The notes beneath the pieces are model-generated. The model was not told the DNA's origin, searched no databases, and worked only from the letters and a program-made list of their open reading frames with translations. From Trachythela sp. YZ-2020 (lineage: Eukaryota > Cnidaria > Anthozoa > Malacalcyonacea > Clavulariidae), in contig JADLSH010000335.1 of assembly GCA_016169945.1 (NCBI GenBank), positions 310,001-374,000 of the forward strand: a DNA stretch of 64,000 nt, given 5' to 3'. A program made the translations under genes and the position numbers. Shown here piece after piece: positions 1-64,000 of the stretch. Each line of letters starts with the position of its first letter. Within the stretch, counting starts at the first letter, position 1.

Positions 1-76
1 AAGGCGAAGGAACTGAGAGAAGGGAATGGACCTTTTAGTGTGGTTGGGGTGGGAAGAAGTAAGGAGAAGATAGCTA

Positions 77-335
77 TGGGAGTCAGTCGGCTTGTAGAAC
101 ACAGAAGTAACAGGTTTATTGCCACTGATAGATACAAGTATATATAAGAACGATACACTGTTCTCACTGATCTCCCACGTAAACTGGAGCGCTGGGTGGA
201 AGTTATTAACAAAGTCAATAAACTTCTCCAACTCTCCGCGGGAACAGGAGCTGTGCCGAGACAGTCATCAATGTACCTACCAAGGTAATCATGTATGGGA
301 TCAGTGTATTGCTCGAAGATCTGCTTTTCCACAAA
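77..335 (-). pseudogene. Penelope-like element reverse transcriptase relic
   Basis: The minus strand matches the 5' to middle part of the PLE reverse transcriptase encoded on minus at 60,860-61,110. Shared stretches include the segments for 'HVNW', for the SFLDILIS region and for the VEKQI region at the distal end. Several indels and substitutions break the frame, so only a fossil segment without the catalytic core remains. It runs off towards the window edge, so more of the copy may lie outside. Identification rests on the within-window match and is fairly secure; family assignment follows the 60-61 kb copy. Confidence 0.7.
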
Positions 336-349
336 AAAGGAAAAGGTGA

Positions 350-1035
350 GGTGAGCATCGTCGTGCTATTGCAAATGCTGTAATTTGATTGGCTACGCTA
401 TACTCGCTATCTAATTGTCGATAGATAGCGAGTAGCGAAACAGCCATCTCCTCGGCGCGATTTTTAACGAATTTATTTCAATAAATTATGAAAAAGTTTT
501 TTATGTAGTTTAAGCTTGTGAACGTAATCTTTGCAAGAATTAGCTGTACCGAAATGTGAACTTTGGTGAATTTTATCCCAAAGCGAGACTCGATGCTCTT
601 TATATTAAGGTTATTAAGAAATAAGACATGGGAATATTAAAAACATTCGATTTTCATTTTTGTTACCCGCACTTCCTACCCGCGATGCGCGCAAATTAAA
701 CTATCCCAACATTGCGCAGATTAAAGCTAACTAGCAAACTCGATAGACTTTTATGCGTTATAACACAGAAATAGTTCGTAAAATGGATTTATGTATTTAA
801 TAATACTTAATCCAGAATCAGAGTATCAGACATATTCGCTCGCTACTCTTGTTTAAGTAAACGAATAAAAACGCAGTCGAATACACCCTTCCGGAAAGTA
901 CTTTGTATTGGCTATAGAAACTCGTTTTCGTTATTGAGACCTCGGCTTTAGAGACATTTATCTTGTTACTTGTATATTTTTATTTATAAGGTCTTCTATA
1001 TTTTTACTAAAACTGTATGATTTTGTAATTGTGTC
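350..1035. other. Non-coding flank with a hairpin
   Basis: No gene is visible here. A short imperfect palindrome (396-436; arms read CGCTA..CTCGCTATCTA and its complement with a 2-base bulge) could form a hairpin. The rest is AT-rich sequence without a recognised element. Confidence 0.4.
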
Positions 1036-1220
1036 AATAGGGAGCTTTAGCAGTGACTACGAGTACGACTACGAGTACGAGATTTGACCGCGCGAGTACT
1101 GGCGCGAGGAACTCGTAGTCGTAGTCGTTTCCGGTGAAATGTACTTTAGCATATGTAAACAACAACAAGATTGTGTCAATTTTGATCAACTACATCTGAT
1201 TAGATTTTGATTAGATTGCT

Positions 1221-2424
1221 ATGGCTGCGAAAAGTGCAATACTTGACGCAGCTACAGCATTATACGCGAACGATGTAATTGACGAGCAGGATTTCTTTTC
1301 GATCTATGACAATACTCGAAGAAAGAGCCCGGAATTTCAGTACTGGGAGTATGAAAAAATTGAAGATCAGTTGGGAGAAATGACGACTGACGAAAGCACT
1401 GCGGAGTTCAGGTTTGAATTAGCCGATCTTCCTTTGCTCGCTGATGCTCTCAGAATTCCGGAGAAGGTTGTCTGTCCCAATCGTACGGTTGCTAGCGGCA
1501 TGGAGGCTTTATGCATTACGTTAAAGCGTTTCGCCTACCCGTGTCGCTACAACGATATGATTCCGCGATGTGGTCGATCTGTTTCTGAGCTTTGCCTCAT
1601 CACATCAGAAGTTACTGACTATATTTTTAACAACCATGGACACCTTTTACGAGACCTCGATCAACCCTGGCTTCAGCCCGATCGTTTAGAAGAGTTTGCG
1701 AACGCCATTCACAGCCGTGGTGCGGCACTTCAAAACTGTTGGGGCTTTGTGGATGGTACAGTGAGGCCGATTTGCCGTCCAGGCCAACACCAACGGATGG
1801 TTTATAATGGCCATAAACGGGTGCATGCAATAAAATTCCAGTCTGTGGTCGCCCCAAACGGATTAGTTGCTAATCTTTATGGACCAACAGGTAAATTTAT
1901 GTTATTATTATCACTGTCCCATTTATATTAGTGTTTTAAAAAAGTTAATTCATATAAACGTCATATATAAATCCACAAGAAATAATTACAATTTAACTTA
2001 ATTTTTGTAGAGGAAAGAGGCATGATGCAGGGATTTTGAGGATGTCTGGCCTGTTAGATGCCTTAGAGCAACATTGCAACAAACCAAATGGTGATGCACT
2101 CTGCATATATGGAGACCCTGCCTATCCATTAAGGAGGCATCTACAGGCACCATACCAAAATCAACACCTTACGCCAGAACAAGTGGAGTTCAATAGGTCT
2201 ATGAGTGCTGTTCGGGTGGCTGTGGAGTGGGTTTTGGTGACATCATTACCTACTACAAATTTCTCGACTTCAAGAAGAATTTAAAGCTTGGTCTAAGTGC
2301 AGTTGGCAAAATATACTCGGTTTGCACCATCCTTAGAAATGCTCGAACATGCCTTTATGGTTCAAATACTGGGAGTTATTTTGGAATTGAACCACCTACC
2401 TTACATGAATATTTTCAAGTTTAA
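1221..2424 (+). pseudogene. Harbinger transposase (DDE_Tnp_4), two exons, one frameshift
   Basis: This is the transposase of the surrounding element, a DDE nuclease that cuts and joins the TIR ends in the nucleus. Exon 1 is 1,221-1,890 and ends at a GTAAAT donor; exon 2 begins at 2,013 after a TAGAG acceptor. That junction restores the family motif reading GKRHDAGI. Catalytic signatures are GFVDGT (near residue 177), YGDPAYPL in exon 2 and VEWV near the end. About 2,233, right after the third catalytic residue, one T appears to be missing, and the last ~60 codons (DFKKNLK to EYFQV) continue in the next frame. Otherwise the gene is open, so the copy died recently or the base is an assembly error. 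Confidence 0.88.
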
Positions 2425-2821
2425 CCTTTAACATGCAAGACTCTTCCCTTGATAAGATGGTCTGGGGTTAGACAGAGTAAAATGCTTAAGTAGGGTGCAT
2501 GGGGGCACATTTCACATTAAAAGGTTAACAGGAGCATTGGCATGTATGTTAGTTAACCCATCGATATGCATTGCATGCCCAGTACAAGTAAAATCATGCC
2601 CAGTACAAGTAAAAGCCTTATGTGTTAAAGGGTTATTTGAAATTCAATGATGTACTTATTGATATTGAATGTTGAAACCATAAGTGGTTACCGAATCGAG
2701 CCAAATGTTCATACAAGAACTTAAAAATGAGAGCCAACCATTTTTAGTGAAGAACCAGAGTACCTGGAGTAAACCCTGAAATATCAAAGTACACATGAAG
2801 TCTAACCAGACTTCTCCTATA

Positions 2822-2984
2822 TGTATGGCGTAGCCAGCCTGATGATTTAGTCCCGCTATGCAAATTTTGCCATGTTCACAGACTTTAAAAACAATCAATT
2901 TCTAAAGAAATGAATAATGAAAATGAGTTTATATTTGCATAGCGGGACTAAAACGTCGGGCTGGCTACATTACTGCCTATGTGT
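2822..2984. repeat. Foldback/MITE-like inverted repeat
   Basis: Two arms of about 40 bp, with GTAGCCAGCC at the outer ends and TTTAGTCCCGCTATGCAAA inside, face each other across about 80 bp of AT-rich spacer. It lies in the non-coding middle of the Harbinger element, so it inserted after that element or formed within it. No clear target duplication is seen. Confidence 0.7.
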
Positions 2985-3233
2985 TATAACAGGCTCACTG
3001 TAACTCTATGGTAAGATGCATTAAAAATTAATCACACATTAATACTCACTACTGTAGGGAGCAGAAATTAAATTTTAATTGTCATACTAATTGCAATTTT
3101 AATAATAAACAAAGTAATGTGAAATTACCTTATATGCACCTTAAATAATCTGCCATAATAAAAAAATGGCAATGGAATTTATAAATATATCATTTGTGAT
3201 AAGTGCATAAATAATAATTGTTGTTTCACATTT

Positions 3234-3294
3234 AGAATATTGAACATTTTAACAATATTGAACATTTTAACAATATTGAACATTTTAACAATAC
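3234..3294. repeat. Three tandem copies of a 20 bp unit
   Basis: The unit ATTGAACATTTTAACAAT plus two bases is repeated three times without visible divergence, just downstream of the Myb-like ORF's stop. Confidence 0.9.
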
Positions 3295-3361
3295 CTGTAA
3301 TAAAATTGAACATATAATATTTGCACATATTATAATGAAAATTTTCAAACTATGAAAAATT

Positions 3362-4120
3362 TCACTTTCTAATGTTTTTCACAAGTTCCGATAGTGCAGT
3401 GACCATTGCAAATGTAACACTTTGTTGTTGTTGCTGGAATTGCTGTTGCTGTTCAAGTACAGACCTTTGAAATTGCTGCTGGTTCAACACTTGACTTTCC
3501 ATCAGGGCAATTTCACGCTCCCGCAATCGAGCTGATTCCTCGTGCTCATTCCTCTTCGCAGCCAATGATTGCTCAAGGACCTTCATGACGTCCCCATTGC
3601 TTCTTCTTCGTCGCTTCTCAGGTGTGACCAAAACACCTTCATCCAAATCTTGCTCGTCATCCAAGACTGCATCGGCCATAGCATGTCGCCGCCTCGTCTC
3701 TCCAAGTCGCTCTGTTGCTCTCTTCCTCATTTCCTCTGCTGATTCCCGATCTTTCTTTTCTTTACCCTTCACCTTCTCCATAGCTTCCTCACATTCTTTC
3801 ATCCTCTCCATGATATCTGTCAACATTTTGTCATATTCAGTGTATTCGACATCCAACCCACTACCTCGTGCTTCTTTTGCTTCTTTCGCCTTAAACTCTT
3901 TCAAAATCTTTTCAAATCGTTCTCTCACTGATCGCTGGCTGACCTTCATATCAAATGCTTTTAAGTTCTCAGCAATTGTTGTCCAGGCAGCACCTCTCTC
4001 TTTTGAACCAGACCGAAATTGGTAGGGTTCAACCACAACAATTTCTCGAAGCAGGAAGTCTTCGTGTCGTTGCTTCCAAACAAAGATTTCTCGCTTGCCT
4101 TTTCCTGTATCACTTGCCAT
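3362..4120 (-). CDS. Harbinger Myb/SANT-like DNA-binding protein
   Basis: This open 252-residue frame is the second protein of the element. In PIF/Harbinger transposons this partner helps nuclear import and recruits the transposase to DNA. Residues ~12-85 form a Myb/SANT-like tri-helical region with spaced aromatics (FVWKQRHEDFLL, then AAWTTIAENL, then SVRERFEKILKEF). A long charged helical region follows (residues ~85-190, many E/K/R), and the C-terminus is rich in glutamine (about 205-235). It faces the transposase and stops about 940 bp from it. It has no frameshift, unlike its partner. The paralogue at 37.3-38.1 kb shares the W...AW spacing. Confidence 0.85.
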   Translation of the reverse strand: MASDTGKGKREIFVWKQRHEDFLLREIVVVEPYQFRSGSKERGAAWTTIAENLKAFDMKVSQRSVRERFEKILKEFKAKEAKEARGSGLDVEYTEYDKMLTDIMERMKECEEAMEKVKGKEKKDRESAEEMRKRATERLGETRRRHAMADAVLDDEQDLDEGVLVTPEKRRRRSNGDVMKVLEQSLAAKRNEHEESARLREREIALMESQVLNQQQFQRSVLEQQQQFQQQQQSVTFAMVTALSELVKNIRK

Positions 4121-4782
4121 CTACAATAGAATATAAAACCAAATTGTTAAAAGGCACATACTCAAAAATAGCACAATTTCAAGTTCGTCCATAACCATTT
4201 TAAAAACAGCACAATAAAATTTAAAATAAAAGCATATTTGTAAAAATTATTAAATATTCTTTGAAAAAGGTGAACACATTTCAAAATCTGGCAATTGTTT
4301 CGTTTGTACGAAATAAACCACGAGTGATAAAGTACAGTAAATATAGTACTGCTGTTCAGACGATGTGTATAAAAATTTGCCGTCCATGTTTGCTTTATAT
4401 TTTATTTAATTATTCACGCACGTTTCCGATTTTTTAATTACTCCGCTATTATAATTATTTTGCGGTATGCGTGTTTGACACAGGCAAATAAATTTATTTT
4501 AAAAAGCATAAAAACACAAAAAAATAAACTAACCATAACTCGTTGTGAGGACTACGAGATTTACCAAAAACTTCGTACTAAACTGGGCGACGGCGACGAC
4601 TTTTTGTTGCGACTGCGAGATGGCGTATGCAATATGACGCGTTTTGGCGCGAAAATGACTAAACTCGTACTCGTAGTCGTACTCGTAGTCATTGCTAAAG
4701 CTCCCTAATGTGTCTCCAGTAACAAGATAAAAAGCTTTAAAATTGCGACGGGGTGATCTAAAGTTGCAACGTAGCTCCTTAA

Positions 4783-4928
4783 GGCTGTTTTCCACTTCAA
4801 CCGTATCGTACCGAAACGTAGCGTATTTCTTTGTTTCCTGAGTACTCGGGTAGAACTAATGTCTAATGACTGTGACACAAAAGAAAATGCTACGGTACGT
4901 TACGATAAGTTTGAAGTGGAAAACATCC
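4783..4928 (+). mobile_element. 146 bp MITE with TTAA target duplication
   Basis: The ends GGCTGTTTTCCACTTCAA and TTGAAGTGGAAAACATCC are inverted repeats, and both sides carry TTAA (4,779-4,782 and 4,929-4,932). A TTAA duplication is typical of piggyBac and Kolobok transposons. There is no coding capacity. A second, truncated, inverted copy lies at 50,106-50,213, next to the actin exon. Confidence 0.88.
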
Positions 4929-4932
4929 TTAA

Positions 4933-6100
4933 TATACTACGTCATCTCTGTTCAAAGCATCATGATTCATTGTTTATACGGCACTCTTCCAATAGCAGCA
5001 TCTCTGGCTATCAGCTCATCACGACTGTTAGTGCTAATTGCAACGGAATCGCATGTTTCATTTGACACAGGTATTTGATTCATCAAGATACTTTTTCTCA
5101 CAGTCACCGCAGAGTATATGAATATAGAGAATGCATACAGGATGTAAAAGAATGGAGTCCATTTTTGTGCTTAATAATTTCAGAATATTAGCCTTTATCA
5201 AATTATTTTTAATAATTAGTCTTATATCTCAAAGCTTGTTCTTGTTGCTTTCGAACAAGTGGTGATTTGTGTACGCATGAAAAGATTAATTATACAACCC
5301 ATCATTTTTAGATGCCGTATAATTATGCCATTTTCCTACGTTATTTCAGAGTCGCCTTCAAATTCTAGAATTTTCTTGTTCAAACTTCAATGTTGTTTTT
5401 GCTACGCGAGAAAAGGCAGCAAGAGCTCTTTACTAGAAGCATTTTAAAGGATCTTAGGGACCGTTCATTCGATAAAATCGACACAAGATTTTGTTTTAAG
5501 AGAGCTTAGGTTTTTTTATTTATTTCACCCCCAAATGTTTACTAAAATAATCATAAAACAATCTTTTGTCCATCGCCGGCAATAACGCCATGGCAATGGA
5601 AGGCGCCGTATTAATGTAAAAAAAATAATTAAGACATTAAAATTAATCGCGATGTTTTAACAAAAATGCGAGATAAATTATCTTCTTTATCTATGAACAA
5701 TATGAACATTCGTATTATATATCGGGCTATTCTCCACTTATGGAGGTTTCGTAGTCCGAAAGATTTCAAAAAGATCGAGCGATCAATTCTATATTATACT
5801 AGAAATATACATGCATGCAGAATCCCCTCGCCCATTTGAACCAAACAATTTACTCCCCAAAAGTTATTGTAACATGAAGTACTGAGTCGACGAATGTAAC
5901 CATGGTAACACGCAACATTGTATATTTTTTATATTTTAATTTGTACAAAATATTATTTTGTTTTTAACTATACAATTATCAATTGCCCAACTATATAAAG
6001 TGGGTATGCAATTATGTACTCTTTTAGCTTTGATTTACTGTAACATTCAACCCAGAGGAGGAATCGTCAGTATACCACAATGCATTGCGTCTCATTAACA
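4933..6100. other. Non-coding, nothing recognised
   Basis: Short AT-rich ORFs here show no known domain and no codon structure. A segment near 5,800 (ACATGCATGCAGAATCCCCT and the CGCCC after it) resembles 53,350-53,375, so some dispersed repeat is present, but its limits are unclear. Confidence 0.4.
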
Positions 6101-6880
6101 TTCACATTAGAAGTTTTCCGATGATGACTCATGAAAAATTACGGATTTAATTGAGAATTTTCTCTCAGAAAATCTGGTATTTTTTAAGATATGTTTTGAT
6201 ATTTGTTTTATTTGTGCATCTTATTTCACGATTTTTTACTTAGGTACTTTATGCATCACGTTTTAGCTATGCAATCATGCATTGTATTTACCCTTGTTTC
6301 GGGTCAGTGGACACGCTACAAAGGTGGCTTTCATATATGCAGGAGATAATTATATTTATCAATTTCAAAAGTAGAAAAAAGTCACAGTATCGAAGTCAGG
6401 AAGCGTTATTCTTTCTATTGGTCCTTTAAAACACGAATTAACTCCTAAAACCGACGAGTAATCGCGGTTTGAAAATTGGGTATCTTTGCTATATTCTAAA
6501 ATATTGGTTATTTATATTGCGATTTTTCGCCCCCAAAACTTCGAATTTTTGAATCTATTTTTTATAACTGTTTTATATGTGAATGTATTTCAACGATTTT
6601 TGACTTGTTTAGTTGATGTATCACGCTTTAGGTATCCCAATCACGCATTATATTTACCATTGTGTTGGGTCAGTACGCAAGCCTCGAAAATGACATCTAA
6701 ACATGTAGGAGATTAAATGGGTAATTCAAGAGAAAACTCAATGAAAATCACATCACTGAAATCAGGGAAAGTTTTCCTTTTTACTAATACCAAAAAACCC
6801 AAATTAACTCCTGAAATAAGCGAGATATTGCTGTTGGAATATCGAGTGTTTTTGGCTATGTTCTGTCGGTAATGGCGCAA
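6100..6880. repeat. Two diverged ~360 bp tandem repeat units
   Basis: Landmarks recur in order: an ACGATTTTT(T)ACTT-like stretch, then TATGCATCACGTTTTAG or its variant, then GGGTCAGT, then a GGAGATAAT/GGAGATTAA site, then AATTAACTCCT. The first unit has GGGTCAG at about 6,303 and the second at about 6,669. A related unit occurs at 51.5-52.0 kb. The copies are strongly diverged. Confidence 0.65.
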
Positions 6881-6899
6881 TGTGGAGGGAAGATGCCAC

Positions 6900-9540
6900 A
6901 TGATTGGAGCATTTTAAAATGGGCTTGAAGTCAGAAGGCTGAAGGCTTTGGATGGTCTTTTATTCCATATTCATATAGCGCCACAAAAATAAACGTTGTA
7001 AGATTAACTCCACTGTCTTATTAGATATTACTTTGTATATACATTTCCAAAATGACCATAAATTTCAGATTAAGCACTTACATTATTAATGGTTCAGAGT
7101 AGGTGTAATAATCATTCATGATTGATCTTTAATAACTGAGCAAGTTTAAGTTTTTTCTTCGCCTTGGGAAATATGGCCAGGCAGGCCAGACCTTCCTCGA
7201 ACTGCTTTTCTGAGTCAAGAAAAGTGAGATTTCAGCTGTGTTTGGTTCCAAGTAAAAATACAGTGACATGCAGTGAATTTTTTTCTCCATGTTCTAACTT
7301 TGATATTACATATTCTAGGGAAAGTGTCAATGGGAATGACATGTTATGGTCATTTGTTGCACCACCTTTGGATGATTATGATACTATTAACATACTATGT
7401 GGTGTACAAAATAGAGCCATTTCATAACAATCCTTAACTTTTTGTATAAATGGCATTGAACCCAATTTTAATAGGAAATAATATAGGAATATTTACATGG
7501 AGATAGAGATACGACTGACCCAGGTTCACAAACTTGCCTGCTTTATCACTTGCCTACTTTATGTACCTATTACAATCCTCAGTGTTGCAACAAGTCCAGT
7601 CATTGACTCAGAGTGCCATGCTCAATTGAATTAAGCAATTGATTTGATTTAATTTAAGTAGAGTTGTTGACTCCCTTATTCAAACACCTTGAGTTGACTA
7701 AATACAACAATGATAATTTGTAAATAACTCTTTCAAGTTAGTGCAAATCTCAGGCAAATAGATCTAGAAATCTTTTGAGAAAATTAGATCTTACATAAAT
7801 ACCACAATTTTTGAACAAGATTATTCTTGGCTGGCAAAGCTAGTGAGATTGGCAGGCAAAGGTATCATCAATCCATGTATTTTAGTTGGCATATTTATAA
7901 TTTGAATAAAGTAGTACTTTCAGAATGATATATTTGCTTCTGATGTAATTTTTAGATTTCAATTGCACCATTTTGTACTTTGATTATTTCTCTTTTGATA
8001 ATAGATAAATAATTAAATATATAGTAACCTGTTATTATTATTGTATGTATATAATATATAGGTGCATTCATTAAGTGTGATAGTGCAGCATATGGTGGCC
8101 AAGTCTAAAAGGAAAGACCATTAGCCAAGACATTATTTGCCGCTATCAAAAGGGTGAATACATTTTGACCACCATATGTAACACAATATAAGACACTTAA
8201 TAGCTATATTGGATTGTAGTTTAAGGTTTAATTTTGTGTTCTATTGAAGTGAGATTTCATCTCCTGAAATGGAATTCCTTATCAGCTTTTCAATTTGTTA
8301 AAATAGAGGTTTAGTTTGGCTCGGGATGAGTTTGTCAAGTTAAGTAACCAAGGATGTTGATTAATCTGCATAAGAGTAATGCCAGTAAACCAATTTCTCC
8401 ATGCAGCGTGAAGCATCGCATTGAAGGTGGTGGTGTGCCAGTCAAAGGTTTTGTAAGCAGGACAGCAATGGATGAACTTTAAGCATCTAGTTACAATATT
8501 GATATTGCAGTAGCCAGTATGTCAGATTGCCATTAGGAACACATTTCTACGATATTTCTTTCTAAAAGTAAAAACAATTCTATCATTAACATACTTGGTA
8601 GAATACATTTATCTATGTAACAACCTGAATATCACTCTCAATTTTGAAATACAATAATACAATAGTGTAGTAGTTTAGTACAGTGGTATTTTAACCTTGG
8701 CATATAAAGTAATATTTTATCTGTGACTTTATTATATGCCTTATTCCCTTATTTACTGACATTTAACCAGTCCAAACACAGAAGATATCGTTTGTCTGAT
8801 GATTGTAAAAGCAATTAGAAATTGCTGAAACAGAACATGACATACACCAACATATTCATACAATGTCAAATTATGTACTAAAATAAATTAAATAATGTGA
8901 CATGCCAGATGGGAAATCTTGTCTGTAATGTTTTATGACAAATAATTATTAATTGCAATTGAAAATAGAATCCAATATTACCAGTAAACATTTCACTGCC
9001 TTACCTTGAGAACAATATACGAAATGTGTTTAATATCATATTTTCTGGACTTTTATACGTTAGGCAAAAATGCATTTAATACGAAACGCCCGAATGAATC
9101 ATGACTCTTCGAAAGCTTGAACCATTTAAATTCTACGCAAAATGGCTTGAAATTACCACTAAACGTCGTTTCACAGCGGACATGAACAATAAGAAGTCAA
9201 TATGGTCCTAAAATCAAAGTTTTCTTGTGACAAAAGTTGGAAATTTCACCAATAATGCGACTGCTGTTCGCTTCTGTGTTTATGTTTGCACTGCGATGGC
9301 CAACCGAAAAATGAGCGAGCGAGCTCCGGCGAATTGATAATATGTACTAAAACCGCAATGCATCACGGTATACTGACGATACCTCCTCTGCATTCAACCT
9401 TAGACGTTCAAACTTCGACTGCTTTTCGAGGAGTATTTTTATACTTCACACCTGCTTTTGCAATGAAGTTTTTGAGATTTAATTTTTTTGTATTTCTCTA
9501 TAGCATATTTGAATCAATACTAAAATACTCTTAAAGATCA
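6900..9540. other. Non-coding AT-rich stretch with one MITE-like palindrome
   Basis: No gene was recognised. The longest open frame, 87 codons at 7,164-7,427, has no recognisable domain. The only clear structure is an imperfect inverted repeat at 8,070-8,201, listed separately. Confidence 0.45.
8070..8201. repeat. Short inverted-repeat element
   Basis: The outer arms read ATTAAGTGT and ACACTTAAT. Inside them CATATGGTGG faces CCACCATATG. The total length is ~132 bp, a MITE-like structure without coding capacity. The arms are imperfect, so this is a moderate-confidence call. Confidence 0.6.
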
Positions 9541-9542
9541 AT

Positions 9543-12500
9543 CAATGTTATTATTATTTTTATTATTTATTAAAATCTTGATTTGCAATATACACAGGTT
9601 GTAAATTGAAAAACTCAAGTTTACATCAATTGTTATAGTTAAAAATTTAAAAATTTTCTATCTCAATATGAGACAATACAGTATATAATTATATAAGTCG
9701 ATTATACTAATTAGAGTAAAATGTTAAAATGTTAAAATTTGTAGTTAAATATTTATGTTCAGTGAGAAGCTGCGCTAAACTAATGCGTCCCACTTTCTTA
9801 CGCAGTATGGTAAGAAACTGTCTTGGAACCGTTTTGTGCGACATTTAAATATCGGAAATTTACGAGTTTTTCTAAGATTGTATTGAGACTGGACTGGATC
9901 AGGCATCAAGGTGTTTAAGTTGTTTGGAGCACGTAAAACCTTTGAATAAAATGATTTACAAAGTGATTCTCGTCTATCAAAGAGGGTCGGCAACTTGAGT
10001 TCCACAAGTCCAGCAGCATACGACAAACGTGGACAGATGATCCTAATTGCACGACGTTGGATTTTCTCGACTTCATCATCAAGCTTCGAAGTTAAAGATG
10101 AGTGCCATACAGGACACGCATACTCCAAGACCGGGCGAATGAAGGAGCAGTAGACAGAACGTAAATCCTTTGAAGGGACGCCACTGCGTCGCAAAATTCG
10201 CAAAGCATAGAGACGTTTGCTCGCTTTAGTACACACATGTTCAATATGAATGTCCCACTTTAGATTGTTAGACAGGTGGACTCCCAAGAGTTTAATAGTG
10301 TGGACCAGTTCGAGCGGTTGGTCGTTAATTGCAAGGGGTTGTAACGAAGGTTGACTCTTCGCGAAAGTCACAATAAACTCCTTAGTTTTCTTGGCGTTGA
10401 GCTTCATGTTATTGTTAGAAGTCCAGCGAGCAATATCATCAATTTCCCGTTGTAAATTCGAGGTACTTCCAGGTGTCAGAGATACAACTTCAGAGACCGT
10501 GCAGTCGTCAACAAATTTGTACAATGGAAATGCTGTCGTCAAATCGTTTACCATCACCAAAAAGAAAAGGGGCCCCAATTTTGTCCCTTGTGGTACGCCG
10601 GCGTTAGTAGTTTTCCAGGTAGACTTAAATTTGCCCAATTTCACGCGTTGCTGTCGATTGTGAAGGAAGCTTGCGCACCAGTTCAAAAGGACTGGCGGAA
10701 CGTTGAAACGCTGAAGCTTACGAATGAGGACATTGTGATCAATCCGGTCAAACGCCTTGGAAAAATCGATCATACACGACCGAACCACAGTTTTAGGGGT
10801 CTCAGTTGCCAGTAACCATTGATGAACAAGATGGACAAGTGCATGTGTTGTTGAGGACTTTTTGACGCCACCAAACTGAAGAGGGTCAATATGCGGCATA
10901 ATGATGGCAGACAACCACTGGAAAACAAAACCCTCAAGAACCTTACTTAGTACAGCAGTCAAAGAGATTGGTCTAAGGTCACTGTCAATTGATAGTGGTT
11001 TAGGAATCTTTGGTAAAGGCAACACATCTGCTTGTTTCCACAGAGAGGGAACATATCCTTCACTAATCGACAGGTTGAAAATCGAGCATACTGGACGACA
11101 TATAACTGGAGATAAGTTCTTGAGGAGCCAATTAGGAATTTCATCAGGACCATTGGATTTATGTTCTTTGATCCTTGAAAGAGCGCATTGTACGGCTTCT
11201 GGGCTGATGATAAACTCGTCAGGAATGTGTGTTACTGGAATGGGAGTGTAGTCTAGCTGCGGGATATCGTCTGTAACTTTTCCAAAAGCGTCATTGATAG
11301 CTTCAGCGAGATCCATATCTTTCAAGAAGGTACCATCGATGTATATACTTGAAAGCGGAGCAGGTTTTGATTGACCAGACAAAAGCTTGATGTTGCTCCA
11401 CCATTTCTTTGGGTTTGAATTTTTCAGGTGACTGATGCAATTATGGTAAAAGCGACGACGCGCTGACTTGCAAAGACTCATTACTTTATTGCGATGTAGT
11501 CGATATAAGTCTGAATTACCATTGAGCCATGCACGCTGGCGTTTTTTTATGGTTGCTTTAATGTCAGGGGTCATCCATGGTTTATCTGTAGGGTGTACTT
11601 TGACTGTGCGGGTCGGTAGGTGTATATCGATTTTTTCAGTGATCAAATCCTGGAAATTTTGTAACTGGTTTTCACAGGAGTTAAGACGATACAAAGGAGT
11701 CCAATTTACCGACTGCAAGGAGGAGAATATGGCGTTCTTGTTAGAAACTCTACAGTCACGTCGTTGACATTGTGCAGTCGGTAAACTAGGTGCTTTGTTG
11801 CCAGTAGGTTGGAGAAAAACACTGGAGTGATCCGATGAGCCCAAAGGAGGGAGAATTGCGGGTTCACTGTAGTATTCTGACAAATTAGAATAAATTTGGT
11901 CTAAAACGTTATTGCCCCGTGTTGGTTTAAGTACAAGTTTCTTCAGTTTGAAAGATGAACACAAGTTTCTCGGTTTAAACTGGTTAAAGTCGCCAAGTAT
12001 GACTATTGAGGAATTTGGGTAGTTGGTGAGTATCAAATCCAGGCTATTGAAAATGTGGGCACGGAGTTTATTATCGTCGTTTTGTGGTGGGTGATAGACA
12101 GTACCCAAAATTATTGAATTAATTCCTCTCGGTAGGCGAGCAGGTTTGAGAAGGAACCACTGGCTTTCAATGTCAGGGTCGTTCACTTCGGGTAATTCAA
12201 CAAAATCAAACTTCGAATTAATAAATGTGCACAAGCCCCCACCGCGTTGGTCATTTGCTCTATCCCTCCGACATGTTATAAAACCAGGTATGTTAATGAG
12301 TTGGTCGGACACGCTTGATGAAAGCCACGATTCTGTAATAACAGCAATGTCGCATAAATTATTTCGAACAATTTCACAAAGTTCATCAATTTTGTTAATC
12401 ATGGACCTTGCATTGCTGAGAAATACTGTAGGAAATGAAGTTCCCGATGGATCAGAACGCCGTACAGGGACAAGCGAACGCCGATGGATTGGGAATCTCT

Positions 12501-12900
12501 TAAGGACTTCGTATGTTTGTATTTGTGGCAACACGGTAAACGTCCCTGTTGATGTAAATACGGTCTTCAATATACGGGGACGATTAGCAACAACAGAAAT
12601 TGATTTTGGCTGGAGAAATATTTTTGCTTTACCACCTCTACTACCACGTTGTCGATTTAAAAGGCCCAGATTTCTTAGTTTGTTCCAAGTCGAAGGTGAA
12701 ACTGGAAGTAGAGATTCGCCACGGCGCTGTACTTGAGTAGAGTTGAAGGGTTTCCACCAGTGTGTCAGTGAAACCAAAAAATTTCTTGAATAAGACAGCA
12801 TAAAGTCGCACAATAAAACTCAATTGCATCCAGATATATTTAGGACTAAACGTGTTCACTTTAGTAAAAGAGAAACGCAACAAGAAACAGTAAATATATA
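9543..12900 (-). mobile_element. CR1/L2-like non-LTR retrotransposon (LINE)
   Basis: The element runs on minus. A single long ORF (12,813-9,775) is followed by a ~230 bp 3' UTR that ends in an AATAA-rich simple tail at about 9,543-9,575. Such microsatellite-like tails are usual for the CR1/L2 branch of the Jockey superfamily. The 5' limit is not clear and is set approximately. No target duplication was identified. Confidence 0.8.
9775..12813 (-). CDS. LINE endonuclease-reverse transcriptase ORF, 1,012 residues
   Basis: The protein nicks target DNA and reverse transcribes the element RNA from the nick. Residues ~130-335 are an APE-type endonuclease: SNARSM near 133, catalytic E161 in ITESW, D275 and N277 in VILGDFN, and SDH at 327-329. 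Residues ~590-830 are the reverse transcriptase: LRPISLT at 613, motif A MIDFSKAFD with D683, motif B GVPQGTKLGP at 739, and motif C as FVDD at 767-770. The end has the conserved IRPVLEYACPVW segment. There is no internal stop across 1,012 codons, so this copy looks young. No separate ORF1 was seen upstream. The first ATG was used; the true start could be internal. Confidence 0.92.
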   Translation of the reverse strand: MCDFMLSYSRNFLVSLTHWWKPFNSTQVQRRGESLLPVSPSTWNKLRNLGLLNRQRGSRGGKAKIFLQPKSISVVANRPRILKTVFTSTGTFTVLPQIQTYEVLKRFPIHRRSLVPVRRSDPSGTSFPTVFLSNARSMINKIDELCEIVRNNLCDIAVITESWLSSSVSDQLINIPGFITCRRDRANDQRGGGLCTFINSKFDFVELPEVNDPDIESQWFLLKPARLPRGINSIILGTVYHPPQNDDNKLRAHIFNSLDLILTNYPNSSIVILGDFNQFKPRNLCSSFKLKKLVLKPTRGNNVLDQIYSNLSEYYSEPAILPPLGSSDHSSVFLQPTGNKAPSLPTAQCQRRDCRVSNKNAIFSSLQSVNWTPLYRLNSCENQLQNFQDLITEKIDIHLPTRTVKVHPTDKPWMTPDIKATIKKRQRAWLNGNSDLYRLHRNKVMSLCKSARRRFYHNCISHLKNSNPKKWWSNIKLLSGQSKPAPLSSIYIDGTFLKDMDLAEAINDAFGKVTDDIPQLDYTPIPVTHIPDEFIISPEAVQCALSRIKEHKSNGPDEIPNWLLKNLSPVICRPVCSIFNLSISEGYVPSLWKQADVLPLPKIPKPLSIDSDLRPISLTAVLSKVLEGFVFQWLSAIIMPHIDPLQFGGVKKSSTTHALVHLVHQWLLATETPKTVVRSCMIDFSKAFDRIDHNVLIRKLQRFNVPPVLLNWCASFLHNRQQRVKLGKFKSTWKTTNAGVPQGTKLGPLFFLVMVNDLTTAFPLYKFVDDCTVSEVVSLTPGSTSNLQREIDDIARWTSNNNMKLNAKKTKEFIVTFAKSQPSLQPLAINDQPLELVHTIKLLGVHLSNNLKWDIHIEHVCTKASKRLYALRILRRSGVPSKDLRSVYCSFIRPVLEYACPVWHSSLTSKLDDEVEKIQRRAIRIICPRLSYAAGLVELKLPTLFDRRESLCKSFYSKVLRAPNNLNTLMPDPVQSQYNLRKTRKFPIFKCRTKRFQDSFLPYCVRKWDALV

Positions 12901-13123
12901 TATGAAGTCAGAGCTCAAATACAGGCAGCCATTTCAGGCGCTCACAAAGGTTTGATATATTAATGTTGTATTGATCACACAGAATGATCTACACATTTTC
13001 AAATTCACAAACTATACTGCATGCTATATGTTAAAAAATCACGAATACGTAGTTGGTGTTCATATTTAATAGCGAAGTTATGACAAACTGGTGTTGAATT
13101 GTATATTAAATTAAAAAAGGAAA

Positions 13124-13194
13124 GGGAGTAAGCGGAGTTGAACCACGGACCTCTCGATCTGCAGTCAAATGCTCTACCACTGAGCAACACTCCC
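13124..13194 (-). tRNA. tRNA-Cys (anticodon GCA)
   Basis: The minus strand folds as a 71-base tRNA. It has a 7 bp acceptor stem (GGGAGTG with TACTCCC), a D arm with GCTCAGTGGTAGAGC, an anticodon arm with loop CTGCAGA and anticodon GCA, and a T arm with GGTTCAACT. The A box (GCTCAGTGGTAGAGC) and B box (GGTTCAACTCC) are intact. A run of six T follows on the transcribed strand at about 13,112-13,118, which fits a Pol III terminator. The T stem has one mismatch. It has no SINE-like body attached, so a real tRNA gene is likelier than a SINE head. Confidence 0.85.
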
Positions 13195-13299
13195 GACATT
13201 TTTATGCAAAAGAAAGTGGTTTCCCAATAGTTCACACTCAAAAGTATTCTCCCGAAATCCACCACTACCCAACACATCTTTCTCAACAACAAAATCCAC

Positions 13300-14470
13300 A
13301 GCCATCGGATTGGTTGACCATGTCATGGTACCCACGTTAAATTCAAACAAGTTGATTATAGTAGACGTACTTTAACGACCGTTCCTACCTTCAGCATGTC
13401 TAGAACGGGCAAACGTTTAGGATATGCTATACTTGTAGTATTCTTTGCACAACGTTTTTTCGGTGTAGGCTGGGATGTTGTTGGCCTGTCCGCTGATCGC
13501 TTGTTTTTGCGTAAGGACGCGTAGCTACTGCTGGGCCGGGGACCTCGCTAAAGCCACCGCATCGACCACATGGCTTTCAACGAAACGAACATGTATAACA
13601 TTGAAACTTGGCATTTGATCCAAAGACGAGCACGAAGTACCTTGATCCCCAGCGAGGATATCGCAAACAGCATTCTCTTCGATCCTGGATTGAAAATGTT
13701 TGTGACAAGCATATTTGAGGTTTTTAAACGTGATATCGCTATAGGGAAACAACACAAATGCCCGTGGACCAATTCTTGCGTACTTTTGTGCTTTTCCTTG
13801 CACATCAGAACTCAATCATTGGCAGGGCGTTTTTTAAGAAATCGTTAGTGGGGGGCCATAATCGAAAGAGGACGTAACAAGTAGGTGGTGTATTACAGGT
13901 GTGGGAAGCTTAAGGGGGGTCTGGGGGTCTTCCCCCCGAAAATTTTTGTATTCTTGAGTCTCTGTGGCTTGATTTCCTGCATTTTCAGAGACAATTTTGA
14001 TATATCCCATCTAAATGGAGCCATGTTTTGTTGTGAGAATACCATAACTTTCTTCTAAACTCAGTTTCCCCCCCTTTTTTGCTTATATTTTGGACAAAAG
14101 GGACCTTCACTGGGGGGGCCAAAATAGCTTACTGGGGGGCCAACATGGGGACTGGGGGCATTTGCCCCCCCCAGCCTATCCGTTAAAAAAGGCCCTGATC
14201 GTTGGACTACGACTTCTCTTTTCTTGAGAATACTAGTATTTCCTGTCCCACTCCCACTAGGTTTCTTATTTGTTCTTTTATTGCTCATAGCGGTCGTAAA
14301 CCTTTTCCACGCTTGAGCTACCATCTTGAAATTTACGACGTGCTTTCTTCGCACATTCCTTGCGACCTGAAACACCTGTCGGCGGGTTGTCGCACCCTGA
14401 TATTGGGCTACCTTAGATGGCAGCGCTCGGCCAAGAACATTTTTAATTTACTTTTCATTTCATTTTAAAT
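13300..14470 (-). other. Unassigned stretch with weak minus-strand open frames
   Basis: Open frames on minus at 13,525-13,815 (96 codons) and within 14,200-14,375 have varied composition and could be exons of one unrecognised gene. The segment between them, roughly 13,845-14,200, contains G- and C-rich ends (GTGGGGGGCC near 13,850; TTTGCCCCCCCCAG near 14,160) and looks like a degenerate insertion. I recognise no domain and assign no function. Confidence 0.3.
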
Positions 14471-16980
14471 TTGATTTGTTTTCATTTGGGTTTCATTTGG
14501 ATTTCATGGTTTTTTATTCGAATTTCAATTGAACTTCCAATTAGCTTTTATTTTGATTAAAAATAATTCTAAAAAACGCAATGGCAGCGCTCGGCCACCA
14601 TAGACGAGCACAGACGGCGACAAATAATTCGCCACAGCGATATATCGCGCATAGCGGTCTGCTAAATAAATACCAATACTTCATGTAAACATGCGCATAA
14701 TTAATCATCCTATTAAAAGACGAAGTAGCTACGATACGATCCTTGAATTTTTCTACGTTGAACTGAAATATTTTGGAACTATAGTCGTTCAAATGCAAGG
14801 GATTACTGCATGCGTGTATTTCTAGTTAAATTATAGGCCGTGCCAACGGCGACTGAAGTTATACTAGTAACTAGTTACTCTTGCTCGTGTCGTTCTTATA
14901 TTTAGTTTTAGACTTCATAAATTCTATAAGAGCTCATGTTACTGTTACTTTATAAACAATTCCCTATTTCGTGCGCAAGAAACCGACTCGCACTATACCT
15001 TTGTTTGAAACTAACACGGCGAATCTTTAATATCACCCCCCCCCCCCCCCCCATGTACGGATACAAGGGAAAATATCACCAATATTGCCGCGAATATTCA
15101 ACTTCTCATGTTCATGTGTTGATTTATTTTCAACATATTTCGAACATTCAACTACTGACGAGTGCCGAATAATCGGTATGTTCAATATCTGATTTAACTT
15201 TGATGTTGAAAATGTGTTGAATAATATACATGTTCAATGGCCGATTTACCTTTAATGTTGAAAATATGTTGAATAATAAACAACTTCAATGTCGGAAACA
15301 TGTTGAATAATGACAATCATGAATATTGGCGGTAATATGACGCCATAGTTTGCCAAATTGAAATTGCACTGATCAGTGGCTTCGAAGACTGGAAAGCGAA
15401 AAATTTCCTCACAAGATAGAAAATAACCTACTAATTGGCGACTCACAACTGCCAACTGGGCGCATTACAACGTCTGTAAGAGCAATACATTTTCGCGAGA
15501 GGAAAGATAATGTTTCATTGATTTCGTAGCAAAATAATTAAATAAACCATGTCTATCGTCTACACAGAAAAATCAGTGAGTTTATAAATGTGACCTACTG
15601 ACCTGTGTGTCAGTTCCATCACGCAAAGAATATATAATATATTGCAAATATAACGAAACATTTCGGTGGTGTTATGTTACCTATTATTATCGAAATGATG
15701 TTGACAGCTGAAGCAACGGTGTACTATATATACTGCCAAGAATAACGTGGTTGCTGTTGGAAAAAAACATGAACAACTTGACATAAGATAATATATCTAC
15801 GACTACGAAGACATATTTCTTATTCGAACAATTTACTGTTCAATTCAGTTATGCTCCAGTGTTAGAACAAAGCAGATAACAAACGTTTTCCTTGCTACTA
15901 TATAGAACAATTCAAACTGGTTATAGAATAGAATAATATAGTATCTATCAATTATTATGTACATACATGTTAATAATGTTATAATCGCATATAGTATATA
16001 AATAATCTGGAACATTTACAAAACTGGTGAATAACAGGAAATACGAAATATTTAAGGTATTTCCGCAGTAATTGTTCCCTAAATGAGAATTTGCTGAAAC
16101 TTCCCAGGCTGCCGACCCAGGCTTGAAGTTTATGATATGCCAATAGTAAAAACAAACAAAAAAGTTGGCGTCACCGAACTCGTTCAGAAGATATGACAAG
16201 CATAATACACCACGTTTTTCGAATATGGCGCCATTTTCATTCTATTTTGATTTGCCCAACTGTTATTGAGTTTATCAATGATCCTACCGTAGTATACCCA
16301 TCTAGTAATTGAAACACAAGAAAGAAAAAATGACATTTTAGCGAATTCGAAAGCCACTGACGTGCAGCTTTTTGGTGCACGGAAACAATTCTTTTCACAT
16401 TCTCAGACATGTTATTTTTAGGAAGTATGGGTAAAAAAAGTAAAATATTACGAGTTAAGTTGTAAAAATTAATTTTTCCATAAATTTCGTAAATGACATG
16501 TAAAAGTATTCGGAGAACAAAAATAACAAAAAAAATTATACTCACCGACTTTTTTCGAGAGTTACATAGCTAAACATTCAACACTATGTAGTTTACAAAG
16601 TTATCCGCACAGAGGGAGCCCTAGCTAGACTTTTTCTCTTATAATGGCCGAAGAACAACATTTCTTCCAAACATTTATTTTTTTATTTGAAGCACGCATA
16701 CATAAACATTGTATTATTATCACATTATTATAGTATAATTTCTATTAATTTTCATTATTTTGCAATGGTTTTCAATAACAAATTTGTATAACAAATTTGC
16801 GTATTTTTGTCACTCAACTATTTAATTATGCATGACGAACGAAAGTGATCCATGTATCGGTAGCAAACAATTTCATTACTCAATGGCAAACAGTGGTATT
16901 TTAAAAAGTGTTACTGTCTTGTTTGCAAAAACATACACCCTTTTGTTAGCAGTGACTCGGCGCTTTCCTTTAAACTTTTC
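14470..16980. other. Non-coding, simple and tandem repeats
   Basis: No gene was recognised. A run of 17 C occurs at 15,036-15,052. Between about 15,110 and 15,310 a unit containing GTTGAAAATGTGTTGAATAA and ATGTTCAA is repeated with divergence. The rest is AT-rich sequence. Confidence 0.5.
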
Positions 16981-16982
16981 CC

Positions 16983-17368
16983 TCAGCACATTCGATCTTT
17001 AGCAAGATTGTCTTGACTGAATGATCGTCTATCTGGAAACAGTTCCCGGAAACCAGGTAAAGTATCAGAGAACCCAGCAACCACTTGGCAAAATTCTTCC
17101 ATGTTGTTACAAAAGCTCAGTGCTTTCTTTACATTGTGTGCCAACAAAATGTATGGTGCTTTCTTGCTCAGCGAGGTCAAGAACTGAGCCAAGGCTTCAG
17201 CCAAGCTTAGAGCCCTCACAAATTTATTTTCATGATAGAGGATTCCGTTTATGACGGTGAGTTTATTCACGGCAGATGCCTCAGGTGTTATACCATTTTG
17301 TGGGATGACATACACATTAAACTCTTCCTGTCCATCTGTAGCAGCAATTTGACAAATTTCTGCATCAT
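16983..17368 (-). CDS. DEDDh (DnaQ-like) exonuclease exon, partial
   Basis: The frame begins after a TTTCTTTAG acceptor and reads AEICQIAA, a typical post-motif-I strand of DEDDh 3'-5' exonucleases. It goes on with a beta-strand ending in VIPQNGITPEAS, then LAHN (exo II), then FSDTLPGFRELFP and ends at a stop. The first catalytic motif (DxE) must lie in an upstream exon that I did not find. The usual aromatic-D after AHN is replaced (KALSF), so activity is doubtful. It sits 160 bp outside the left TIR of the 12.2 kb element, which may have inserted into its intron. It could be a host gene remnant or element cargo. Confidence 0.65.
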
Positions 17369-17527
17369 TTCCTAAAGAAATAAAAAAATATTTCAACAAG
17401 GGTAACAGCAATCACAGTAATGAGAGGGCACTATGGACAAGCTTGCACACAGAAATGTTTGTTAGTTTTTCCAAATATACAAAGAAATGTTCTGGTTTGT
17501 TTATTGTCAAATATTTGGTAATTTGAC

Positions 17528-17664
17528 CAGCCTCGTACCCAGGCGCAAAAAAACTTAAAAATAGGCACACTACAGTATATTTATATAGATCAGTGATCAA
17601 GCGAGCGAGCGCGCGGTGGTGCTTGGGGAGGACGCGATGAAGGGAGCGCCTGGCAGAATATGCA
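17528..17664 (+). repeat. Left terminal inverted repeat of the 12.2 kb element
   Basis: It matches the reverse complement of 29,622-29,764 over its whole length with a few indels in A-runs and one GATGAAGG versus GACGGGAAAGCGAA difference. It ends 6 bp before the first ATG of the helicase gene, so the promoter probably lies within it; TATATTTATATA at about 17,576 is a TATA-like candidate. Confidence 0.92.
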
Positions 17665-18369
17665 ACAAATATGGCGGACGACTTATCCATATTCATAGAT
17701 GCAAATGAGGAAATTGCTGTACTCCATGAAATTGAAAGGCCTGTCCATCGAGCGGTACATTTGGGAAAGATTTTATGCCCAGATGATCACTGCGTTGCTA
17801 ATAAGGATTTTTTCCTCGAGAACGGTATTGTTCATCATTTTCGAATAAGGCACAAACAAGAATTTACGAGCGCTGAAAGAAGAAAATCCACTCAAATATG
17901 CAATGATTTATATCAGCAAGAAACAAGAACATGCATGGAAGCAATCTTTGAATATCGCAGGAAAAAGGTATGTATAAAAATGGACAAGAATGTTAATTCT
18001 GCTATAAACATTCATTTATGTCAAATATAAAAATTACAATATTTTATGTTAGTGTATGAAATGTTTTATTATATAGAATCAAGGTTACCGTGATGTTGCT
18101 GTATTGTCTTGTGGACGAAACCTCACATGTGCTGTACACAACGATCATGAGGCTGTGCAATTTATGTGCCTGTTGGCTGTTGCAATACCATGCAGGATGT
18201 CTAAATTCGTATAGCCAAGGAAATCAGCCATGTGAAGTTGTAATAACAAGGGATGCGTTGCAGGCAAAATACAATTGCTGGTATTTAAAGAAAAAAGTGG
18301 GTAGTGGTGTTTATTTTCAAACCGAATGTTTTTTTGTGAAACGGGTAAGTTCTCATTCCAGTTAGTGGT

Positions 18370-19128
18370 TCATTTAATATTTATTTTGCGATAATGCAAA
18401 GTTGTTTTTATGAGCCCTGGCCATGTACTGATCAATTTAATAGAAACTTCAACATCCCCCCCCAGGCTGACCCCAGGAATTTGAACTTTTTTAAATTTCG
18501 ACTTTTCAAATTCCACGTCTTCCTGCACAAAAAATATGTTCAAATGCCCCACTGTAACAAGACGTTGAGTGCTTAAATGCCCCACCTTCATACAGAAAAT
18601 CATGAAAAAATACAACATAAACAACAAGGAATGCAGTCACCATATATTTTTTGAGAATGTAGGAAATGTGAAAACTGATTAGGGACCCATCCCCTTTTCT
18701 TCGAGGGAGTCTTTGACAAAATCTACCCATTTCCTCTCGAAATTAACTAAAAAACTGCATCCACCACCGTTGTGAAAATTTTTCAGTTTAATAGTTTGAG
18801 TTTGATGTGATAAAACAGCATGAGTAATTTAAGGCTTCTGGTTATTCTTGTTCAAATTCCCCACTCATGACGAATTCCACAACCCATGTGAGACACAGTA
18901 TGCCCTACTCCTCAGAGAAATATGATGGTTTAGAGTCAAATTCCTAGGGCCTGCCAGGGCATATTGAAGTTTCGAGTTGATCGGTGCATAAATAATAGCA
19001 AGATTTAAAGTGGTTCTAATATTTTAACATTGTTGAGATATCTTATTACATAAACTAATGAAGCCTTTGATGGTGGTTTTAATTACATTAGCTAGCATCA
19101 GTTCCAAGATTGGCCTATTCCAATTAAT
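18370..19128. other. Intron sequence of the RecQ gene, nothing recognised
   Basis: No exon or mobile element was recognised in this part of the 2.3 kb intron. Short open frames here are not convincing. Confidence 0.4.
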
Positions 19129-19129
19129 A

Positions 19130-19462
19130 TCTGCCCCCCCCCCCCCCCCCCCCCCCCATTGAGGAACCTTGGAATTCCAAGAGGGTGGTAAATTAAAATT
19201 CTTTAGGGATTTCCATGGGGAGGGTCTTGAGTTTTGTGGAATTTGCATGGGGTGGCATACTGTATTTCCATCTTTCCAGGGGGTATAAAAGGCATCTCCA
19301 GGGGGTCTGACATGAATCTCCAGAGAGGAAACCTAAGTTTTTATCAGAATTTACATGGGGTTGGTGGTTGATCAAATGTAGGAATTTCCACATGGAGGCA
19401 ATATATTTGGGTTGGAAATTCCATGGGGTGCAAAAGAAAGAGGTTCCTCAATGGGGGGAGGG
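19130..19462. mobile_element. ~330 bp MITE with C-run/G-run ends
   Basis: CCCCCCATTGAGGAACCT at about 19,150 faces AGGTTCCTCAATGGGGGG at about 19,440. The left end is extended by a run of about 25 C and the right by GGGGAGGGGAGGGGG. The interior has no coding capacity. It lies in the long intron of the RecQ gene. Confidence 0.7.
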
Positions 19463-19791
19463 GAGGGGGATACTGCTACAATTAATGCACCTTGGAGTAT
19501 CTACTGTAATAAATCAACATGCCCCTACATATATTGCAGTTTATTACATATATTTATTCACGTCTACAGTACTTATACAAGTTTTGAAGTTTACAAGTCA
19601 AATCTGGACAAACACTCACATGGACTGACATTTTTAGTAGATTCTGTTAATGTCTATATGTATATGGTCACACTTTAATTGAAGAAGTAAAGTACATCAG
19701 CATACTGAGTATTATTCTGCACAGATGACAATGTAAACAGGCAGGCCATGTGATCTTACCGATATAGAGAGTAATACATGGGTGTGCAGAA

Positions 19792-20248
19792 CAGGGCTCG
19801 AAATAGCGGGCTGCCAATGACCAAAATTAAGCAGGCCATATTTTAGAAATGGCAGGCGAAAAAAATTTTGACCTGCGAAGTCAAAAATAAAGTGGCAGGC
19901 GAAATTCTACAGATTGTTATATTTCATTTGCCTCCCTTGTACTAGTATTCTTAATTTTCGGCGTTTTTAATGACTCGCATAATGGCTATATTTCAAAATA
20001 TCAAAGTTTTTTATTTTAAATTTTTGTTTTACATGTCTATTAAATTGAGTTTTCAGCGACGTTAGACATTTCAGCGAGCGGTACTTGATGAAATCCTTAT
20101 GTAGTCTACGGCATAGTCGTCGAGCGTCAGTGACGCAGGATAATCCTTAAGTGGCAGTTCAAAAATAAATATGGCTGGCCAAAATTTTTTTGATCTGCCA
20201 AAGAAATATAGTTTGGCAGGTCATATTTTTTTCCTATTTCGAGCCCTG
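19792..20248. mobile_element. hAT-type MITE with perfect 8 bp target duplication
   Basis: The ends CAGGGCTCGAAATAG and CTATTTCGAGCCCTG are perfect inverted repeats. The flanks are identical, GTGCAGAA at 19,784-19,791 and 20,249-20,256. A CAGGG start with an 8 bp duplication is diagnostic of hAT elements. The 457 bp interior has no transposase; sub-terminal GGCAGGCGAA-like repeats are present. It inserted into the intron of the RecQ gene, so it is younger than the host transposon. Confidence 0.95.
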
Positions 20249-23104
20249 GTGCAGAATATGATAAACATTACTGATATACATGAAAATTTATTTCTCTATT
20301 TTAATTGCCTAAGAGCAGTTAACTTTTAAGGTAAAACAGTGCCAAAAACTATTATGTAATGTATGTAAAAAATTATTGTTGCATGGTGGCTTAAACTGGC
20401 TTTGTGATTCGAGTGTACAGTATTACAGCAACTAACCTGTTTCAAACATCTCGAATGCTGTTGTAATTTTTGATAGAAAATTAAATAAATGTACTTAACG
20501 GCAATATTTAGTGTAAATATGTCCAAAATTAAACAGTGCACAGTAAATTGGCATAATTATATGACCACACTAACACCCATTGCAAATTACGGTAAACTAA
20601 TTTCACTTATATCTAAATCTAAAATTAAAACTTTAACTTCTTTACACTAGGATTACAGATCAACCATGAATATACTAATGGCTGATATCACTTCGCTTCA
20701 GGAGGCCAGTATTGATGACCAACAGGTATCTCAACCATCTGATGACCCTTATATTGATATTTTGCAACATATCTTTCACCATCAAAATTTCAGAGGCATA
20801 CAGAGGGATGCCATAGAATGTATCGCCTCGGATAAAGATGCCTTAGTCGTAATTCCTACTGGCGGGGGGAAATCTAGCTGCTACTGGATTCCAGGCATGG
20901 CTGTCTCAGGAGTAACTGTGGTCATTACACCACTTATGGCATTGCAAAGTGATCAGGTTAATAAATTACAGAACTATGGAATAAAGGTGTGCAGTGTGAA
21001 TTCAAGTATGCCAGCAGAAGAAAGAGAAATTGTATTCCATAGTCTGTCTCAACCTGAAACAATGTTCAAGTTTTTTTACCTCACACCCGAATTCGCCCTA
21101 TCTCCACCTGCTATGGCATGTTTTAAATCAATGGTAGAAAATAATTCACTATTACGATTCATCGTTGATGAAGCACATTGCGTTGATATGTGGGGACAAA
21201 ACTTTCGACCGATGGTAAGCTAGGGGATTTAAAGCAGTTTGGCAGACCAATTGCTGCATTTACAGGAACTGCAACGAATCTAACAAAAGAGAGGATTGTG
21301 AAAAATCTAGGGTTGGTTGAGGCTGTGGTTCTTCAATCAACATGTAACCGGAGTAATTTGATCTTCAACGTTGTTTCGAAAAGCGGACCACATGCGAAAG
21401 AAGATGTGGTAAAATATGTTCAAGATAATTTTGGTGATTCTTGTGGCATTGTGTATTGTTCTACAACAAAGGATACTGTTGAGTTGGCCTATATATTTAA
21501 GTCAAAGGGCCTGTCAGCCGTTTACTACCATGGCAAACTGGATTTTTTTGAAAAAAATGACAATGCTAAAGCTTGGCTGTCAGGAACGGCATCGGTTATG
21601 TGTGCGACCAGTGCATTTGGAATGGGCATCGATAAACCAGATGTTCGTTTGTTGTCCATCTTAGTTTGCCAAAATCACTTGAAGAATATTATCAAGAGGC
21701 AGGGAGGGCTGGCCGTGATGGAACGAAGTCACATTGTACGCTCATGTATCGCTTTGAAGACAGGAACAAGCTAATCCAGTTGATTTCCAAATCCTTGAGT
21801 CAAGAACACTTGGAATTCCAAATGACTTCTCTTAATAAGGTTGTGTCATATTGTATGTCACATGTATGCAGACGAAAGCTATTAATGGAATATTTTGACG
21901 ATGAGACAGAAACCAACTGTAATGGAACCTGTGACAATTGTTTGAAAACTCCACCAGCTATTAAGGATTATACGAACGAATCGATCAATTTGTGCCATTG
22001 CGTCCAAGAAATGCTAGCAGTGAATGCGAAGATTAATGTCAAGCAGGTGGCACTCGCTTTTAAAGGCTCGAAATCAAAACGTGACATAGAAAGCAAAGGT
22101 TTCCATGTCATTTCCCATTATGGTTCGGGGAGAAATGTTTCCAACAATGATGCAGACGCTATTAAATTTGTGCAACACCTCATCGTGCATGAAGTGTTGT
22201 TGGAGAACATTCGTGCAGTGGATGATAGATTTACAACGCCATACATTACTCTGGGAAAAAAGGCACAGTCAGTAATAAGCAGAGAAATATGTGTGTTCTT
22301 AATGATATAATTGTGAAAGCAATGTCTTCTTTAAGGTTGTCCTCCAATAAGGGTAAAACCTGGTTTTCACTTGCAACGTATAAAGTTATTTTGAATTTGC
22401 TTTTGCTCTGTCTTATAGCTTATGTCGATGCTTATGTTACACACATCATTACATTTCTTTGTTTCGTCTATTGTCTTTCCTTATGCTATGTCGCAAGTCA
22501 AAACTATAGGCTTGAAAGCCAGTCGCGAAAAGTACGATGGTATTTTACAGGGCTGGAAAAAATAAATTTCTTCCTGGGAGCACAATCCGGAGATAAAGAT
22601 TTCCTGCAGAACAACCGAGTACTTTTAGGCTAAATCTGTGCTTAAACCATGCTTAAACATAGTTGACCATTGACTTGCATGTTGGAGTTTCCTTCAGATT
22701 TTCAAATTTCCTGCAGCTGTTAACATGCTGCTCGCGTGCATGCTCGTCTATTTTTCCACTCCTGGACTATTTTATGAATTAAATATTCGTCTCTCAGCTA
22801 TATTCATACAAACAAGTTTCACGGGCAATCCCCATAAGCTGTTGTGTTAATATACTGATTAAATCAAACTATATATCAGCATTTTTCTGTTAAAAAACTG
22901 CAACTATAAAGTTCCTCAGCATGCAGTTTTATCACATGTCGGTAAAGCTGTATGCATGGGAAAAAGTCATTTATTAACGCGAAATTGATTCATTCAAACA
23001 AGTCACTCCCATTGTACTTTTTGCGCTTGGCTTTTTTGGCATTTTCGGAGCTGAGGGCAACTTTAATGCTATTTATAGCTGTATATACAATGCAATTGGA
23101 ATGC

Positions 23105-23588
23105 CTATGTACAAGATCGTATGACATTTTTGGTAGTGTCAGATGGTCGCTCTGTTACTCTATTATTACTCGCTGTCCGACGCCTGTTCACCGTCCGACA
23201 TTTGATCACTTTGGGACAATTGTACATTTTGCAAGGATATTCGTCTAAATGATGGAAAGCTCTCATGAAGTTTAATTTGGCTTTAAATTTATCTTCAACT
23301 TTCTTTTCACCCTTCATCACGACATCCATACAGGACTTTGAAATTGGTTTTCTTTGCACATTTGCACTTCCTAATGGAAACTCCATAACCACTTTGCCAG
23401 TTGAAGCTTTGAAAAAGTGGTTAACAAGGCAAAACCACATTCCTTTCAACACATCTGGAAGAGAACTTTGCTCCTTGTGCTTTGTGGTTTGATAGAAATG
23501 AAAAGGCTCTGCGTACGCACTCCTTACGGATCCTAACACATCAAGATTTCCTATTATTCTTTCACACATTTGAACTGAAGTGTGACCT
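23105..23588 (-). CDS. Last exon of the probable transposase
   Basis: It follows a TATATTTTAG acceptor and encodes about 160 residues from GHTSVQMCERIIGN to a stop at 23,105. The preceding exon ends KTYASG at a GTAAG donor (23,796), so the two join in the helical region typical of the C-terminal part of the family. The last 50 residues are basic and contain CKMYNCP. It meets the RecQ gene tail to tail about 800 bp away. Confidence 0.6.
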
Positions 23589-23795
23589 AAAATATAAAAA
23601 TAAAATGAATGTAATATGTTATTTGAAGTATTCATCTTCAGGGTTTTTGTAAATAGCTTTTTCATGATTTTAATTTGTTGTCAATTGTTTATTTACGTTT
23701 ATATCCTGGATATACTAATAAGACTATAAAGTTTCCTATCTCGTTTATAATTTTCTGTATATATTATTCGATACATTTTATATTTAGTATCTTAC

Positions 23796-25209
23796 CAGAC
23801 GCATATGTCTTCAAAGGCCTAACAATATATGTTTCGACATATTCATCCATATCGACGTTATGACTTTGTTTTCCAGTAAGGTTGACTGACATGTTTCTCT
23901 TAATCATTTGTCTAAAAGCCAATGGCCACAGGGAGGTGAAATTTACCACATGTACAAATGCTTCTGTCCAATACTTTCTAAAATTGAGCTGTGCGAAGAT
24001 CGGCAGTAACAGAACCCAAACCGTTTCCCTAAGGAGTCCATCTCCTTCTCTGCTGGCAGTTATATACATGTCTAATAGCGGTCCAAACATTGAAAACATT
24101 TGTTGGTGATATCGGTGAGAATCATCACCTTCACCACACTTTTTTAACCATTTTTTAAACTTGCTCAGCAAAACATCATTATGATCCCCAGACTTTCGCA
24201 GAGCTGCAGTTAATTCCTCTTGTGATGGAAACTCTTCAGACGCTCTGAACTCTTGGACCGCAGCAAAACCATATGCTTTGCTTCCATCTCTAACACTCTC
24301 TTTTATATGGTTGACTATTTTGTGAAACCCGCCTTTACCGTGAGCTTTAAATACGGCTTCACACAAGTGACCCTTCGTATGCAAATCTCCTGGAATCTCC
24401 GTCATCCAACTAAATGCAGTGCTGTTTCTGTTCTTCACGCTGCGATTAATTTTGCATGTCCCCACGTCACCTACAACTGCTGTTGGAAAACCTTGGTAGT
24501 GTGATCTTTTGTATTCAAAAGCATGATTGCTAGCACTTTCGGCATTGCTTTCGGTGTCCATACAATGGGTTGAATTGACGAATGTTTGGTTGTTGATGAA
24601 ACTATAGTCAAGGCTTTGAAGAGCATCTATGGTTGGACTTTCCTTTGTTTGGGAATGCGAGTGAAATAGCTGAACAATAGCCATTTCCAATGGACTTGGG
24701 AAAGAGTCAAATAGAGCTCCTTCATATTCTGCAAAATATTCCAACAGAAGTTTGCACATGGTCAGATCATTGTTAAGAACAGCAATGGTCATAGCGGTAG
24801 CTCCACATCCTTCTTTAACATTAGGGTTTATCCCAATCGACAATAATACCTTCACTAACACGTAATTTTTCATTTCAACAGAAAAACTAAAAATTGTTCT
24901 TCCATACTGATCTGTTATCCTATTTATTTTTTCGACATCGTTCGAAAGCTGTTCTATCAAGATACCCAATGGGTCATCTTCGTTCGAGTGGGTGATATGT
25001 GTAGTCTGTCTTGAAATTCGCGCGTACAAATCTTTGAAGGTTTCGCTTTCTTGTTGAACAGTTCTTTCAGCAACACGTTCTATTCCATTTGTCTCGCTCT
25101 CTTCACTTGAATTAGTATCCGGTCCGCTATTATTTTCATCTGGTATATCCAGCTGCTTTTCACGAGACCGCATTTGCTTTTCAGTTTCGAGCATTTCCGT
25201 TCTGTGCAA
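23796..25209 (-). CDS. Ankyrin-containing exon of the probable transposase
   Basis: The block is ~470 codons. Residues ~95-165 contain two ankyrin-like repeats (GRTIFSFSVEMKNYVLVKVL and GATAMTIAVLNNDLTMCKLL). The C-terminal half is an uncharacterised helical domain with WLKKCG, FGPLLDMYI and LWPLAFRQMI segments. In this family class the domain forms the C-terminal part of the transposase. The ATG at 25,209 lies in a duplicated segment, so the true upstream join is uncertain. Confidence 0.6.
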
Positions 25210-25515
25210 CTCAATCTACCTCAACTACCTCCACATTCCATCCGGGCAGATATCAATTGATATCTGTCGGTCTGATTAAAGGAATTATGGGAATTTGGCT
25301 ATTTTAGACAGCTCTTCACTTGAATTAGTATCCGGTCCGCTATTATTTTCATCTGGTATATCCAGCTGCTTTTCACGAGACCGCATTTGCTTTTCAGTTT
25401 CGAGCATTTCCGTTCTGTGCAGCTCAATCTACCTCACAAATTCGTATTGCATCCGGGCCGAATTGATATCAAATTTCTTGTCGGTCTGATTAAAGGGAAT
25501 TTCATAATTCTTAGG
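25098..25515. repeat. Local tandem duplication of about 212 bp inside the transposase gene
   Basis: The stretch from CTCTTCACTTGAATTAGTAT to the GGTCTGATTAAAGG segment occurs twice, at ~25,098-25,283 and ~25,312-25,498. The first 115 bp are nearly identical; the second half carries small indels. It breaks continuity between the 25.4-26.0 kb and 23.8-25.2 kb coding blocks, so it is one cause of inactivation. Confidence 0.85.
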
Positions 25516-26016
25516 ACAGGGGATTGAAAACTCTTCGCCAAATTGTTCAATAATCTCTGCCGTGCCAGTCAGGGTTGAATTGTCCTCTAATGACAGCTTA
25601 AGGTTGACAACTTCTGTCTTTGAGCTCTGGCTAATCGAGAAACGTTCTTGTTTTGAAGGAGGATTAGTCTTAAACTTTTTATCGGTTTCACTATCATGTT
25701 TAGCAAAATCGATTCTGGAGAGCCACGAGTTGAATTCTGCCTCACGCATTTCACCGAAAGGCTTTGGCGGTGTAGGAATACCATTTAAACTCTGATTGAG
25801 TAGCTCCAAATAATATCCATCACACCATTCATCCCATACCTTCTTATGCTCAGGCATTGAATCTTGAAAGAAATGAAGTGACATAAAGGTACTGTAATAC
25901 GAGGAACAAATTGCTGCAATTTCTCTGGCAACATCTTGTCCCAAGGGATGTTTATTGAAAATGCATGTACATGCATAAATAAGAACAGTTTTGTGAACAT
26001 CACTAGCTTCTGGCAT
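25430..26016 (-). CDS. Middle exon of the probable transposase
   Basis: The open block of about 195 codons begins near a splice site at 26,016 (PEASDVHKTVLIYACTCIF) and runs through a region with KVWDEWCDGYYLELL, then into a polar linker. No named domain is recognised. Its position between the catalytic-looking block and the ankyrin block supports membership of the same gene. Confidence 0.5.
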
Positions 26017-26275
26017 TCTTCTAAAATACCATGATACAAAAATTGCAGCATTTTGTTGCCCATATTACTTTACCTTAAAAGCAATAAACGACAAGACATA
26101 CAGAAAAAAGATTGACAACATCCGCGAACAAAAGCACAAAGCGAAAGTCATGAGACTGACTTTTGATCTAGGCCTTACTAACTTTCATGACATTGGGAAT
26201 CTAAAGAGTACTGCTGTATCTGTATGAACTCTGTAGAATACCATATAAACAATTCGAATCACGTATACGTACCTA

Positions 26276-26505
26276 AGAACAATTATATTGGATATATCCG
26301 ATTGTGGCATTGTCGCAGTCTGTCATTAGATCTGTTATCTCTGATATATCTGGAACGATCGCTCCTCTGACTGTGAAACTCCACATATTGGGGCCCATTG
26401 ATTTTGAGAGCCTGAAATGACGTTTCCTTCCACGGTAAAGATTAATATTGTCCATCAACAGTATAACTGGATTCGAAATAGGGCATTTATCTTCAATGAT
26501 ACTTG
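26276..26505 (-). CDS. Catalytic-looking exon of the probable transposase
   Basis: The minus strand reads PVILLMDNINLYRGRKRHFR, followed by MWSFTVRGAIVPDIS. Strand-DN followed by a basic loop fits a DDE transposase catalytic aspartate. An acceptor AAAGTAG lies just upstream. A TAG occurs directly at the likely GTACGT donor, so either the donor is slightly different or the exon is damaged. Confidence 0.5.
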
Positions 26506-26599
26506 GCTACTTTGTTTTGCGTTGATCGAGAAAATTGTTTCTAAAAGGTATTAGAAATTGTAAGAGACAAAATTGTACGTAATCGTTTGTACATATTCT

Positions 26600-26970
26600 G
26601 AATAAACATGTTATAAGAGCTGCTGAGCTGACCGCTACGCGTGGCGGTCAGCTCAGCACGTCTCGTGTGCGCATGATTTTTGTGAGAATTAAATCTCGCG
26701 AGACCTTGATCAAAATATATATCTTGTTTGATATTTTTTGGCACGCGAGGCAAGGATGTTGTGAGTTCTTAGCTCAGCTGTGAATATATAGTAGCCAGTA
26801 AAAACATGTATATTTCTCGCGTGGTACGGCATATTTGCCGCCATTTTGAAATTTAGCGCAAAGTAAAATATTAGCTTAGCACTTTACTTTACGTTGGCAA
26901 CTAAAATATAGAGCTGAGCTAACTGCCACGCGAGGCGGCAAGCTCAGCCAAGAGCTCTCGTGTGTCAATC
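26600..26970. repeat. Hairpin cluster with GAGCTGAG-type arms
   Basis: A near-perfect hairpin (26,619-26,658: TGCTGAGCTGACCGC facing GCGGTCAGCTCAGCA around TACGCG) is followed at 26,910-26,960 by GAGCTGAGCTAACTGCC and GGCGGCAAGCTCAGCC. Both are next to CTCTCGTGTG or GTCTCGTGTG. This looks like a foldback insertion within an intron of the transposase gene. Confidence 0.65.
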
Positions 26971-27805
26971 CAATTGAATTTAATAGGTTCATGAACTGTT
27001 TGCCAGTGCCAAATGTCACACATACTAAACCAAGGAGCAGTCGAACATCATTTCTGCATTTCTCATTCCGTACACTCAGTAACAAGGACAATGCATTTAC
27101 ACCACAGGTCAGTTTATACTCGGGTGATTTGTACACTCGTTTTCTTTTATCAGTTACTAAAAGTGTTTGGAGAACACTATGCAGTAGAGGGCACTTTTCT
27201 TGAAAAACGTTTATAAAGTCACATTGATGTTATTGTCAAATAAATACACGTACATCACTATCGTTTTTTTTTTTTATTTAGGTTATTTCTTCTCTCTTCT
27301 CTTCTTTATTAATTTGCTTTTTTTTTTTTTTTCTTCTATTTTAACACCTCCAGGAACACTAAGCAGTTTCACTTTGACCTAGTACGTTTTTATCAACGCT
27401 GAGTTTAATTTGAAAAATTGTTGCAATTTCAAATTATGGTCTTTTGAAAGCTCATTAGCCAGTTTAATATCTCCATCATCTAATGCAGAAAGAAGCAGTC
27501 GTGTCTGTTCAGCTAAACCGTTTTCCATGGAAGTAAGTTCATTGTGCATAACGGAAATATCATCATTTTCAGCAAATAGCTGAGTCGGAACGAGAGGCTG
27601 ACTACCATGTGGTTTCAGTAGCGTTTCACTGACAGATTAGTATAGATAACTCTATTCAATGTTAAGAAAAATTATAATATATTGTCACATAAAAATTATA
27701 ATATAAGGTTAGAATTTATTTAAAGCAAACAGTTGCCAGAATAAAGTAGCCAGCAGTAACGTGGACGTTTAGTTGTAATTATTCGTATTGTTATATTGTC
27801 CCTGG

Positions 27806-28770
27806 TGAAAATCTTGGACAGGGTTATAGGATCCTAACAAGATCCCACAGTATTCAGGATCTTATGAATTCCTTTAAATAATCCTATTTAAGATCCTATA
27901 GGATCTTACAGGATCCTGACAGGATCTTGTATCAGGATCTTGTAGGATCCTACAGGATCCTATTCTGGGATCCTGTGCAGGAAATATTTATATTCCTATA
28001 GGATCTTGTACAGCATCCTACTAAAATCCTCTTCAGGATCTTATGAATTCCCATAAATAAGCCTATTTAAGATCCTATAGGATTTTACATGATTCTGATA
28101 GGATCTTGTAGGATCCTAACCCAGGATCCTGTACAATCCTACAGGATCCTATGCAGGAAATTTTTGTACTCCTATAAGATCTTGTACATGACCCGGTAAT
28201 ATCGTCATGTTTCGCAGGATTCTATGCAGGATTCTATGCAGGATTCTACAGGAAACCTCTCTAATTTTTTATAGGATCTTACAAAATCTTGCCTGTCATA
28301 ACACATGATACAAAGCAAATTCTAAACAAAAAAAGACATCTTGAGACTCAATATCAAAACATTATTGTATACAGAGTCTATTTTGTCTTTCTCTCAATAC
28401 TGCGTCCACGATGTCCGATGCTTCATATTGTATTCCTACATATCCAATTATAAATAATTTCTTTACATGAATCTGCCAGAGGACTTGTGGTCACCAGTAA
28501 TTTTGTACAGCCCCAACAATGTTGTATGTTAAGATCCTGTCTAAATCCTGTAAGAAATGTTAGGATCCTGGCAACATCATGTAGGAAAACATTAGGATTC
28601 CTGGGTATAATCCTACCCGAATGTTTTCAGGATCCTATGTCAATGCTAAAGGAAAGACTTACAGTCCTAATTAAATCTTGAAGTAAAGTTTCAGGATCCT
28701 GACTAAATCCTGCAGTAAAAGTTAGGATCCTGAAATGTCTAGGATCCTGAAATATTAGGAATCCTAATAG
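27806..28770. repeat. GGATCC-rich degenerate tandem repeat, ~1 kb
   Basis: Words such as AGGATCCTACAGGATCC, AGGATCTTGTA and AGGATCCTGA recur dozens of times at variable spacing. The word AGGATCCT is itself palindromic, so both strands look alike. It sits within the transposase gene, probably intronic, between the 28.86 and 27.65 kb exons. Confidence 0.85.
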
Positions 28771-28858
28771 GATTTAGGTGCATGTTGTGTAGAGTATTCT
28801 ACAGTAATTACTGGTATATAAATTATGTTGCTGCATAGTCCTAATTACTTCATTGTAC

Positions 28859-29626
28859 AGCAACTGTGTTACTCTCAAAAGGATACACATCTTCACCTCC
28901 AACAACCATTTTTTTTTTCGTGGAATGTGGGAAAATGTCTTTAATTGCCCGTGGTGTTAAAGGATGCTTCCCTGGTTGAAATGATTCTTTCTCCTTTTGC
29001 GGGGTGCTTGTAACATTCTGTCCTAGAGTTTTATTAAAATTCTTTTAAGATATGAAAATTATTTCTTGTAATCATCTTATCACATTTATCTCCAAATATA
29101 TTACAGTTAGACCAAGATTAGCATCTTTGTAAATATATAGCATTATCCTAGTCTCATAATTTTTCTGGTATATTATATATATCCATATTGGTATATGTAA
29201 ATACTGCATGCACACTATATATAATAATGTATACTTTGTATTTTAATGTTTTGCAGGAACAATCTGAAAACATTTCTTGTCTGTTGGTTTCCTAAATAAA
29301 TATTATCATTCATGCATGTTTGTATAATTAATGCACTTGGACTTTGCTATCATCAAGAGAGAATATTGAAAACTCAAGGCAAACCAAAACACTCACCTCT
29401 AACACTAAATTCTTCGCTACCAAACAGTGTAATGTCTTCCTCCGAACTTGATGATGCTATAAGTATTGAAAGGACATTGTTAAACTGCGAATTGAAAATT
29501 TGAAACAGTATAGTGAGCATACAAAACGAGATTTGTAAAAAAATCGTCATAAAATCAAAAATACTCACATTCTCAAGCCTTTACGCATTTCTCACTTTTT
29601 GCAAAAGTGGAGGCGGAAATCTGCAT
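28859..29626 (-). CDS. First three exons of the probable transposase
   Basis: Exon 1 (29,626-29,596) starts with ATG 2 bp inside the TIR boundary and encodes about ten residues; exon 2 (29,456-29,397) encodes an acidic TSSSSEEDITLFGSEEF segment; exon 3 (29,022 to ~28,859) encodes a polar TPQKEKE and AIKDIFPHSTKKK stretch. GTGAGA and GTGAGT donors and phase 1 junctions agree at both introns, which supports a real spliced gene. Such low-complexity acidic and basic segments are common at transposase N-termini. Confidence 0.65.
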
Positions 29627-29764
29627 ATTCTGCCAGGCGCTTCGCTTTCCCGTCGCGTCCTCCCCAAGCACCACCGCGCGCTCGCTCGCTTGATCACTGA
29701 TCTATATAAATATACTGTAGTGTGCCTATTTTTTAAGTTTTTTTTGCGCCTGGGTACGAGGCTG
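29622..29764 (-). repeat. Right terminal inverted repeat of the 12.2 kb element
   Basis: It mirrors 17,528-17,664. It includes the translation start of the transposase gene near its inner edge, whereas the helicase gene starts 7 bp beyond the left TIR. The shared TATA-like TATATTTATATA suggests that both genes are driven by the same promoter sequence. Confidence 0.92.
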
Positions 29765-32090
29765 TCCCAGTACGACGATAAATAATTCAGCTGAGTTCGA
29801 TAGCTAGCGTTTCTAGCGTATTCGTATTGTTTTCACCGATACGTACATATATGGACGGTCACGAAAACGCGACGAATCCGGATACGTGTGGACGCGCAAC
29901 TTTTTGAATCCGCAGCAAAATATTTGCGGATACAAACGAATCTGGATAGGTGTGGACAGGGCCTAAGTTTATTTACTTTTATAATCAAACAATATAATTT
30001 TACCAAACATTGCGATTTCTGTACGGTCGCGGTTTAGCTTATTTCCTACTATGATTTAAAAAAGTGCAGCAATCGACACGACGTTTTGGTAAGAATACTA
30101 CAGCTCAGGCAATTATTCTATGATGTATTTTAAGATAGTTGTTTGGGCTATAATATTTTTAATAAAAATTTGTTTTCCGCCCGGAATACTGATTCCTACA
30201 GAATTTTGAACAAGTTCCCTTTAGTAAGTAAGAATTTTCCGCTTAGTTTAGTTCCAATCTCCAAGCTGCCTCATGGATATTCACTACTAATTGGAACTGC
30301 TTTTGTGATTTAGATGTATTTCAATCAAGTCATCTTTCGCAATTATCATTTTTTTCAATTACAATTTATATGCATGTATCAATCATCGCGCCAAAACGGT
30401 CCGCGAGGTTTGGTTTCCGAGACAATATCGATGATTCATTACTTGCCCTCGACTTAAAGTAATAGTCTTTCTTTCCTATAATTGGACAAATATATCGGTA
30501 TACATGCATGTCAGAAATCATTATGTATTCTTGATGGTATCCCAAGGGAAATGGAAACTATCAGATATGAAATATAACCACGCCACGCATATCTGATAAG
30601 TATACTGTTACTTCAACTTGGATAAAGTAAATATGAGCAAAGTTCTGTCCATACTCTTAGACTTTAAAATAAATTGTTCAAAATAAATTATACAAAAATA
30701 AAATTACAAACACCCAGAATTTATTTACTCCCTGGCAGCATGCCTATATTTGCATGCTTGTTTAAGAAAAGCCTAAAAATTACTCCCCTAACTTCAGCTG
30801 TATCCAGCTTCTTTCGAATTCTTTTCAGCGTAATACACAGGTTATATCGCATGCATCAAATTAGCAAGGAATAATTATTGTTAGATATATTGATTTTGCA
30901 GGTTGTATTGTAGTCTATTTCCTCCGCTCTTATTAATTAGTAGAGAAGTTTTGCCATAAGTATAGTACTGCAATACAATAACTTTTAAAGTTATCTGGAG
31001 AAAATGAAAATGAAAATATTTATCGAAAAGGAACTTATACTATTTAATCACGCTTCTTAATAAGATCGCTAGTAAAATTCAATAAAAGCCGGTCAGTGTT
31101 ATCTTGCTTATCGTACAGCCAATGTTTTTAATATTAATGTGCATGGAAGGTTATAGCGAGCTTGATATATTACAAGTACAGATAATTTGGGAACAAGCCC
31201 CGCTATCTCGAATTAAATCACTGTAAATTAGGAAACGAACAGAACTTCGATATAAAGGATCCGAGTGCGAGACAGCGTGTCATTCTGTCAAACAAGAGCC
31301 CACCATTTCGTTTCATACACGGCAAAGGTATTCAAAGGACTGTCAACTTGGTGTTCCTGCATGGGGCAAAACGACACCACATTAATTTGTCAAAATTTAT
31401 TCATACATATTGTATTTGTTTCATTACTTTGTTATAACTTTTACCCAAAACTCTATCACCACCTGTTTATAATCGGAATTCCAATAACCGACCGAAAAAA
31501 GAATATCTATTGAAAAGAAACTTAAATCATATAAGTGACGGTTTTTAAGTGAGTCAGATCATCAGTAAACTTCAAATAAGAGCAGGGCAGTGTCATGTTG
31601 CTTATCATACCGCCAATATTTTCTATATTGTCTAAATTGATGCTACAAGTAGATAAGGTTTCTCTATACATGCAAATCCTGTTGTCTCAAATTTGGAAAA
31701 GAAACGCACAATATATAGTTATAGTTAGCGGGGGTTCGATATAACCAATTAATTCGATTTCAATATTCAAAGGAATGGTTAACTATTAGCGAGCATGGTC
31801 TAATGGTCGATTCATAACAACAAAATATATACAACAAACATTCTCTCCAATGACTGATGACGCAGTCCTAACCACCAGAGGTAGTCTATTCCAGTACTTG
31901 ATTGACTCGCACTTAAATTGGTCATGCATTACCCTTTCGAAACATGTTCGCCAAACGGAACAATTCCGTTGTCATTCTTGTAGAATTTAATAAGATCTCC
32001 TCGGGTTCTTCGCTCCAGCAATTAATGTTTTCAACCTAGTGCTATAGCTGGACTATGTCTGTTTTACGTTCTTGAACTGCAAAACCAAAC
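29765..32090. other. Non-coding; diverged ~500 bp direct repeat
   Basis: No gene was recognised. A region around 31,020-31,230 (GGTCAGTGTTATCTTGCTTA) resembles 31,515-31,720 (GGCAGTGTCATGTTGCTTA) with the same order of flanking words, which suggests an old tandem duplication of about 500 bp. Confidence 0.45.
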
Positions 32091-32099
32091 TTAAGGCGG

Positions 32100-32281
32100 A
32101 GTATTACGAGCAACAGAATTGCTGTAACTTGCAACAAAAGCTGATTTTAATGCATGTTAATTGAAAATGCTTACGAATGTTGTCTCATGTTTTGTAACTT
32201 ATGTGTAAACCTTTTTAATTATAACATGCGCTGAAATCAGCTTTTGTTGCAAATTGCAGCAATTTTGTTGCTAGTATTACA
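32100..32281. mobile_element. Foldback MITE upstream of the ShKT gene
   Basis: Arms of about 60 bp (32,101-32,160 and 32,221-32,280) are complementary with few mismatches. They start GTATTACGAGCAACA and end TTGTTGCTAGTATTAC, and include GCAACAAAAGCTGATTT. There is no coding capacity. It lies about 600 bp upstream of the gene start. Confidence 0.85.
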
Positions 32282-32778
32282 GCACCGTTAAAAAGGCATG
32301 AAATGAAGAAACTTAAAATTCCAATGCACTGCAATCCTTATCAATCCTTGAATGCAAGCTTTTTCACACCATATTTTAATAGCTAAAATATCTGTTTATT
32401 AAATTCTTACGAAAACATTTTTTGCCTTGGAATAATATATAATCAATTCAATAATGAACTCATGATGCATGTTGTGCAACTGAAGAAGTTTAATAAATAA
32501 TATACAGCTACAGGCATTGTTGTGATATATTCAATATATATTGTGTAAAGTTCTTAAATTTTATGTATGTATAGATAAATAAATAAATAGACAAACATGC
32601 AGGTACTGAATAAAATATTATCTCCTTCCATATATTGGACTTAATTCATAATGCACTTAAATCTTATCGTGTTTGAATATTTGAATGACCGATATTATGC
32701 TGTACCAGTTGAAGTGATACTCAAAAATAGTATCCAATAAAATACTAGAAAATAGACATGTGACAAGGGAGTTGTTCT

Positions 32779-32789
32779 TACATAAAAAG
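32779..32789 (+). promoter_or_regulatory. Possible TATA box of the ShKT gene
   Basis: ACATAAAAAGA lies about 95 bp upstream of the ATG. A pyrimidine-rich CACATCTCACTG at about 32,819 could be the start site. This is a weak sequence-only call. Confidence 0.3.
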
Positions 32790-32876
32790 AGCCGTCAAAC
32801 CCACTTTAAGATCACGTCCACACATCTCACTGCAGGAGAGAAAACACTGACAAGATTATAGAAACATAAACACAAA

Positions 32877-34693
32877 ATGGTTTTCAGTGGAATGAAAATT
32901 TTGATTCTGTTTTACATTTTGTTTGGCCTACAAGCTGTATTGGGCGACAATGATAAGCGACAAGGTGAGTAAATTAATTATTATTAGCTCGCCTGCAGTT
33001 TAGTGCAGAAGATCTTGTGCAATAGTATGGCGTCCGCGCCCAGAGCAGATGATAAGGTGAATGTTGAGATGCTACGTTTCGCTTCGTTTAATATTAGGCT
33101 TAAGTTTAATATTCTTATTTGTCGCAAGAGTATTGTGTAACAAGGGGGGGGGGGGGGGCTTATAACAAAATATATTCTCAATACTAACATCATTGATATG
33201 TACTATGACATTACTGTGCCATTCTTGCACAAATACAGGGGTGTTGCTTGAAATATATGCATGGGCGTGTTTTGGTTCACGAAATGCTCGATATCACATA
33301 GATAGAGCAAATATAGTTTTCGCTTGCCTCAACGTATCCACTACAACCTGTTTCACGCAATAAGCGATCATTATATAGCTACAAGGCAACTGTTACCGCA
33401 AGCAACGCGAACAACTGCATTGGCATGACTGCACTGAAGCACATTTATAGAGCGATCGTAAACACATTAAATATTTTCAACACAAAAAATACTCAAATGA
33501 GCAAAAAGATCGGAAATAGTTTCAACATGCAGACACAGAAGCAGATATAAAATAAATAACCTAAAAAGTAAAGGAATGCATGGAATGTTTGAACGCCCAC
33601 ACGCCCACTTTTCGACCAACACAAACAGGTACCTTGATGTAAGCGAAAACTATATTTGCTCTATCAATATGATATCGAGCACTCTTTGGCATTTCGTGAA
33701 CCAAAACACGCTCATATATATTGATATATAGATATATAGATATAGTTTTTCGCTTACCTCAAGGTATCCGCTACAGCCTGTTTCACCAAATGTGCGATCA
33801 TCAAGGCTGAAACAGGCTGTAGCGGATACCTTGAGATAAGCGAAAACTATACATTTGCTCTATCTACATGATATCGAGCACTCTTTGGCATTTCGTGAAC
33901 CAAAAACGCTCATAGATATATAGATATGTATAGATTAATAGTGGGAAGCCCACCGCCACCGCACTCGGTTGCTTGCCACAACTGCATGTATTTCGTATTC
34001 GGGTGGTGGTGGACTTCCATTGTTAATCCAGTTACATACATTATTCAGCTCACTCCCCGTTGGGGCTTTCAGTGACCGATTACATCAAGTATCTCGCTTA
34101 CCTATATTATGTACTTAGCCTATCTATTTTTACAACAATTGTGATATTACTTTCCTAATCTGTATATCCTAACCCACCCAGTCAACTTTCCCTGTGGGAG
34201 GAAACCGGAGTGCCCGGAGAAAACCCACGACTTTCGGCAGAGCGTTGACTTACTCTTTCCACATGAGTGTGCATGATGAGTAATGTCCTCAACGAGAATC
34301 GAACTCAAGACTCAGAGGTGAAAGGCGCTTGCTCTGACGACTGCGCCAGATAAATGTAATAAATGTAGCGAAGTTGGCCACATATTCTACGTTATGACGT
34401 CATCTGGGTAGCTACGTATCTGTGTAACTAATTTTCTTTCTTTTTTTCTTACAGTATATGATACATCATGTAAAAATTTAAACATAGACTGTAATGTCTG
34501 GACCCTGCAGGGATATTGTTACTCCGATCGTTCATACATGTTGCAGAATTGTCGCCTGGCGTGTTGTAGTGAAAATAATAACGCAAGCTGTTTAGCGTGG
34601 TCGAAAGATGGATACTGCTCAAGTAGCTCACAGTATTATGATTACATGTGGCAAAACTGTGCATCTGCTTGTCTGTTCGGGTGCGCATGTTAA
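32877..34693 (+). CDS. Secreted two-domain ShKT cysteine-rich protein, two exons
   Basis: Exon 1 (32,877-32,964) encodes a hydrophobic signal peptide of about 24 residues and a short pro-part that ends in a Lys-Arg dibasic site. It stops at a perfect GTGAGT donor in phase 1. Exon 2 (34,455-34,693) follows a TTTCTTACAG acceptor and keeps the frame; the total is 108 residues. The mature part has 12 cysteines as two six-cysteine modules, each with the ShKT signature GYC then YM..NC and a cysteine-rich end. ShKT modules occur in cnidarian venom peptides but also in enzymes and developmental proteins. The Lys-Tyr pair known from potassium-channel blockers is not evident, so toxicity cannot be assumed. 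The 1.5 kb intron holds PLE and SINE debris. AATAAA at about 34,873 is a likely poly(A) signal. Confidence 0.85.
33285..33925. mobile_element. PLE pseudo-LTR relics with hammerhead-like remains, in the ShKT intron
   Basis: Three related segments contain the words CGCTTACCTCAAGGTATCCG and CAGCCTGTTTCA or their reverse complements (33,319-33,375 minus, 33,745-33,805 minus, 33,806-33,850 plus). They are followed by a GATATCGAGCACTCTTTGGC word that also follows the 48.1 kb copy. The pattern is the same as the hammerhead-bearing pseudo-LTRs at 45.6-48.6 kb. Here the cores are damaged (AATGATCGC or TTGATGATCG in place of CTGATGA), so ribozyme activity is unlikely. Confidence 0.7.
34030..34352 (-). 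mobile_element. tRNA-derived SINE
   Basis: On minus, the head resembles a tRNA with an A box (TGGCGCAGTCGTCAGAGC) and a B box (GAGTTCGATTCTC). The body has the word GGGTTTTCTCCGGGCACTCC followed by GGTTTCCTCCC. The same body occurs at 62.15 kb and, more diverged, at 45.3 kb. The words ATTATTCAGCTCACTCCC at the far end are shared with the 45.3 kb copy. It lies in the intron of the ShKT gene in antisense orientation. Confidence 0.8.
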
Positions 34694-35144
34694 CGTGAAC
34701 GAAGTTTGGGAAGCACTGTTTCTATCAGCAAATTTTGTCTATCATTTGAGAACGTTGTAGACTTAGTAACAAGAATAGTATATTTAAGAAGCTCTCTTTT
34801 ATTCACGTGCTGATCGTAATATGTATAATTTAGTTGTTAATTATAATAATGATGTTAAATGTTCTGATTATTCAATAAATATATTATCTTGGTCAAGTTT
34901 TTTTATTTATAATCGACTTTAACACATGTACCTGCATGTTTAGTGGCGATCATTAAAAGTTCAGAATGAGGAAATTCTTAAATTTTGGTCGCGAAAAGTT
35001 TATCTGACTTTTTGCAATGAGCATGGAAACAGCATAAAAAAATAGTTACCCACTGCGTACGTGTGTATAAAATTTTCCAAATTAGATATCAGCAAATTGA
35101 TAAAAATTTAAGCCTGTCTAATAAACCACAGATATAATTTATAT

Positions 35145-35400
35145 TTACCAAAAATAATAAAGACCCAAGAACAGAACTTGAGGAAAACCATACAAATAGC
35201 ATTCCTCATTTGAGGTGGTATTATTTATAGTAGCTACTTGAGATCGCCCATTTAAATACGAAACAAACCAGTCATAAACTATCCCTCTAATTCCGTAGTG
35301 ATACAATTTGCTCAATAATATTTTATGATCAACTGTATCAAATGCTTTTTTCAAATCAATTGTCCAAATTTTTATATTTCTTATCAACAATATCATGTTC
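35145..35400 (-). pseudogene. LINE reverse transcriptase fragment
   Basis: About 80 codons carry motif A (TIDLKKAFDTVDH) and the following KLYHYGIRG and SYLNGRSQ segments, then a decayed motif B. It is a fragment of a Jockey-superfamily reverse transcriptase different from the two longer LINEs here. Both ends are truncated. Confidence 0.8.
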
Positions 35401-35739
35401 TAAAACCATACGTACTGTGATGAAGATAATATATACTATACGCAATCCTCGACGGCGTGCATGACCGAAAAAGACTGCAACGAAAATATCCCCGGTCCAG
35501 TGTCACGTTGTCTCACGTCAACGTTACTAAAATTGCTTTTCTGTAAACAGAATTGCAGAAACAGATATTTTATTTTCGGATAACAATTAAAGTCCTGAAA
35601 ACCTTTTCTTTTAACGGTTTGTACAACTACATGTTTGCTCTAGTGAAAAACCGACCATAGAATGAATTCTTTGAGGGAAGTTAGAGACATTTTGCTCGTT
35701 TCTCATAGTGAAACTTTGTAAATTATGAAGAACTTGTAC

Positions 35740-36723
35740 TGCTATATGACTTGAATACTTCAAACAGCATCGATCTGCCATACTGGACTTACAATGAGTG
35801 TGACCTTGGTATTACGGGTGACGATGAATGCAGGTCAGAATTTCGATTCCTAAACAACGACATTTACCACCTAGCAGAAATTTTGAAAATACCAAATACT
35901 ATTAGATGCTACAACAAAACCGTTGTTGATGGAATTGAAGTTCTGTGCATATTTCTTAAAAGGTTCGCATACCCGTGCAAATTTTCAGATATATTACCAA
36001 GGTTTTCCAGGCCAGTACCATAACTGTGCATGATATATTTCAAATGAAGTCATGAATTTCATTTGTCAAACCCAACATCACCGTTTGCGAAGTTTTAATC
36101 AGCCGTGGTTGTCTCCGGCTAATCTTCAGAACTATGCCGATGGAAGCCCCACTTCATAATTGCTGGGGTTTTATTGACGGTACAGTCAGACCAGTTTCAA
36201 GACCAGGAACAAGCAGCGTTAAATATACAACGGACAGAAACGCGTTCATGCAATTAAGTTCCAATCGGTTGTTGCTCCAAACAGACTAATTGCAAATTTA
36301 TATGGCCCAGTAGTTGGAAAGAGGCATGCTAGTGGTATGTTGGCAGATTCTGGACTGCTTGATGATTTGAGACTGTATTCTCATTCCCCTGATGGTCACC
36401 CATTATGTGTGTATGGGGACCCAGCGTACCCTTTAAATGTGCATATACAACGCCCATCCAAAGACCCTCAAGTAACCTTTCTACAAAAGGAGTATAACGC
36501 TGCCATGAGTAAAGTTAGAGTATCAGTTGAGTGGGTGTTCGGCAATATTGCAAATTATTTCGCCTTTCGATCTTGATTTCAAAAAGAAATTGAAAATTCG
36601 TTTAAGTGTTGTTGGAAAAATGTTTGTGCACTACTTGCAAATGCCAGCACATGTCTATACAAGTCAGTTGCATCATCCTATTTTGGTTTGGATCCACCAG
36701 AATTAGAAGTTTATTTCGGATAA
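35740..36723 (+). pseudogene. Harbinger transposase, multiply frameshifted
   Basis: The first block (35,751-36,023) matches residues ~60-130 of the 1.2 kb transposase (SEFRFLNNDIYHLAEILKIP, FLKRFAYPC). Another frame at about 36,150 carries the first catalytic motif CWGFIDGTVRP. The block 36,337-36,576 carries YGDPAYPL and VEWVFGN. The tail near 36,690 reads SYFGLDPPELEVYF. At least three frame changes separate them, so it is a pseudogene with all three catalytic motifs still readable. Confidence 0.85.
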
Positions 36724-37280
36724 AACACGTGGAAGTTTTTATTTGAACTTAATCCATTTTAATACAGTATAACAACAACCTGTTCATGGTCGCAACAAAC
36801 AATAAAAGGCTAGTTCTATTACCAAACTTGACTGTTATACTTGGGTGCCAAAAGTAGGGAATACAAAAGAAAGAAAATGTGGGTTTTTTCAGTAAAGTTT
36901 CACGCACCTTACAGTGGAAATTTGTTCTTAACTGGAACAGACTGTTCAGAATGTCACCTGAAACTCATAAATTATTTTTATAATCGTAATATGACATCCC
37001 ATACTCATAAATTATTTCCCATATGTACCATATTAAGCTTTATCCAGTCCTTTGACTGGATGAAACTGGAAAAACAAAGTGTTCTGTGGCCCTGTATTTG
37101 GCACCCAATATAATGTTAATTGTTAAAGTTGAATATAAAATATTGAAAGTAGAATGTAAATGTAATAGGTAAATTATCATATTATCTTAAACGTTATCTT
37201 AAAACCTTACAAATAAGTGGTATGTTGAAATACCAAAGTTTGAATGAAAACTGTCATAACTCACTAACCTTGTCTGAATA

Positions 37281-38088
37281 CTAATCTTTTTTCACTGCAT
37301 GTTGCATCTTCTGCATCATCATCTGGCTGTTTTGTTGCATCTGCTGTTGCTGAAGCTCAGGTTGCTTCTGCATTTGTTGTTGCATTGATTGCTGCATATA
37401 AATGAATGCTTTCATCGTGTCACTTTGTTGCTGCCTCATTGCCTGCTGCTCAGAAAATTGTTCTACTTGTTCTTTCCTTTTCAATTGTAACTGTTCTTTC
37501 CTTAAATACATTTCCATTTCTGCTTTCTCTTTGATGTACAACAGTGTTTCTGATCCAGATCTTCTAGACCTTCTGGGCTGTGGATTTTCATCATAATCTT
37601 CTTCAGCACTTTCTGAAGATTTTCTCTTTCTCGTTTCTGAAAATGTTTCTAAAGATTCTTGTCTCATTTCTTCAGCCGTCTTTTTGTCTTTTACAATCTT
37701 TTAGGTTTTCTCGTCATTTTCCTGGGAGTGTAAATTTCAATTTCTTGTTTCTTCTCCATTATCTCTTCCAGAGCTTCTTCTACGGGAGTCAACTCGGTGG
37801 GACTATTACAGTTGCATTTTCTTGAGCTCCCATTTTATCATTAAATTTCTTTTTAAGTGTTTTAAAGCTGACCTTCACAGCTCTTTGATCAGCCTTCATC
37901 TGCAGAGAAGTAGTTTGGTGCAGCTCTTCTGCTACTTTAGTCCAAGCACTACCACTTAGAGTAGTCCTTGACCAGAAACGGAATCGTTCACTAAGCAGGA
38001 TTTGCTTGCACAGTGTGTCATCTTGTTCTTGTGTCCAAATTATTGGAGATGCCCTGAGAACAAACAAGTGAAACCACCATGATGACAA
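37281..38088 (-). pseudogene. Harbinger Myb/SANT-like partner, frameshifted
   Basis: The N-terminal block (38,088-37,789) has the tri-helical pattern IIWTQEQDDTLCKQILL, then SAWTKVAEELHQ, then VKVSFKTLKKKFNDK. The C-terminal block (37,667-37,281) is charged and rich in glutamine and methionine. A break at about 37,670-37,790 separates the two frames. It is the counterpart of the intact ORF at 3.4-4.1 kb. Confidence 0.75.
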
Positions 38089-38099
38089 ATGTTTCTTGA

Positions 38100-39230
38100 A
38101 CTTCCATCTTACATAAATGCATCAGTACTTTTCATAATCAATATTAATCCCCAAGATAGTTGATGCACCATTATTACAATGGTAAAGGCAGGAAGATGTG
38201 TGTTCCTAATTCCCTACATGGTTTGAATTTCATAAAAATGAAGTATAACCACGGAGAAGTGGAAACTAGGGGTTCAGAATTGTTCAATGGACCAATCCCT
38301 TATTAATTAAAGTTCGCAAGGAATCATGATAGTGTAGTAACCGCTTGACCTCCAAACAACGTGGTCAACATGAGCGAGCATTTTGTGTGGTTGAAGTATC
38401 GGCGAGTTTCTCTGGTTTCTTGAGCAAAAAACATTTGGAAAACTTAGTGGGTAGTTTAAAGATATAGTTATCTACATTTTGGCGAAAGGAGACGGTAATC
38501 GCGGCATTTTCTGTTGCAATATATCGATCATGTTGGTCACACAAACAATGGCCGCGTGAAATTAGTATGCACGAGGGATAGAATCACAGCGGAATTTCAG
38601 GTTAGTAGGTTTTGTATGGCAATCACACGATAAACTTTTGCAATAGAAATATGTGGCGATACCTGTTCTTCCATTTCCATACAAATTTAGCTGTACAAAA
38701 AGCGATCTGTCAGTTTTATGAGCGATGTAAACTCGAGTATTTGTTTGCTGTTCAGACAACAATATGTAACATTTGTGTGCTTTGTACTTTAAATTTGTAT
38801 TGGCGGGAAAAATCTCCTTGCAGCTTTTTCAGGCAAAAAACAAATCCGAAAAGTTTGTTTTGCTTTGTTAAAAGTGTTTTGGTTCCAAATTCATTCACAA
38901 AAGAGGCTTCGTCCAAAACTAAGGCAGTTAATAAATATATTAAATTTAATACAATTTATAGTTTTAACTAAAATTGTGAAGTTTTACCACTAGTAAATAT
39001 AAATATGTTTGCATAAATAAACGTTGGGAGTTTCCTGCAGTTCAACTCAAGTATAAATAGCTAGTATTTTTAAATTTAGGTAGAAATAAAATTGCTGTCA
39101 TCTTGCAGAATATAGATTAGTATATATTTAAAATTTAGCTAGAATTTTTTCATTTTTGATCATATAAGTTAGCTGTATATATTTTTTAAACTAGTAATAA
39201 ATTGAATTAGGAATTTAAATACTAAGATAA
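38100..39230. other. Non-coding AT-rich stretch, nothing recognised
   Basis: This lies between the second Harbinger and the YqaJ-type gene. It probably contains the left end of one or both elements, but no inverted repeat pair could be found. Confidence 0.4.
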
Positions 39231-39567
39231 ATGGACGGGGCCAAACCACAAACGATAAATGAGGAAAACCAAACACCACAGCCTGAGTGCAACAACAAGT
39301 GGACAAAAGATTTGAAGTCACTTCCACCTTTTACACAAGAGCTTCTGGAAAAACATTTAATAACTGGCATATGTAGAGACGATAATGCAACTGGCGCTTA
39401 TAAGCACAATAAATCTGGTTACAAATTGTTTAAGGATAAATATGTTACACAAGTACAAGTAAAACCCAATGTGAAGGCTGGTGATTTAGTTAAAGCAATA
39501 GTACATGCATCCATTAAGCAACAAAACTATGTTAAATGTGCACTTGAATCAGTCCGAAGCACAAGTT
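39231..39567 (+). pseudogene. First exon of a SWIM/YqaJ-type protein, cut by a LINE
   Basis: The ORF starts at an ATG and reads SLPPFTQELLEKHLITG, then HNKSGYKLFKDKYVTQVQV and VKAIVHASIKQQNYVKCALE. This resembles the N-terminus of animal proteins that combine a SWIM zinc finger with a YqaJ nuclease (recognised from memory). The frame ends in a TGTA microsatellite that is the 3' tail of the inserted LINE. The nuclease part resumes at about 43,640, beyond the LINE. Confidence 0.6.
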
Positions 39568-39580
39568 GTATGTATGTATG

Positions 39581-39610
<30 letters not shown>
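39568..39610. repeat. TGTA tetranucleotide tract (LINE tail)
   Basis: About ten TGTA units, equivalent to (TACA)n on minus, lie immediately beyond the LINE 3' UTR (AATAAAGTTTTACATACATA on minus). Confidence 0.9.
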
Positions 39611-39612
<2 letters not shown>

Positions 39613-39812
39613 ACTTTATTTAATGACGCTAGCCTTGTCAACAAAAGTTGGTTTCCACAAGGGGCGTCCCTATAACACAATAAAAACATATTTACAAAGA
39701 AATAATAGTACACAGCCATTTATAAGAGAGAGATATATGTATAAAAAGAAGATTGAATTGGTGTGATCCGGCCGTATGCTAATATCTATACATGGTTGTT
39801 TCTTAATTCTAT

Positions 39813-41500
39813 TTAACAATTCATTTGTTTTACAATATTTTTGAAAGAGTAAATTGATTCGACCTCCTTAGCTGCTTGCGAAAGATTATTCCAAAGTTTA
39901 GCACCACTGTACTTAAAACTTTTTTTCAGAAATTCGCGTCTCGGTTTTGGAAGAGCCAAATCTTCCAAAGTGTGACAATTTCTGAGGTCATAATTAGTTT
40001 GCAAAAGATTCCTCCTGATCAATAATTCTTTCAAATTAGGTGCACTACAATCATTCAGAATTTTATATAATAATGTTGCCTTGGTCATACTTCGTCTTCG
40101 CCCGAAGAATGTCTGCAGACCTAATTTCATAGCTAGCGCCAGCTATTATTCTAGCTGCCCGATTTTGAAATTTTGTAACTTATCTTTCAATGTCTTGTTG
40201 CAAGTATCCAAAGGGGAGAGCAGTAATCGAAATAGGGTTGTATCAAAGCGTTATAAATCGATTGCAACATGTTTTCAGGAACATAGGGCTTGATGCGTTT
40301 TAACGTTCCTATACCTGCCCCAACTTTTTTGCAAATCGTTTCGATGTGTTCATCCCAACTTAGTGTTTCATCAAGTGTAACGCCCAGACAAGAGATTGAA
40401 TATACTCTGGGAATAGGTTTGCTATTTAGCATTACAGGAATATCATCATTTATCTTATGAAGATTATGCTTTGATAAATTTGGTTTTGGTTGAATGGTGC
40501 TGTAATTTGTTACTTATTAGCCACTGGCTAATTATATTCAAATCGCTGTTTAAGTTGAAAATAAGTTCTGCAGAATCCTTTGCGGTTGATATCATCAGCA
40601 TATAAGCACGGGGTGGTGTTATCGAGACAATCTGGGAGATCGTTAATGTAAAGTAAAAACAATAATGGTCCTAAGATGGATCCCTGAGGGACTCCACAGA
40701 CTATCTTTTTGGGTGTTGATGTCGTGCCGTTGACAAAACACACTTGTTCCCTATCAGAAATGTAGGATTCAAACCACTTCAATTCAATATTTGAAACTCC
40801 AAATTGTTCTTTCATTTTGCGTAATAAGATATTGTGATTAATTGAATCAAAAGCTTTCCGAATATCAAGAAAAACTACACCGTTCAAGTCGCCATTATCC
40901 ATATTTTCGTACCATGCTTCAAACATTTGAATAAGTGCAGTCAAAGTCGAATTCTTTGGGCGGAAACCAGATTGATACTTAGAAAGCAAGGAGTTCTCAG
41001 TCAAAAATTCATACAATTGGTTGAAAACAGAACGCTCAAAATTTGCTAATAATTGGTAAAATTGAAATTGGGCGATAATTTTCGCATTTTGCCTGTCTTC
41101 AGATTTAAAAATCGGTAATACCCAAGCCTTTTTCCATTCGTCTACATAGATTCCAGTTCTAATCGAGAGGTTAAATAGCCACGTTAATGATGGGCTAATT
41201 ACTTCAGCTGAAATTTTAAGTGCCCTTGCTGGAATAGTATCAATGCCTGTCGATTTTGATATTTTAAGTCTATATAACTGAAGGAATATATCATGCACAT
41301 TAATTTCGGAAAATTTAAATTGTATATCTGATCGAGAAATGACATTTTCTGACCACCTTGAGTCCAAGGTATTATTCTCAATTTCGGCGGCTAGTTTAGC
41401 CCCAATACTCACGAAGTAGTCGTTAAAGGACTCTGCCATTTTTATATCGTCAGAAATAATAGTTTCGTCTATTTTTAGCTGGGAAATATTGTTTGCTCTA
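39813..41500 (-). pseudogene. LINE reverse transcriptase, broken
   Basis: The 41,439-40,528 block has the template region (SKSTGIDTIPARALK), motif A VVFLDIRKAFDSINH, motif B CGVPQGSILGPLLF and motif C CLYADD. After YADD the frame is lost near 40,560. A fragment at 40,432-40,187 has the SISCLGVTLDETLSWDEHI segment, and 40,130-39,813 carries the C-terminal NYDLRN and FKYSGAKLWNNL motifs. It is inactive because of frameshifts, not loss of the catalytic residues. Confidence 0.85.
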
Positions 41501-41542
41501 TTATTTTTCCTCAGGAGTTCGTTAATTAGCTTCCAGCTTTGT

Positions 41543-42761
41543 TTAGGGTCTTTTGCCAGAGCACAATCTTCGATTTTTTTTACAGAAAAAGTCTCTTTTT
41601 GCCTTGTACATTTCTGAGTGAACTTTATTGCGAGTTTCTTTGTACTTAGCCCAGTGAATTTGAGAGTTAAATTTTACAGCCCTCTTTTTATGAAATTCTC
41701 TCATTCGCATTAGCTTTTTAATATTTGAAGTAATCCAAGGGAGAGAATTGCCTCGAACCCTCCTGCGTCTTAACGGTGCATGCCGATCCAGTACTTGAAA
41801 GTAATATGACCTCCATATTCGATAACAAGTGTTTGGATCGTCATGCAGTGCCACATTTTCCCATGGCATCTGTGAGAGATCATTAAGGAAATCAGTAGCA
41901 TTAAAATTTTTAGAATTTCGAGCATATGTTACGTTTTGTCGAGAATTAAAAGCGCAATGTTTCCTGACAGCAAAAATTTAACTGTGATCTGATATACCTA
42001 GATGGATAACTTTGCAATATTTTGCTTCTTATTCGTGATCAACAGATCGATCAGGGTTGCTGGCATTTTCGTTACCCTTGTAGGCTCATTAATTAGTTGA
42101 TCAAATTGGTAAAGAGACAATAAAAATTGTAACCTACGCGTGTGTGGATCAGGAGGAGATTTGCTGATATTACAGTTTAAATCTCCTACAAGTATTAGTT
42201 CTTTGTTCTCTAAGTCACATTTCCTAAGAAAATCTTCAAAGTCGTCGAATACCTGAACATCTGAATTAGGAGGTCTACAGGGTGTATCATAAAAAAGTGA
42301 ACCCTTTGAAATTTAATACAATAGTGAACCTTTTGAAATTGAACTTCATCATTTGCATTTTCTTTCAAATAATCTATTGTACCCTATTGTATTTAATTTC
42401 AAAGGGTTCACTTTTTTTTTATACACCCTGTATACCATGTACTTACTAGCAATGACTTACTACATGGTCTACTGATTTCTATACATATCATTTCTAGTGA
42501 ACATGTTAGTAAGTCATTTCGTTCGGTAAAGGGTATGGTGTCACGGACATACAAAAGCACACCGCCTCCGTATCTGTTACGATCTTTTCGAATTAAGTGA
42601 TATCCGACAACGCTAATTTCATTCTCCGAAAATGAATCATCAATTTTAGTTTCATTGATTGCTAGAATATCTAAGGACTTATTCTGCATAATAATTCGAA
42701 GCTCATCAATATGCTTTGGAAGACTGTTGATGTTCAAACATGCAATTTTTATACCCTTCAA
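41543..42761 (-). pseudogene. LINE APE-type endonuclease region, interrupted by a MITE
   Basis: The 42,761 block starts MKGIKIACLNINSLPKHI, has the catalytic glutamate in AINETKID and GGGVLLYVRD. It is cut at about 42,432 by the MITE. Beyond the MITE the minus strand continues with a GDLNCNISK segment near 42,180 and SDHS near 41,970 in changing frames. The 41,869-41,543 block is the linker to the reverse transcriptase (RVRGNSLPWITSNIKKLM). Confidence 0.8.
42278..42430. mobile_element. 153 bp Tc1/mariner-type MITE
   Basis: The ends CAGGGTGTATCATAAAAAAG and CTTTTTTTTATACACCCTG are inverted repeats, with TA on both sides (42,276-42,277 and 42,431-42,432). Internal words GTGAACCCTTTGAAATT are inverted and partly repeated. 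It sits inside the LINE endonuclease region. Confidence 0.9.
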
Positions 42762-42909
42762 GCTATTTAATTAATTTAATATTGACTTATCTGATTTGTT
42801 ACTCATCTGATGGCAATCCTTAGCAGGTTCTGAACCCGGATCACACCTTGTTGAAGTTAACGTAGTATTGTTCGAGATGTCCCTGCGAGAATCGCTTTCA
42901 GCAGGTCCC

Positions 42910-43635
42910 CTACTTGATTGAGAGTCGACGTACGAAAATCCTCACCAGAACGGCTATACGTGGTCTTGAATGGTGTTCTCCTCTCAGAAATTTAATAAAA
43001 TGAGTCGCTAAAAATGCTGAACCTTTACCATTAAGGTGCAGATTACTCCCGTTTAGACATGTATTATCTATAGAGGAGTTGTCTATAAAAGCGACACTAT
43101 GCTTCGCAGATATTTCTTTGAGTTTGTTGTTGACTTCCTGGATGCTTGTTGCTGCTTCAATGTCTTGTCTTAACGTAATTCCTGAAACACCAACTTTTGA
43201 GTCAGGAAATTTCGCTTTGATTTTGACGACAAGATTTTCCTTTTTCTTCGCGCATACTTCGGTTGAATCCGTTGGAATGTTGTTTGTCCCAACGTGAACA
43301 ATTACGTGGGAGGGGGTTGATTGAATATTAATAGAATTAAGTTCCTTTTCAATTTGTTCGGTGGTTTTCCCTGGGTATGTAAATTTGTGAACTTTTTTCT
43401 TTGTAAGTTTTCTCGGATCAATATGTTTCACTATCGCATCCCCTATAACAACTATTTCTGCTTTGACGCGCTTCCCAGAAGATTGATTTTCGGTATTTTC
43501 CGTTGATCCTGATGCAATTTTGCCAGCTTCCTCGACACTGAGTGAAGAAAATTGATTTTGAAGCGGGATTGTGTGGCATTTACTTCTCAGTTGTTGACAA
43601 TCGTCAATTTTACACAAAATATTAAGTGACGGACC
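42910..43635 (-). pseudogene. LINE ORF1 with SGNH/GDSL esterase fold
   Basis: The frame contains EIVVIGDAIVKHIDPRKL (block I, with Ala in place of the usual catalytic Ser), VIVHVGTNNIPTD (block III, GTNN) and SNLHLNGKGSAFLA (block V with His). Such esterase domains occur in ORF1 of CR1-type LINEs, where they may act on membranes or RNP assembly. The Ser to Ala change suggests loss of hydrolase activity. The first ~65 codons of the open frame above 43,635 are antisense to the YqaJ exon and are not part of ORF1. Confidence 0.75.
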
Positions 43636-43639
43636 CATG

Positions 43640-44160
43640 CCAAAGTTACCAACTGCTTGCAAATGGGGGAAGAGTAATGAAATTAATGGGATTAAAGAAT
43701 ACACTAAATTCAAAGAGGAGCAAAATCTAGCAGTAAATTTGTCTTCATTTTGTGGTTTCATAGTCAGTCGAAAATATCCATGGCTAGGAGTCATGACTTT
43801 CTTATTCCAGACTTCCTTATTGAAGATGTACATGAGGATGTCAATCTCGGTCTGGGTGAAGTCAGATGTCCATATCCAAAGAGAGATCTAACAATAGAAC
43901 AATCTTTTGAAGATCCCAAATTTTTCCTATCTAATGTCAATGGTAAAATTATTTCAAACTAACACATGTTTATTATTACCAGGTGCAAGGGGCCATGGCC
44001 ACATTAAAATTGCACTGGTGTGACTTTGTTGCATTTACTAGCAAATATTTGCATGTTGAGATAATTTGTTTTGACGAAAAGTTGTGGGAAACTGTTATGG
44101 TAACAGAACTCACACATTTTTATTTCCAATATGTATTACCAAGTTTAAAAAAATTACGTT
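43640..44160 (+). pseudogene. YqaJ-type viral recombinase/nuclease domain, broken
   Basis: On plus the text reads CKWGKSNEINGIKEYTKF, then CGFIVSRKYPWLGV, then (frame change) GLGEVRCPYPKRDLT, which is the E-x-K core of PD-(D/E)XK YqaJ nucleases. After an in-frame TAA and another slip near 43,980 it continues VQGAMATLKLHWCDFVAFTS and ICFDEKLW. These are the ordered motifs of lambda-exonuclease/YqaJ-like proteins. It belongs with the exon at 39,231, from which the LINE separates it. Two frame slips and one stop make it a pseudogene. Confidence 0.8.
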
Positions 44161-44334
44161 AAATGCTACTATCAAAGTGGGTTTTTTTCATGTGTATCAA
44201 GGGTTAATACTCAAACATGAAACATATCTATAGTTTAATAAAGTTGCAAGTTTGCATTATATAAACAAATATATATTATGCTTTTTGTTTTTTATAAGTG
44301 AAACCAATAACAGTTCACTGTTTTTCATTAATTA

Positions 44335-44675
44335 TTAATTATTCATAAATAAACTAACATAGGAAAAAATTGTCCATATTTTATCAAGTTGCTCAACTGA
44401 CTTGATTGGGAAATGTTGTTGCAAAATTCGGAAACTCTTTATTCTTGTAATTGCCCTCTCAACGTGCACCCTCGCAGAGGCAATCCTTCTGGTTGAAATT
44501 TCTTCCTCTACACTTAACTGATCTCTCCCATTCATGAAAGCAGGGATATTTAGAGTTACCCCTTCTGGCATATCACCCTCGATATCGAAGCCTCTATCCG
44601 CCATTACTTGATCTCCTGGCTCTAAACGATTTAGAATCCCACAATCTATGGTTAAACCCTTTAAGTGGCAAATAT
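44335..44675 (-). pseudogene. DDE_Tnp_4 transposase C-terminal exon, ISL2EU-like
   Basis: The coding part begins near a splice acceptor (CACTTAAAG) and reads GDQVMADRGFDIEGDMPEG (second catalytic Asp in ADRGF), then NIPAFMNG, then RRIASARVHVERAITRIKSF (third catalytic Glu in HVERAI). This is the eukaryotic DDE_4 style found in ISL2EU/IS4EU transposons, distinct from the Harbinger copies here. Upstream exons with the first Asp were not found. It converges with the YqaJ gene. I recall that ISL2EU elements carry a YqaJ-like second protein, which would make 39.2-44.7 kb one element. Confidence 0.75.
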
Positions 44676-44784
44676 TTAATTTCAAATAAAAAAAATATTT
44701 TCTTGCAAAATTAACCTACATATGAACCTAGAAATCCAATTCAAAAGAAAAAAAATCCCCTTGAAATTTTAAGGGGATAAATAA

Positions 44785-44812
44785 TTTGTAGCAGATATGC
44801 TACATTGCTGCG
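44785..44812. repeat. GTAGCAGATATGCTAC palindromic motif
   Basis: The motif TTTGTAGCAGATATGCTACA followed by TTGC matches the terminal repeats of the MITE at 49,432-49,802. It lies just beyond the DDE_4 exon, so it may be one end of the element that carries this transposase. The partner end was not found near 38-39 kb. Confidence 0.5.
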
Positions 44813-45060
44813 AAAGGGTAAAAAAGATACAAAAACTAGACAATATATTTTCTTGAAAAACCAGCAGATTTTTTGTTGGTTTTATCACACGACAATCAAA
44901 ATTTATCTTTCTCCAGATGTTTTTGCATTTTAATTTCCTTGAATTAAATAGTAAACAGTATTATAGTATATATAAAAAGTATAATAAAAAGTTATATATA
45001 TATTTGCAACATTAGATATAAATATAAACAAAAGTTCAGTAAAAATTATTTACAATTATT

Positions 45061-45274
45061 GTAGTCCAGAAAACAGTTTTTCCCCTCTCTCAAGCAGAGA
45101 CAAATTTTAACATTTACTGCAAACGATTTTGGAGAACCCATCTTTGCAATAGCGACACCGACTGCGACTTCCTTTGCTGGGGTTTGGCCAATGTCCAAAC
45201 TCATTTCCATTCAAGATGCTCTCAAAAACATCGTCAAAACAGATTATTTTAGAATTTTCCCTTGCCATTTTCTA
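45061..45274 (-). pseudogene. piggyBac-like cysteine-rich C-terminal fragment
   Basis: On minus, GHWPNPSKGSRSRCRYCKDG is followed by CSKC; one frame over, LCLREGKNCFLDY continues. The order C-x2-C, C-x2-C, LC, CF-x-(D/E)-Y is that of the zinc-binding cysteine-rich domain at the end of piggyBac-type transposases. The frame slip near 45,115 breaks it. No DDD core is present nearby. TTAA-flanked MITEs in the window show that such a transposase has been active in this genome. Confidence 0.5.
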
Positions 45275-45284
45275 AAAATAGATA

Positions 45285-45515
45285 CGTACATTACATTATT
45301 CAGCTCACTCCCTAATACATTATAGCTATATATTTGTAACAACAATTATGATAGTGCTTCCATGTGAAGGAAGTGCCGGGAGGAAGCCTACAACTTTTGG
45401 CAGAGCGATTACTTGCTCTTTTCACATGAGAAAAGTAAAAGCGCCGCAGCCGTGAATCGAACCCACTACTCAGAGGTGAAAGCTTATGGATTTGACCACT
45501 CCGCCACTGAACATG
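45285..45515 (-). mobile_element. tRNA-derived SINE
   Basis: On minus, the head reads GTTCAGTGGCGGAGTGGTCA (A box) and GGGTTCGATTCAC (B box), clearly tRNA-like. The body contains a decayed form of the GGAGGAAACCGGAGTACCCG block. The far end has ATTATTCAGCTCACTCCC as in the SINE at 34.0-34.35 kb. Confidence 0.75.
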
Positions 45516-45610
45516 ATGAAAAAGGATATAATCAAGCTTACAATAGTGTTACTAATACAACATTTATAATAATAATATATATATATATATATATTTTCGC
45601 TTACCTCAAA

Positions 45611-45666
45611 ACTTGTCTGCAACAGGCTGTTTCATCTGTAAAAGATTCATCAGGCAGTTTACAAGT
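45611..45666 (-). ncRNA. Hammerhead ribozyme, type A, left copy
   Basis: On minus, stem I is ACTTGT..CTGC paired with GCAG..ACAAGT. The core CTGATGA is followed by stem II (ATCT, loop TTTAC, AGAT), then GAAAC and a minimal stem III (ACA, loop GCC, TGT) with the predicted cleavage after the next T. All invariant core bases are present. This is the best preserved of the type A copies, as stem II is fully paired. PLE pseudo-LTRs are known to carry hammerheads; the role is thought to be RNA processing. Confidence 0.8.
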
Positions 45667-45684
45667 ATCGAAAGAAATGACCGC

Positions 45685-45957
45685 TTATATACTTCCTGCC
45701 GGAGCGTGGGGGTGTATGTGGGAGACAATGTGTGCATGCATGGCTTTGTTTGCGTTGTTTACGCGAAATTTATTTCGATGACAACACCGTGAAATTATTT
45801 CAGCTCTTTTGTTGAGTAAACAATTCTTGTTTTTTTCTTTCAAAATACAAAATTTTTCTTCTAAACATAAATTGCATCGTTTTGATCCTCCCGTGTACGA
45901 AATAGAATGTTTTAAAATTTGCCAATTAATACTGAAATCCTTAGTGCTTTCTTTCAA
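45685..45957 (-). pseudogene. Inverted partial copy of the PLE GIY-YIG region
   Basis: It repeats the C-terminal ~90 residues of the plus-strand GIY-YIG frame (IWTLKES, SKRCNLCLEE, NKRAEIISRC) with a few differences, for example K for I in the LCLEEKF segment. It begins abruptly where the plus copy begins, which marks the inversion junction at about 45,957. Confidence 0.85.
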
Positions 45958-47259
45958 TGTCCAAATATGAAACCTCGCTCGACACATACAACAAGTTCTT
46001 ACGTGACAACATCACAAAAACATATAAGCATGGGTCCGAGGACACTATAGATGAAATTGATTCAGAACTAAAAAACATTTCGAACAATTTAGGAATCGGC
46101 GACAGAATTGAAAAAAATGAAAAAACGCGAAGCATTTATATCTTTAAAAGATCACAAAGAAAATTTCGAAAACAATCCAAAATGCCGATTAATTAATCCC
46201 GCTAAAAGCGAATCCGGAAAAATAAGCAAAGTTATTTTGGACAAAATTAATTCCAATTTGAGAGAAAAACTGAATTTAAATCAATGGAGGAATACAAAAC
46301 AAGTTATTCAGTGGTTTGGCAATATAAAAGATAAGGACAGACACAGTTTTATTTCGTTTGACATTGTCGATTTCTACCCATCTATTTCTGAAAAACTGTT
46401 GGACCAAGCTTTATCTTGGGCTTCAAATTTCGCTACTATACCTGAAAACGATATTTCAATAATAAAACACGCTAGAAAATCTCTCCTCTTCAATACCGGA
46501 ATTTCATGGATAAAAAAAGATAGCCATAGTTTGTTTGACGTTAGCATGGGCAGTTTCGACGGCGCGGAAATTTGTGAGTTAGTAGGCCTTTTCATTTTAA
46601 ACCACCCGAGTAAGAAATTTGGCAAAGAAAGCATCGGTCTATATAGAGATGACGGTTTGGCTATTATAAAAAGTAAATCAGCACGTTTGGCAGACAAAAC
46701 AAGAAAAGATCTCCACAAAATTTTCGAGCAGTTTGACCTAAAAATTACCGCCGAATCAAATTTACGCATTGTAAACTTTTTAGACGTAACTTTCGACCTT
46801 AACAATGGAAAACATAGGCACTATAGGAAGCCCAATGACGATCCACTATACATAAATATGCACTCTAATCACCCATCGAGCATCACAAGGCAACTACCTG
46901 CATCAATTAACAAGCGCATTGCACTTCTTTCATCAGATGAGCAAACTTTTCAGGAATCTGCAGCCATATATCAGAACGCACTTAGGCATAGCAGCTTTAC
47001 CCATGAACTTAGCTACACTCAGCACACACCGCAACAACAACGCATGAATAGGCAACGCAATATCATTTGGTTCAACCCACCATTTAGTAAGAGTGTTAGC
47101 ACAAACATAGGACGTAATACATTACCACAGTTAACATTTTTTAACAGAAATACAGTTAAAGTAAGTTACAGCTGTCACAGTAAGCAACACAAACACGATC
47201 AAAAATTACATTGGCATGACTGCAACCACATTCAAAGAGCGACTGGCCAACCACACTAA
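45958..47259 (+). pseudogene. PLE reverse transcriptase
   Basis: An N-terminal part (45,960-46,105) joins by a frame slip to the 383-codon frame at 46,108. Visible motifs are LINPAKSESGKISKVILD, motif A SFDIVDFYPSI, MGSFDGAEICELVGLFIL and motif C IGLYRDDGLAI with both aspartates, then VNFLDVTFDL. Past VKVSYSC (47,158) the sequence jumps into the GIY-YIG region with about 80 residues missing. The 5' end of the RT is also missing because of the inversion. It is catalytically intact in the core but truncated at both sides. Confidence 0.85.
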
Positions 47260-47590
47260 ATCTTTTCAGCATAAAAAGCATGCAAATGACACGGAACTTT
47301 CGAAATATATTTGGACATTGAAAGAAAGCAATAAGGATTTCAGTATTAATTGGCAAATTTTAAAACATTCTATTTCGTACACGGGAGGATCAAAACGATG
47401 CAATTTATGTTTAGAAGAAATATTTTGTATTTTGAAAGAAAAAAACAAGAATTGTTTACTCAACAAAAGAGCTGAAATAATTTCACGGTGTCGTCATCGA
47501 AATAAATTTCGCGTAAACAACGCAAACAAAGCCATGCATGCAGACATTGTCTCCCACATACACCCCCACGCTCCGGCAGGAAGTATATAA
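47216..47590 (+). pseudogene. PLE GIY-YIG endonuclease, C-terminal half
   Basis: The frame reads ATTFKERLANHTKSFQHKKH with the conserved arginine of the GIY-YIG alpha helix, then ELSKYIWTLKESNKDFSINW, then SKRCNLCLEE and LLNKRAEIISRCRHRNKF, typical of the end of PLE endonucleases. The N-terminal GIY and YIG strands are missing through an internal deletion. GIY-YIG cuts the target to prime reverse transcription; this copy cannot. Confidence 0.85.
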
Positions 47591-47608
47591 GCGGCCATTT
47601 CTTTCGAT

Positions 47609-47664
47609 ACTTGTAAACTGCCTGATGATTCTTTTACAGATGAAACAGCCTGTTGCAGACAAGT
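47609..47664 (+). ncRNA. Hammerhead ribozyme, type A, right copy
   Basis: It has the same layout as the copy at 45,611, on plus. The core CTGATGA and GAAAC are intact, stem I (ACTTGT/ACAAGT and CTGC/GCAG) is intact, and the core-proximal pair of stem II is T-T instead of A-T. It lies about 20 bp past the GIY-YIG stop, in the right pseudo-LTR. Confidence 0.75.
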
Positions 47665-47712
47665 TTTGAGGTAAGCGAAAATCTATATATATATATATAT
47701 ATATAGTCAAAT

Positions 47713-47756
47713 CTGCAGACATGCATGTTTCGCCGTTCAACGGCTCGTCAGTGCAG
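47713..47756 (-). ncRNA. Hammerhead ribozyme, type B, copy 1
   Basis: On minus: stem I CTGCA/TGCAG; core CTGACGA; stem II GCCG-TTGAA-CGGC; GAAAC; stem III ACATG-CATGT, a perfect palindrome; cleavage predicted after C. Every core position fits the consensus and all stem pairs are Watson-Crick. The loop-less palindromic stem III suggests action as a dimer. Confidence 0.88.
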
Positions 47757-47998
47757 CTTGTAACGCAGTCTAGATGCGAGTGACTTCGTATTTATACTCC
47801 ATACTCTTGCCCTCACCAAGCGCATGTGGTACAATACTCAGACACATGCGCATCCAGACAAGCGTGAAGTGTCTTGGGGCCAGAGTGCTCAAACGACCAC
47901 AAGGGAAGTGAGCTTTTGCATTATAGCTTATTAGTCAAATATATAGTCAAATCTGCAGACATGCATGTTTCGATATATAGATTTTCGCTTACCTCAAA

Positions 47999-48047
47999 AC
48001 TTGTCTGCAACAGGCTGTTTCATCTGTAAAAGAATCATCAGGCAGTT
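47999..48047 (-). ncRNA. Hammerhead ribozyme, type A, short stem I
   Basis: The core CTGATGA and GAAAC are intact on minus. The 5' strand of stem I stops after AACTGC because of a junction with an inverted copy (48,049-48,092, plus), which has the catalytic GAAAC half and cleavage site but lacks the CTG of the core. Together they form a long palindrome. Confidence 0.6.
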
Positions 48048-48172
48048 TCATGATTCTTTTACAGATGAAACAGCCTGTTGCAGACATGTTTTGAGGTAAG
48101 CGAAAATCTATAATTTGCTCTAACTATATGTTGTCGAGCACTCTTTGCGTTTCGTAGACCTAAACCTACACG

Positions 48173-48203
<31 letters not shown>

Positions 48204-48381
48204 ATAGTAATGTTTGAGTTTTATAGTGCAACAAGAGTGTACAATAGTGTTACAATAGTGTTACTAATACAACATTTATAATAATATATATATATATCAC
48301 ATGCGCTTGGTGAGGGTGAGGGTGAGGGTAAGAGTATGGTGTATAAATACGAAGTCACTCGCATCTAGACTGCGTTACAAG

Positions 48382-48425
48382 CTGCACTGACGAGCCGTTG
48401 AACGGCGAAACATGCATGTCTGCAG
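48382..48425 (+). ncRNA. Hammerhead ribozyme, type B, copy 2
   Basis: It is identical in core and stems to the copy at 47,713-47,756, on the opposite strand. Upstream it has a short GGTGAGGGTGAGGG expansion that copy 3 lacks. Confidence 0.88.
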
Positions 48426-48467
48426 ATTTGACTATATATATATATATAGATTTTCGCTTACCTCAAA

Positions 48468-48514
48468 ACTTGTCTGCAACAGGCTGTTTCATCTGTAAAA
48501 GAATCATCAGGCAG
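48468..48514 (-). ncRNA. Hammerhead ribozyme, type A, truncated stem I
   Basis: On minus the core CTGATGA, GAAAC and the 3' half of stem I are intact. The outer ACTTGT strand is missing because the copy is fused at about 48,515 to sequence leading to the type C ribozyme. It may still fold with the 4 bp CTGC/GCAG stem. Confidence 0.55.
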
Positions 48515-48560
48515 AATCATGAAGAGTGCTCAATACCAATATAGCAGAGGTCAAAACATC

Positions 48561-48603
48561 GTCGCCTGATGATCGCATTAAGCGTGAAACTCGGAGTTGT
48601 GAC
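48561..48603 (+). ncRNA. Hammerhead ribozyme, type C
   Basis: Stem I is GTCGC with GTGAC (one G-T pair). Core CTGATGA and GAAAC are intact. Stem II is CGC-ATTAA-GCG with a T-T next to the core; stem III is ACT-CGG-AGT, with cleavage predicted after T. A decayed relative with ATCGC..GCGT lies at about 33.35 kb. Confidence 0.75.
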
Positions 48604-48747
48604 TCAATTTTAATAAAGAAACTATATATAGACACTTCACGCATGTCTGGATGCGCATGTGTCTGAGTATTGTACCACATGCGCTTGGTGAGGGCAAGAG
48701 TATGGTGTATAAATACGAAGTCACTCGCATCTAGACTGCGTTACAAG

Positions 48748-48791
48748 CTGCACTGACGAGCCGTTGAACGGCGAAACATGCATGTCTGCAG
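48748..48791 (+). ncRNA. Hammerhead ribozyme, type B, copy 3
   Basis: It has the same sequence as copies 1 and 2. It is preceded by the longer family B end (CACTTCACGCATGTCTGGAT and on), making this the fullest pseudo-LTR of the family in the window, and is followed by a (TA)n tract. Confidence 0.88.
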
Positions 48792-48843
48792 ATTTGACTA
48801 TATATATATATATATATATTTATCAGTTACAGATCTGGAGCGA

Positions 48844-48941
48844 GGGGTATTCCAGAAAAAATTACCCTGAGGGATGAAATATTCCGAGGGCGAAGCCGGA
48901 GGGATATTTCATCCCAAAGGGTAATTTTTTGGGAATACCCC
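48844..48941. repeat. Near-perfect 98 bp hairpin
   Basis: The arms begin GGGGTATTCCAGAAAAAATT and close AATTTTTTGGGAATACCCC, with GGGATGAAATATTCC facing GGATATTTCATCCC inside. It has a small CG-rich loop, which makes it a foldback element. A second palindromic stretch with GAATACCATGCCCCGG and CCGGGGCATGGTATTC lies at 49,094-49,152. Confidence 0.85.
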
Positions 48942-49093
48942 AAGTGAAAGGTCGATAAATGATATATTATACCGAACCTTGTATGGTTTACTTGTACTAG
49001 ATGCTAGAAAACAGGCGATGAAATTAGACGACGGCCTAGGGACGAGCGGGGTATTCAAAAGTTGAATTCCGCGCTCAAGCGTGGTATTCAACT

Positions 49094-49152
49094 CGAATAC
49101 CATGCCCCGGGGAAACGACTCAGTGTACAAGTTGCCCGGGGCATGGTATTCG
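49094..49152. repeat. GC-rich inverted repeat
   Basis: CGAATACCATGCCCCGGGG faces CCCGGGGCATGGTATTCG across about 20 bp. A weaker outer arm uses TGGTATTCAACTCGAATACC. Together with the 98 bp hairpin it forms a cluster of TATTC-ended foldbacks. Confidence 0.8.
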
Positions 49153-49431
49153 CTGAAAAATACCACGGTCATGTGGTACAAGCATAGTTCTCTGATTGGA
49201 CAAACTTATTGTGAGGTATAATATATATATATATATGTTAGTAACACACAGTATATAATACATATATAAACAGTGTAAAATGTAATGTTCAACCTAAAAC
49301 CAGACAAGACAAAAATAAATATTTACCTGTTTTCAACTACATTCAAAGTAAATTGCAGAAAAATACAACACATATTGTACACTTTATCAAAAATATAAAG
49401 TTCATGTAATTCGAGCTTTAGTGACCACTTC

Positions 49432-49802
49432 GTGGCAATGTAGCAGATGTGCTACAAATATATTTATGAAATTATTCAACAAACACAAAGGCATTTATAC
49501 AAACACATAAACACGATATGAAAAGACTGCCTTATGGCAAAATAAAATACACTAAAACTTATACTCTAGAGCGTCTTACAAAGATAGAACATTGTGACAG
49601 ATTTAGAGCTGTAATACTTACCGAAATTACTGTGATTTGGACATCATTTTCTCAGTCTAAAAGCCACTTCAGTAAAAATTTCGCCGTTACCACAATGTCA
49701 ACAACGTGGGCTGTATTGCATTGTGGGTAAAAGAGCAAACTAGACCCAGACTGCGAAAATTCGCTCGCTTTTCTATTTGTAGCAGATCTGCTACACTGCC
49801 AC
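49432..49802. mobile_element. 371 bp MITE with GTGGCARTGTAGCAGAT ends
   Basis: GTGGCAATGTAGCAGATGTG and CTACAAATA at the left face TATTTGTAG and CAGATCTGCTACACTGCCAC at the right. The inner GTAGCAGATSTGCTAC is a palindrome in itself. The same word occurs once at 44.79 kb, next to the DDE_4 exon, which suggests that this MITE may be a non-autonomous derivative of that element. Confidence 0.75.
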
Positions 49803-50105
49803 ATAGATATCGAATGACGCGTGTCCTGTTGCCAGAGAATAAACACGTCTGGAGATATTTACATTTGAAACAACTGATCGTAGTAAATACCGTACGACGA
49901 TAAATGCCTACGTACGACGATAAAGAGTTATGGCATTGACAATATTTTAAATTAATTCCCATACTAAAAGAATTATAAGATCTGCCGTGCTTTGATAATT
50001 TTTGCCTTTTTAGTTGGCGTACGTGTATATGTTTTGACTATCACACTACAATATAGTTGTCCGAAAATATGCAGATTTAGTTGCTTACGTACATGCGTGT
50101 CATAT

Positions 50106-50213
50106 CCGTAGCATTTTCTTTTGTGTCGAAGTCATTAGTTCTTCAATTGGTGCTCAAGAAACAAAGAAATACTGCGTTTCGGTATTACGATACATTTGAA
50201 GTGGAAAACAGCC
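50106..50213 (-). mobile_element. Second, truncated copy of the TTAA MITE
   Basis: It matches 4,783-4,894 in reverse orientation, including GGCTGTTTTCCACTTCAA, TATTTCTTTGTTTC and CACAAAAGAAAATGCTACGG. The distal end is missing. It stops 64 bp before the actin ATG, so it may lie in the promoter or 5' UTR. Confidence 0.85.
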
Positions 50214-50276
50214 TTTAACGTGGATTCTGTCTCACTCGTTGGAGATTTGTCGCAGAAGCTAAGAAATTTATCAAAA

Positions 50277-50528
50277 ATGGAAGACGACGTTGCGGCTTTA
50301 GTTGTTGATAATGGATCTCGTACGTGCAAAGCAGGTTTGGCCGGCGACGATGCGCCAAGAGCTGTTTTCCCCTCCATCGTCGGTCGTCCTCGCCATCGAA
50401 GTGTGATGGTTGGTGCGGGCCAGAGTGACACGTTTGTTGGCAACGAGGCCGAGGGCAAAAGAGGTATCCTTACTTTGAAATATCCCATCGAACACGGCAT
50501 CGTCACAAACTGGGACGAAATGGAAAGG
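50277..50528 (+). CDS. Actin, first coding exon (partial)
   Basis: The 84 codons start [13 protein letters not shown] and include [20 protein letters not shown], then [15 protein letters not shown]. They end NWDEMER at a GTAGGT donor. This covers the N-terminal ~84 of about 376 actin residues, including the phosphate-binding loop and the DNase-loop region. It is divergent for actin: GSRTCKAG instead of [19 protein letters not shown] instead of QGVMVGMGQKD, and NEAEG instead of DEAQS. No downstream actin exon was found in the next 13 kb, so it is either a gene with a very long intron or an orphan exon. The frame is open further upstream through the MITE, but this ATG gives the normal actin start. 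Confidence 0.8.
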
Positions 50529-50548
50529 GTAGGTTTTATGTAGACTTG

Positions 50549-50641
50549 CTCCAAGTCGACCTCTGCTAGTCGAGGCCAGCACTAAAGCGAGGGCAGCGCT
50601 GGCGAGGCGAGCGACGAAGTCGCGAGCGGGAGGTCGACTTG
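50549..50641. repeat. GC-rich palindrome in the actin intron
   Basis: CCAAGTCGACCTC faces GAGGTCGACTTG across about 70 bp that is itself rich in GCGAGGCGAGCGACGAAGTC. It resembles the palindrome at 55.87-56.05 kb in design, with AAGTC..GAGAC-type arms and GCGA-rich cores. Confidence 0.7.
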
Positions 50642-51469
50642 TCTCGCTTGCAGGTTTTCTTGTCGCGTTTCGCGCCAAAAGTGTGAAGAAGGACTTGCCT
50701 ATTAATTAACAGGGGGCGGAGTTGCTGATGTGCGGTAGTAATCTGATATAACTATCCGGCGAAGCTGGCCATGTGCATATGCATTGTGCACAGGTATGGC
50801 ATTCGCATGTGAATGGCAGCATGTAATTTGTCTTTCATCAGCTAGACCAATGGAACAACAACGACAACTAGCGACTTGCTATTTTCCGACATGTTCTTGA
50901 AGGCATGGGGAGCTAACTCAAAAGTTACACTTTTCCCAGCTCCCGTTAGCCTGCGCCGCAGACAAGCCCCCGTTGGCGCAGAAACGAACACATCTCTACC
51001 AGATAGTTAGGCTTCCATGGTCTGCCGTTGATACTCTTTTAACTGCGAATAACCAGAAGACTGCCTTGCTTTTTCAATCGCCTTTGAGATCGATCTCTCC
51101 ATATTTATTTGTAATTTGTGCGCTATTTTGCCTTTGTGTCTGGTGTTAATTGTACTTTCGGATGTCTATTTATAAATGTGAAATTTGATGAGCGAGTGCG
51201 ACGCTTTGATTGACATGTTCCTTTTCACGTTCTCTCTGATTGGTGGAAGAGATCATCGACAAAGCATGTTCATATTATATATAGCTCAGCGTTACTGACC
51301 CGTTTTTGGGTCAGTAAAATTTGGCGCGCTGCAAGTTGGAAAAGTCCCTCGTCTCACACCGCGCACTTCCGCAAATTCCTTACTCTTTCGCAAATACTTC
51401 CTTGAAAATTCCTTCGTTATAAAGACTATCCTAAAGACGAGGGACTTTGAGAAAGTCTAGGTTTTATGC

Positions 51470-52020
51470 TGCGTTTACAATGCAATGCAGCTCATTATTA
51501 TTCAAAATTGAAATTTCCGACTACGGTGTACGCGTGGTGAAAAATTGTGTATTTTTATTTCGATTTTTCTCTGAAAATTTTGTATTTTTGAAGGTAAGTT
51601 TTTATAACTGTTTAATCGTGCATCGAATTTTAATTTCTGTTTTTTTATTTCGAATTTGAAACCTTATTCCCTAGATCTACTTGAGTATGAATATGGTTGT
51701 TACCAGCTTCTAACATAAAATTGCCGTCGAATTATTTTAGGAGCACATTTTGAACTCTTAGATGGCCGACTATTAAACCGACGGGTAATCGTGATTTCAA
51801 AATGACTTAATTTTGCTGTGTCTGTGTTGTGAAAAATTGTCGATTTTAATTTCGATTCTTCTCTCTGAAAAATTTCCATTTTCAAGCTTTTAGCTTTTAT
51901 TTATGTATTAATCGTTATTGAATATTATTGATCTTGTTTTGTTTGATTTTTATATCGCGTTTTAGTCATGATAATATTCGCCAAGTGTATTTACCATATG
52001 TTTCGGGTCATAGTATAGGC
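51470..52020. repeat. Diverged units of the 6.1-6.9 kb tandem repeat family
   Basis: Words shared with 6.1-6.9 kb include CCGACGGGTAATCGTGATTT (CCGACGAGTAATCGCGGTTT there) and TTTCGGGTCA after TATTTACC. Two partial units with TTTCTCTGAAAATTT(T) at 51,580 and 51,860 are visible. Confidence 0.6.
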
Positions 52021-53990
52021 AGCCCAATGGCTATGCTGTTTTGATAAATAATGCAGTAAAACATTCCAATTTTTAATAAAACTATTGTTACCTTGTTGAA
52101 AATGACGAAAATATGATAAACTTGCTTGACAATAATGCAATTCTTCAGTTCTCGTTGCCTGCGACGGGCGACGTACGTCACTGCATAGTAATGAGTGTCA
52201 ATAGATAGATAGTAACTAGGGAGATGCCAAGCATCATGGGGCGAGCCTGAGCAAGAGCAATAATATGATGCGAGCAAAACATAATGTGTCCGTTTGTTAC
52301 TTTACCTTTACTTTACTATGAATGTCTATGATTCAGTGGCCATCTTCGCACGATTTGTGTATAATACGCGTTCTAACGGCTTTATATATGAACATACATT
52401 TTCAGAAATTTCCAGAAAGCGCTATACAATTGCAGCAATTAATATTGATGCTGTAGTTTGATGAAAAATCGGAACGCTCACGCTGCTAGAAGTGTGTCAG
52501 AAGTCAGAACTGTAAATGAAATAAAAATGACAATAGCAAGAGAAATATAATAAACTTTGCGTTGTACATACTTCTATGCGTATGCATGCATATATCAGTG
52601 TGCGTATGGTGTTTGTCACACGATCTAAAAATACCAGATGTATTAAACAAAATAAATTTTAAATTCAATGGCAATGCTTAGATAATGATGTTAAACCGAA
52701 ATAAAGTTAGAAATAGAAACTAAAAGCTGGAATTAACAATCACAATAAAGCCGAACAGGAAAATCTATCTCGTCAATAGTCAATGATTTTGAAACTTGCA
52801 AAAATCATACATTTATTCGTTAAAATTCGCTAACTGCAGATGTTTCAAACCTGCTTCCGCTTGAATATTAATAGAATAATCCGGAGATTCTATATTATGA
52901 ATGTTGCAATTTAAAGGTAATAATATCTCTTCAGTAAATCGCACAAATGAAGGTTATATAAAACCTACTTGTAGACTGGTCGCGCAATTTTGAAAACGGG
53001 TGTAAACCGATTTGAAAGGTTTATAAATTTTATGACACTGACCAATGTTGTAGACATGTGCACACTACTTTATACGAATTTACAATTTAAACTTTAAAGA
53101 AACATCTGTTGTCTTGACAGTTTCTTTTGTTATATCATTAATCAGCATGCATCCATTTATTATTTGTCCGATCAGTGGCTCCTTTTGAGTTTCATTTACA
53201 TAAATGTGGCTATATTTTCGATCGCATGTAAGAATATATTTCATCGCATGAAAAATTGTCAATTTCACAAAACAGCCGGTGGGTTTATTCACAATTTGCC
53301 AGAAGTTCCGGAACGTTTGTTAATTGAAAACTATATATTGTACTAGAAATACATGCATGCAACAACCCCTCGCCACAGCTAAACAACGACAGTTTCCAAC
53401 ATTATACTAAGCTTTTTTGTTGCAAAATCTGCGATGCAAAACGCAGGAAAAAGCTATAGAATTCCCGAATTTATGATGTAGGTATGGTATTATTCGTTAT
53501 ATGAGCTTTAAACTAATGTAAAATTCAACATTCCGTTCAAATATAACGTTTCGAAATGTTCATAAAACTAAACTGCATTTTACCGATAAAAATTCCTTTT
53601 TGAATTGAAATCAGTTTAAGATATAAGCGTAAAAATGATTTCGTTCTCCTTTTAATTTAGACCTTTTTCATCGTATAAAATATACGATACTTTAACCCAA
53701 TTAACCGTAAATAAATGAAAAACTATATATATAAAGCAGGAGTTTTTAGAACAAAAATACATCAACACTTTTATTGTTTTAATAATATAACAAACCTGCC
53801 TCTATTTGGACTCTTCTTATCTTTTTTGCTGAAGTTAAAGCGATAAGATCCGTCCCACAGACACAGCTCTTCCAATAAACTTCCAAAAGCGACATTTAAT
53901 TCAGACTTTCTCAAGTTTTTTTTATAATCTCACTCACTCCACTCCTGACAATCTGCCATACTTTTGAGATCAGTGAGATGACCACCCACC
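52020..53990. other. Non-coding AT-rich stretch, nothing recognised
   Basis: No coding block, inverted-repeat pair or RNA gene was recognised. A short word near 53,350 is shared with 5,810. Confidence 0.4.
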
Positions 53991-54031
53991 AACCTTGAAC
54001 CACGCGCCCGCGATTATTGATGAACTTTAGA

Positions 54032-54510
54032 CACAGAGTAGACACTATAAAGAGGCCTCACTGTGTATCAAATCCTAATGGCTAATGTTTTGAGCGTAAC
54101 CGATGCTTAGCCAGTGCACAAAGGAGAGGCTCTCACCCCCCCCGAAAACATTCAAAATGGAGGGCATTTTTAGACGTAAAAATACCGCAAAAATTCGAGT
54201 TAACTATTTAATGTTGTTAATCACAACTTCAGTCAAGGTAAACCGTTATAAAGAAAATAACAAGGGTCTCTTATGCCTCTCGTTACCGCACTGGCTAGGA
54301 ACATGGCGGCCGGCCGATAATTTAAGAAAATAAAGAAAAAAAACAAATTCTGGAGAGTAATGTCATTTTGAAATTCAAAATATGAATAAAACAAGACGAG
54401 TTTGAGAGACTGTAAATTTTCCACTCTATTTTAAAGTCATCATCAGACAGAATAGCGGCCGGTTACGCATTTTGCCTGAAGTGAAACCTCTGTATAGTGT
54501 CTACTCTGTG
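54032..54510. mobile_element. ~480 bp MITE-like element
   Basis: CACAGAGTAGACACTATA followed by AAGAGGCCTCAC at the left faces GTGAAACCTCTG and TATAGTGTCTACTCTGTG at the right. The interior has no coding capacity. Confidence 0.8.
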
Positions 54511-54989
54511 CTTTAGATCTCCCTTGGATTTCCTTTTTCCGGGTGTGATAAATAACCGAGCGGAATTAGGACCCTCGCCCGGGCTATCGCCCGGCTCGGG
54601 GAAAATAAGAAGAGGCGGAAAGCCGGTGGGGTTTAATAACTGCAGTGAAAGTTCTGTGTACGTACGCACCATAATGCATTGCGCTTGAGCTCGGTTAGCC
54701 ACCAAACCGATTATTCGTCTGCAGGTTGGCAAGTAAATCAAATTATCGGTAGCTCTAGCTTGAAACAATCGAAAAATACTCGAAAAATCTTTAAAACTAC
54801 GCTAAAATAATATCAGAACTTAAATCTATGATAGAATCTTTTTGGCAAAAAAGTTCGTAAAACGAGTAAAATACGAAGAGTTTTTGGCAATTTGTTCAAT
54901 TGCTTGATGGCAACATGCGGAATGCCTCCCATTGGTAAAACTTCGTAACTTCGTACGATTACTAAAAATGACGTCATGTCATTATGAGG

Positions 54990-55260
54990 CAGGCGAAATA
55001 ACTTCTTCCGTTATCGAGCCGCCACCCGAAGGAAATTACAAAAGTATAGCATGTGGAAATTGTCATTTACGTGGGCATCGCGCCGAAGGAAACGAGCACA
55101 ATTCCAGTTGCACTAAACCACCAAATGTTTCATAACTTTCATATATTTCGTGTGGGCAACGAAAGAAACACCCAAAACATTTTGAGAAAGTTAAGAAACT
55201 TAAAAAGCGGCGTAAACAACTTAAAGAAGAACTAGACACTTTAGACAATAATAATGTCTA
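54990..55260 (+). pseudogene. Zinc-knuckle-like fragment of a mobile element protein
   Basis: The first frame reads IACGNCHLRGHRAEGNEHNS followed by SCTKPP, a C-x2-C-x4-GH pattern. One frame over it continues SYISCGQRKKHPKHFEKVKK and a long basic coiled stretch to a stop at about 55,260. I have the impression that this arrangement occurs in N-terminal parts of invertebrate transposon proteins, but no family is assigned. Confidence 0.4.
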
Positions 55261-55869
55261 GCTGCGTTTGAATCTAAAACGATGTCGGCATGCCATTTAC
55301 GATTGCGGTGACGAGTCGATTAGTACTATTCAACTTGCTTGCAACAACAAAGTTCAAGTAGCACCTTTCGCCTAAACAATAACTCATTCTTGTACGTATA
55401 GTTAATATTTGAAACTATAGATTACATATCGAATCTGTTTTCTTGCACAGTGTTCATACAAACATGTAAAGAATTGGAGTTTTATAAACCAGATGATATC
55501 CGTGTGAATTAATAAGTAAAATTTAGAAAATGGTTTGTGTAATACAAGGAATTATCAAGTACTGTACTTTGTTACTACGTTGTCAACAGTACCAGTATTG
55601 ACCATATAGAAAACGAGTGTTGTTGTCTATTTGTTCACACATAGAAACTATGATATCTTTCGCAGTAAAGATTTTTATGTCAAACAAGAATCAGTCAGTG
55701 ATAGCGTGCAGAAATCATTCAGTAGCTATGTCTTAATTATTCAGTTTCCGGTGTAAAACAAAGATCGGCTTTACTGCTAAGTGCCATATTGTTTTAACAA
55801 ACTTCTTTGTTTTCCTACGTGCGACTATTATTAGAGGTAAATCTGTATTGTTAAACAGATGGTGGCTTA

Positions 55870-56050
55870 GACTTGGATCAAGTCCGTCTCTCTAGAGTCC
55901 GAGTCGCGAAGCGACGAGATCGAGCGCGCCGCGAAGCCGCGCGCAAGTCCGTCTCTCTAGAGTCCGAGGGATCGAGAACGCCGAGAAGTGGCGCGCGAGG
56001 TGCAATAACGCGGGAAAGTTTGAGGGAGAGACGGACTTGGATCACTTGCA
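55870..56050. repeat. GC-rich palindromic element
   Basis: CAAGTCCGTCTCTC occurs at about 55,879 and again at about 55,945, and its complement GAGAGACGGACTTGG at about 56,028. The core is rich in GCGAAGCGACGAG and GCGCGCCGCGAAGCC palindromes. Confidence 0.75.
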
Positions 56051-56596
56051 AGCGCGCCAAATTTATCGACCCCTTTTTCCGTCGGTAACGCCTCATAACT
56101 AGATTGCAATAATTTATGCTAATTGACAATAAAGCTGAAATAACAAAGTTTATTTTTTTTATTATCGAGAGCGGGCGGAATCCTAGGCTTTCCTGCAATC
56201 TGATTGGTTGCAGCAGCGGGCGGAATTTTACGATATTTTTGTCGCGGTCCGGAATCCTAGACAAAATTGAAAGTTTGTTTACTTTCCCTACTTTTTCAAA
56301 GTTTTATTCACGGAATATTATAATTTTAAAAATGTATGAATACATTTGTGATTCTTAAAACTTTTTAATCTGATTGTTTCGTGCGACAACACAATTTAAT
56401 GACGAAATCGAATATTTCTTATTTTCGCATGCACCTTTGGCTTTGTCAACTTGACAAAAAAAATTCGTTATTAATTACCGTTTTAGTCGGTCCGAATAGA
56501 AAAATATTTTCCCTCCGTCTCAAAAACGGCCCGAGGCCGAAATATATAGCGTGCTGTCTCTCTTCGTGTCTGGTTTAGTTTATAGTTTATACTTAA

Positions 56597-56920
56597 ATGA
56601 CGAACTCGTTTCAAGATGGTATTAATTATGGCTTGCGTAAACTTGGATACGATAAAATTATGAACAATCGGCGAAGAGTTGTCGAAGCTTATGTGGCTGG
56701 GTCGCGATGTCCTTATGGTTGCTCCAACTGGGTCAGGGAAGAGTCTAATTTTTCAAATAGCACCCTTCGTCTTCGACTTTATAAGCCATGGCGTACGAGA
56801 AAGTATTGGCTCTGTCTGCTCGGTCATTGCCCCTTTACTACCCTCATGAGAGATCAAGTAGCCAGTCTCCAGTTAAAAGGCATCTCAGCTGCTTGTTTAG
56901 ACGCTGAAACTTCTAATTGA
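56597..56920 (+). pseudogene. RecQ-like helicase N-terminal fragment
   Basis: The ATG frame reads FQDGINYGLRKLGYDKI and VVEAYVAG, the pre-helicase region of RecQ. One frame over, at 56,702-56,840, it reads RDVLMVAPTGSGKSLIFQIA with an intact Walker A. Back in the first frame it ends MRDQVASLQLKGISA. Two frame slips break it. It is a different copy from the RecQ at 20.6-22.3 kb (PTGSGKS versus PTGGGKS). It stops against a foldback element at 56,923. Confidence 0.8.
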
Positions 56921-56922
56921 TT

Positions 56923-57041
56923 GATTTTATAATTGTTGTTAAATTGACAAGGTCGCGGTCATAACTATTTTTGAACTATTTTCATTACTATTTTTAGTTA
57001 TGACCGCGACCTTGCAATTTTATAACAACAATTATAAAATC
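56923..57041. mobile_element. Foldback element with ~45 bp arms
   Basis: GATTTTATAATTGTTGTT and ACAAGGTCGCGGTCATAACT face their complements across a 27 bp spacer. The arms are nearly perfect. It abuts the end of the RecQ fragment. Confidence 0.88.
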
Positions 57042-57194
57042 TAAATTTAATATCATTAATTTAACATACTAATCAATATTTCATGTTAATATTTACGAAA
57101 AGAAGTTCTGTAAATTGACAAAAGTATAGTTTTTAAAAGTTTTTACACCATTCAGATTCTACTCAAATTCAACAGTACCAATGAAATCAATTTT

Positions 57195-57335
57195 TCGACC
57201 TCGACTTTCGACCCTCGACCTCGACATTCGACCCTCGACTTTCGACCCTCGACTTTCGACCCTCGACCTCGACCTTCCACGCTCGAGCTCGACCTTACAC
57301 CCTCGACCTCGACCTTCCACCCTCGACCCTCGACC
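57195..57335. repeat. Minisatellite of (CCCTCGAC)/(CTCGAC) units
   Basis: Units such as TCGACCCTCGACTTTCGACC and CTCGACCTCGACCTTCCAC repeat about 20 times. One strand is almost free of internal G outside CGA. The strong bias yields spurious open frames on minus. Confidence 0.9.
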
Positions 57336-57339
57336 AAAA

Positions 57340-58000
57340 CCCAAACTCCAATGTCAATGATAACAAATAAATGTTGATATATTGCCTTAAGTTAACTTTA
57401 TTTTGCAGTGACCTTTATATTTTAATATTTTCAGTGCTCGACTATTTTGTTTCGATCGTGACGGGTATTAGTAATAATTTTTACCTGATACTTACGGGCT
57501 CCGTATTTGTAACAAAACACTAAAAATAACACCTGCCTATTAATATAATTTCCTGCCAAAATAATAAATCTGATTCGAAACAATGGAAACATTGCATGCA
57601 CCTCGCAGAGAGACGGTGGCTATGCCACTCAGACTCTGAGCTATGAAGATCTAAAATATAAAACCAAAGGGAGTTTGGCGAAACAATGTATGTATACATT
57701 CTAGCATGCATGGCGAAAATCATTCAACCGTACCGCCCATGACTACATTTGTCCGAGAGAAAGACTTGTGTTCCTATGTGTAGGAATAAATGAAACGAAT
57801 TACGTTTTCTAGTGTTTACCGTTTTTCTCGATCGTGTAATATTCGTAAACTAAATACAGTTATAATTTGAACAGTTTCGGTTGAAATTTTGGTGTCCAAA
57901 GGGCAAATATTATAATATAAGTATTGTTTCAAGAATATGGCTTCAGAATGCACAATGAATAAATGTATAATGCGACAACAGTTATAATATAGGTATCGTT
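57340..58000. other. Non-coding, nothing recognised
   Basis: No gene or clear repeat is visible here. Confidence 0.4.
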
Positions 58001-58155
58001 CGACCCCCTTTTTTGGGGGTGAGCATGGGGGTGAGCATCGTTAAATATTCAAATATCATTAGCATATGGGGGTGAGTGGGGGTGAACAGGGGGTCAGAAT
58101 CATTAAATATTCAAAACATTAGCATATGGGGGGTCAAGGGTGAGCATCGTCATTA
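58000..58155. repeat. ~60 bp tandem repeat with GGGGGTGAG words
   Basis: ATTAAATATTCAAA, then CATTAGCATATGGGGG, then GTGAG occurs two to three times with small changes. G-runs on plus could form G-quadruplex structures. Confidence 0.75.
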
Positions 58156-58159
58156 GAGA

Positions 58160-58850
58160 CCTTACGATGTAGGACGGCAACGCGAACGACGACGGCCAAA
58201 ACAAACTCCTTCAAATAAATCAATTAAATAAAACTTGTCGTGTATTATTAATCGTATTATTAAGTTTCCAAGCTATGCAAGTTTGCGCGAACAAACAATA
58301 ATTTTGCTGAGTTCGGCATAATTTGTGTGCAGAAATATGGCTTTGTTATCGCGAGATTTATAAACTCCTTATTAGTAATAAATTCGTATCTAGTGAAGTG
58401 TTTGTTAGACAACCAATATAGCGACGCTTGACCTAGTAAACTATTGTTGCCCTATGCGAAACAAACCGCTTTCTGAGTCGACCAATATATAGCGCCCTAT
58501 AAGTTAATAAAGATAGACATAGTCCTTACAGGGATTTAAACCTCACAAAGTTTCAAGCGTTTATTTAGTAAAGTCTATACAAGCGAGATTCGCAAGTATA
58601 TACAAACATTGTCGTTTTGGCGTTAGAGACATAAATATTTTGATGCATTTGTTGCAATGCTAATGTAAACTATAACACGTGAAAAAACACAAAAGCTTAA
58701 TTAATTAAGGGATTAAGTCAAAAGATTTGTTTGGGCGAAATAACCGTTTTATGTTTCTTTGCATTTTTATCACAATAGGTAAGCGATGGGCATGGTAAAA
58801 TTTTCGATTTATAAACTCCTAGCTTGATAGTAATAAATATATTCTCGTAT
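58160..58850. other. Non-coding AT-rich stretch
   Basis: Words such as GCGACGCTTGA and CTCGTATCTAGT recur in this stretch and again at 59.5 and 62.5 kb, so a diverged dispersed or tandem repeat underlies 58.2-62.7 kb. No gene is visible. Confidence 0.45.
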
Positions 58851-58853
58851 CTA

Positions 58854-59031
58854 CAGGGTGTATAAAAAAAGGAGACCTTTAGAAATTATCCTATTGACTT
58901 TTAATTAACTTCTCCGTGCATAAAATTCGATTCAATTGTGTTTAAGCACCCATGGGTTCAGTATAGTACTCAGGCATTCAAATTATAACATTAAGGTGAA
59001 TTTCTAAAGTCTCCTTTTTTTATACACCCTG
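58854..59031. mobile_element. 178 bp Tc1/mariner-type MITE
   Basis: CAGGGTGTATAAAAAAAGGA and TCCTTTTTTTATACACCCTG are perfect 20 bp inverted repeats with TA on both sides. The outer 13 bp are shared with the MITE at 42,278, but the interior is different, so they are two families using related ends. Confidence 0.93.
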
Positions 59032-59073
59032 TATATCTCGAACGTGCGGTGCCAGTGTGGGTAGAGTATAGCA

Positions 59074-59523
59074 AATACGGCGGTTGACTGTTGTGTAAAA
59101 CTACCTGAAAATACAACAAGAACTTCGACGTTTCAAGCGTAGGCCATTCGTCTGGAAGTTAGTAGAATGGGTCGGAGGAAAACATAAACATAAAGGTGAT
59201 AAAAAATAAACCAATTAGATGGATTTAATCAAAACAAACTATAAACAAAATATGGAAATCACATCACAAAATATATTAGCATATAAGAGCAGCGATACAT
59301 GGCAAATATAGTGTAATATGACTAACCATTTCATTCCGGAGATTGCGACAAAACTTCTTGAGGTGTACCATCGCGATCGCTTTGGTATTCACTATAAAAG
59401 CACATGTTTTCAGTTTTCCCCCTACCCATTCTACTAACTTCCAGACGAAGGGCCTTCGCTCGAAACGTCGAAGTTCTTATTGTATTTTTCAGGTAGTTTT
59501 ACACAACAGTCAACCGCCGTATT
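59074..59523. mobile_element. Inverted pair of PLE pseudo-LTR ends with hammerhead-like cores
   Basis: AATACGGCGGTTGACTGTTG at the left faces its complement at the right, and the inverted match extends for about 110 bp to the CCATTCTACTAACTTCC words. Both arms carry a hammerhead-like layout (stem II GGGC-CTTC-GCTC, then GAAACGTCGAAG), but the core reads CAGACGA where CTGACGA is expected (59,149-59,155 minus, 59,442-59,448 plus). The shared U4 change suggests a lineage that lost cleavage. There is no coding sequence. Confidence 0.7.
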
Positions 59524-59706
59524 CTCGTATCTAGTAAACTGTAGATATAGCTATTCAAAACGAGAAGATCTTAAAGTTTATCGGCATATGGTAAAGTCTT
59601 ATAGAGCGATACAAATATAAGTTTGCCAAGCGAATATATATAAACGTAACTCTTAAACTTATAGAGACAAATTAGGGTTGATTCGCGTGTGCCTAAAAGA
59701 TACAAA

Positions 59707-59750
59707 CAAAATCTCGACGTTTCGAGCTAAAGCCCTTCGCCAGGAGAAAT
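59707..59750 (-). ncRNA. Hammerhead-like motif, core mutated
   Basis: On minus it matches the plus motif at 62,305-62,352, with stem II GGGC-TTTA-GCTC and GAAACGTC. The core reads CTGGCGA, a change of the invariant A6 to G, so it should not cleave. Confidence 0.55.
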
Positions 59751-60033
59751 TAGTAGACAGATAAACACATTACATCAGCTTTTATAGCAACGCTATAAAA
59801 GCTGTCACGTTAACAAAATATTAACCAATGAAAATGAAGTAGTCATAACAATCATAACAAAATAGAATTAATATGTAAAGATATAGACTGCGTGCAGGCT
59901 TCGGCCCGATTATAGGGTCGAAGGCCTGCGCACAGGCGTTACACTTATCAAAGCGTTATAAATGTCGTACAAGGGAAGGGAAGAGGGGATATAGAGGAAA
60001 GCATATAAGAAGTATTTAAGAGAAAAGAATGAG

Positions 60034-60390
60034 CTAGATGAAGGAGAGGCGCTCATTGATACCATCAGGCTGAATGGTGCCAAGTTTAAGAATGAGACGC
60101 TTTTCTTGCTTCCGACGGTTATCATTGCCACCAATATTGGGATGAATGGCGCATATTTTCATATCAGAAAAGGAGTGGTTGGCACTGTTGAAATGCCTAG
60201 CAACCGGTTTGTTGTGCACATTGTTCTTAACATCACGCAAGTGCTCAGCAAACCTATCGCTTAAACGTCTTCCAGTCTCTCCGATGTAGAGCAAGCTACA
60301 TTTGCTGCAAGAGATGCAGTAAACGAGGTTGGAGGAGATGCACGTGAAACTGTGCTTGATGACAAACTGAGATTTTGGAGCCGAAATACA
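60034..60390 (-). CDS. PLE GIY-YIG endonuclease domain
   Basis: The minus frame has LVYCIS-type first strand, LLYIGETGRRLSDRFAEHL (YIG then the catalytic Arg helix), VARHFNSANHS and the C-terminal RRKQEKRLILKLGTIQPDG, ending in a stop at 60,034. This is a full GIY-YIG domain at the C-terminus of the PLE polyprotein. It is separated from the RT frame by a shift around 60,450-60,520. Confidence 0.85.
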   Translation of the reverse strand, partial: CISAPKSQFVIKHSFTCISSNLVYCISCSKCSLLYIGETGRRLSDRFAEHLRDVKNNVHNKPVARHFNSANHSFSDMKICAIHPNIGGNDNRRKQEKRLILKLGTIQPDGINERLSFI

Positions 60391-60516
60391 GGTGGCGAGG
60401 TTTAAATGCTTATAAGTGTAGCACTTAGCACGACCACAGGAAACAGTGCCAGCTGTCCTGTCGCAGTGAGCTGTGCACTAGGGTTTCCCGGATGTTTTTA
60501 CTGTGTCGAAAAGAGA

Positions 60517-61490
60517 CTAGTGGGGTCTCGGAGAAAATGGAAGACGTTGCAGGGTAATTTTTAAGTAGATTAAAATTCCGGCAAAGCGATGAAAGGTTAA
60601 AACTAAAGGTACTTTTTGATTAGAAATTGCAACCGAAGGTTCTCTTAAGGTGTCTGAACGGGGTATAAGGGAGGCCTTGTTAAGGGCAGTATCTAAAAGG
60701 TGGGAAAGATAGCCACGATTCACAAAAAAGCTTCTCATTTCTGAACATTTGGCATCGAAGTCGTCGTCTTCACTGCAGAGGCGACGAAGACGTAAGAATT
60801 GAGAATAAAGGATAGCAGTTTTAGTGTGCTTAGGATGACAGGATGAGAAGAGAAGATAGCTGTGGGAGTCAGTAGGCTTGTAAAAGGCAGATGTGTTCAA
60901 CCTATTACTATTGATAGAAATGAGAATGTCTAGGAATGATACACTGGTCTCACTGATCTCCCATGTGAACTGAAGTGCTGGATGGAAATCATTAACAAAG
61001 TTAATGAAGCAATTCAGATCAGCACGCGAGCATGATGCAGTGCCTAAGCAATCATGAATGAACCGGCGATAGAAGTCAGGTGAGGGAGCAGTGTATTGTT
61101 CGAAGATTTGTTTTTCCACAAAACCAACAAACAAATTGGCATAGTTGGGTCCCATTTTGGTACCCATGGCCACACCATTGGTAATGCTCACCATCAAACG
61201 AGAAATTGTTCAAGGTGAGCACTAACTCTGCCAAGCGTACCAAGGTGGTGGTAGATGGATCCTGAATTACCCTTTGGTCTAAAAAGTATTTTAGTTCTTG
61301 AAGGCCGTCTTGATGCGGGATGACAGTGTAGAGTGATTTGACATCCATGGTGAAATTGAATTTGTGTGGACCCTGAAAATTGATGTGTCAAGAATTTTCA
61401 GGGCATGCTTGGTGTCCTTGATATAAGAAGGCAAGTTCTTAACCAAGGGCGCCATGATGTGATCGAGGTAGCTAGAGAGGAGTTAAACCT
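60517..61490 (-). pseudogene. PLE reverse transcriptase, inactive
   Basis: The first part (61,348 down) reads MDVKSLYTVIPHQDG (motif A). After a frame slip at about 61,190 it reads NGVAMGTKMGPNYANLFVG (motif B region), FYRRFIHDCLG where YIDD is expected, and SVSFLDILIS. The first catalytic aspartate of motif C is replaced by histidine. Upstream, in another frame, the minus strand has LVKNLPSYIKDTKH near 61,430. The copy is dead by frameshifts and by the motif C change. Confidence 0.85.
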
Positions 61491-61854
61491 CGCCACCTGT
61501 ATTTCGGCTCCAAAATCTCAGTTTGTCATCAAGCACAGTTTCACGTGCATCTCCTCCAACCTCGTTTACTGCATCTCTTGCAGCAAATGTGGCTTGCTCT
61601 GCATCGGAGAGACTGGAAGACGTTTAGGCGATAGGTTTGCTGAGCACTTGCGTGATGTTAAGAACAATGTGCACAACAAACCGGTTGCTAGGCATTTCAA
61701 CAGTGCCAACCACTCCTTTTCTGATATGAAAATATGCGCCATTCATCCCATTATTGGTGGCAATGATACCCGTCGGAAGCAAGAAAAGCGTCTCATTTTT
61801 AAACTTGGCACCATTCAGCCTGATGGTATCAATGAGCGCCTCTCCTTCATCTAG
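61490..61854 (+). CDS. PLE GIY-YIG endonuclease domain, second copy
   Basis: This plus-strand copy reads NLVYCISCSKCGLLCIGETG, then DRFAEHLRDVKNN, then QEKRLIFKLGTIQPDGINER. It differs from the minus copy at a few residues, for example LLCIGETG versus LLYIGETG. It has no reverse transcriptase in front, since the copy is 5' truncated at the inversion junction. Confidence 0.85.
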
Positions 61855-62136
61855 CTCATTCTTTTCTCTTAAATACTTCTTATATGCTTTCCTCTATATC
61901 CCCTCTTCCCTTTCCTTGTACGAAATTTATAGCGCTTTGATAAGTGTAACGCCTGTGCGCAGGCCTTCGACCCTATAATCGGGCCGAAGCCTGCACGCAG
62001 TCTATATCTTTACATATTAATTCTCTTTTGTTATGATTGTTATGACTACTTTATTTTCATTGGTTAATATTTTGTTCACGTGACAGCTTTTATAGCGTTG
62101 CTATAAAAGCTGATGTAATGTGTTTATCTGTCTACT

Positions 62137-62311
62137 AAAGTTGAGATTCTCTCCTGTGCTTCGAGGGTTTTCCCCGGGTACTCCGGTTTCCTCCCTCTAA
62201 TATTAACCCTTAGGAACTAACAATGGGGCCACATTAATTGGCTGACGCTGTGGTGGACTCCCTGCCATTGAGGCGAAGTTGAATAAAATAAAATAAATAA
62301 AATACAAAATT
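62137..62311 (+). mobile_element. 5'-truncated SINE inserted in the PLE end
   Basis: The body word CGAGGGTTTTCCCCGGGTAC followed by TCCGGTTTCCTCCC matches the SINE core at 34.2 kb. The copy ends in an AATAAAATAAAATAAATAAA tail. It separates CTGTCTACTAA from the TTTCTCCTGACGAAGG hammerhead words, which are adjacent in the minus copy at 59,740-59,765. A small fragment of the same core lies at 62,940-62,970 inside the satellite. Confidence 0.8.
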
Positions 62312-62352
62312 TCTCCTGACGAAGGGCTTTAGCTCGAAACGTCGAGATTTTG
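62305..62352 (+). ncRNA. Hammerhead ribozyme, type D
   Basis: The core CTGACGA is followed by an extra A, stem II GGGC-TTTA-GCTC, and GAAACGTC, where ACGT is a minimal self-complementary stem III and C the predicted cleavage base. Stem I has CTC(T)/(A)GAG plus an internal loop. Such a two-pair stem III is expected to work only as a dimer. The SINE insertion directly upstream leaves the motif complete. Confidence 0.6.
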
Positions 62353-62699
62353 TTTACATCTTTTAGGCACACGCGAATCAACCCTAATTTGTCTCTATAT
62401 GTCCGTGGCCGACGCTGAATTAAAGTCTACGATATCTTAAACTTATAGGTATAAAAGTCAAAGCTTTCATTTTATTACCAATATTGCGAATGCGACGCTT
62501 GATCATTGGCATTGCAAACAATAATACATTTAACACTAGACTATGTAAAAGCAGCGAGACATATATACGACAAATTTAAAACAGAAAGCTAACACAATTC
62601 TACGCTGTTAAATTTAGTTCGCATATTACATTTTGTACTTTAAATCATTAAACCGATCATTAACACCGCCAAACAATCAACTCCCCAGACATGCCTGAG

Positions 62700-63130
62700 C
62701 TATAAGCAAACAGATTTTACTTTTGTAAGATACTGTATGATATCCTAAGATACTCTATGAGATCCTAAGATAATATTCTAAGATATTGTATAATATTCTA
62801 AGATACTGCACGATATCCTAAAACGATATCCTAAGATACTGTATGATATCATAAGATGATATCCTAAGATATTGCATGATATCCTAAGATACTGTATGAT
62901 AGATATCCTGATACTCTATGATATCCTAAAATTATATCCCTCCTATGCTTCGAGGGTTTTTCTCCGGAAAATGATATTCCTAAGATACTCTATGATATCC
63001 TAAAATGATATGCTAAAACGATATCTTAAGATGATATCCTAAACTGATATCCGAAGATGATATCCAAAGATACTGTGCGATATCCTAAGATATTGCATAA
63101 TGTCCTAAGATATTGCATGATATCCTAAAA
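62700..63130. repeat. GATATCCTAAGATA satellite, left arm
   Basis: The unit TATGATATCCTAAGATACTG of about 20-24 bp is repeated some 18 times with variants. It holds a 30 bp SINE fragment at about 62,940. The right arm at 63,590-64,000 is the reverse complement of this type of unit. Confidence 0.9.
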
Positions 63131-63590
63131 TAAGGAAGATAAAGATAAGGAAGATAAATCCCACTCCTCCCTCTAACCGTTTCTCTAATCCTAACTCTCT
63201 AACCCTAACACTTTCTCTAACTCTAACCTTTTCTATAACTCTAACCCTAACTCTCTATCTAACTCTATCCCTAACCCTAACTCTAATACTAACGCTAAGT
63301 CTAGCTCTAACAACAAAGTTAAGCTGAGGGCTGTAACTAGAGCTAGACTTAGCGTAAGTATCAGAGTTAGGGTTAGGGATAGAGTTAGAGAGAGGGTTAG
63401 GGTTAGAGTTAGAGAAAGCGTTAGAGTTAGAGAAAGGATTAGGGTTAGGGTTAGAGTTAGAGCCGAGAGTTAGGGTTAGAAGTAGAACGAGGGTTATAGT
63501 TAGAGAATTAGGGGTAGAGTTAGAGAGTTAGGATTAGAGAAAGGTTAGAGGGATGAGTTGGATTTATCTTCCTTATCTTTATTTTCCTTA
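63131..63590. repeat. Palindromic centre with TTAGGG-like repeats
   Basis: Going inward from both sides: AAGGAAGATAAATCC or its complement, then CTAACCCTAACTCT-type repeats, then a precise inverted pair CTAACGCTAAGTCTAGCTCT / AGAGCTAGACTTAGCGTAAG around a ~23 bp spacer at 63,311-63,333. The repeats mix CTAACC, CTAACT and CTCTAA, so they resemble, but are not, pure telomeric TTAGGG. Confidence 0.85.
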
Positions 63591-64000
63591 TTTTAGGATA
63601 TCATGCAATATCTTAAGATATTGTACAGTATCTTAGGATATCATACATTATCTTAGGATATCATACAGTATTTTAAGAAATCATACAGTATCTTAGGATA
63701 TAATGCAGTATCTTAGGATATTATAGAGTATCTTAGGATATCATATAGTATCTTAGGATATTGTAGAGTATCTTAGGATATAATACAGTATCTTAGGATA
63801 TTATAGAGTATCTTAGGATATCATACAGTACCTTCGGATATCATACAGTATCTTAGGATATCATTGTAGGATATCGTAGAGTATCTTAAGGTATCATAGA
63901 GTATCTTAGGCCATCATACAGTATCTTAGGATTTGTAGAGTATCTTAGGATATTATACAGTATCTTAGGATATTATACGGTATCTTAGGATATTATAAAG
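63591..64000. repeat. CAGTATCTTAGGATATCATA satellite, right arm
   Basis: About 18 copies of a ~20 bp unit continue to the window edge. The unit is the reverse complement of the left arm unit and is more regular here (ACAGTATCTTAGGATATCAT). The array extends beyond the window. Confidence 0.9.

Follow-up and report, generated by a model that had tools for sequence, protein, structure and literature searches.

The presence of a RecQ helicase gene and an ankyrin-containing gene between terminal inverted repeats (TIRs) at one locus of Trachythela sp. YZ-2020 raised the question of whether this locus is a DNA transposon, of which kind, and in what state. Eukaryotic DDE transposases repeatedly have helicases as partners, and the role of these helicases is not known to be settled. 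We studied a window of 64,000 nt (the whole stretch of DNA analysed; GCA_016169945.1, contig JADLSH010000335.1, positions 310,001–374,000, forward strand), in which the first-pass annotation had described TIRs of about 140 bp enclosing two convergent multi-exon genes, one of them RecQ. Both the TIRs (about 140 nt, spanning 17528–29764) and the genes were recovered, the latter from profile matches, splice motifs and relatives' proteins:

17528–17664, + strand: left TIR, beginning CAGCCTCGTACCC (self-comparison, genome matches; boundary from three empty paralogous sites)
17671–17967, + strand: RecQ exon 1, N-terminal domain with a C-x4-C...H-x4-H pattern and a long helix (relatives' alignment; GT donor at 17968)
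18077–18344, + strand: RecQ exon 2, remaining N-terminal region, frame changed in the window copy (P0087 joins exon 2 to exon 3; splice sites)
20651–22310, + strand: RecQ exon 3, DEAD, Helicase_C, RecQ_Zn_bind and RQC, with two frame breaks (profile matches)
23250–23586, − strand: last transposase exon, 3′ end approximate (P0012 and P0078 extend into it)
23796–25884, − strand: main transposase exon, 5′ end approximate, holding the end of the DUF6589 N part, the ankyrins and the DUF6589 C part, with an in-frame stop and an internal duplication (profile matches, relatives' proteins)
25099–25436, − strand: internal direct duplication in the main exon, two 125-nt copies 213 apart (self-comparison)
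26303–26540, − strand: exon carrying the LLMDNIN motif, whose D is a candidate for the first catalytic one, interrupted by an in-frame stop in the window copy; limits approximate (P0078, P0086)
26965–27651, − strand: one or more coding exons further upstream, with approximate limits and broken in the window copy (P0086 match at 26948–27202; a single frame of 249 aa in C280)
29397–29484, − strand: 5′ exon of the transposase gene, lying within the right TIR (96% aa match in the C123 and C321 copies; splice motifs)
29622–29764, − strand: right TIR (self-comparison, genome matches)

The two ends were 94% alike over 137 nt, with arms of 91 nt at 97% identity (17547–17637 and 29653–29743) plus an outer 34 nt at 91%. 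The 16-nt terminus occurred twice in the window, a count reached in none of 100 shuffles, and chance TIRs were considered and rejected. Three uninterrupted paralogous sites placed the left boundary at 17528.

On the + strand, we obtained Pfam matches to DEAD (6e-17), Helicase_C (5e-10), RecQ_Zn_bind (4e-15) and RQC (5e-12). That an N-terminal domain is spliced to RecQ, as had been proposed, was borne out by P0087 from Paramuricea clavata (266 aa, annotated as 'helicase Q5'), which crosses the exon 1/2 and 2/3 junctions without introns: it aligns with the final 19 residues of exon 1 (53%), with exon 2 and with the beginning of exon 3. The finger itself is absent from this protein. Among aligned relatives, the C-x4-C...H-x4-H pattern was conserved in the RecQ head. 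Using the two-exon N-domain alignment as query gave 24 matches (18 used in one alignment, 15 plus the window in another), and a spliced full-length N-domain–RecQ query (region 1–212) gave 464 candidates, none at E ≤ 0.001. Foldseek with the N-domain model likewise returned nothing at E ≤ 0.001 (best 4.5), so we call the head zinc-finger-like by its residue pattern and the secondary structure predicted for it. Likenesses of N-domain relatives to Imm65, DUF6953 and zf_RING_Vps8 fell below the Pfam cut-off and were set aside.

On the − strand, the DUF6589 and ankyrin content that had been suggested for the second gene was found by profile (DUF6589 1.8e-14, Ank_2 2.8e-6), and P0012 spans its last intron. 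The ankyrin block, set within the presumed catalytic region, interrupts DUF6589 near profile positions 96–101, directly ahead of the invariant GD motif, and separates the LLMDNIN aspartate from that of VVGDVGT; the DUF6589 match N-terminal to the ankyrins was weak when taken alone (E 0.016, below cut-off). In an alignment of 35 transposase relatives chosen from 86, D473, D499, H501 and E508 were present in all 35, a glutamate at column 1041 in 33 (with two gaps), and the LLMDNIN aspartate was covered by only three sequences. The structure model had a pLDDT of 61.6 and a poor core. The DUF6589 protein is most likely a DDD/E transposase, with presumptive catalytic activity.

The first-pass annotation had proposed, as a check, a search of the host genome for copies with the same TIR and both genes, and the outcome was in its favour. 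At least 52 TIR matches were listed, a lower bound because 40 of 851 candidates were scored. Perfect 9-bp target duplications, none of them TTAA, flanked eight of 14 elements, representing seven distinct insertions; the six without were the window copy, L006, L040, L023, L036 and L037, the second end being poorly defined in the last three. Duplications were re-examined in 11 of the 14, and the one-ended loci C123, C320 and C390 were left out of the element count. In the C321 and C79 copies, window positions 17524–18315 or 17528–17751 are joined to 27771– or 27705–29764 by internal deletion, and therefore both gene ends travel between two TIRs; such derivatives with both gene starts were among the elements bearing 9-bp duplications. 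The C384 copy (8.95 kb) retains parts of both genes and has a 9-bp duplication, the C123 copy is collinear with the window at 92–98% across most of 18304–29735, and the TIR-bounded C280 copy (12.7 kb) carries pieces of both genes at 45–71% aa identity, with no target duplication detected at its ends. Between subfamilies, pS was 0.67–0.86 and pN 0.12–0.33, which argues for protein constraint. The TIR family is thus mobile, and its two genes repeatedly turn up together, several times inside TIRs.

The window copy itself is dead, because both genes are broken: the RecQ gene has a frame change in exon 2 and two frame breaks in exon 3, and the transposase gene has in-frame stops in two exons. No target duplication was found at either end of 17528–29764; ectopic recombination or an assembly join may account for its absence. 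The flanks are unrelated, the left being a repeat with the three uninterrupted paralogues and the right not its continuation, and because the ends lie in such flanks without a duplication, we concluded that the window copy is a decayed, rearranged relic. The earlier description of a 12.2-kb DNA transposon therefore holds for the mobile two-gene family with its TIRs, but not for the window copy as one clean insertion.

These same flanks and the missing duplication would fit a composite or nested arrangement, in which a RecQ element came to lie beside a transposase element and the outer TIRs enclose the two by chance. We consider this very unlikely, since C321 and C384 hold parts of both genes between a single pair of TIRs flanked by a perfect 9-bp duplication, and since the same convergent pair recurs: among the loci listed, RecQ was convergent with at least 56 of 75 ankyrin-transposase loci at a distance of up to 15 kb (uniform placement would give 0.47 pairs), which contradicts a side-by-side composite. 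For the remaining 19, there was no convergent RecQ among the matches listed. All 20 N-domain pairs were likewise convergent (0.71 expected), and identities across 50 of the 56 transposase–RecQ pairs were correlated (Pearson 0.90, Spearman 0.66, both rough). The 75 loci were hand-merged from 135 rows (88 of 334 candidates scored). With the window RecQ as query, 150 of 486 candidates were scored and 122 of the 150 rows used; the rows not entered were 10 additional pieces of a locus already listed and 18 weak short matches (contigs C50, C76, C89, C138, C267, C279 and C395); on inspection by eye, none of these was closer than 15 kb to a transposase locus.

By comparison, RecQ lay within 15 kb of two of the 102 other DUF6589 loci (104 rows, 102 of 690 candidates scored) among the matches listed, a contrast favoured by the method because diverged RecQ genes beside these loci may be missed. 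None of the 102 was within 5 kb of the 75 ankyrin-transposase loci. Six DUF6589 rows crossing the insertion point were too short for an ankyrin block; the whole-locus scan, made for C107, showed a contiguous match to DUF6589 30–410 without insertion (C107:73159–74442). These loci share the DUF6589 core and have GGDQLT where the ankyrin type has VGDVGT. RecQ pairing is thus a hallmark of the ankyrin-transposase family.

Mechanistically, the DUF6589 protein would bind the TIRs, cut at CAGCCT... and insert with 9-bp staggered cuts, and the RecQ helicase would most likely act in excision and repair by unwinding or remodelling ends or gaps, with the finger and the ankyrins presumably bringing it to the transposase or the DNA. 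We tentatively raise the possibility, itself rather doubtful, of an undescribed lineage in which ankyrins between the first two catalytic aspartates dock a dedicated RecQ through its zinc-finger-like head as a two-component transposase–helicase machine; on this reading ankyrins and RecQ were gained together, since RecQ is frequent next to ankyrin transposases but seldom found near the other DUF6589 loci of the genome. As a package, the RecQ partner and the ankyrin insertion offer a testable docking idea, for which other DUF6589 loci in the same genome are the natural comparison. They also carry a warning for annotation, since genes annotated in Paramuricea clavata as 'helicase Q5', 'GA-binding subunit beta-1 isoform X2' and 'BRCA1-associated RING domain 1' resemble pieces of this transposon's relatives.

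As to known transposons, AcademH is reportedly the subject of a study by Kojima in 2020 (Mob DNA 11:15). MuDR elements make 9–11-bp duplications, and were ruled out, as the 10 coding pieces of the window element gave no MULE Pfam match at E ≤ 1. The nuclease of AcademX is XPG; a Pfam scan of the same 10 pieces gave no XPG match, and among the matches listed, XPG_I (82) and DUF6589 (104 rows) adjoined within 40 kb in one pair. As described in PMC10045372, AcademX makes 3–4-bp duplications and carries a nuclease, and so shares the Academ superfamily name with the family described here while differing from it in both respects. Kolobok lineages with RecQ (KolobokH) exist, Kolobok-1_CCri having it on the complementary strand, and in the same excerpted source Kolobok makes TTAA duplications (PMC9587614); we ruled out a KolobokH-like element as extremely improbable, since all eight duplications in this family have 9 bp and none is TTAA. 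AcademH, cited or described in the excerpts of PMC10045372, PMC10799480 and PMC12210899, has a helicase gene and 9- or 10-bp duplications (PMC10045372). Both features recur here, in the RecQ domains between the TIRs and in the 9-bp duplications of eight elements other than the window and C280 copies, and so the proposed Academ relationship is backed by helicase and duplication. A new superfamily-level transposon uniting DUF6589 and RecQ, convergent with AcademH rather than descended from it, would suit the scarcity of XPG_I near DUF6589; we regard it as unlikely, since an XPG-free neighbourhood is equally compatible with AcademH, whose excerpted description joins a helicase to a 9-bp duplication (PMC10045372). 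We therefore consider the window element to be, probably, a degenerate, rearranged two-gene cut-and-paste DNA transposon of AcademH type, its lineage most likely AcademH-like with an ankyrin transposase.

The element is bounded by inverted repeats, sits inside a second repeat and carries two genes that face each other:

17528-29764: element, with an inverted repeat of about 140 nt at each end, the two 94% alike
From just inside the left repeat, + strand: RecQ gene, two short exons followed by a long exon 3
From the right repeat, - strand: transposase gene, several exons, with ankyrin repeats and DUF6589
16983-17527: left-flank repeat, with three other full copies; the transposon lies inside it

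Exon 3 of the RecQ gene encodes DEAD, Helicase_C, RecQ_Zn_bind and RQC domains, and the best solved relatives by sequence were RECQ5 for the N part of the protein and BLM for the C part. GT/AG sites were found at the expected positions, and the splices are supported by P0087, a predicted protein from Paramuricea clavata, because it runs from the end of exon 1 through exon 2 into the beginning of exon 3 with the introns absent. P0087 (81% over 57% of the N-domain query) begins downstream of the putative finger in the helicase head and does not cover it.

The copy in the window is a relic, and both of its genes are broken: the RecQ gene has a frame change in exon 2 and two frame breaks in exon 3, and the transposase gene has in-frame stops in two exons and an internal duplication. 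The three other full copies of the left-flank repeat are uninterrupted exactly across the point where the terminal inverted repeat (TIR) starts, and so define 17528 as the left end. An ORF in this repeat had a weak match to the RNase H-like domain of Exuperantia that narrowly missed the cut-off (E 1.2e-5). Beyond the right TIR the left-flank repeat does not resume, and no target duplication was found at the ends of the window copy, with 6 of 9 positions mismatched. Most likely this copy arose by recombination between two insertions; the missing duplication and unrelated right flank might instead reflect an assembly join.

The left end of the element had at least 52 matches in the genome of the host, which comprises 396 contigs and 578 Mb; from the named protein matches (Paramuricea, including P0087, Nematostella and Actinostola) the host is probably an anthozoan and perhaps an octocoral. 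A perfect 9-bp duplication flanked 8 of the 14 elements examined for both ends, representing seven distinct insertions since two share both site and flank; these duplication-flanked elements ranged from 148 nt to 8.95 kb. Among them, the copy on contig C321 joins sequence corresponding to window 17524-18315 to 27771-29764, and that on C79 joins 17528-17751 to 27705-29764, so that both are derivatives of an element like the window's that have lost its interior. Much of the interior of these two copies was 89-98% like the window and their TIRs only about 74-84%, as if the ends had been swapped with another subfamily. A further copy on C123, in the opposite orientation, was 92-98% identical to the window and collinear over most of 18304-29735, and C280 carries a diverged TIR-bounded copy of 12.7 kb in which both genes are present, at 45-71% depending on the piece, and a target duplication is absent. 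The family seems to have been active fairly recently, because the C123 copy was about 1% diverged from the window at both silent and replacement sites across 183 codons (more elsewhere), and short TIR copies were 95-100% like the window's TIR.

The pairing of the two convergent genes is the hallmark of this family. Searching with the ankyrin exon of the window and merging the matches, we obtained at least 75 ankyrin-transposase loci, and used the window's RecQ as query for RecQ matches, those listed being part of the candidates. Among the RecQ matches listed, a convergent RecQ lay within 15 kb of 56 of the 75 loci, and 56 of 58 transposase-RecQ pairs were convergent, where uniform placement predicts 0.47 pairs. 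As a control sharing genome and domain we took 102 other loci scoring best to DUF6589 itself, none within 5 kb of the 75; only 2 had a RecQ within 15 kb among the matches listed. Absence of ankyrins from these controls was checked where a match spans the insertion point: in six rows by length, all too short to contain the block, and at one locus by a scan. The N-terminal helicase domain lay within 20 kb of 20 of the 75 loci, convergent in every case. Nineteen of the 75 loci had no convergent RecQ among the matches listed; at two of these, a RecQ lies on the same strand at a distance of about 6 kb. Divergence of the two genes ran in parallel (Pearson 0.90, Spearman 0.66; a rough estimate from 50 of the 56 pairs).

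In the transposase, DUF6589 was matched weakly ahead of the ankyrins (profile 40-96, E 0.016) and again after them (101-365, in predicted protein P0001; 101-373 in the better of two stretches at C280), whereas a locus on C107 matched 30-410 unbroken; the ankyrin block is therefore an insertion immediately before the VVGDVGT / GGDQLT motif. In 35 relatives chosen from 86 homologues, D473, D499, H501 and E508 (numbering of predicted protein P0078) were kept in all 35. E642 was kept in 34, the other sequence having a gap there, and the glutamate of YWTEAF in 33, with gaps in the other two; the aspartate of LLMDNIN, farther upstream, was present in all three that reach that far. We read LLMDNIN, VGDVGT and YWTEAF as the likely catalytic triad. 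A structure model resolved the ankyrins (pLDDT about 90) and not the core. By precomputed domains, 51 of the 86 homologues, which include named proteins from Paramuricea, Nematostella and Actinostola, had Pfam ankyrin plus DUF6589, another 20 had ankyrin but not DUF6589, and the other 15 lacked ankyrin, a count biased because the query itself contained ankyrins. Between subfamilies pS was 0.67-0.86 against a pN of 0.12-0.33, which argues for selection on the protein. Two predicted proteins matching the transposase query (P0064, P0083) also had a reverse transcriptase domain and are probably read-through gene models. A transposase intron (27853-28732) is packed with imperfect repeats of the AGGATCCTGT type, both direct and inverted, found also in the C321, C79 and C320 copies; between two exons of this gene, repeats at 26540-26965 with GCTGACCGCCACGCG-like motifs, read by eye, look like a nested short element.

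The helicase head had at least 136 matches in the host genome, many partial. We aligned exon 1 from the window and 15 of 24 N-domain matches, having dropped two exon-2 proteins and P0106, a predicted protein whose cysteines are lost. C36, C41 and H56 were invariant in these 16 sequences and H61 nearly so, suggesting by pattern a C2H2-like finger. In the model (pLDDT 87), two 2-residue strands flank the cysteine region, and the first histidine lies on a helix ending at the second; the model also has a long helix. Foldseek found no relative of this model among solved structures, and the domain and its relatives gave nothing above cut-off in Pfam.

For the family, the data establish mobility as a TIR-bounded unit, target duplication of 9 bp, retention of the two convergent genes as a pair, and constraint on the protein. 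The DUF6589 protein would cut and join DNA, RecQ would unwind the intermediates or aid their repair, and the finger may bind DNA or a partner. That the ankyrins dock a partner, which could be RecQ, is the newest of these proposals and the one with the least support.

Elsewhere in the window we observed a LINE-type ORF of 1014 aa with endonuclease and reverse transcriptase domains (9778-12819), an actin-family gene piece (50139-50540; Pfam Actin 1.1e-22), and a DDE_Tnp_4 piece and a Myb/SANT-like ORF (1215-1928 and 3365-4120), both slightly below cut-off and probably Harbinger genes. By their motifs, ORFs at 46093-47587 and 60037-61851 look Penelope-like; a Pfam scan of parts of them (46093-47256 and 60520-61209) gave no match. 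In the host genome 82 XPG_I matches were listed, and one interval (C82:4898001-4905000) holds at 3719-5311 a 531-aa XPG nuclease ORF with a HIRAN domain, possibly an AcademX-like element.

DUF6589 was not mentioned in the literature searched, and the matches listed there, whose coverage did not extend to the original AcademH paper, held no description of ankyrins with Academ or RecQ transposons. Assigned from descriptions of AcademH, the element is AcademH-like and most likely AcademH, because a 9-bp duplication with a helicase fits that group better than AcademX or Kolobok. AcademH is described as having a helicase and a target duplication of 9 or 10 bp (PMC10045372); AcademX differs in its 3-4 bp duplication and nuclease (PMC10045372), and Kolobok shares the existence of RecQ lineages but duplicates TTAA (PMC9587614) rather than 9 bp.
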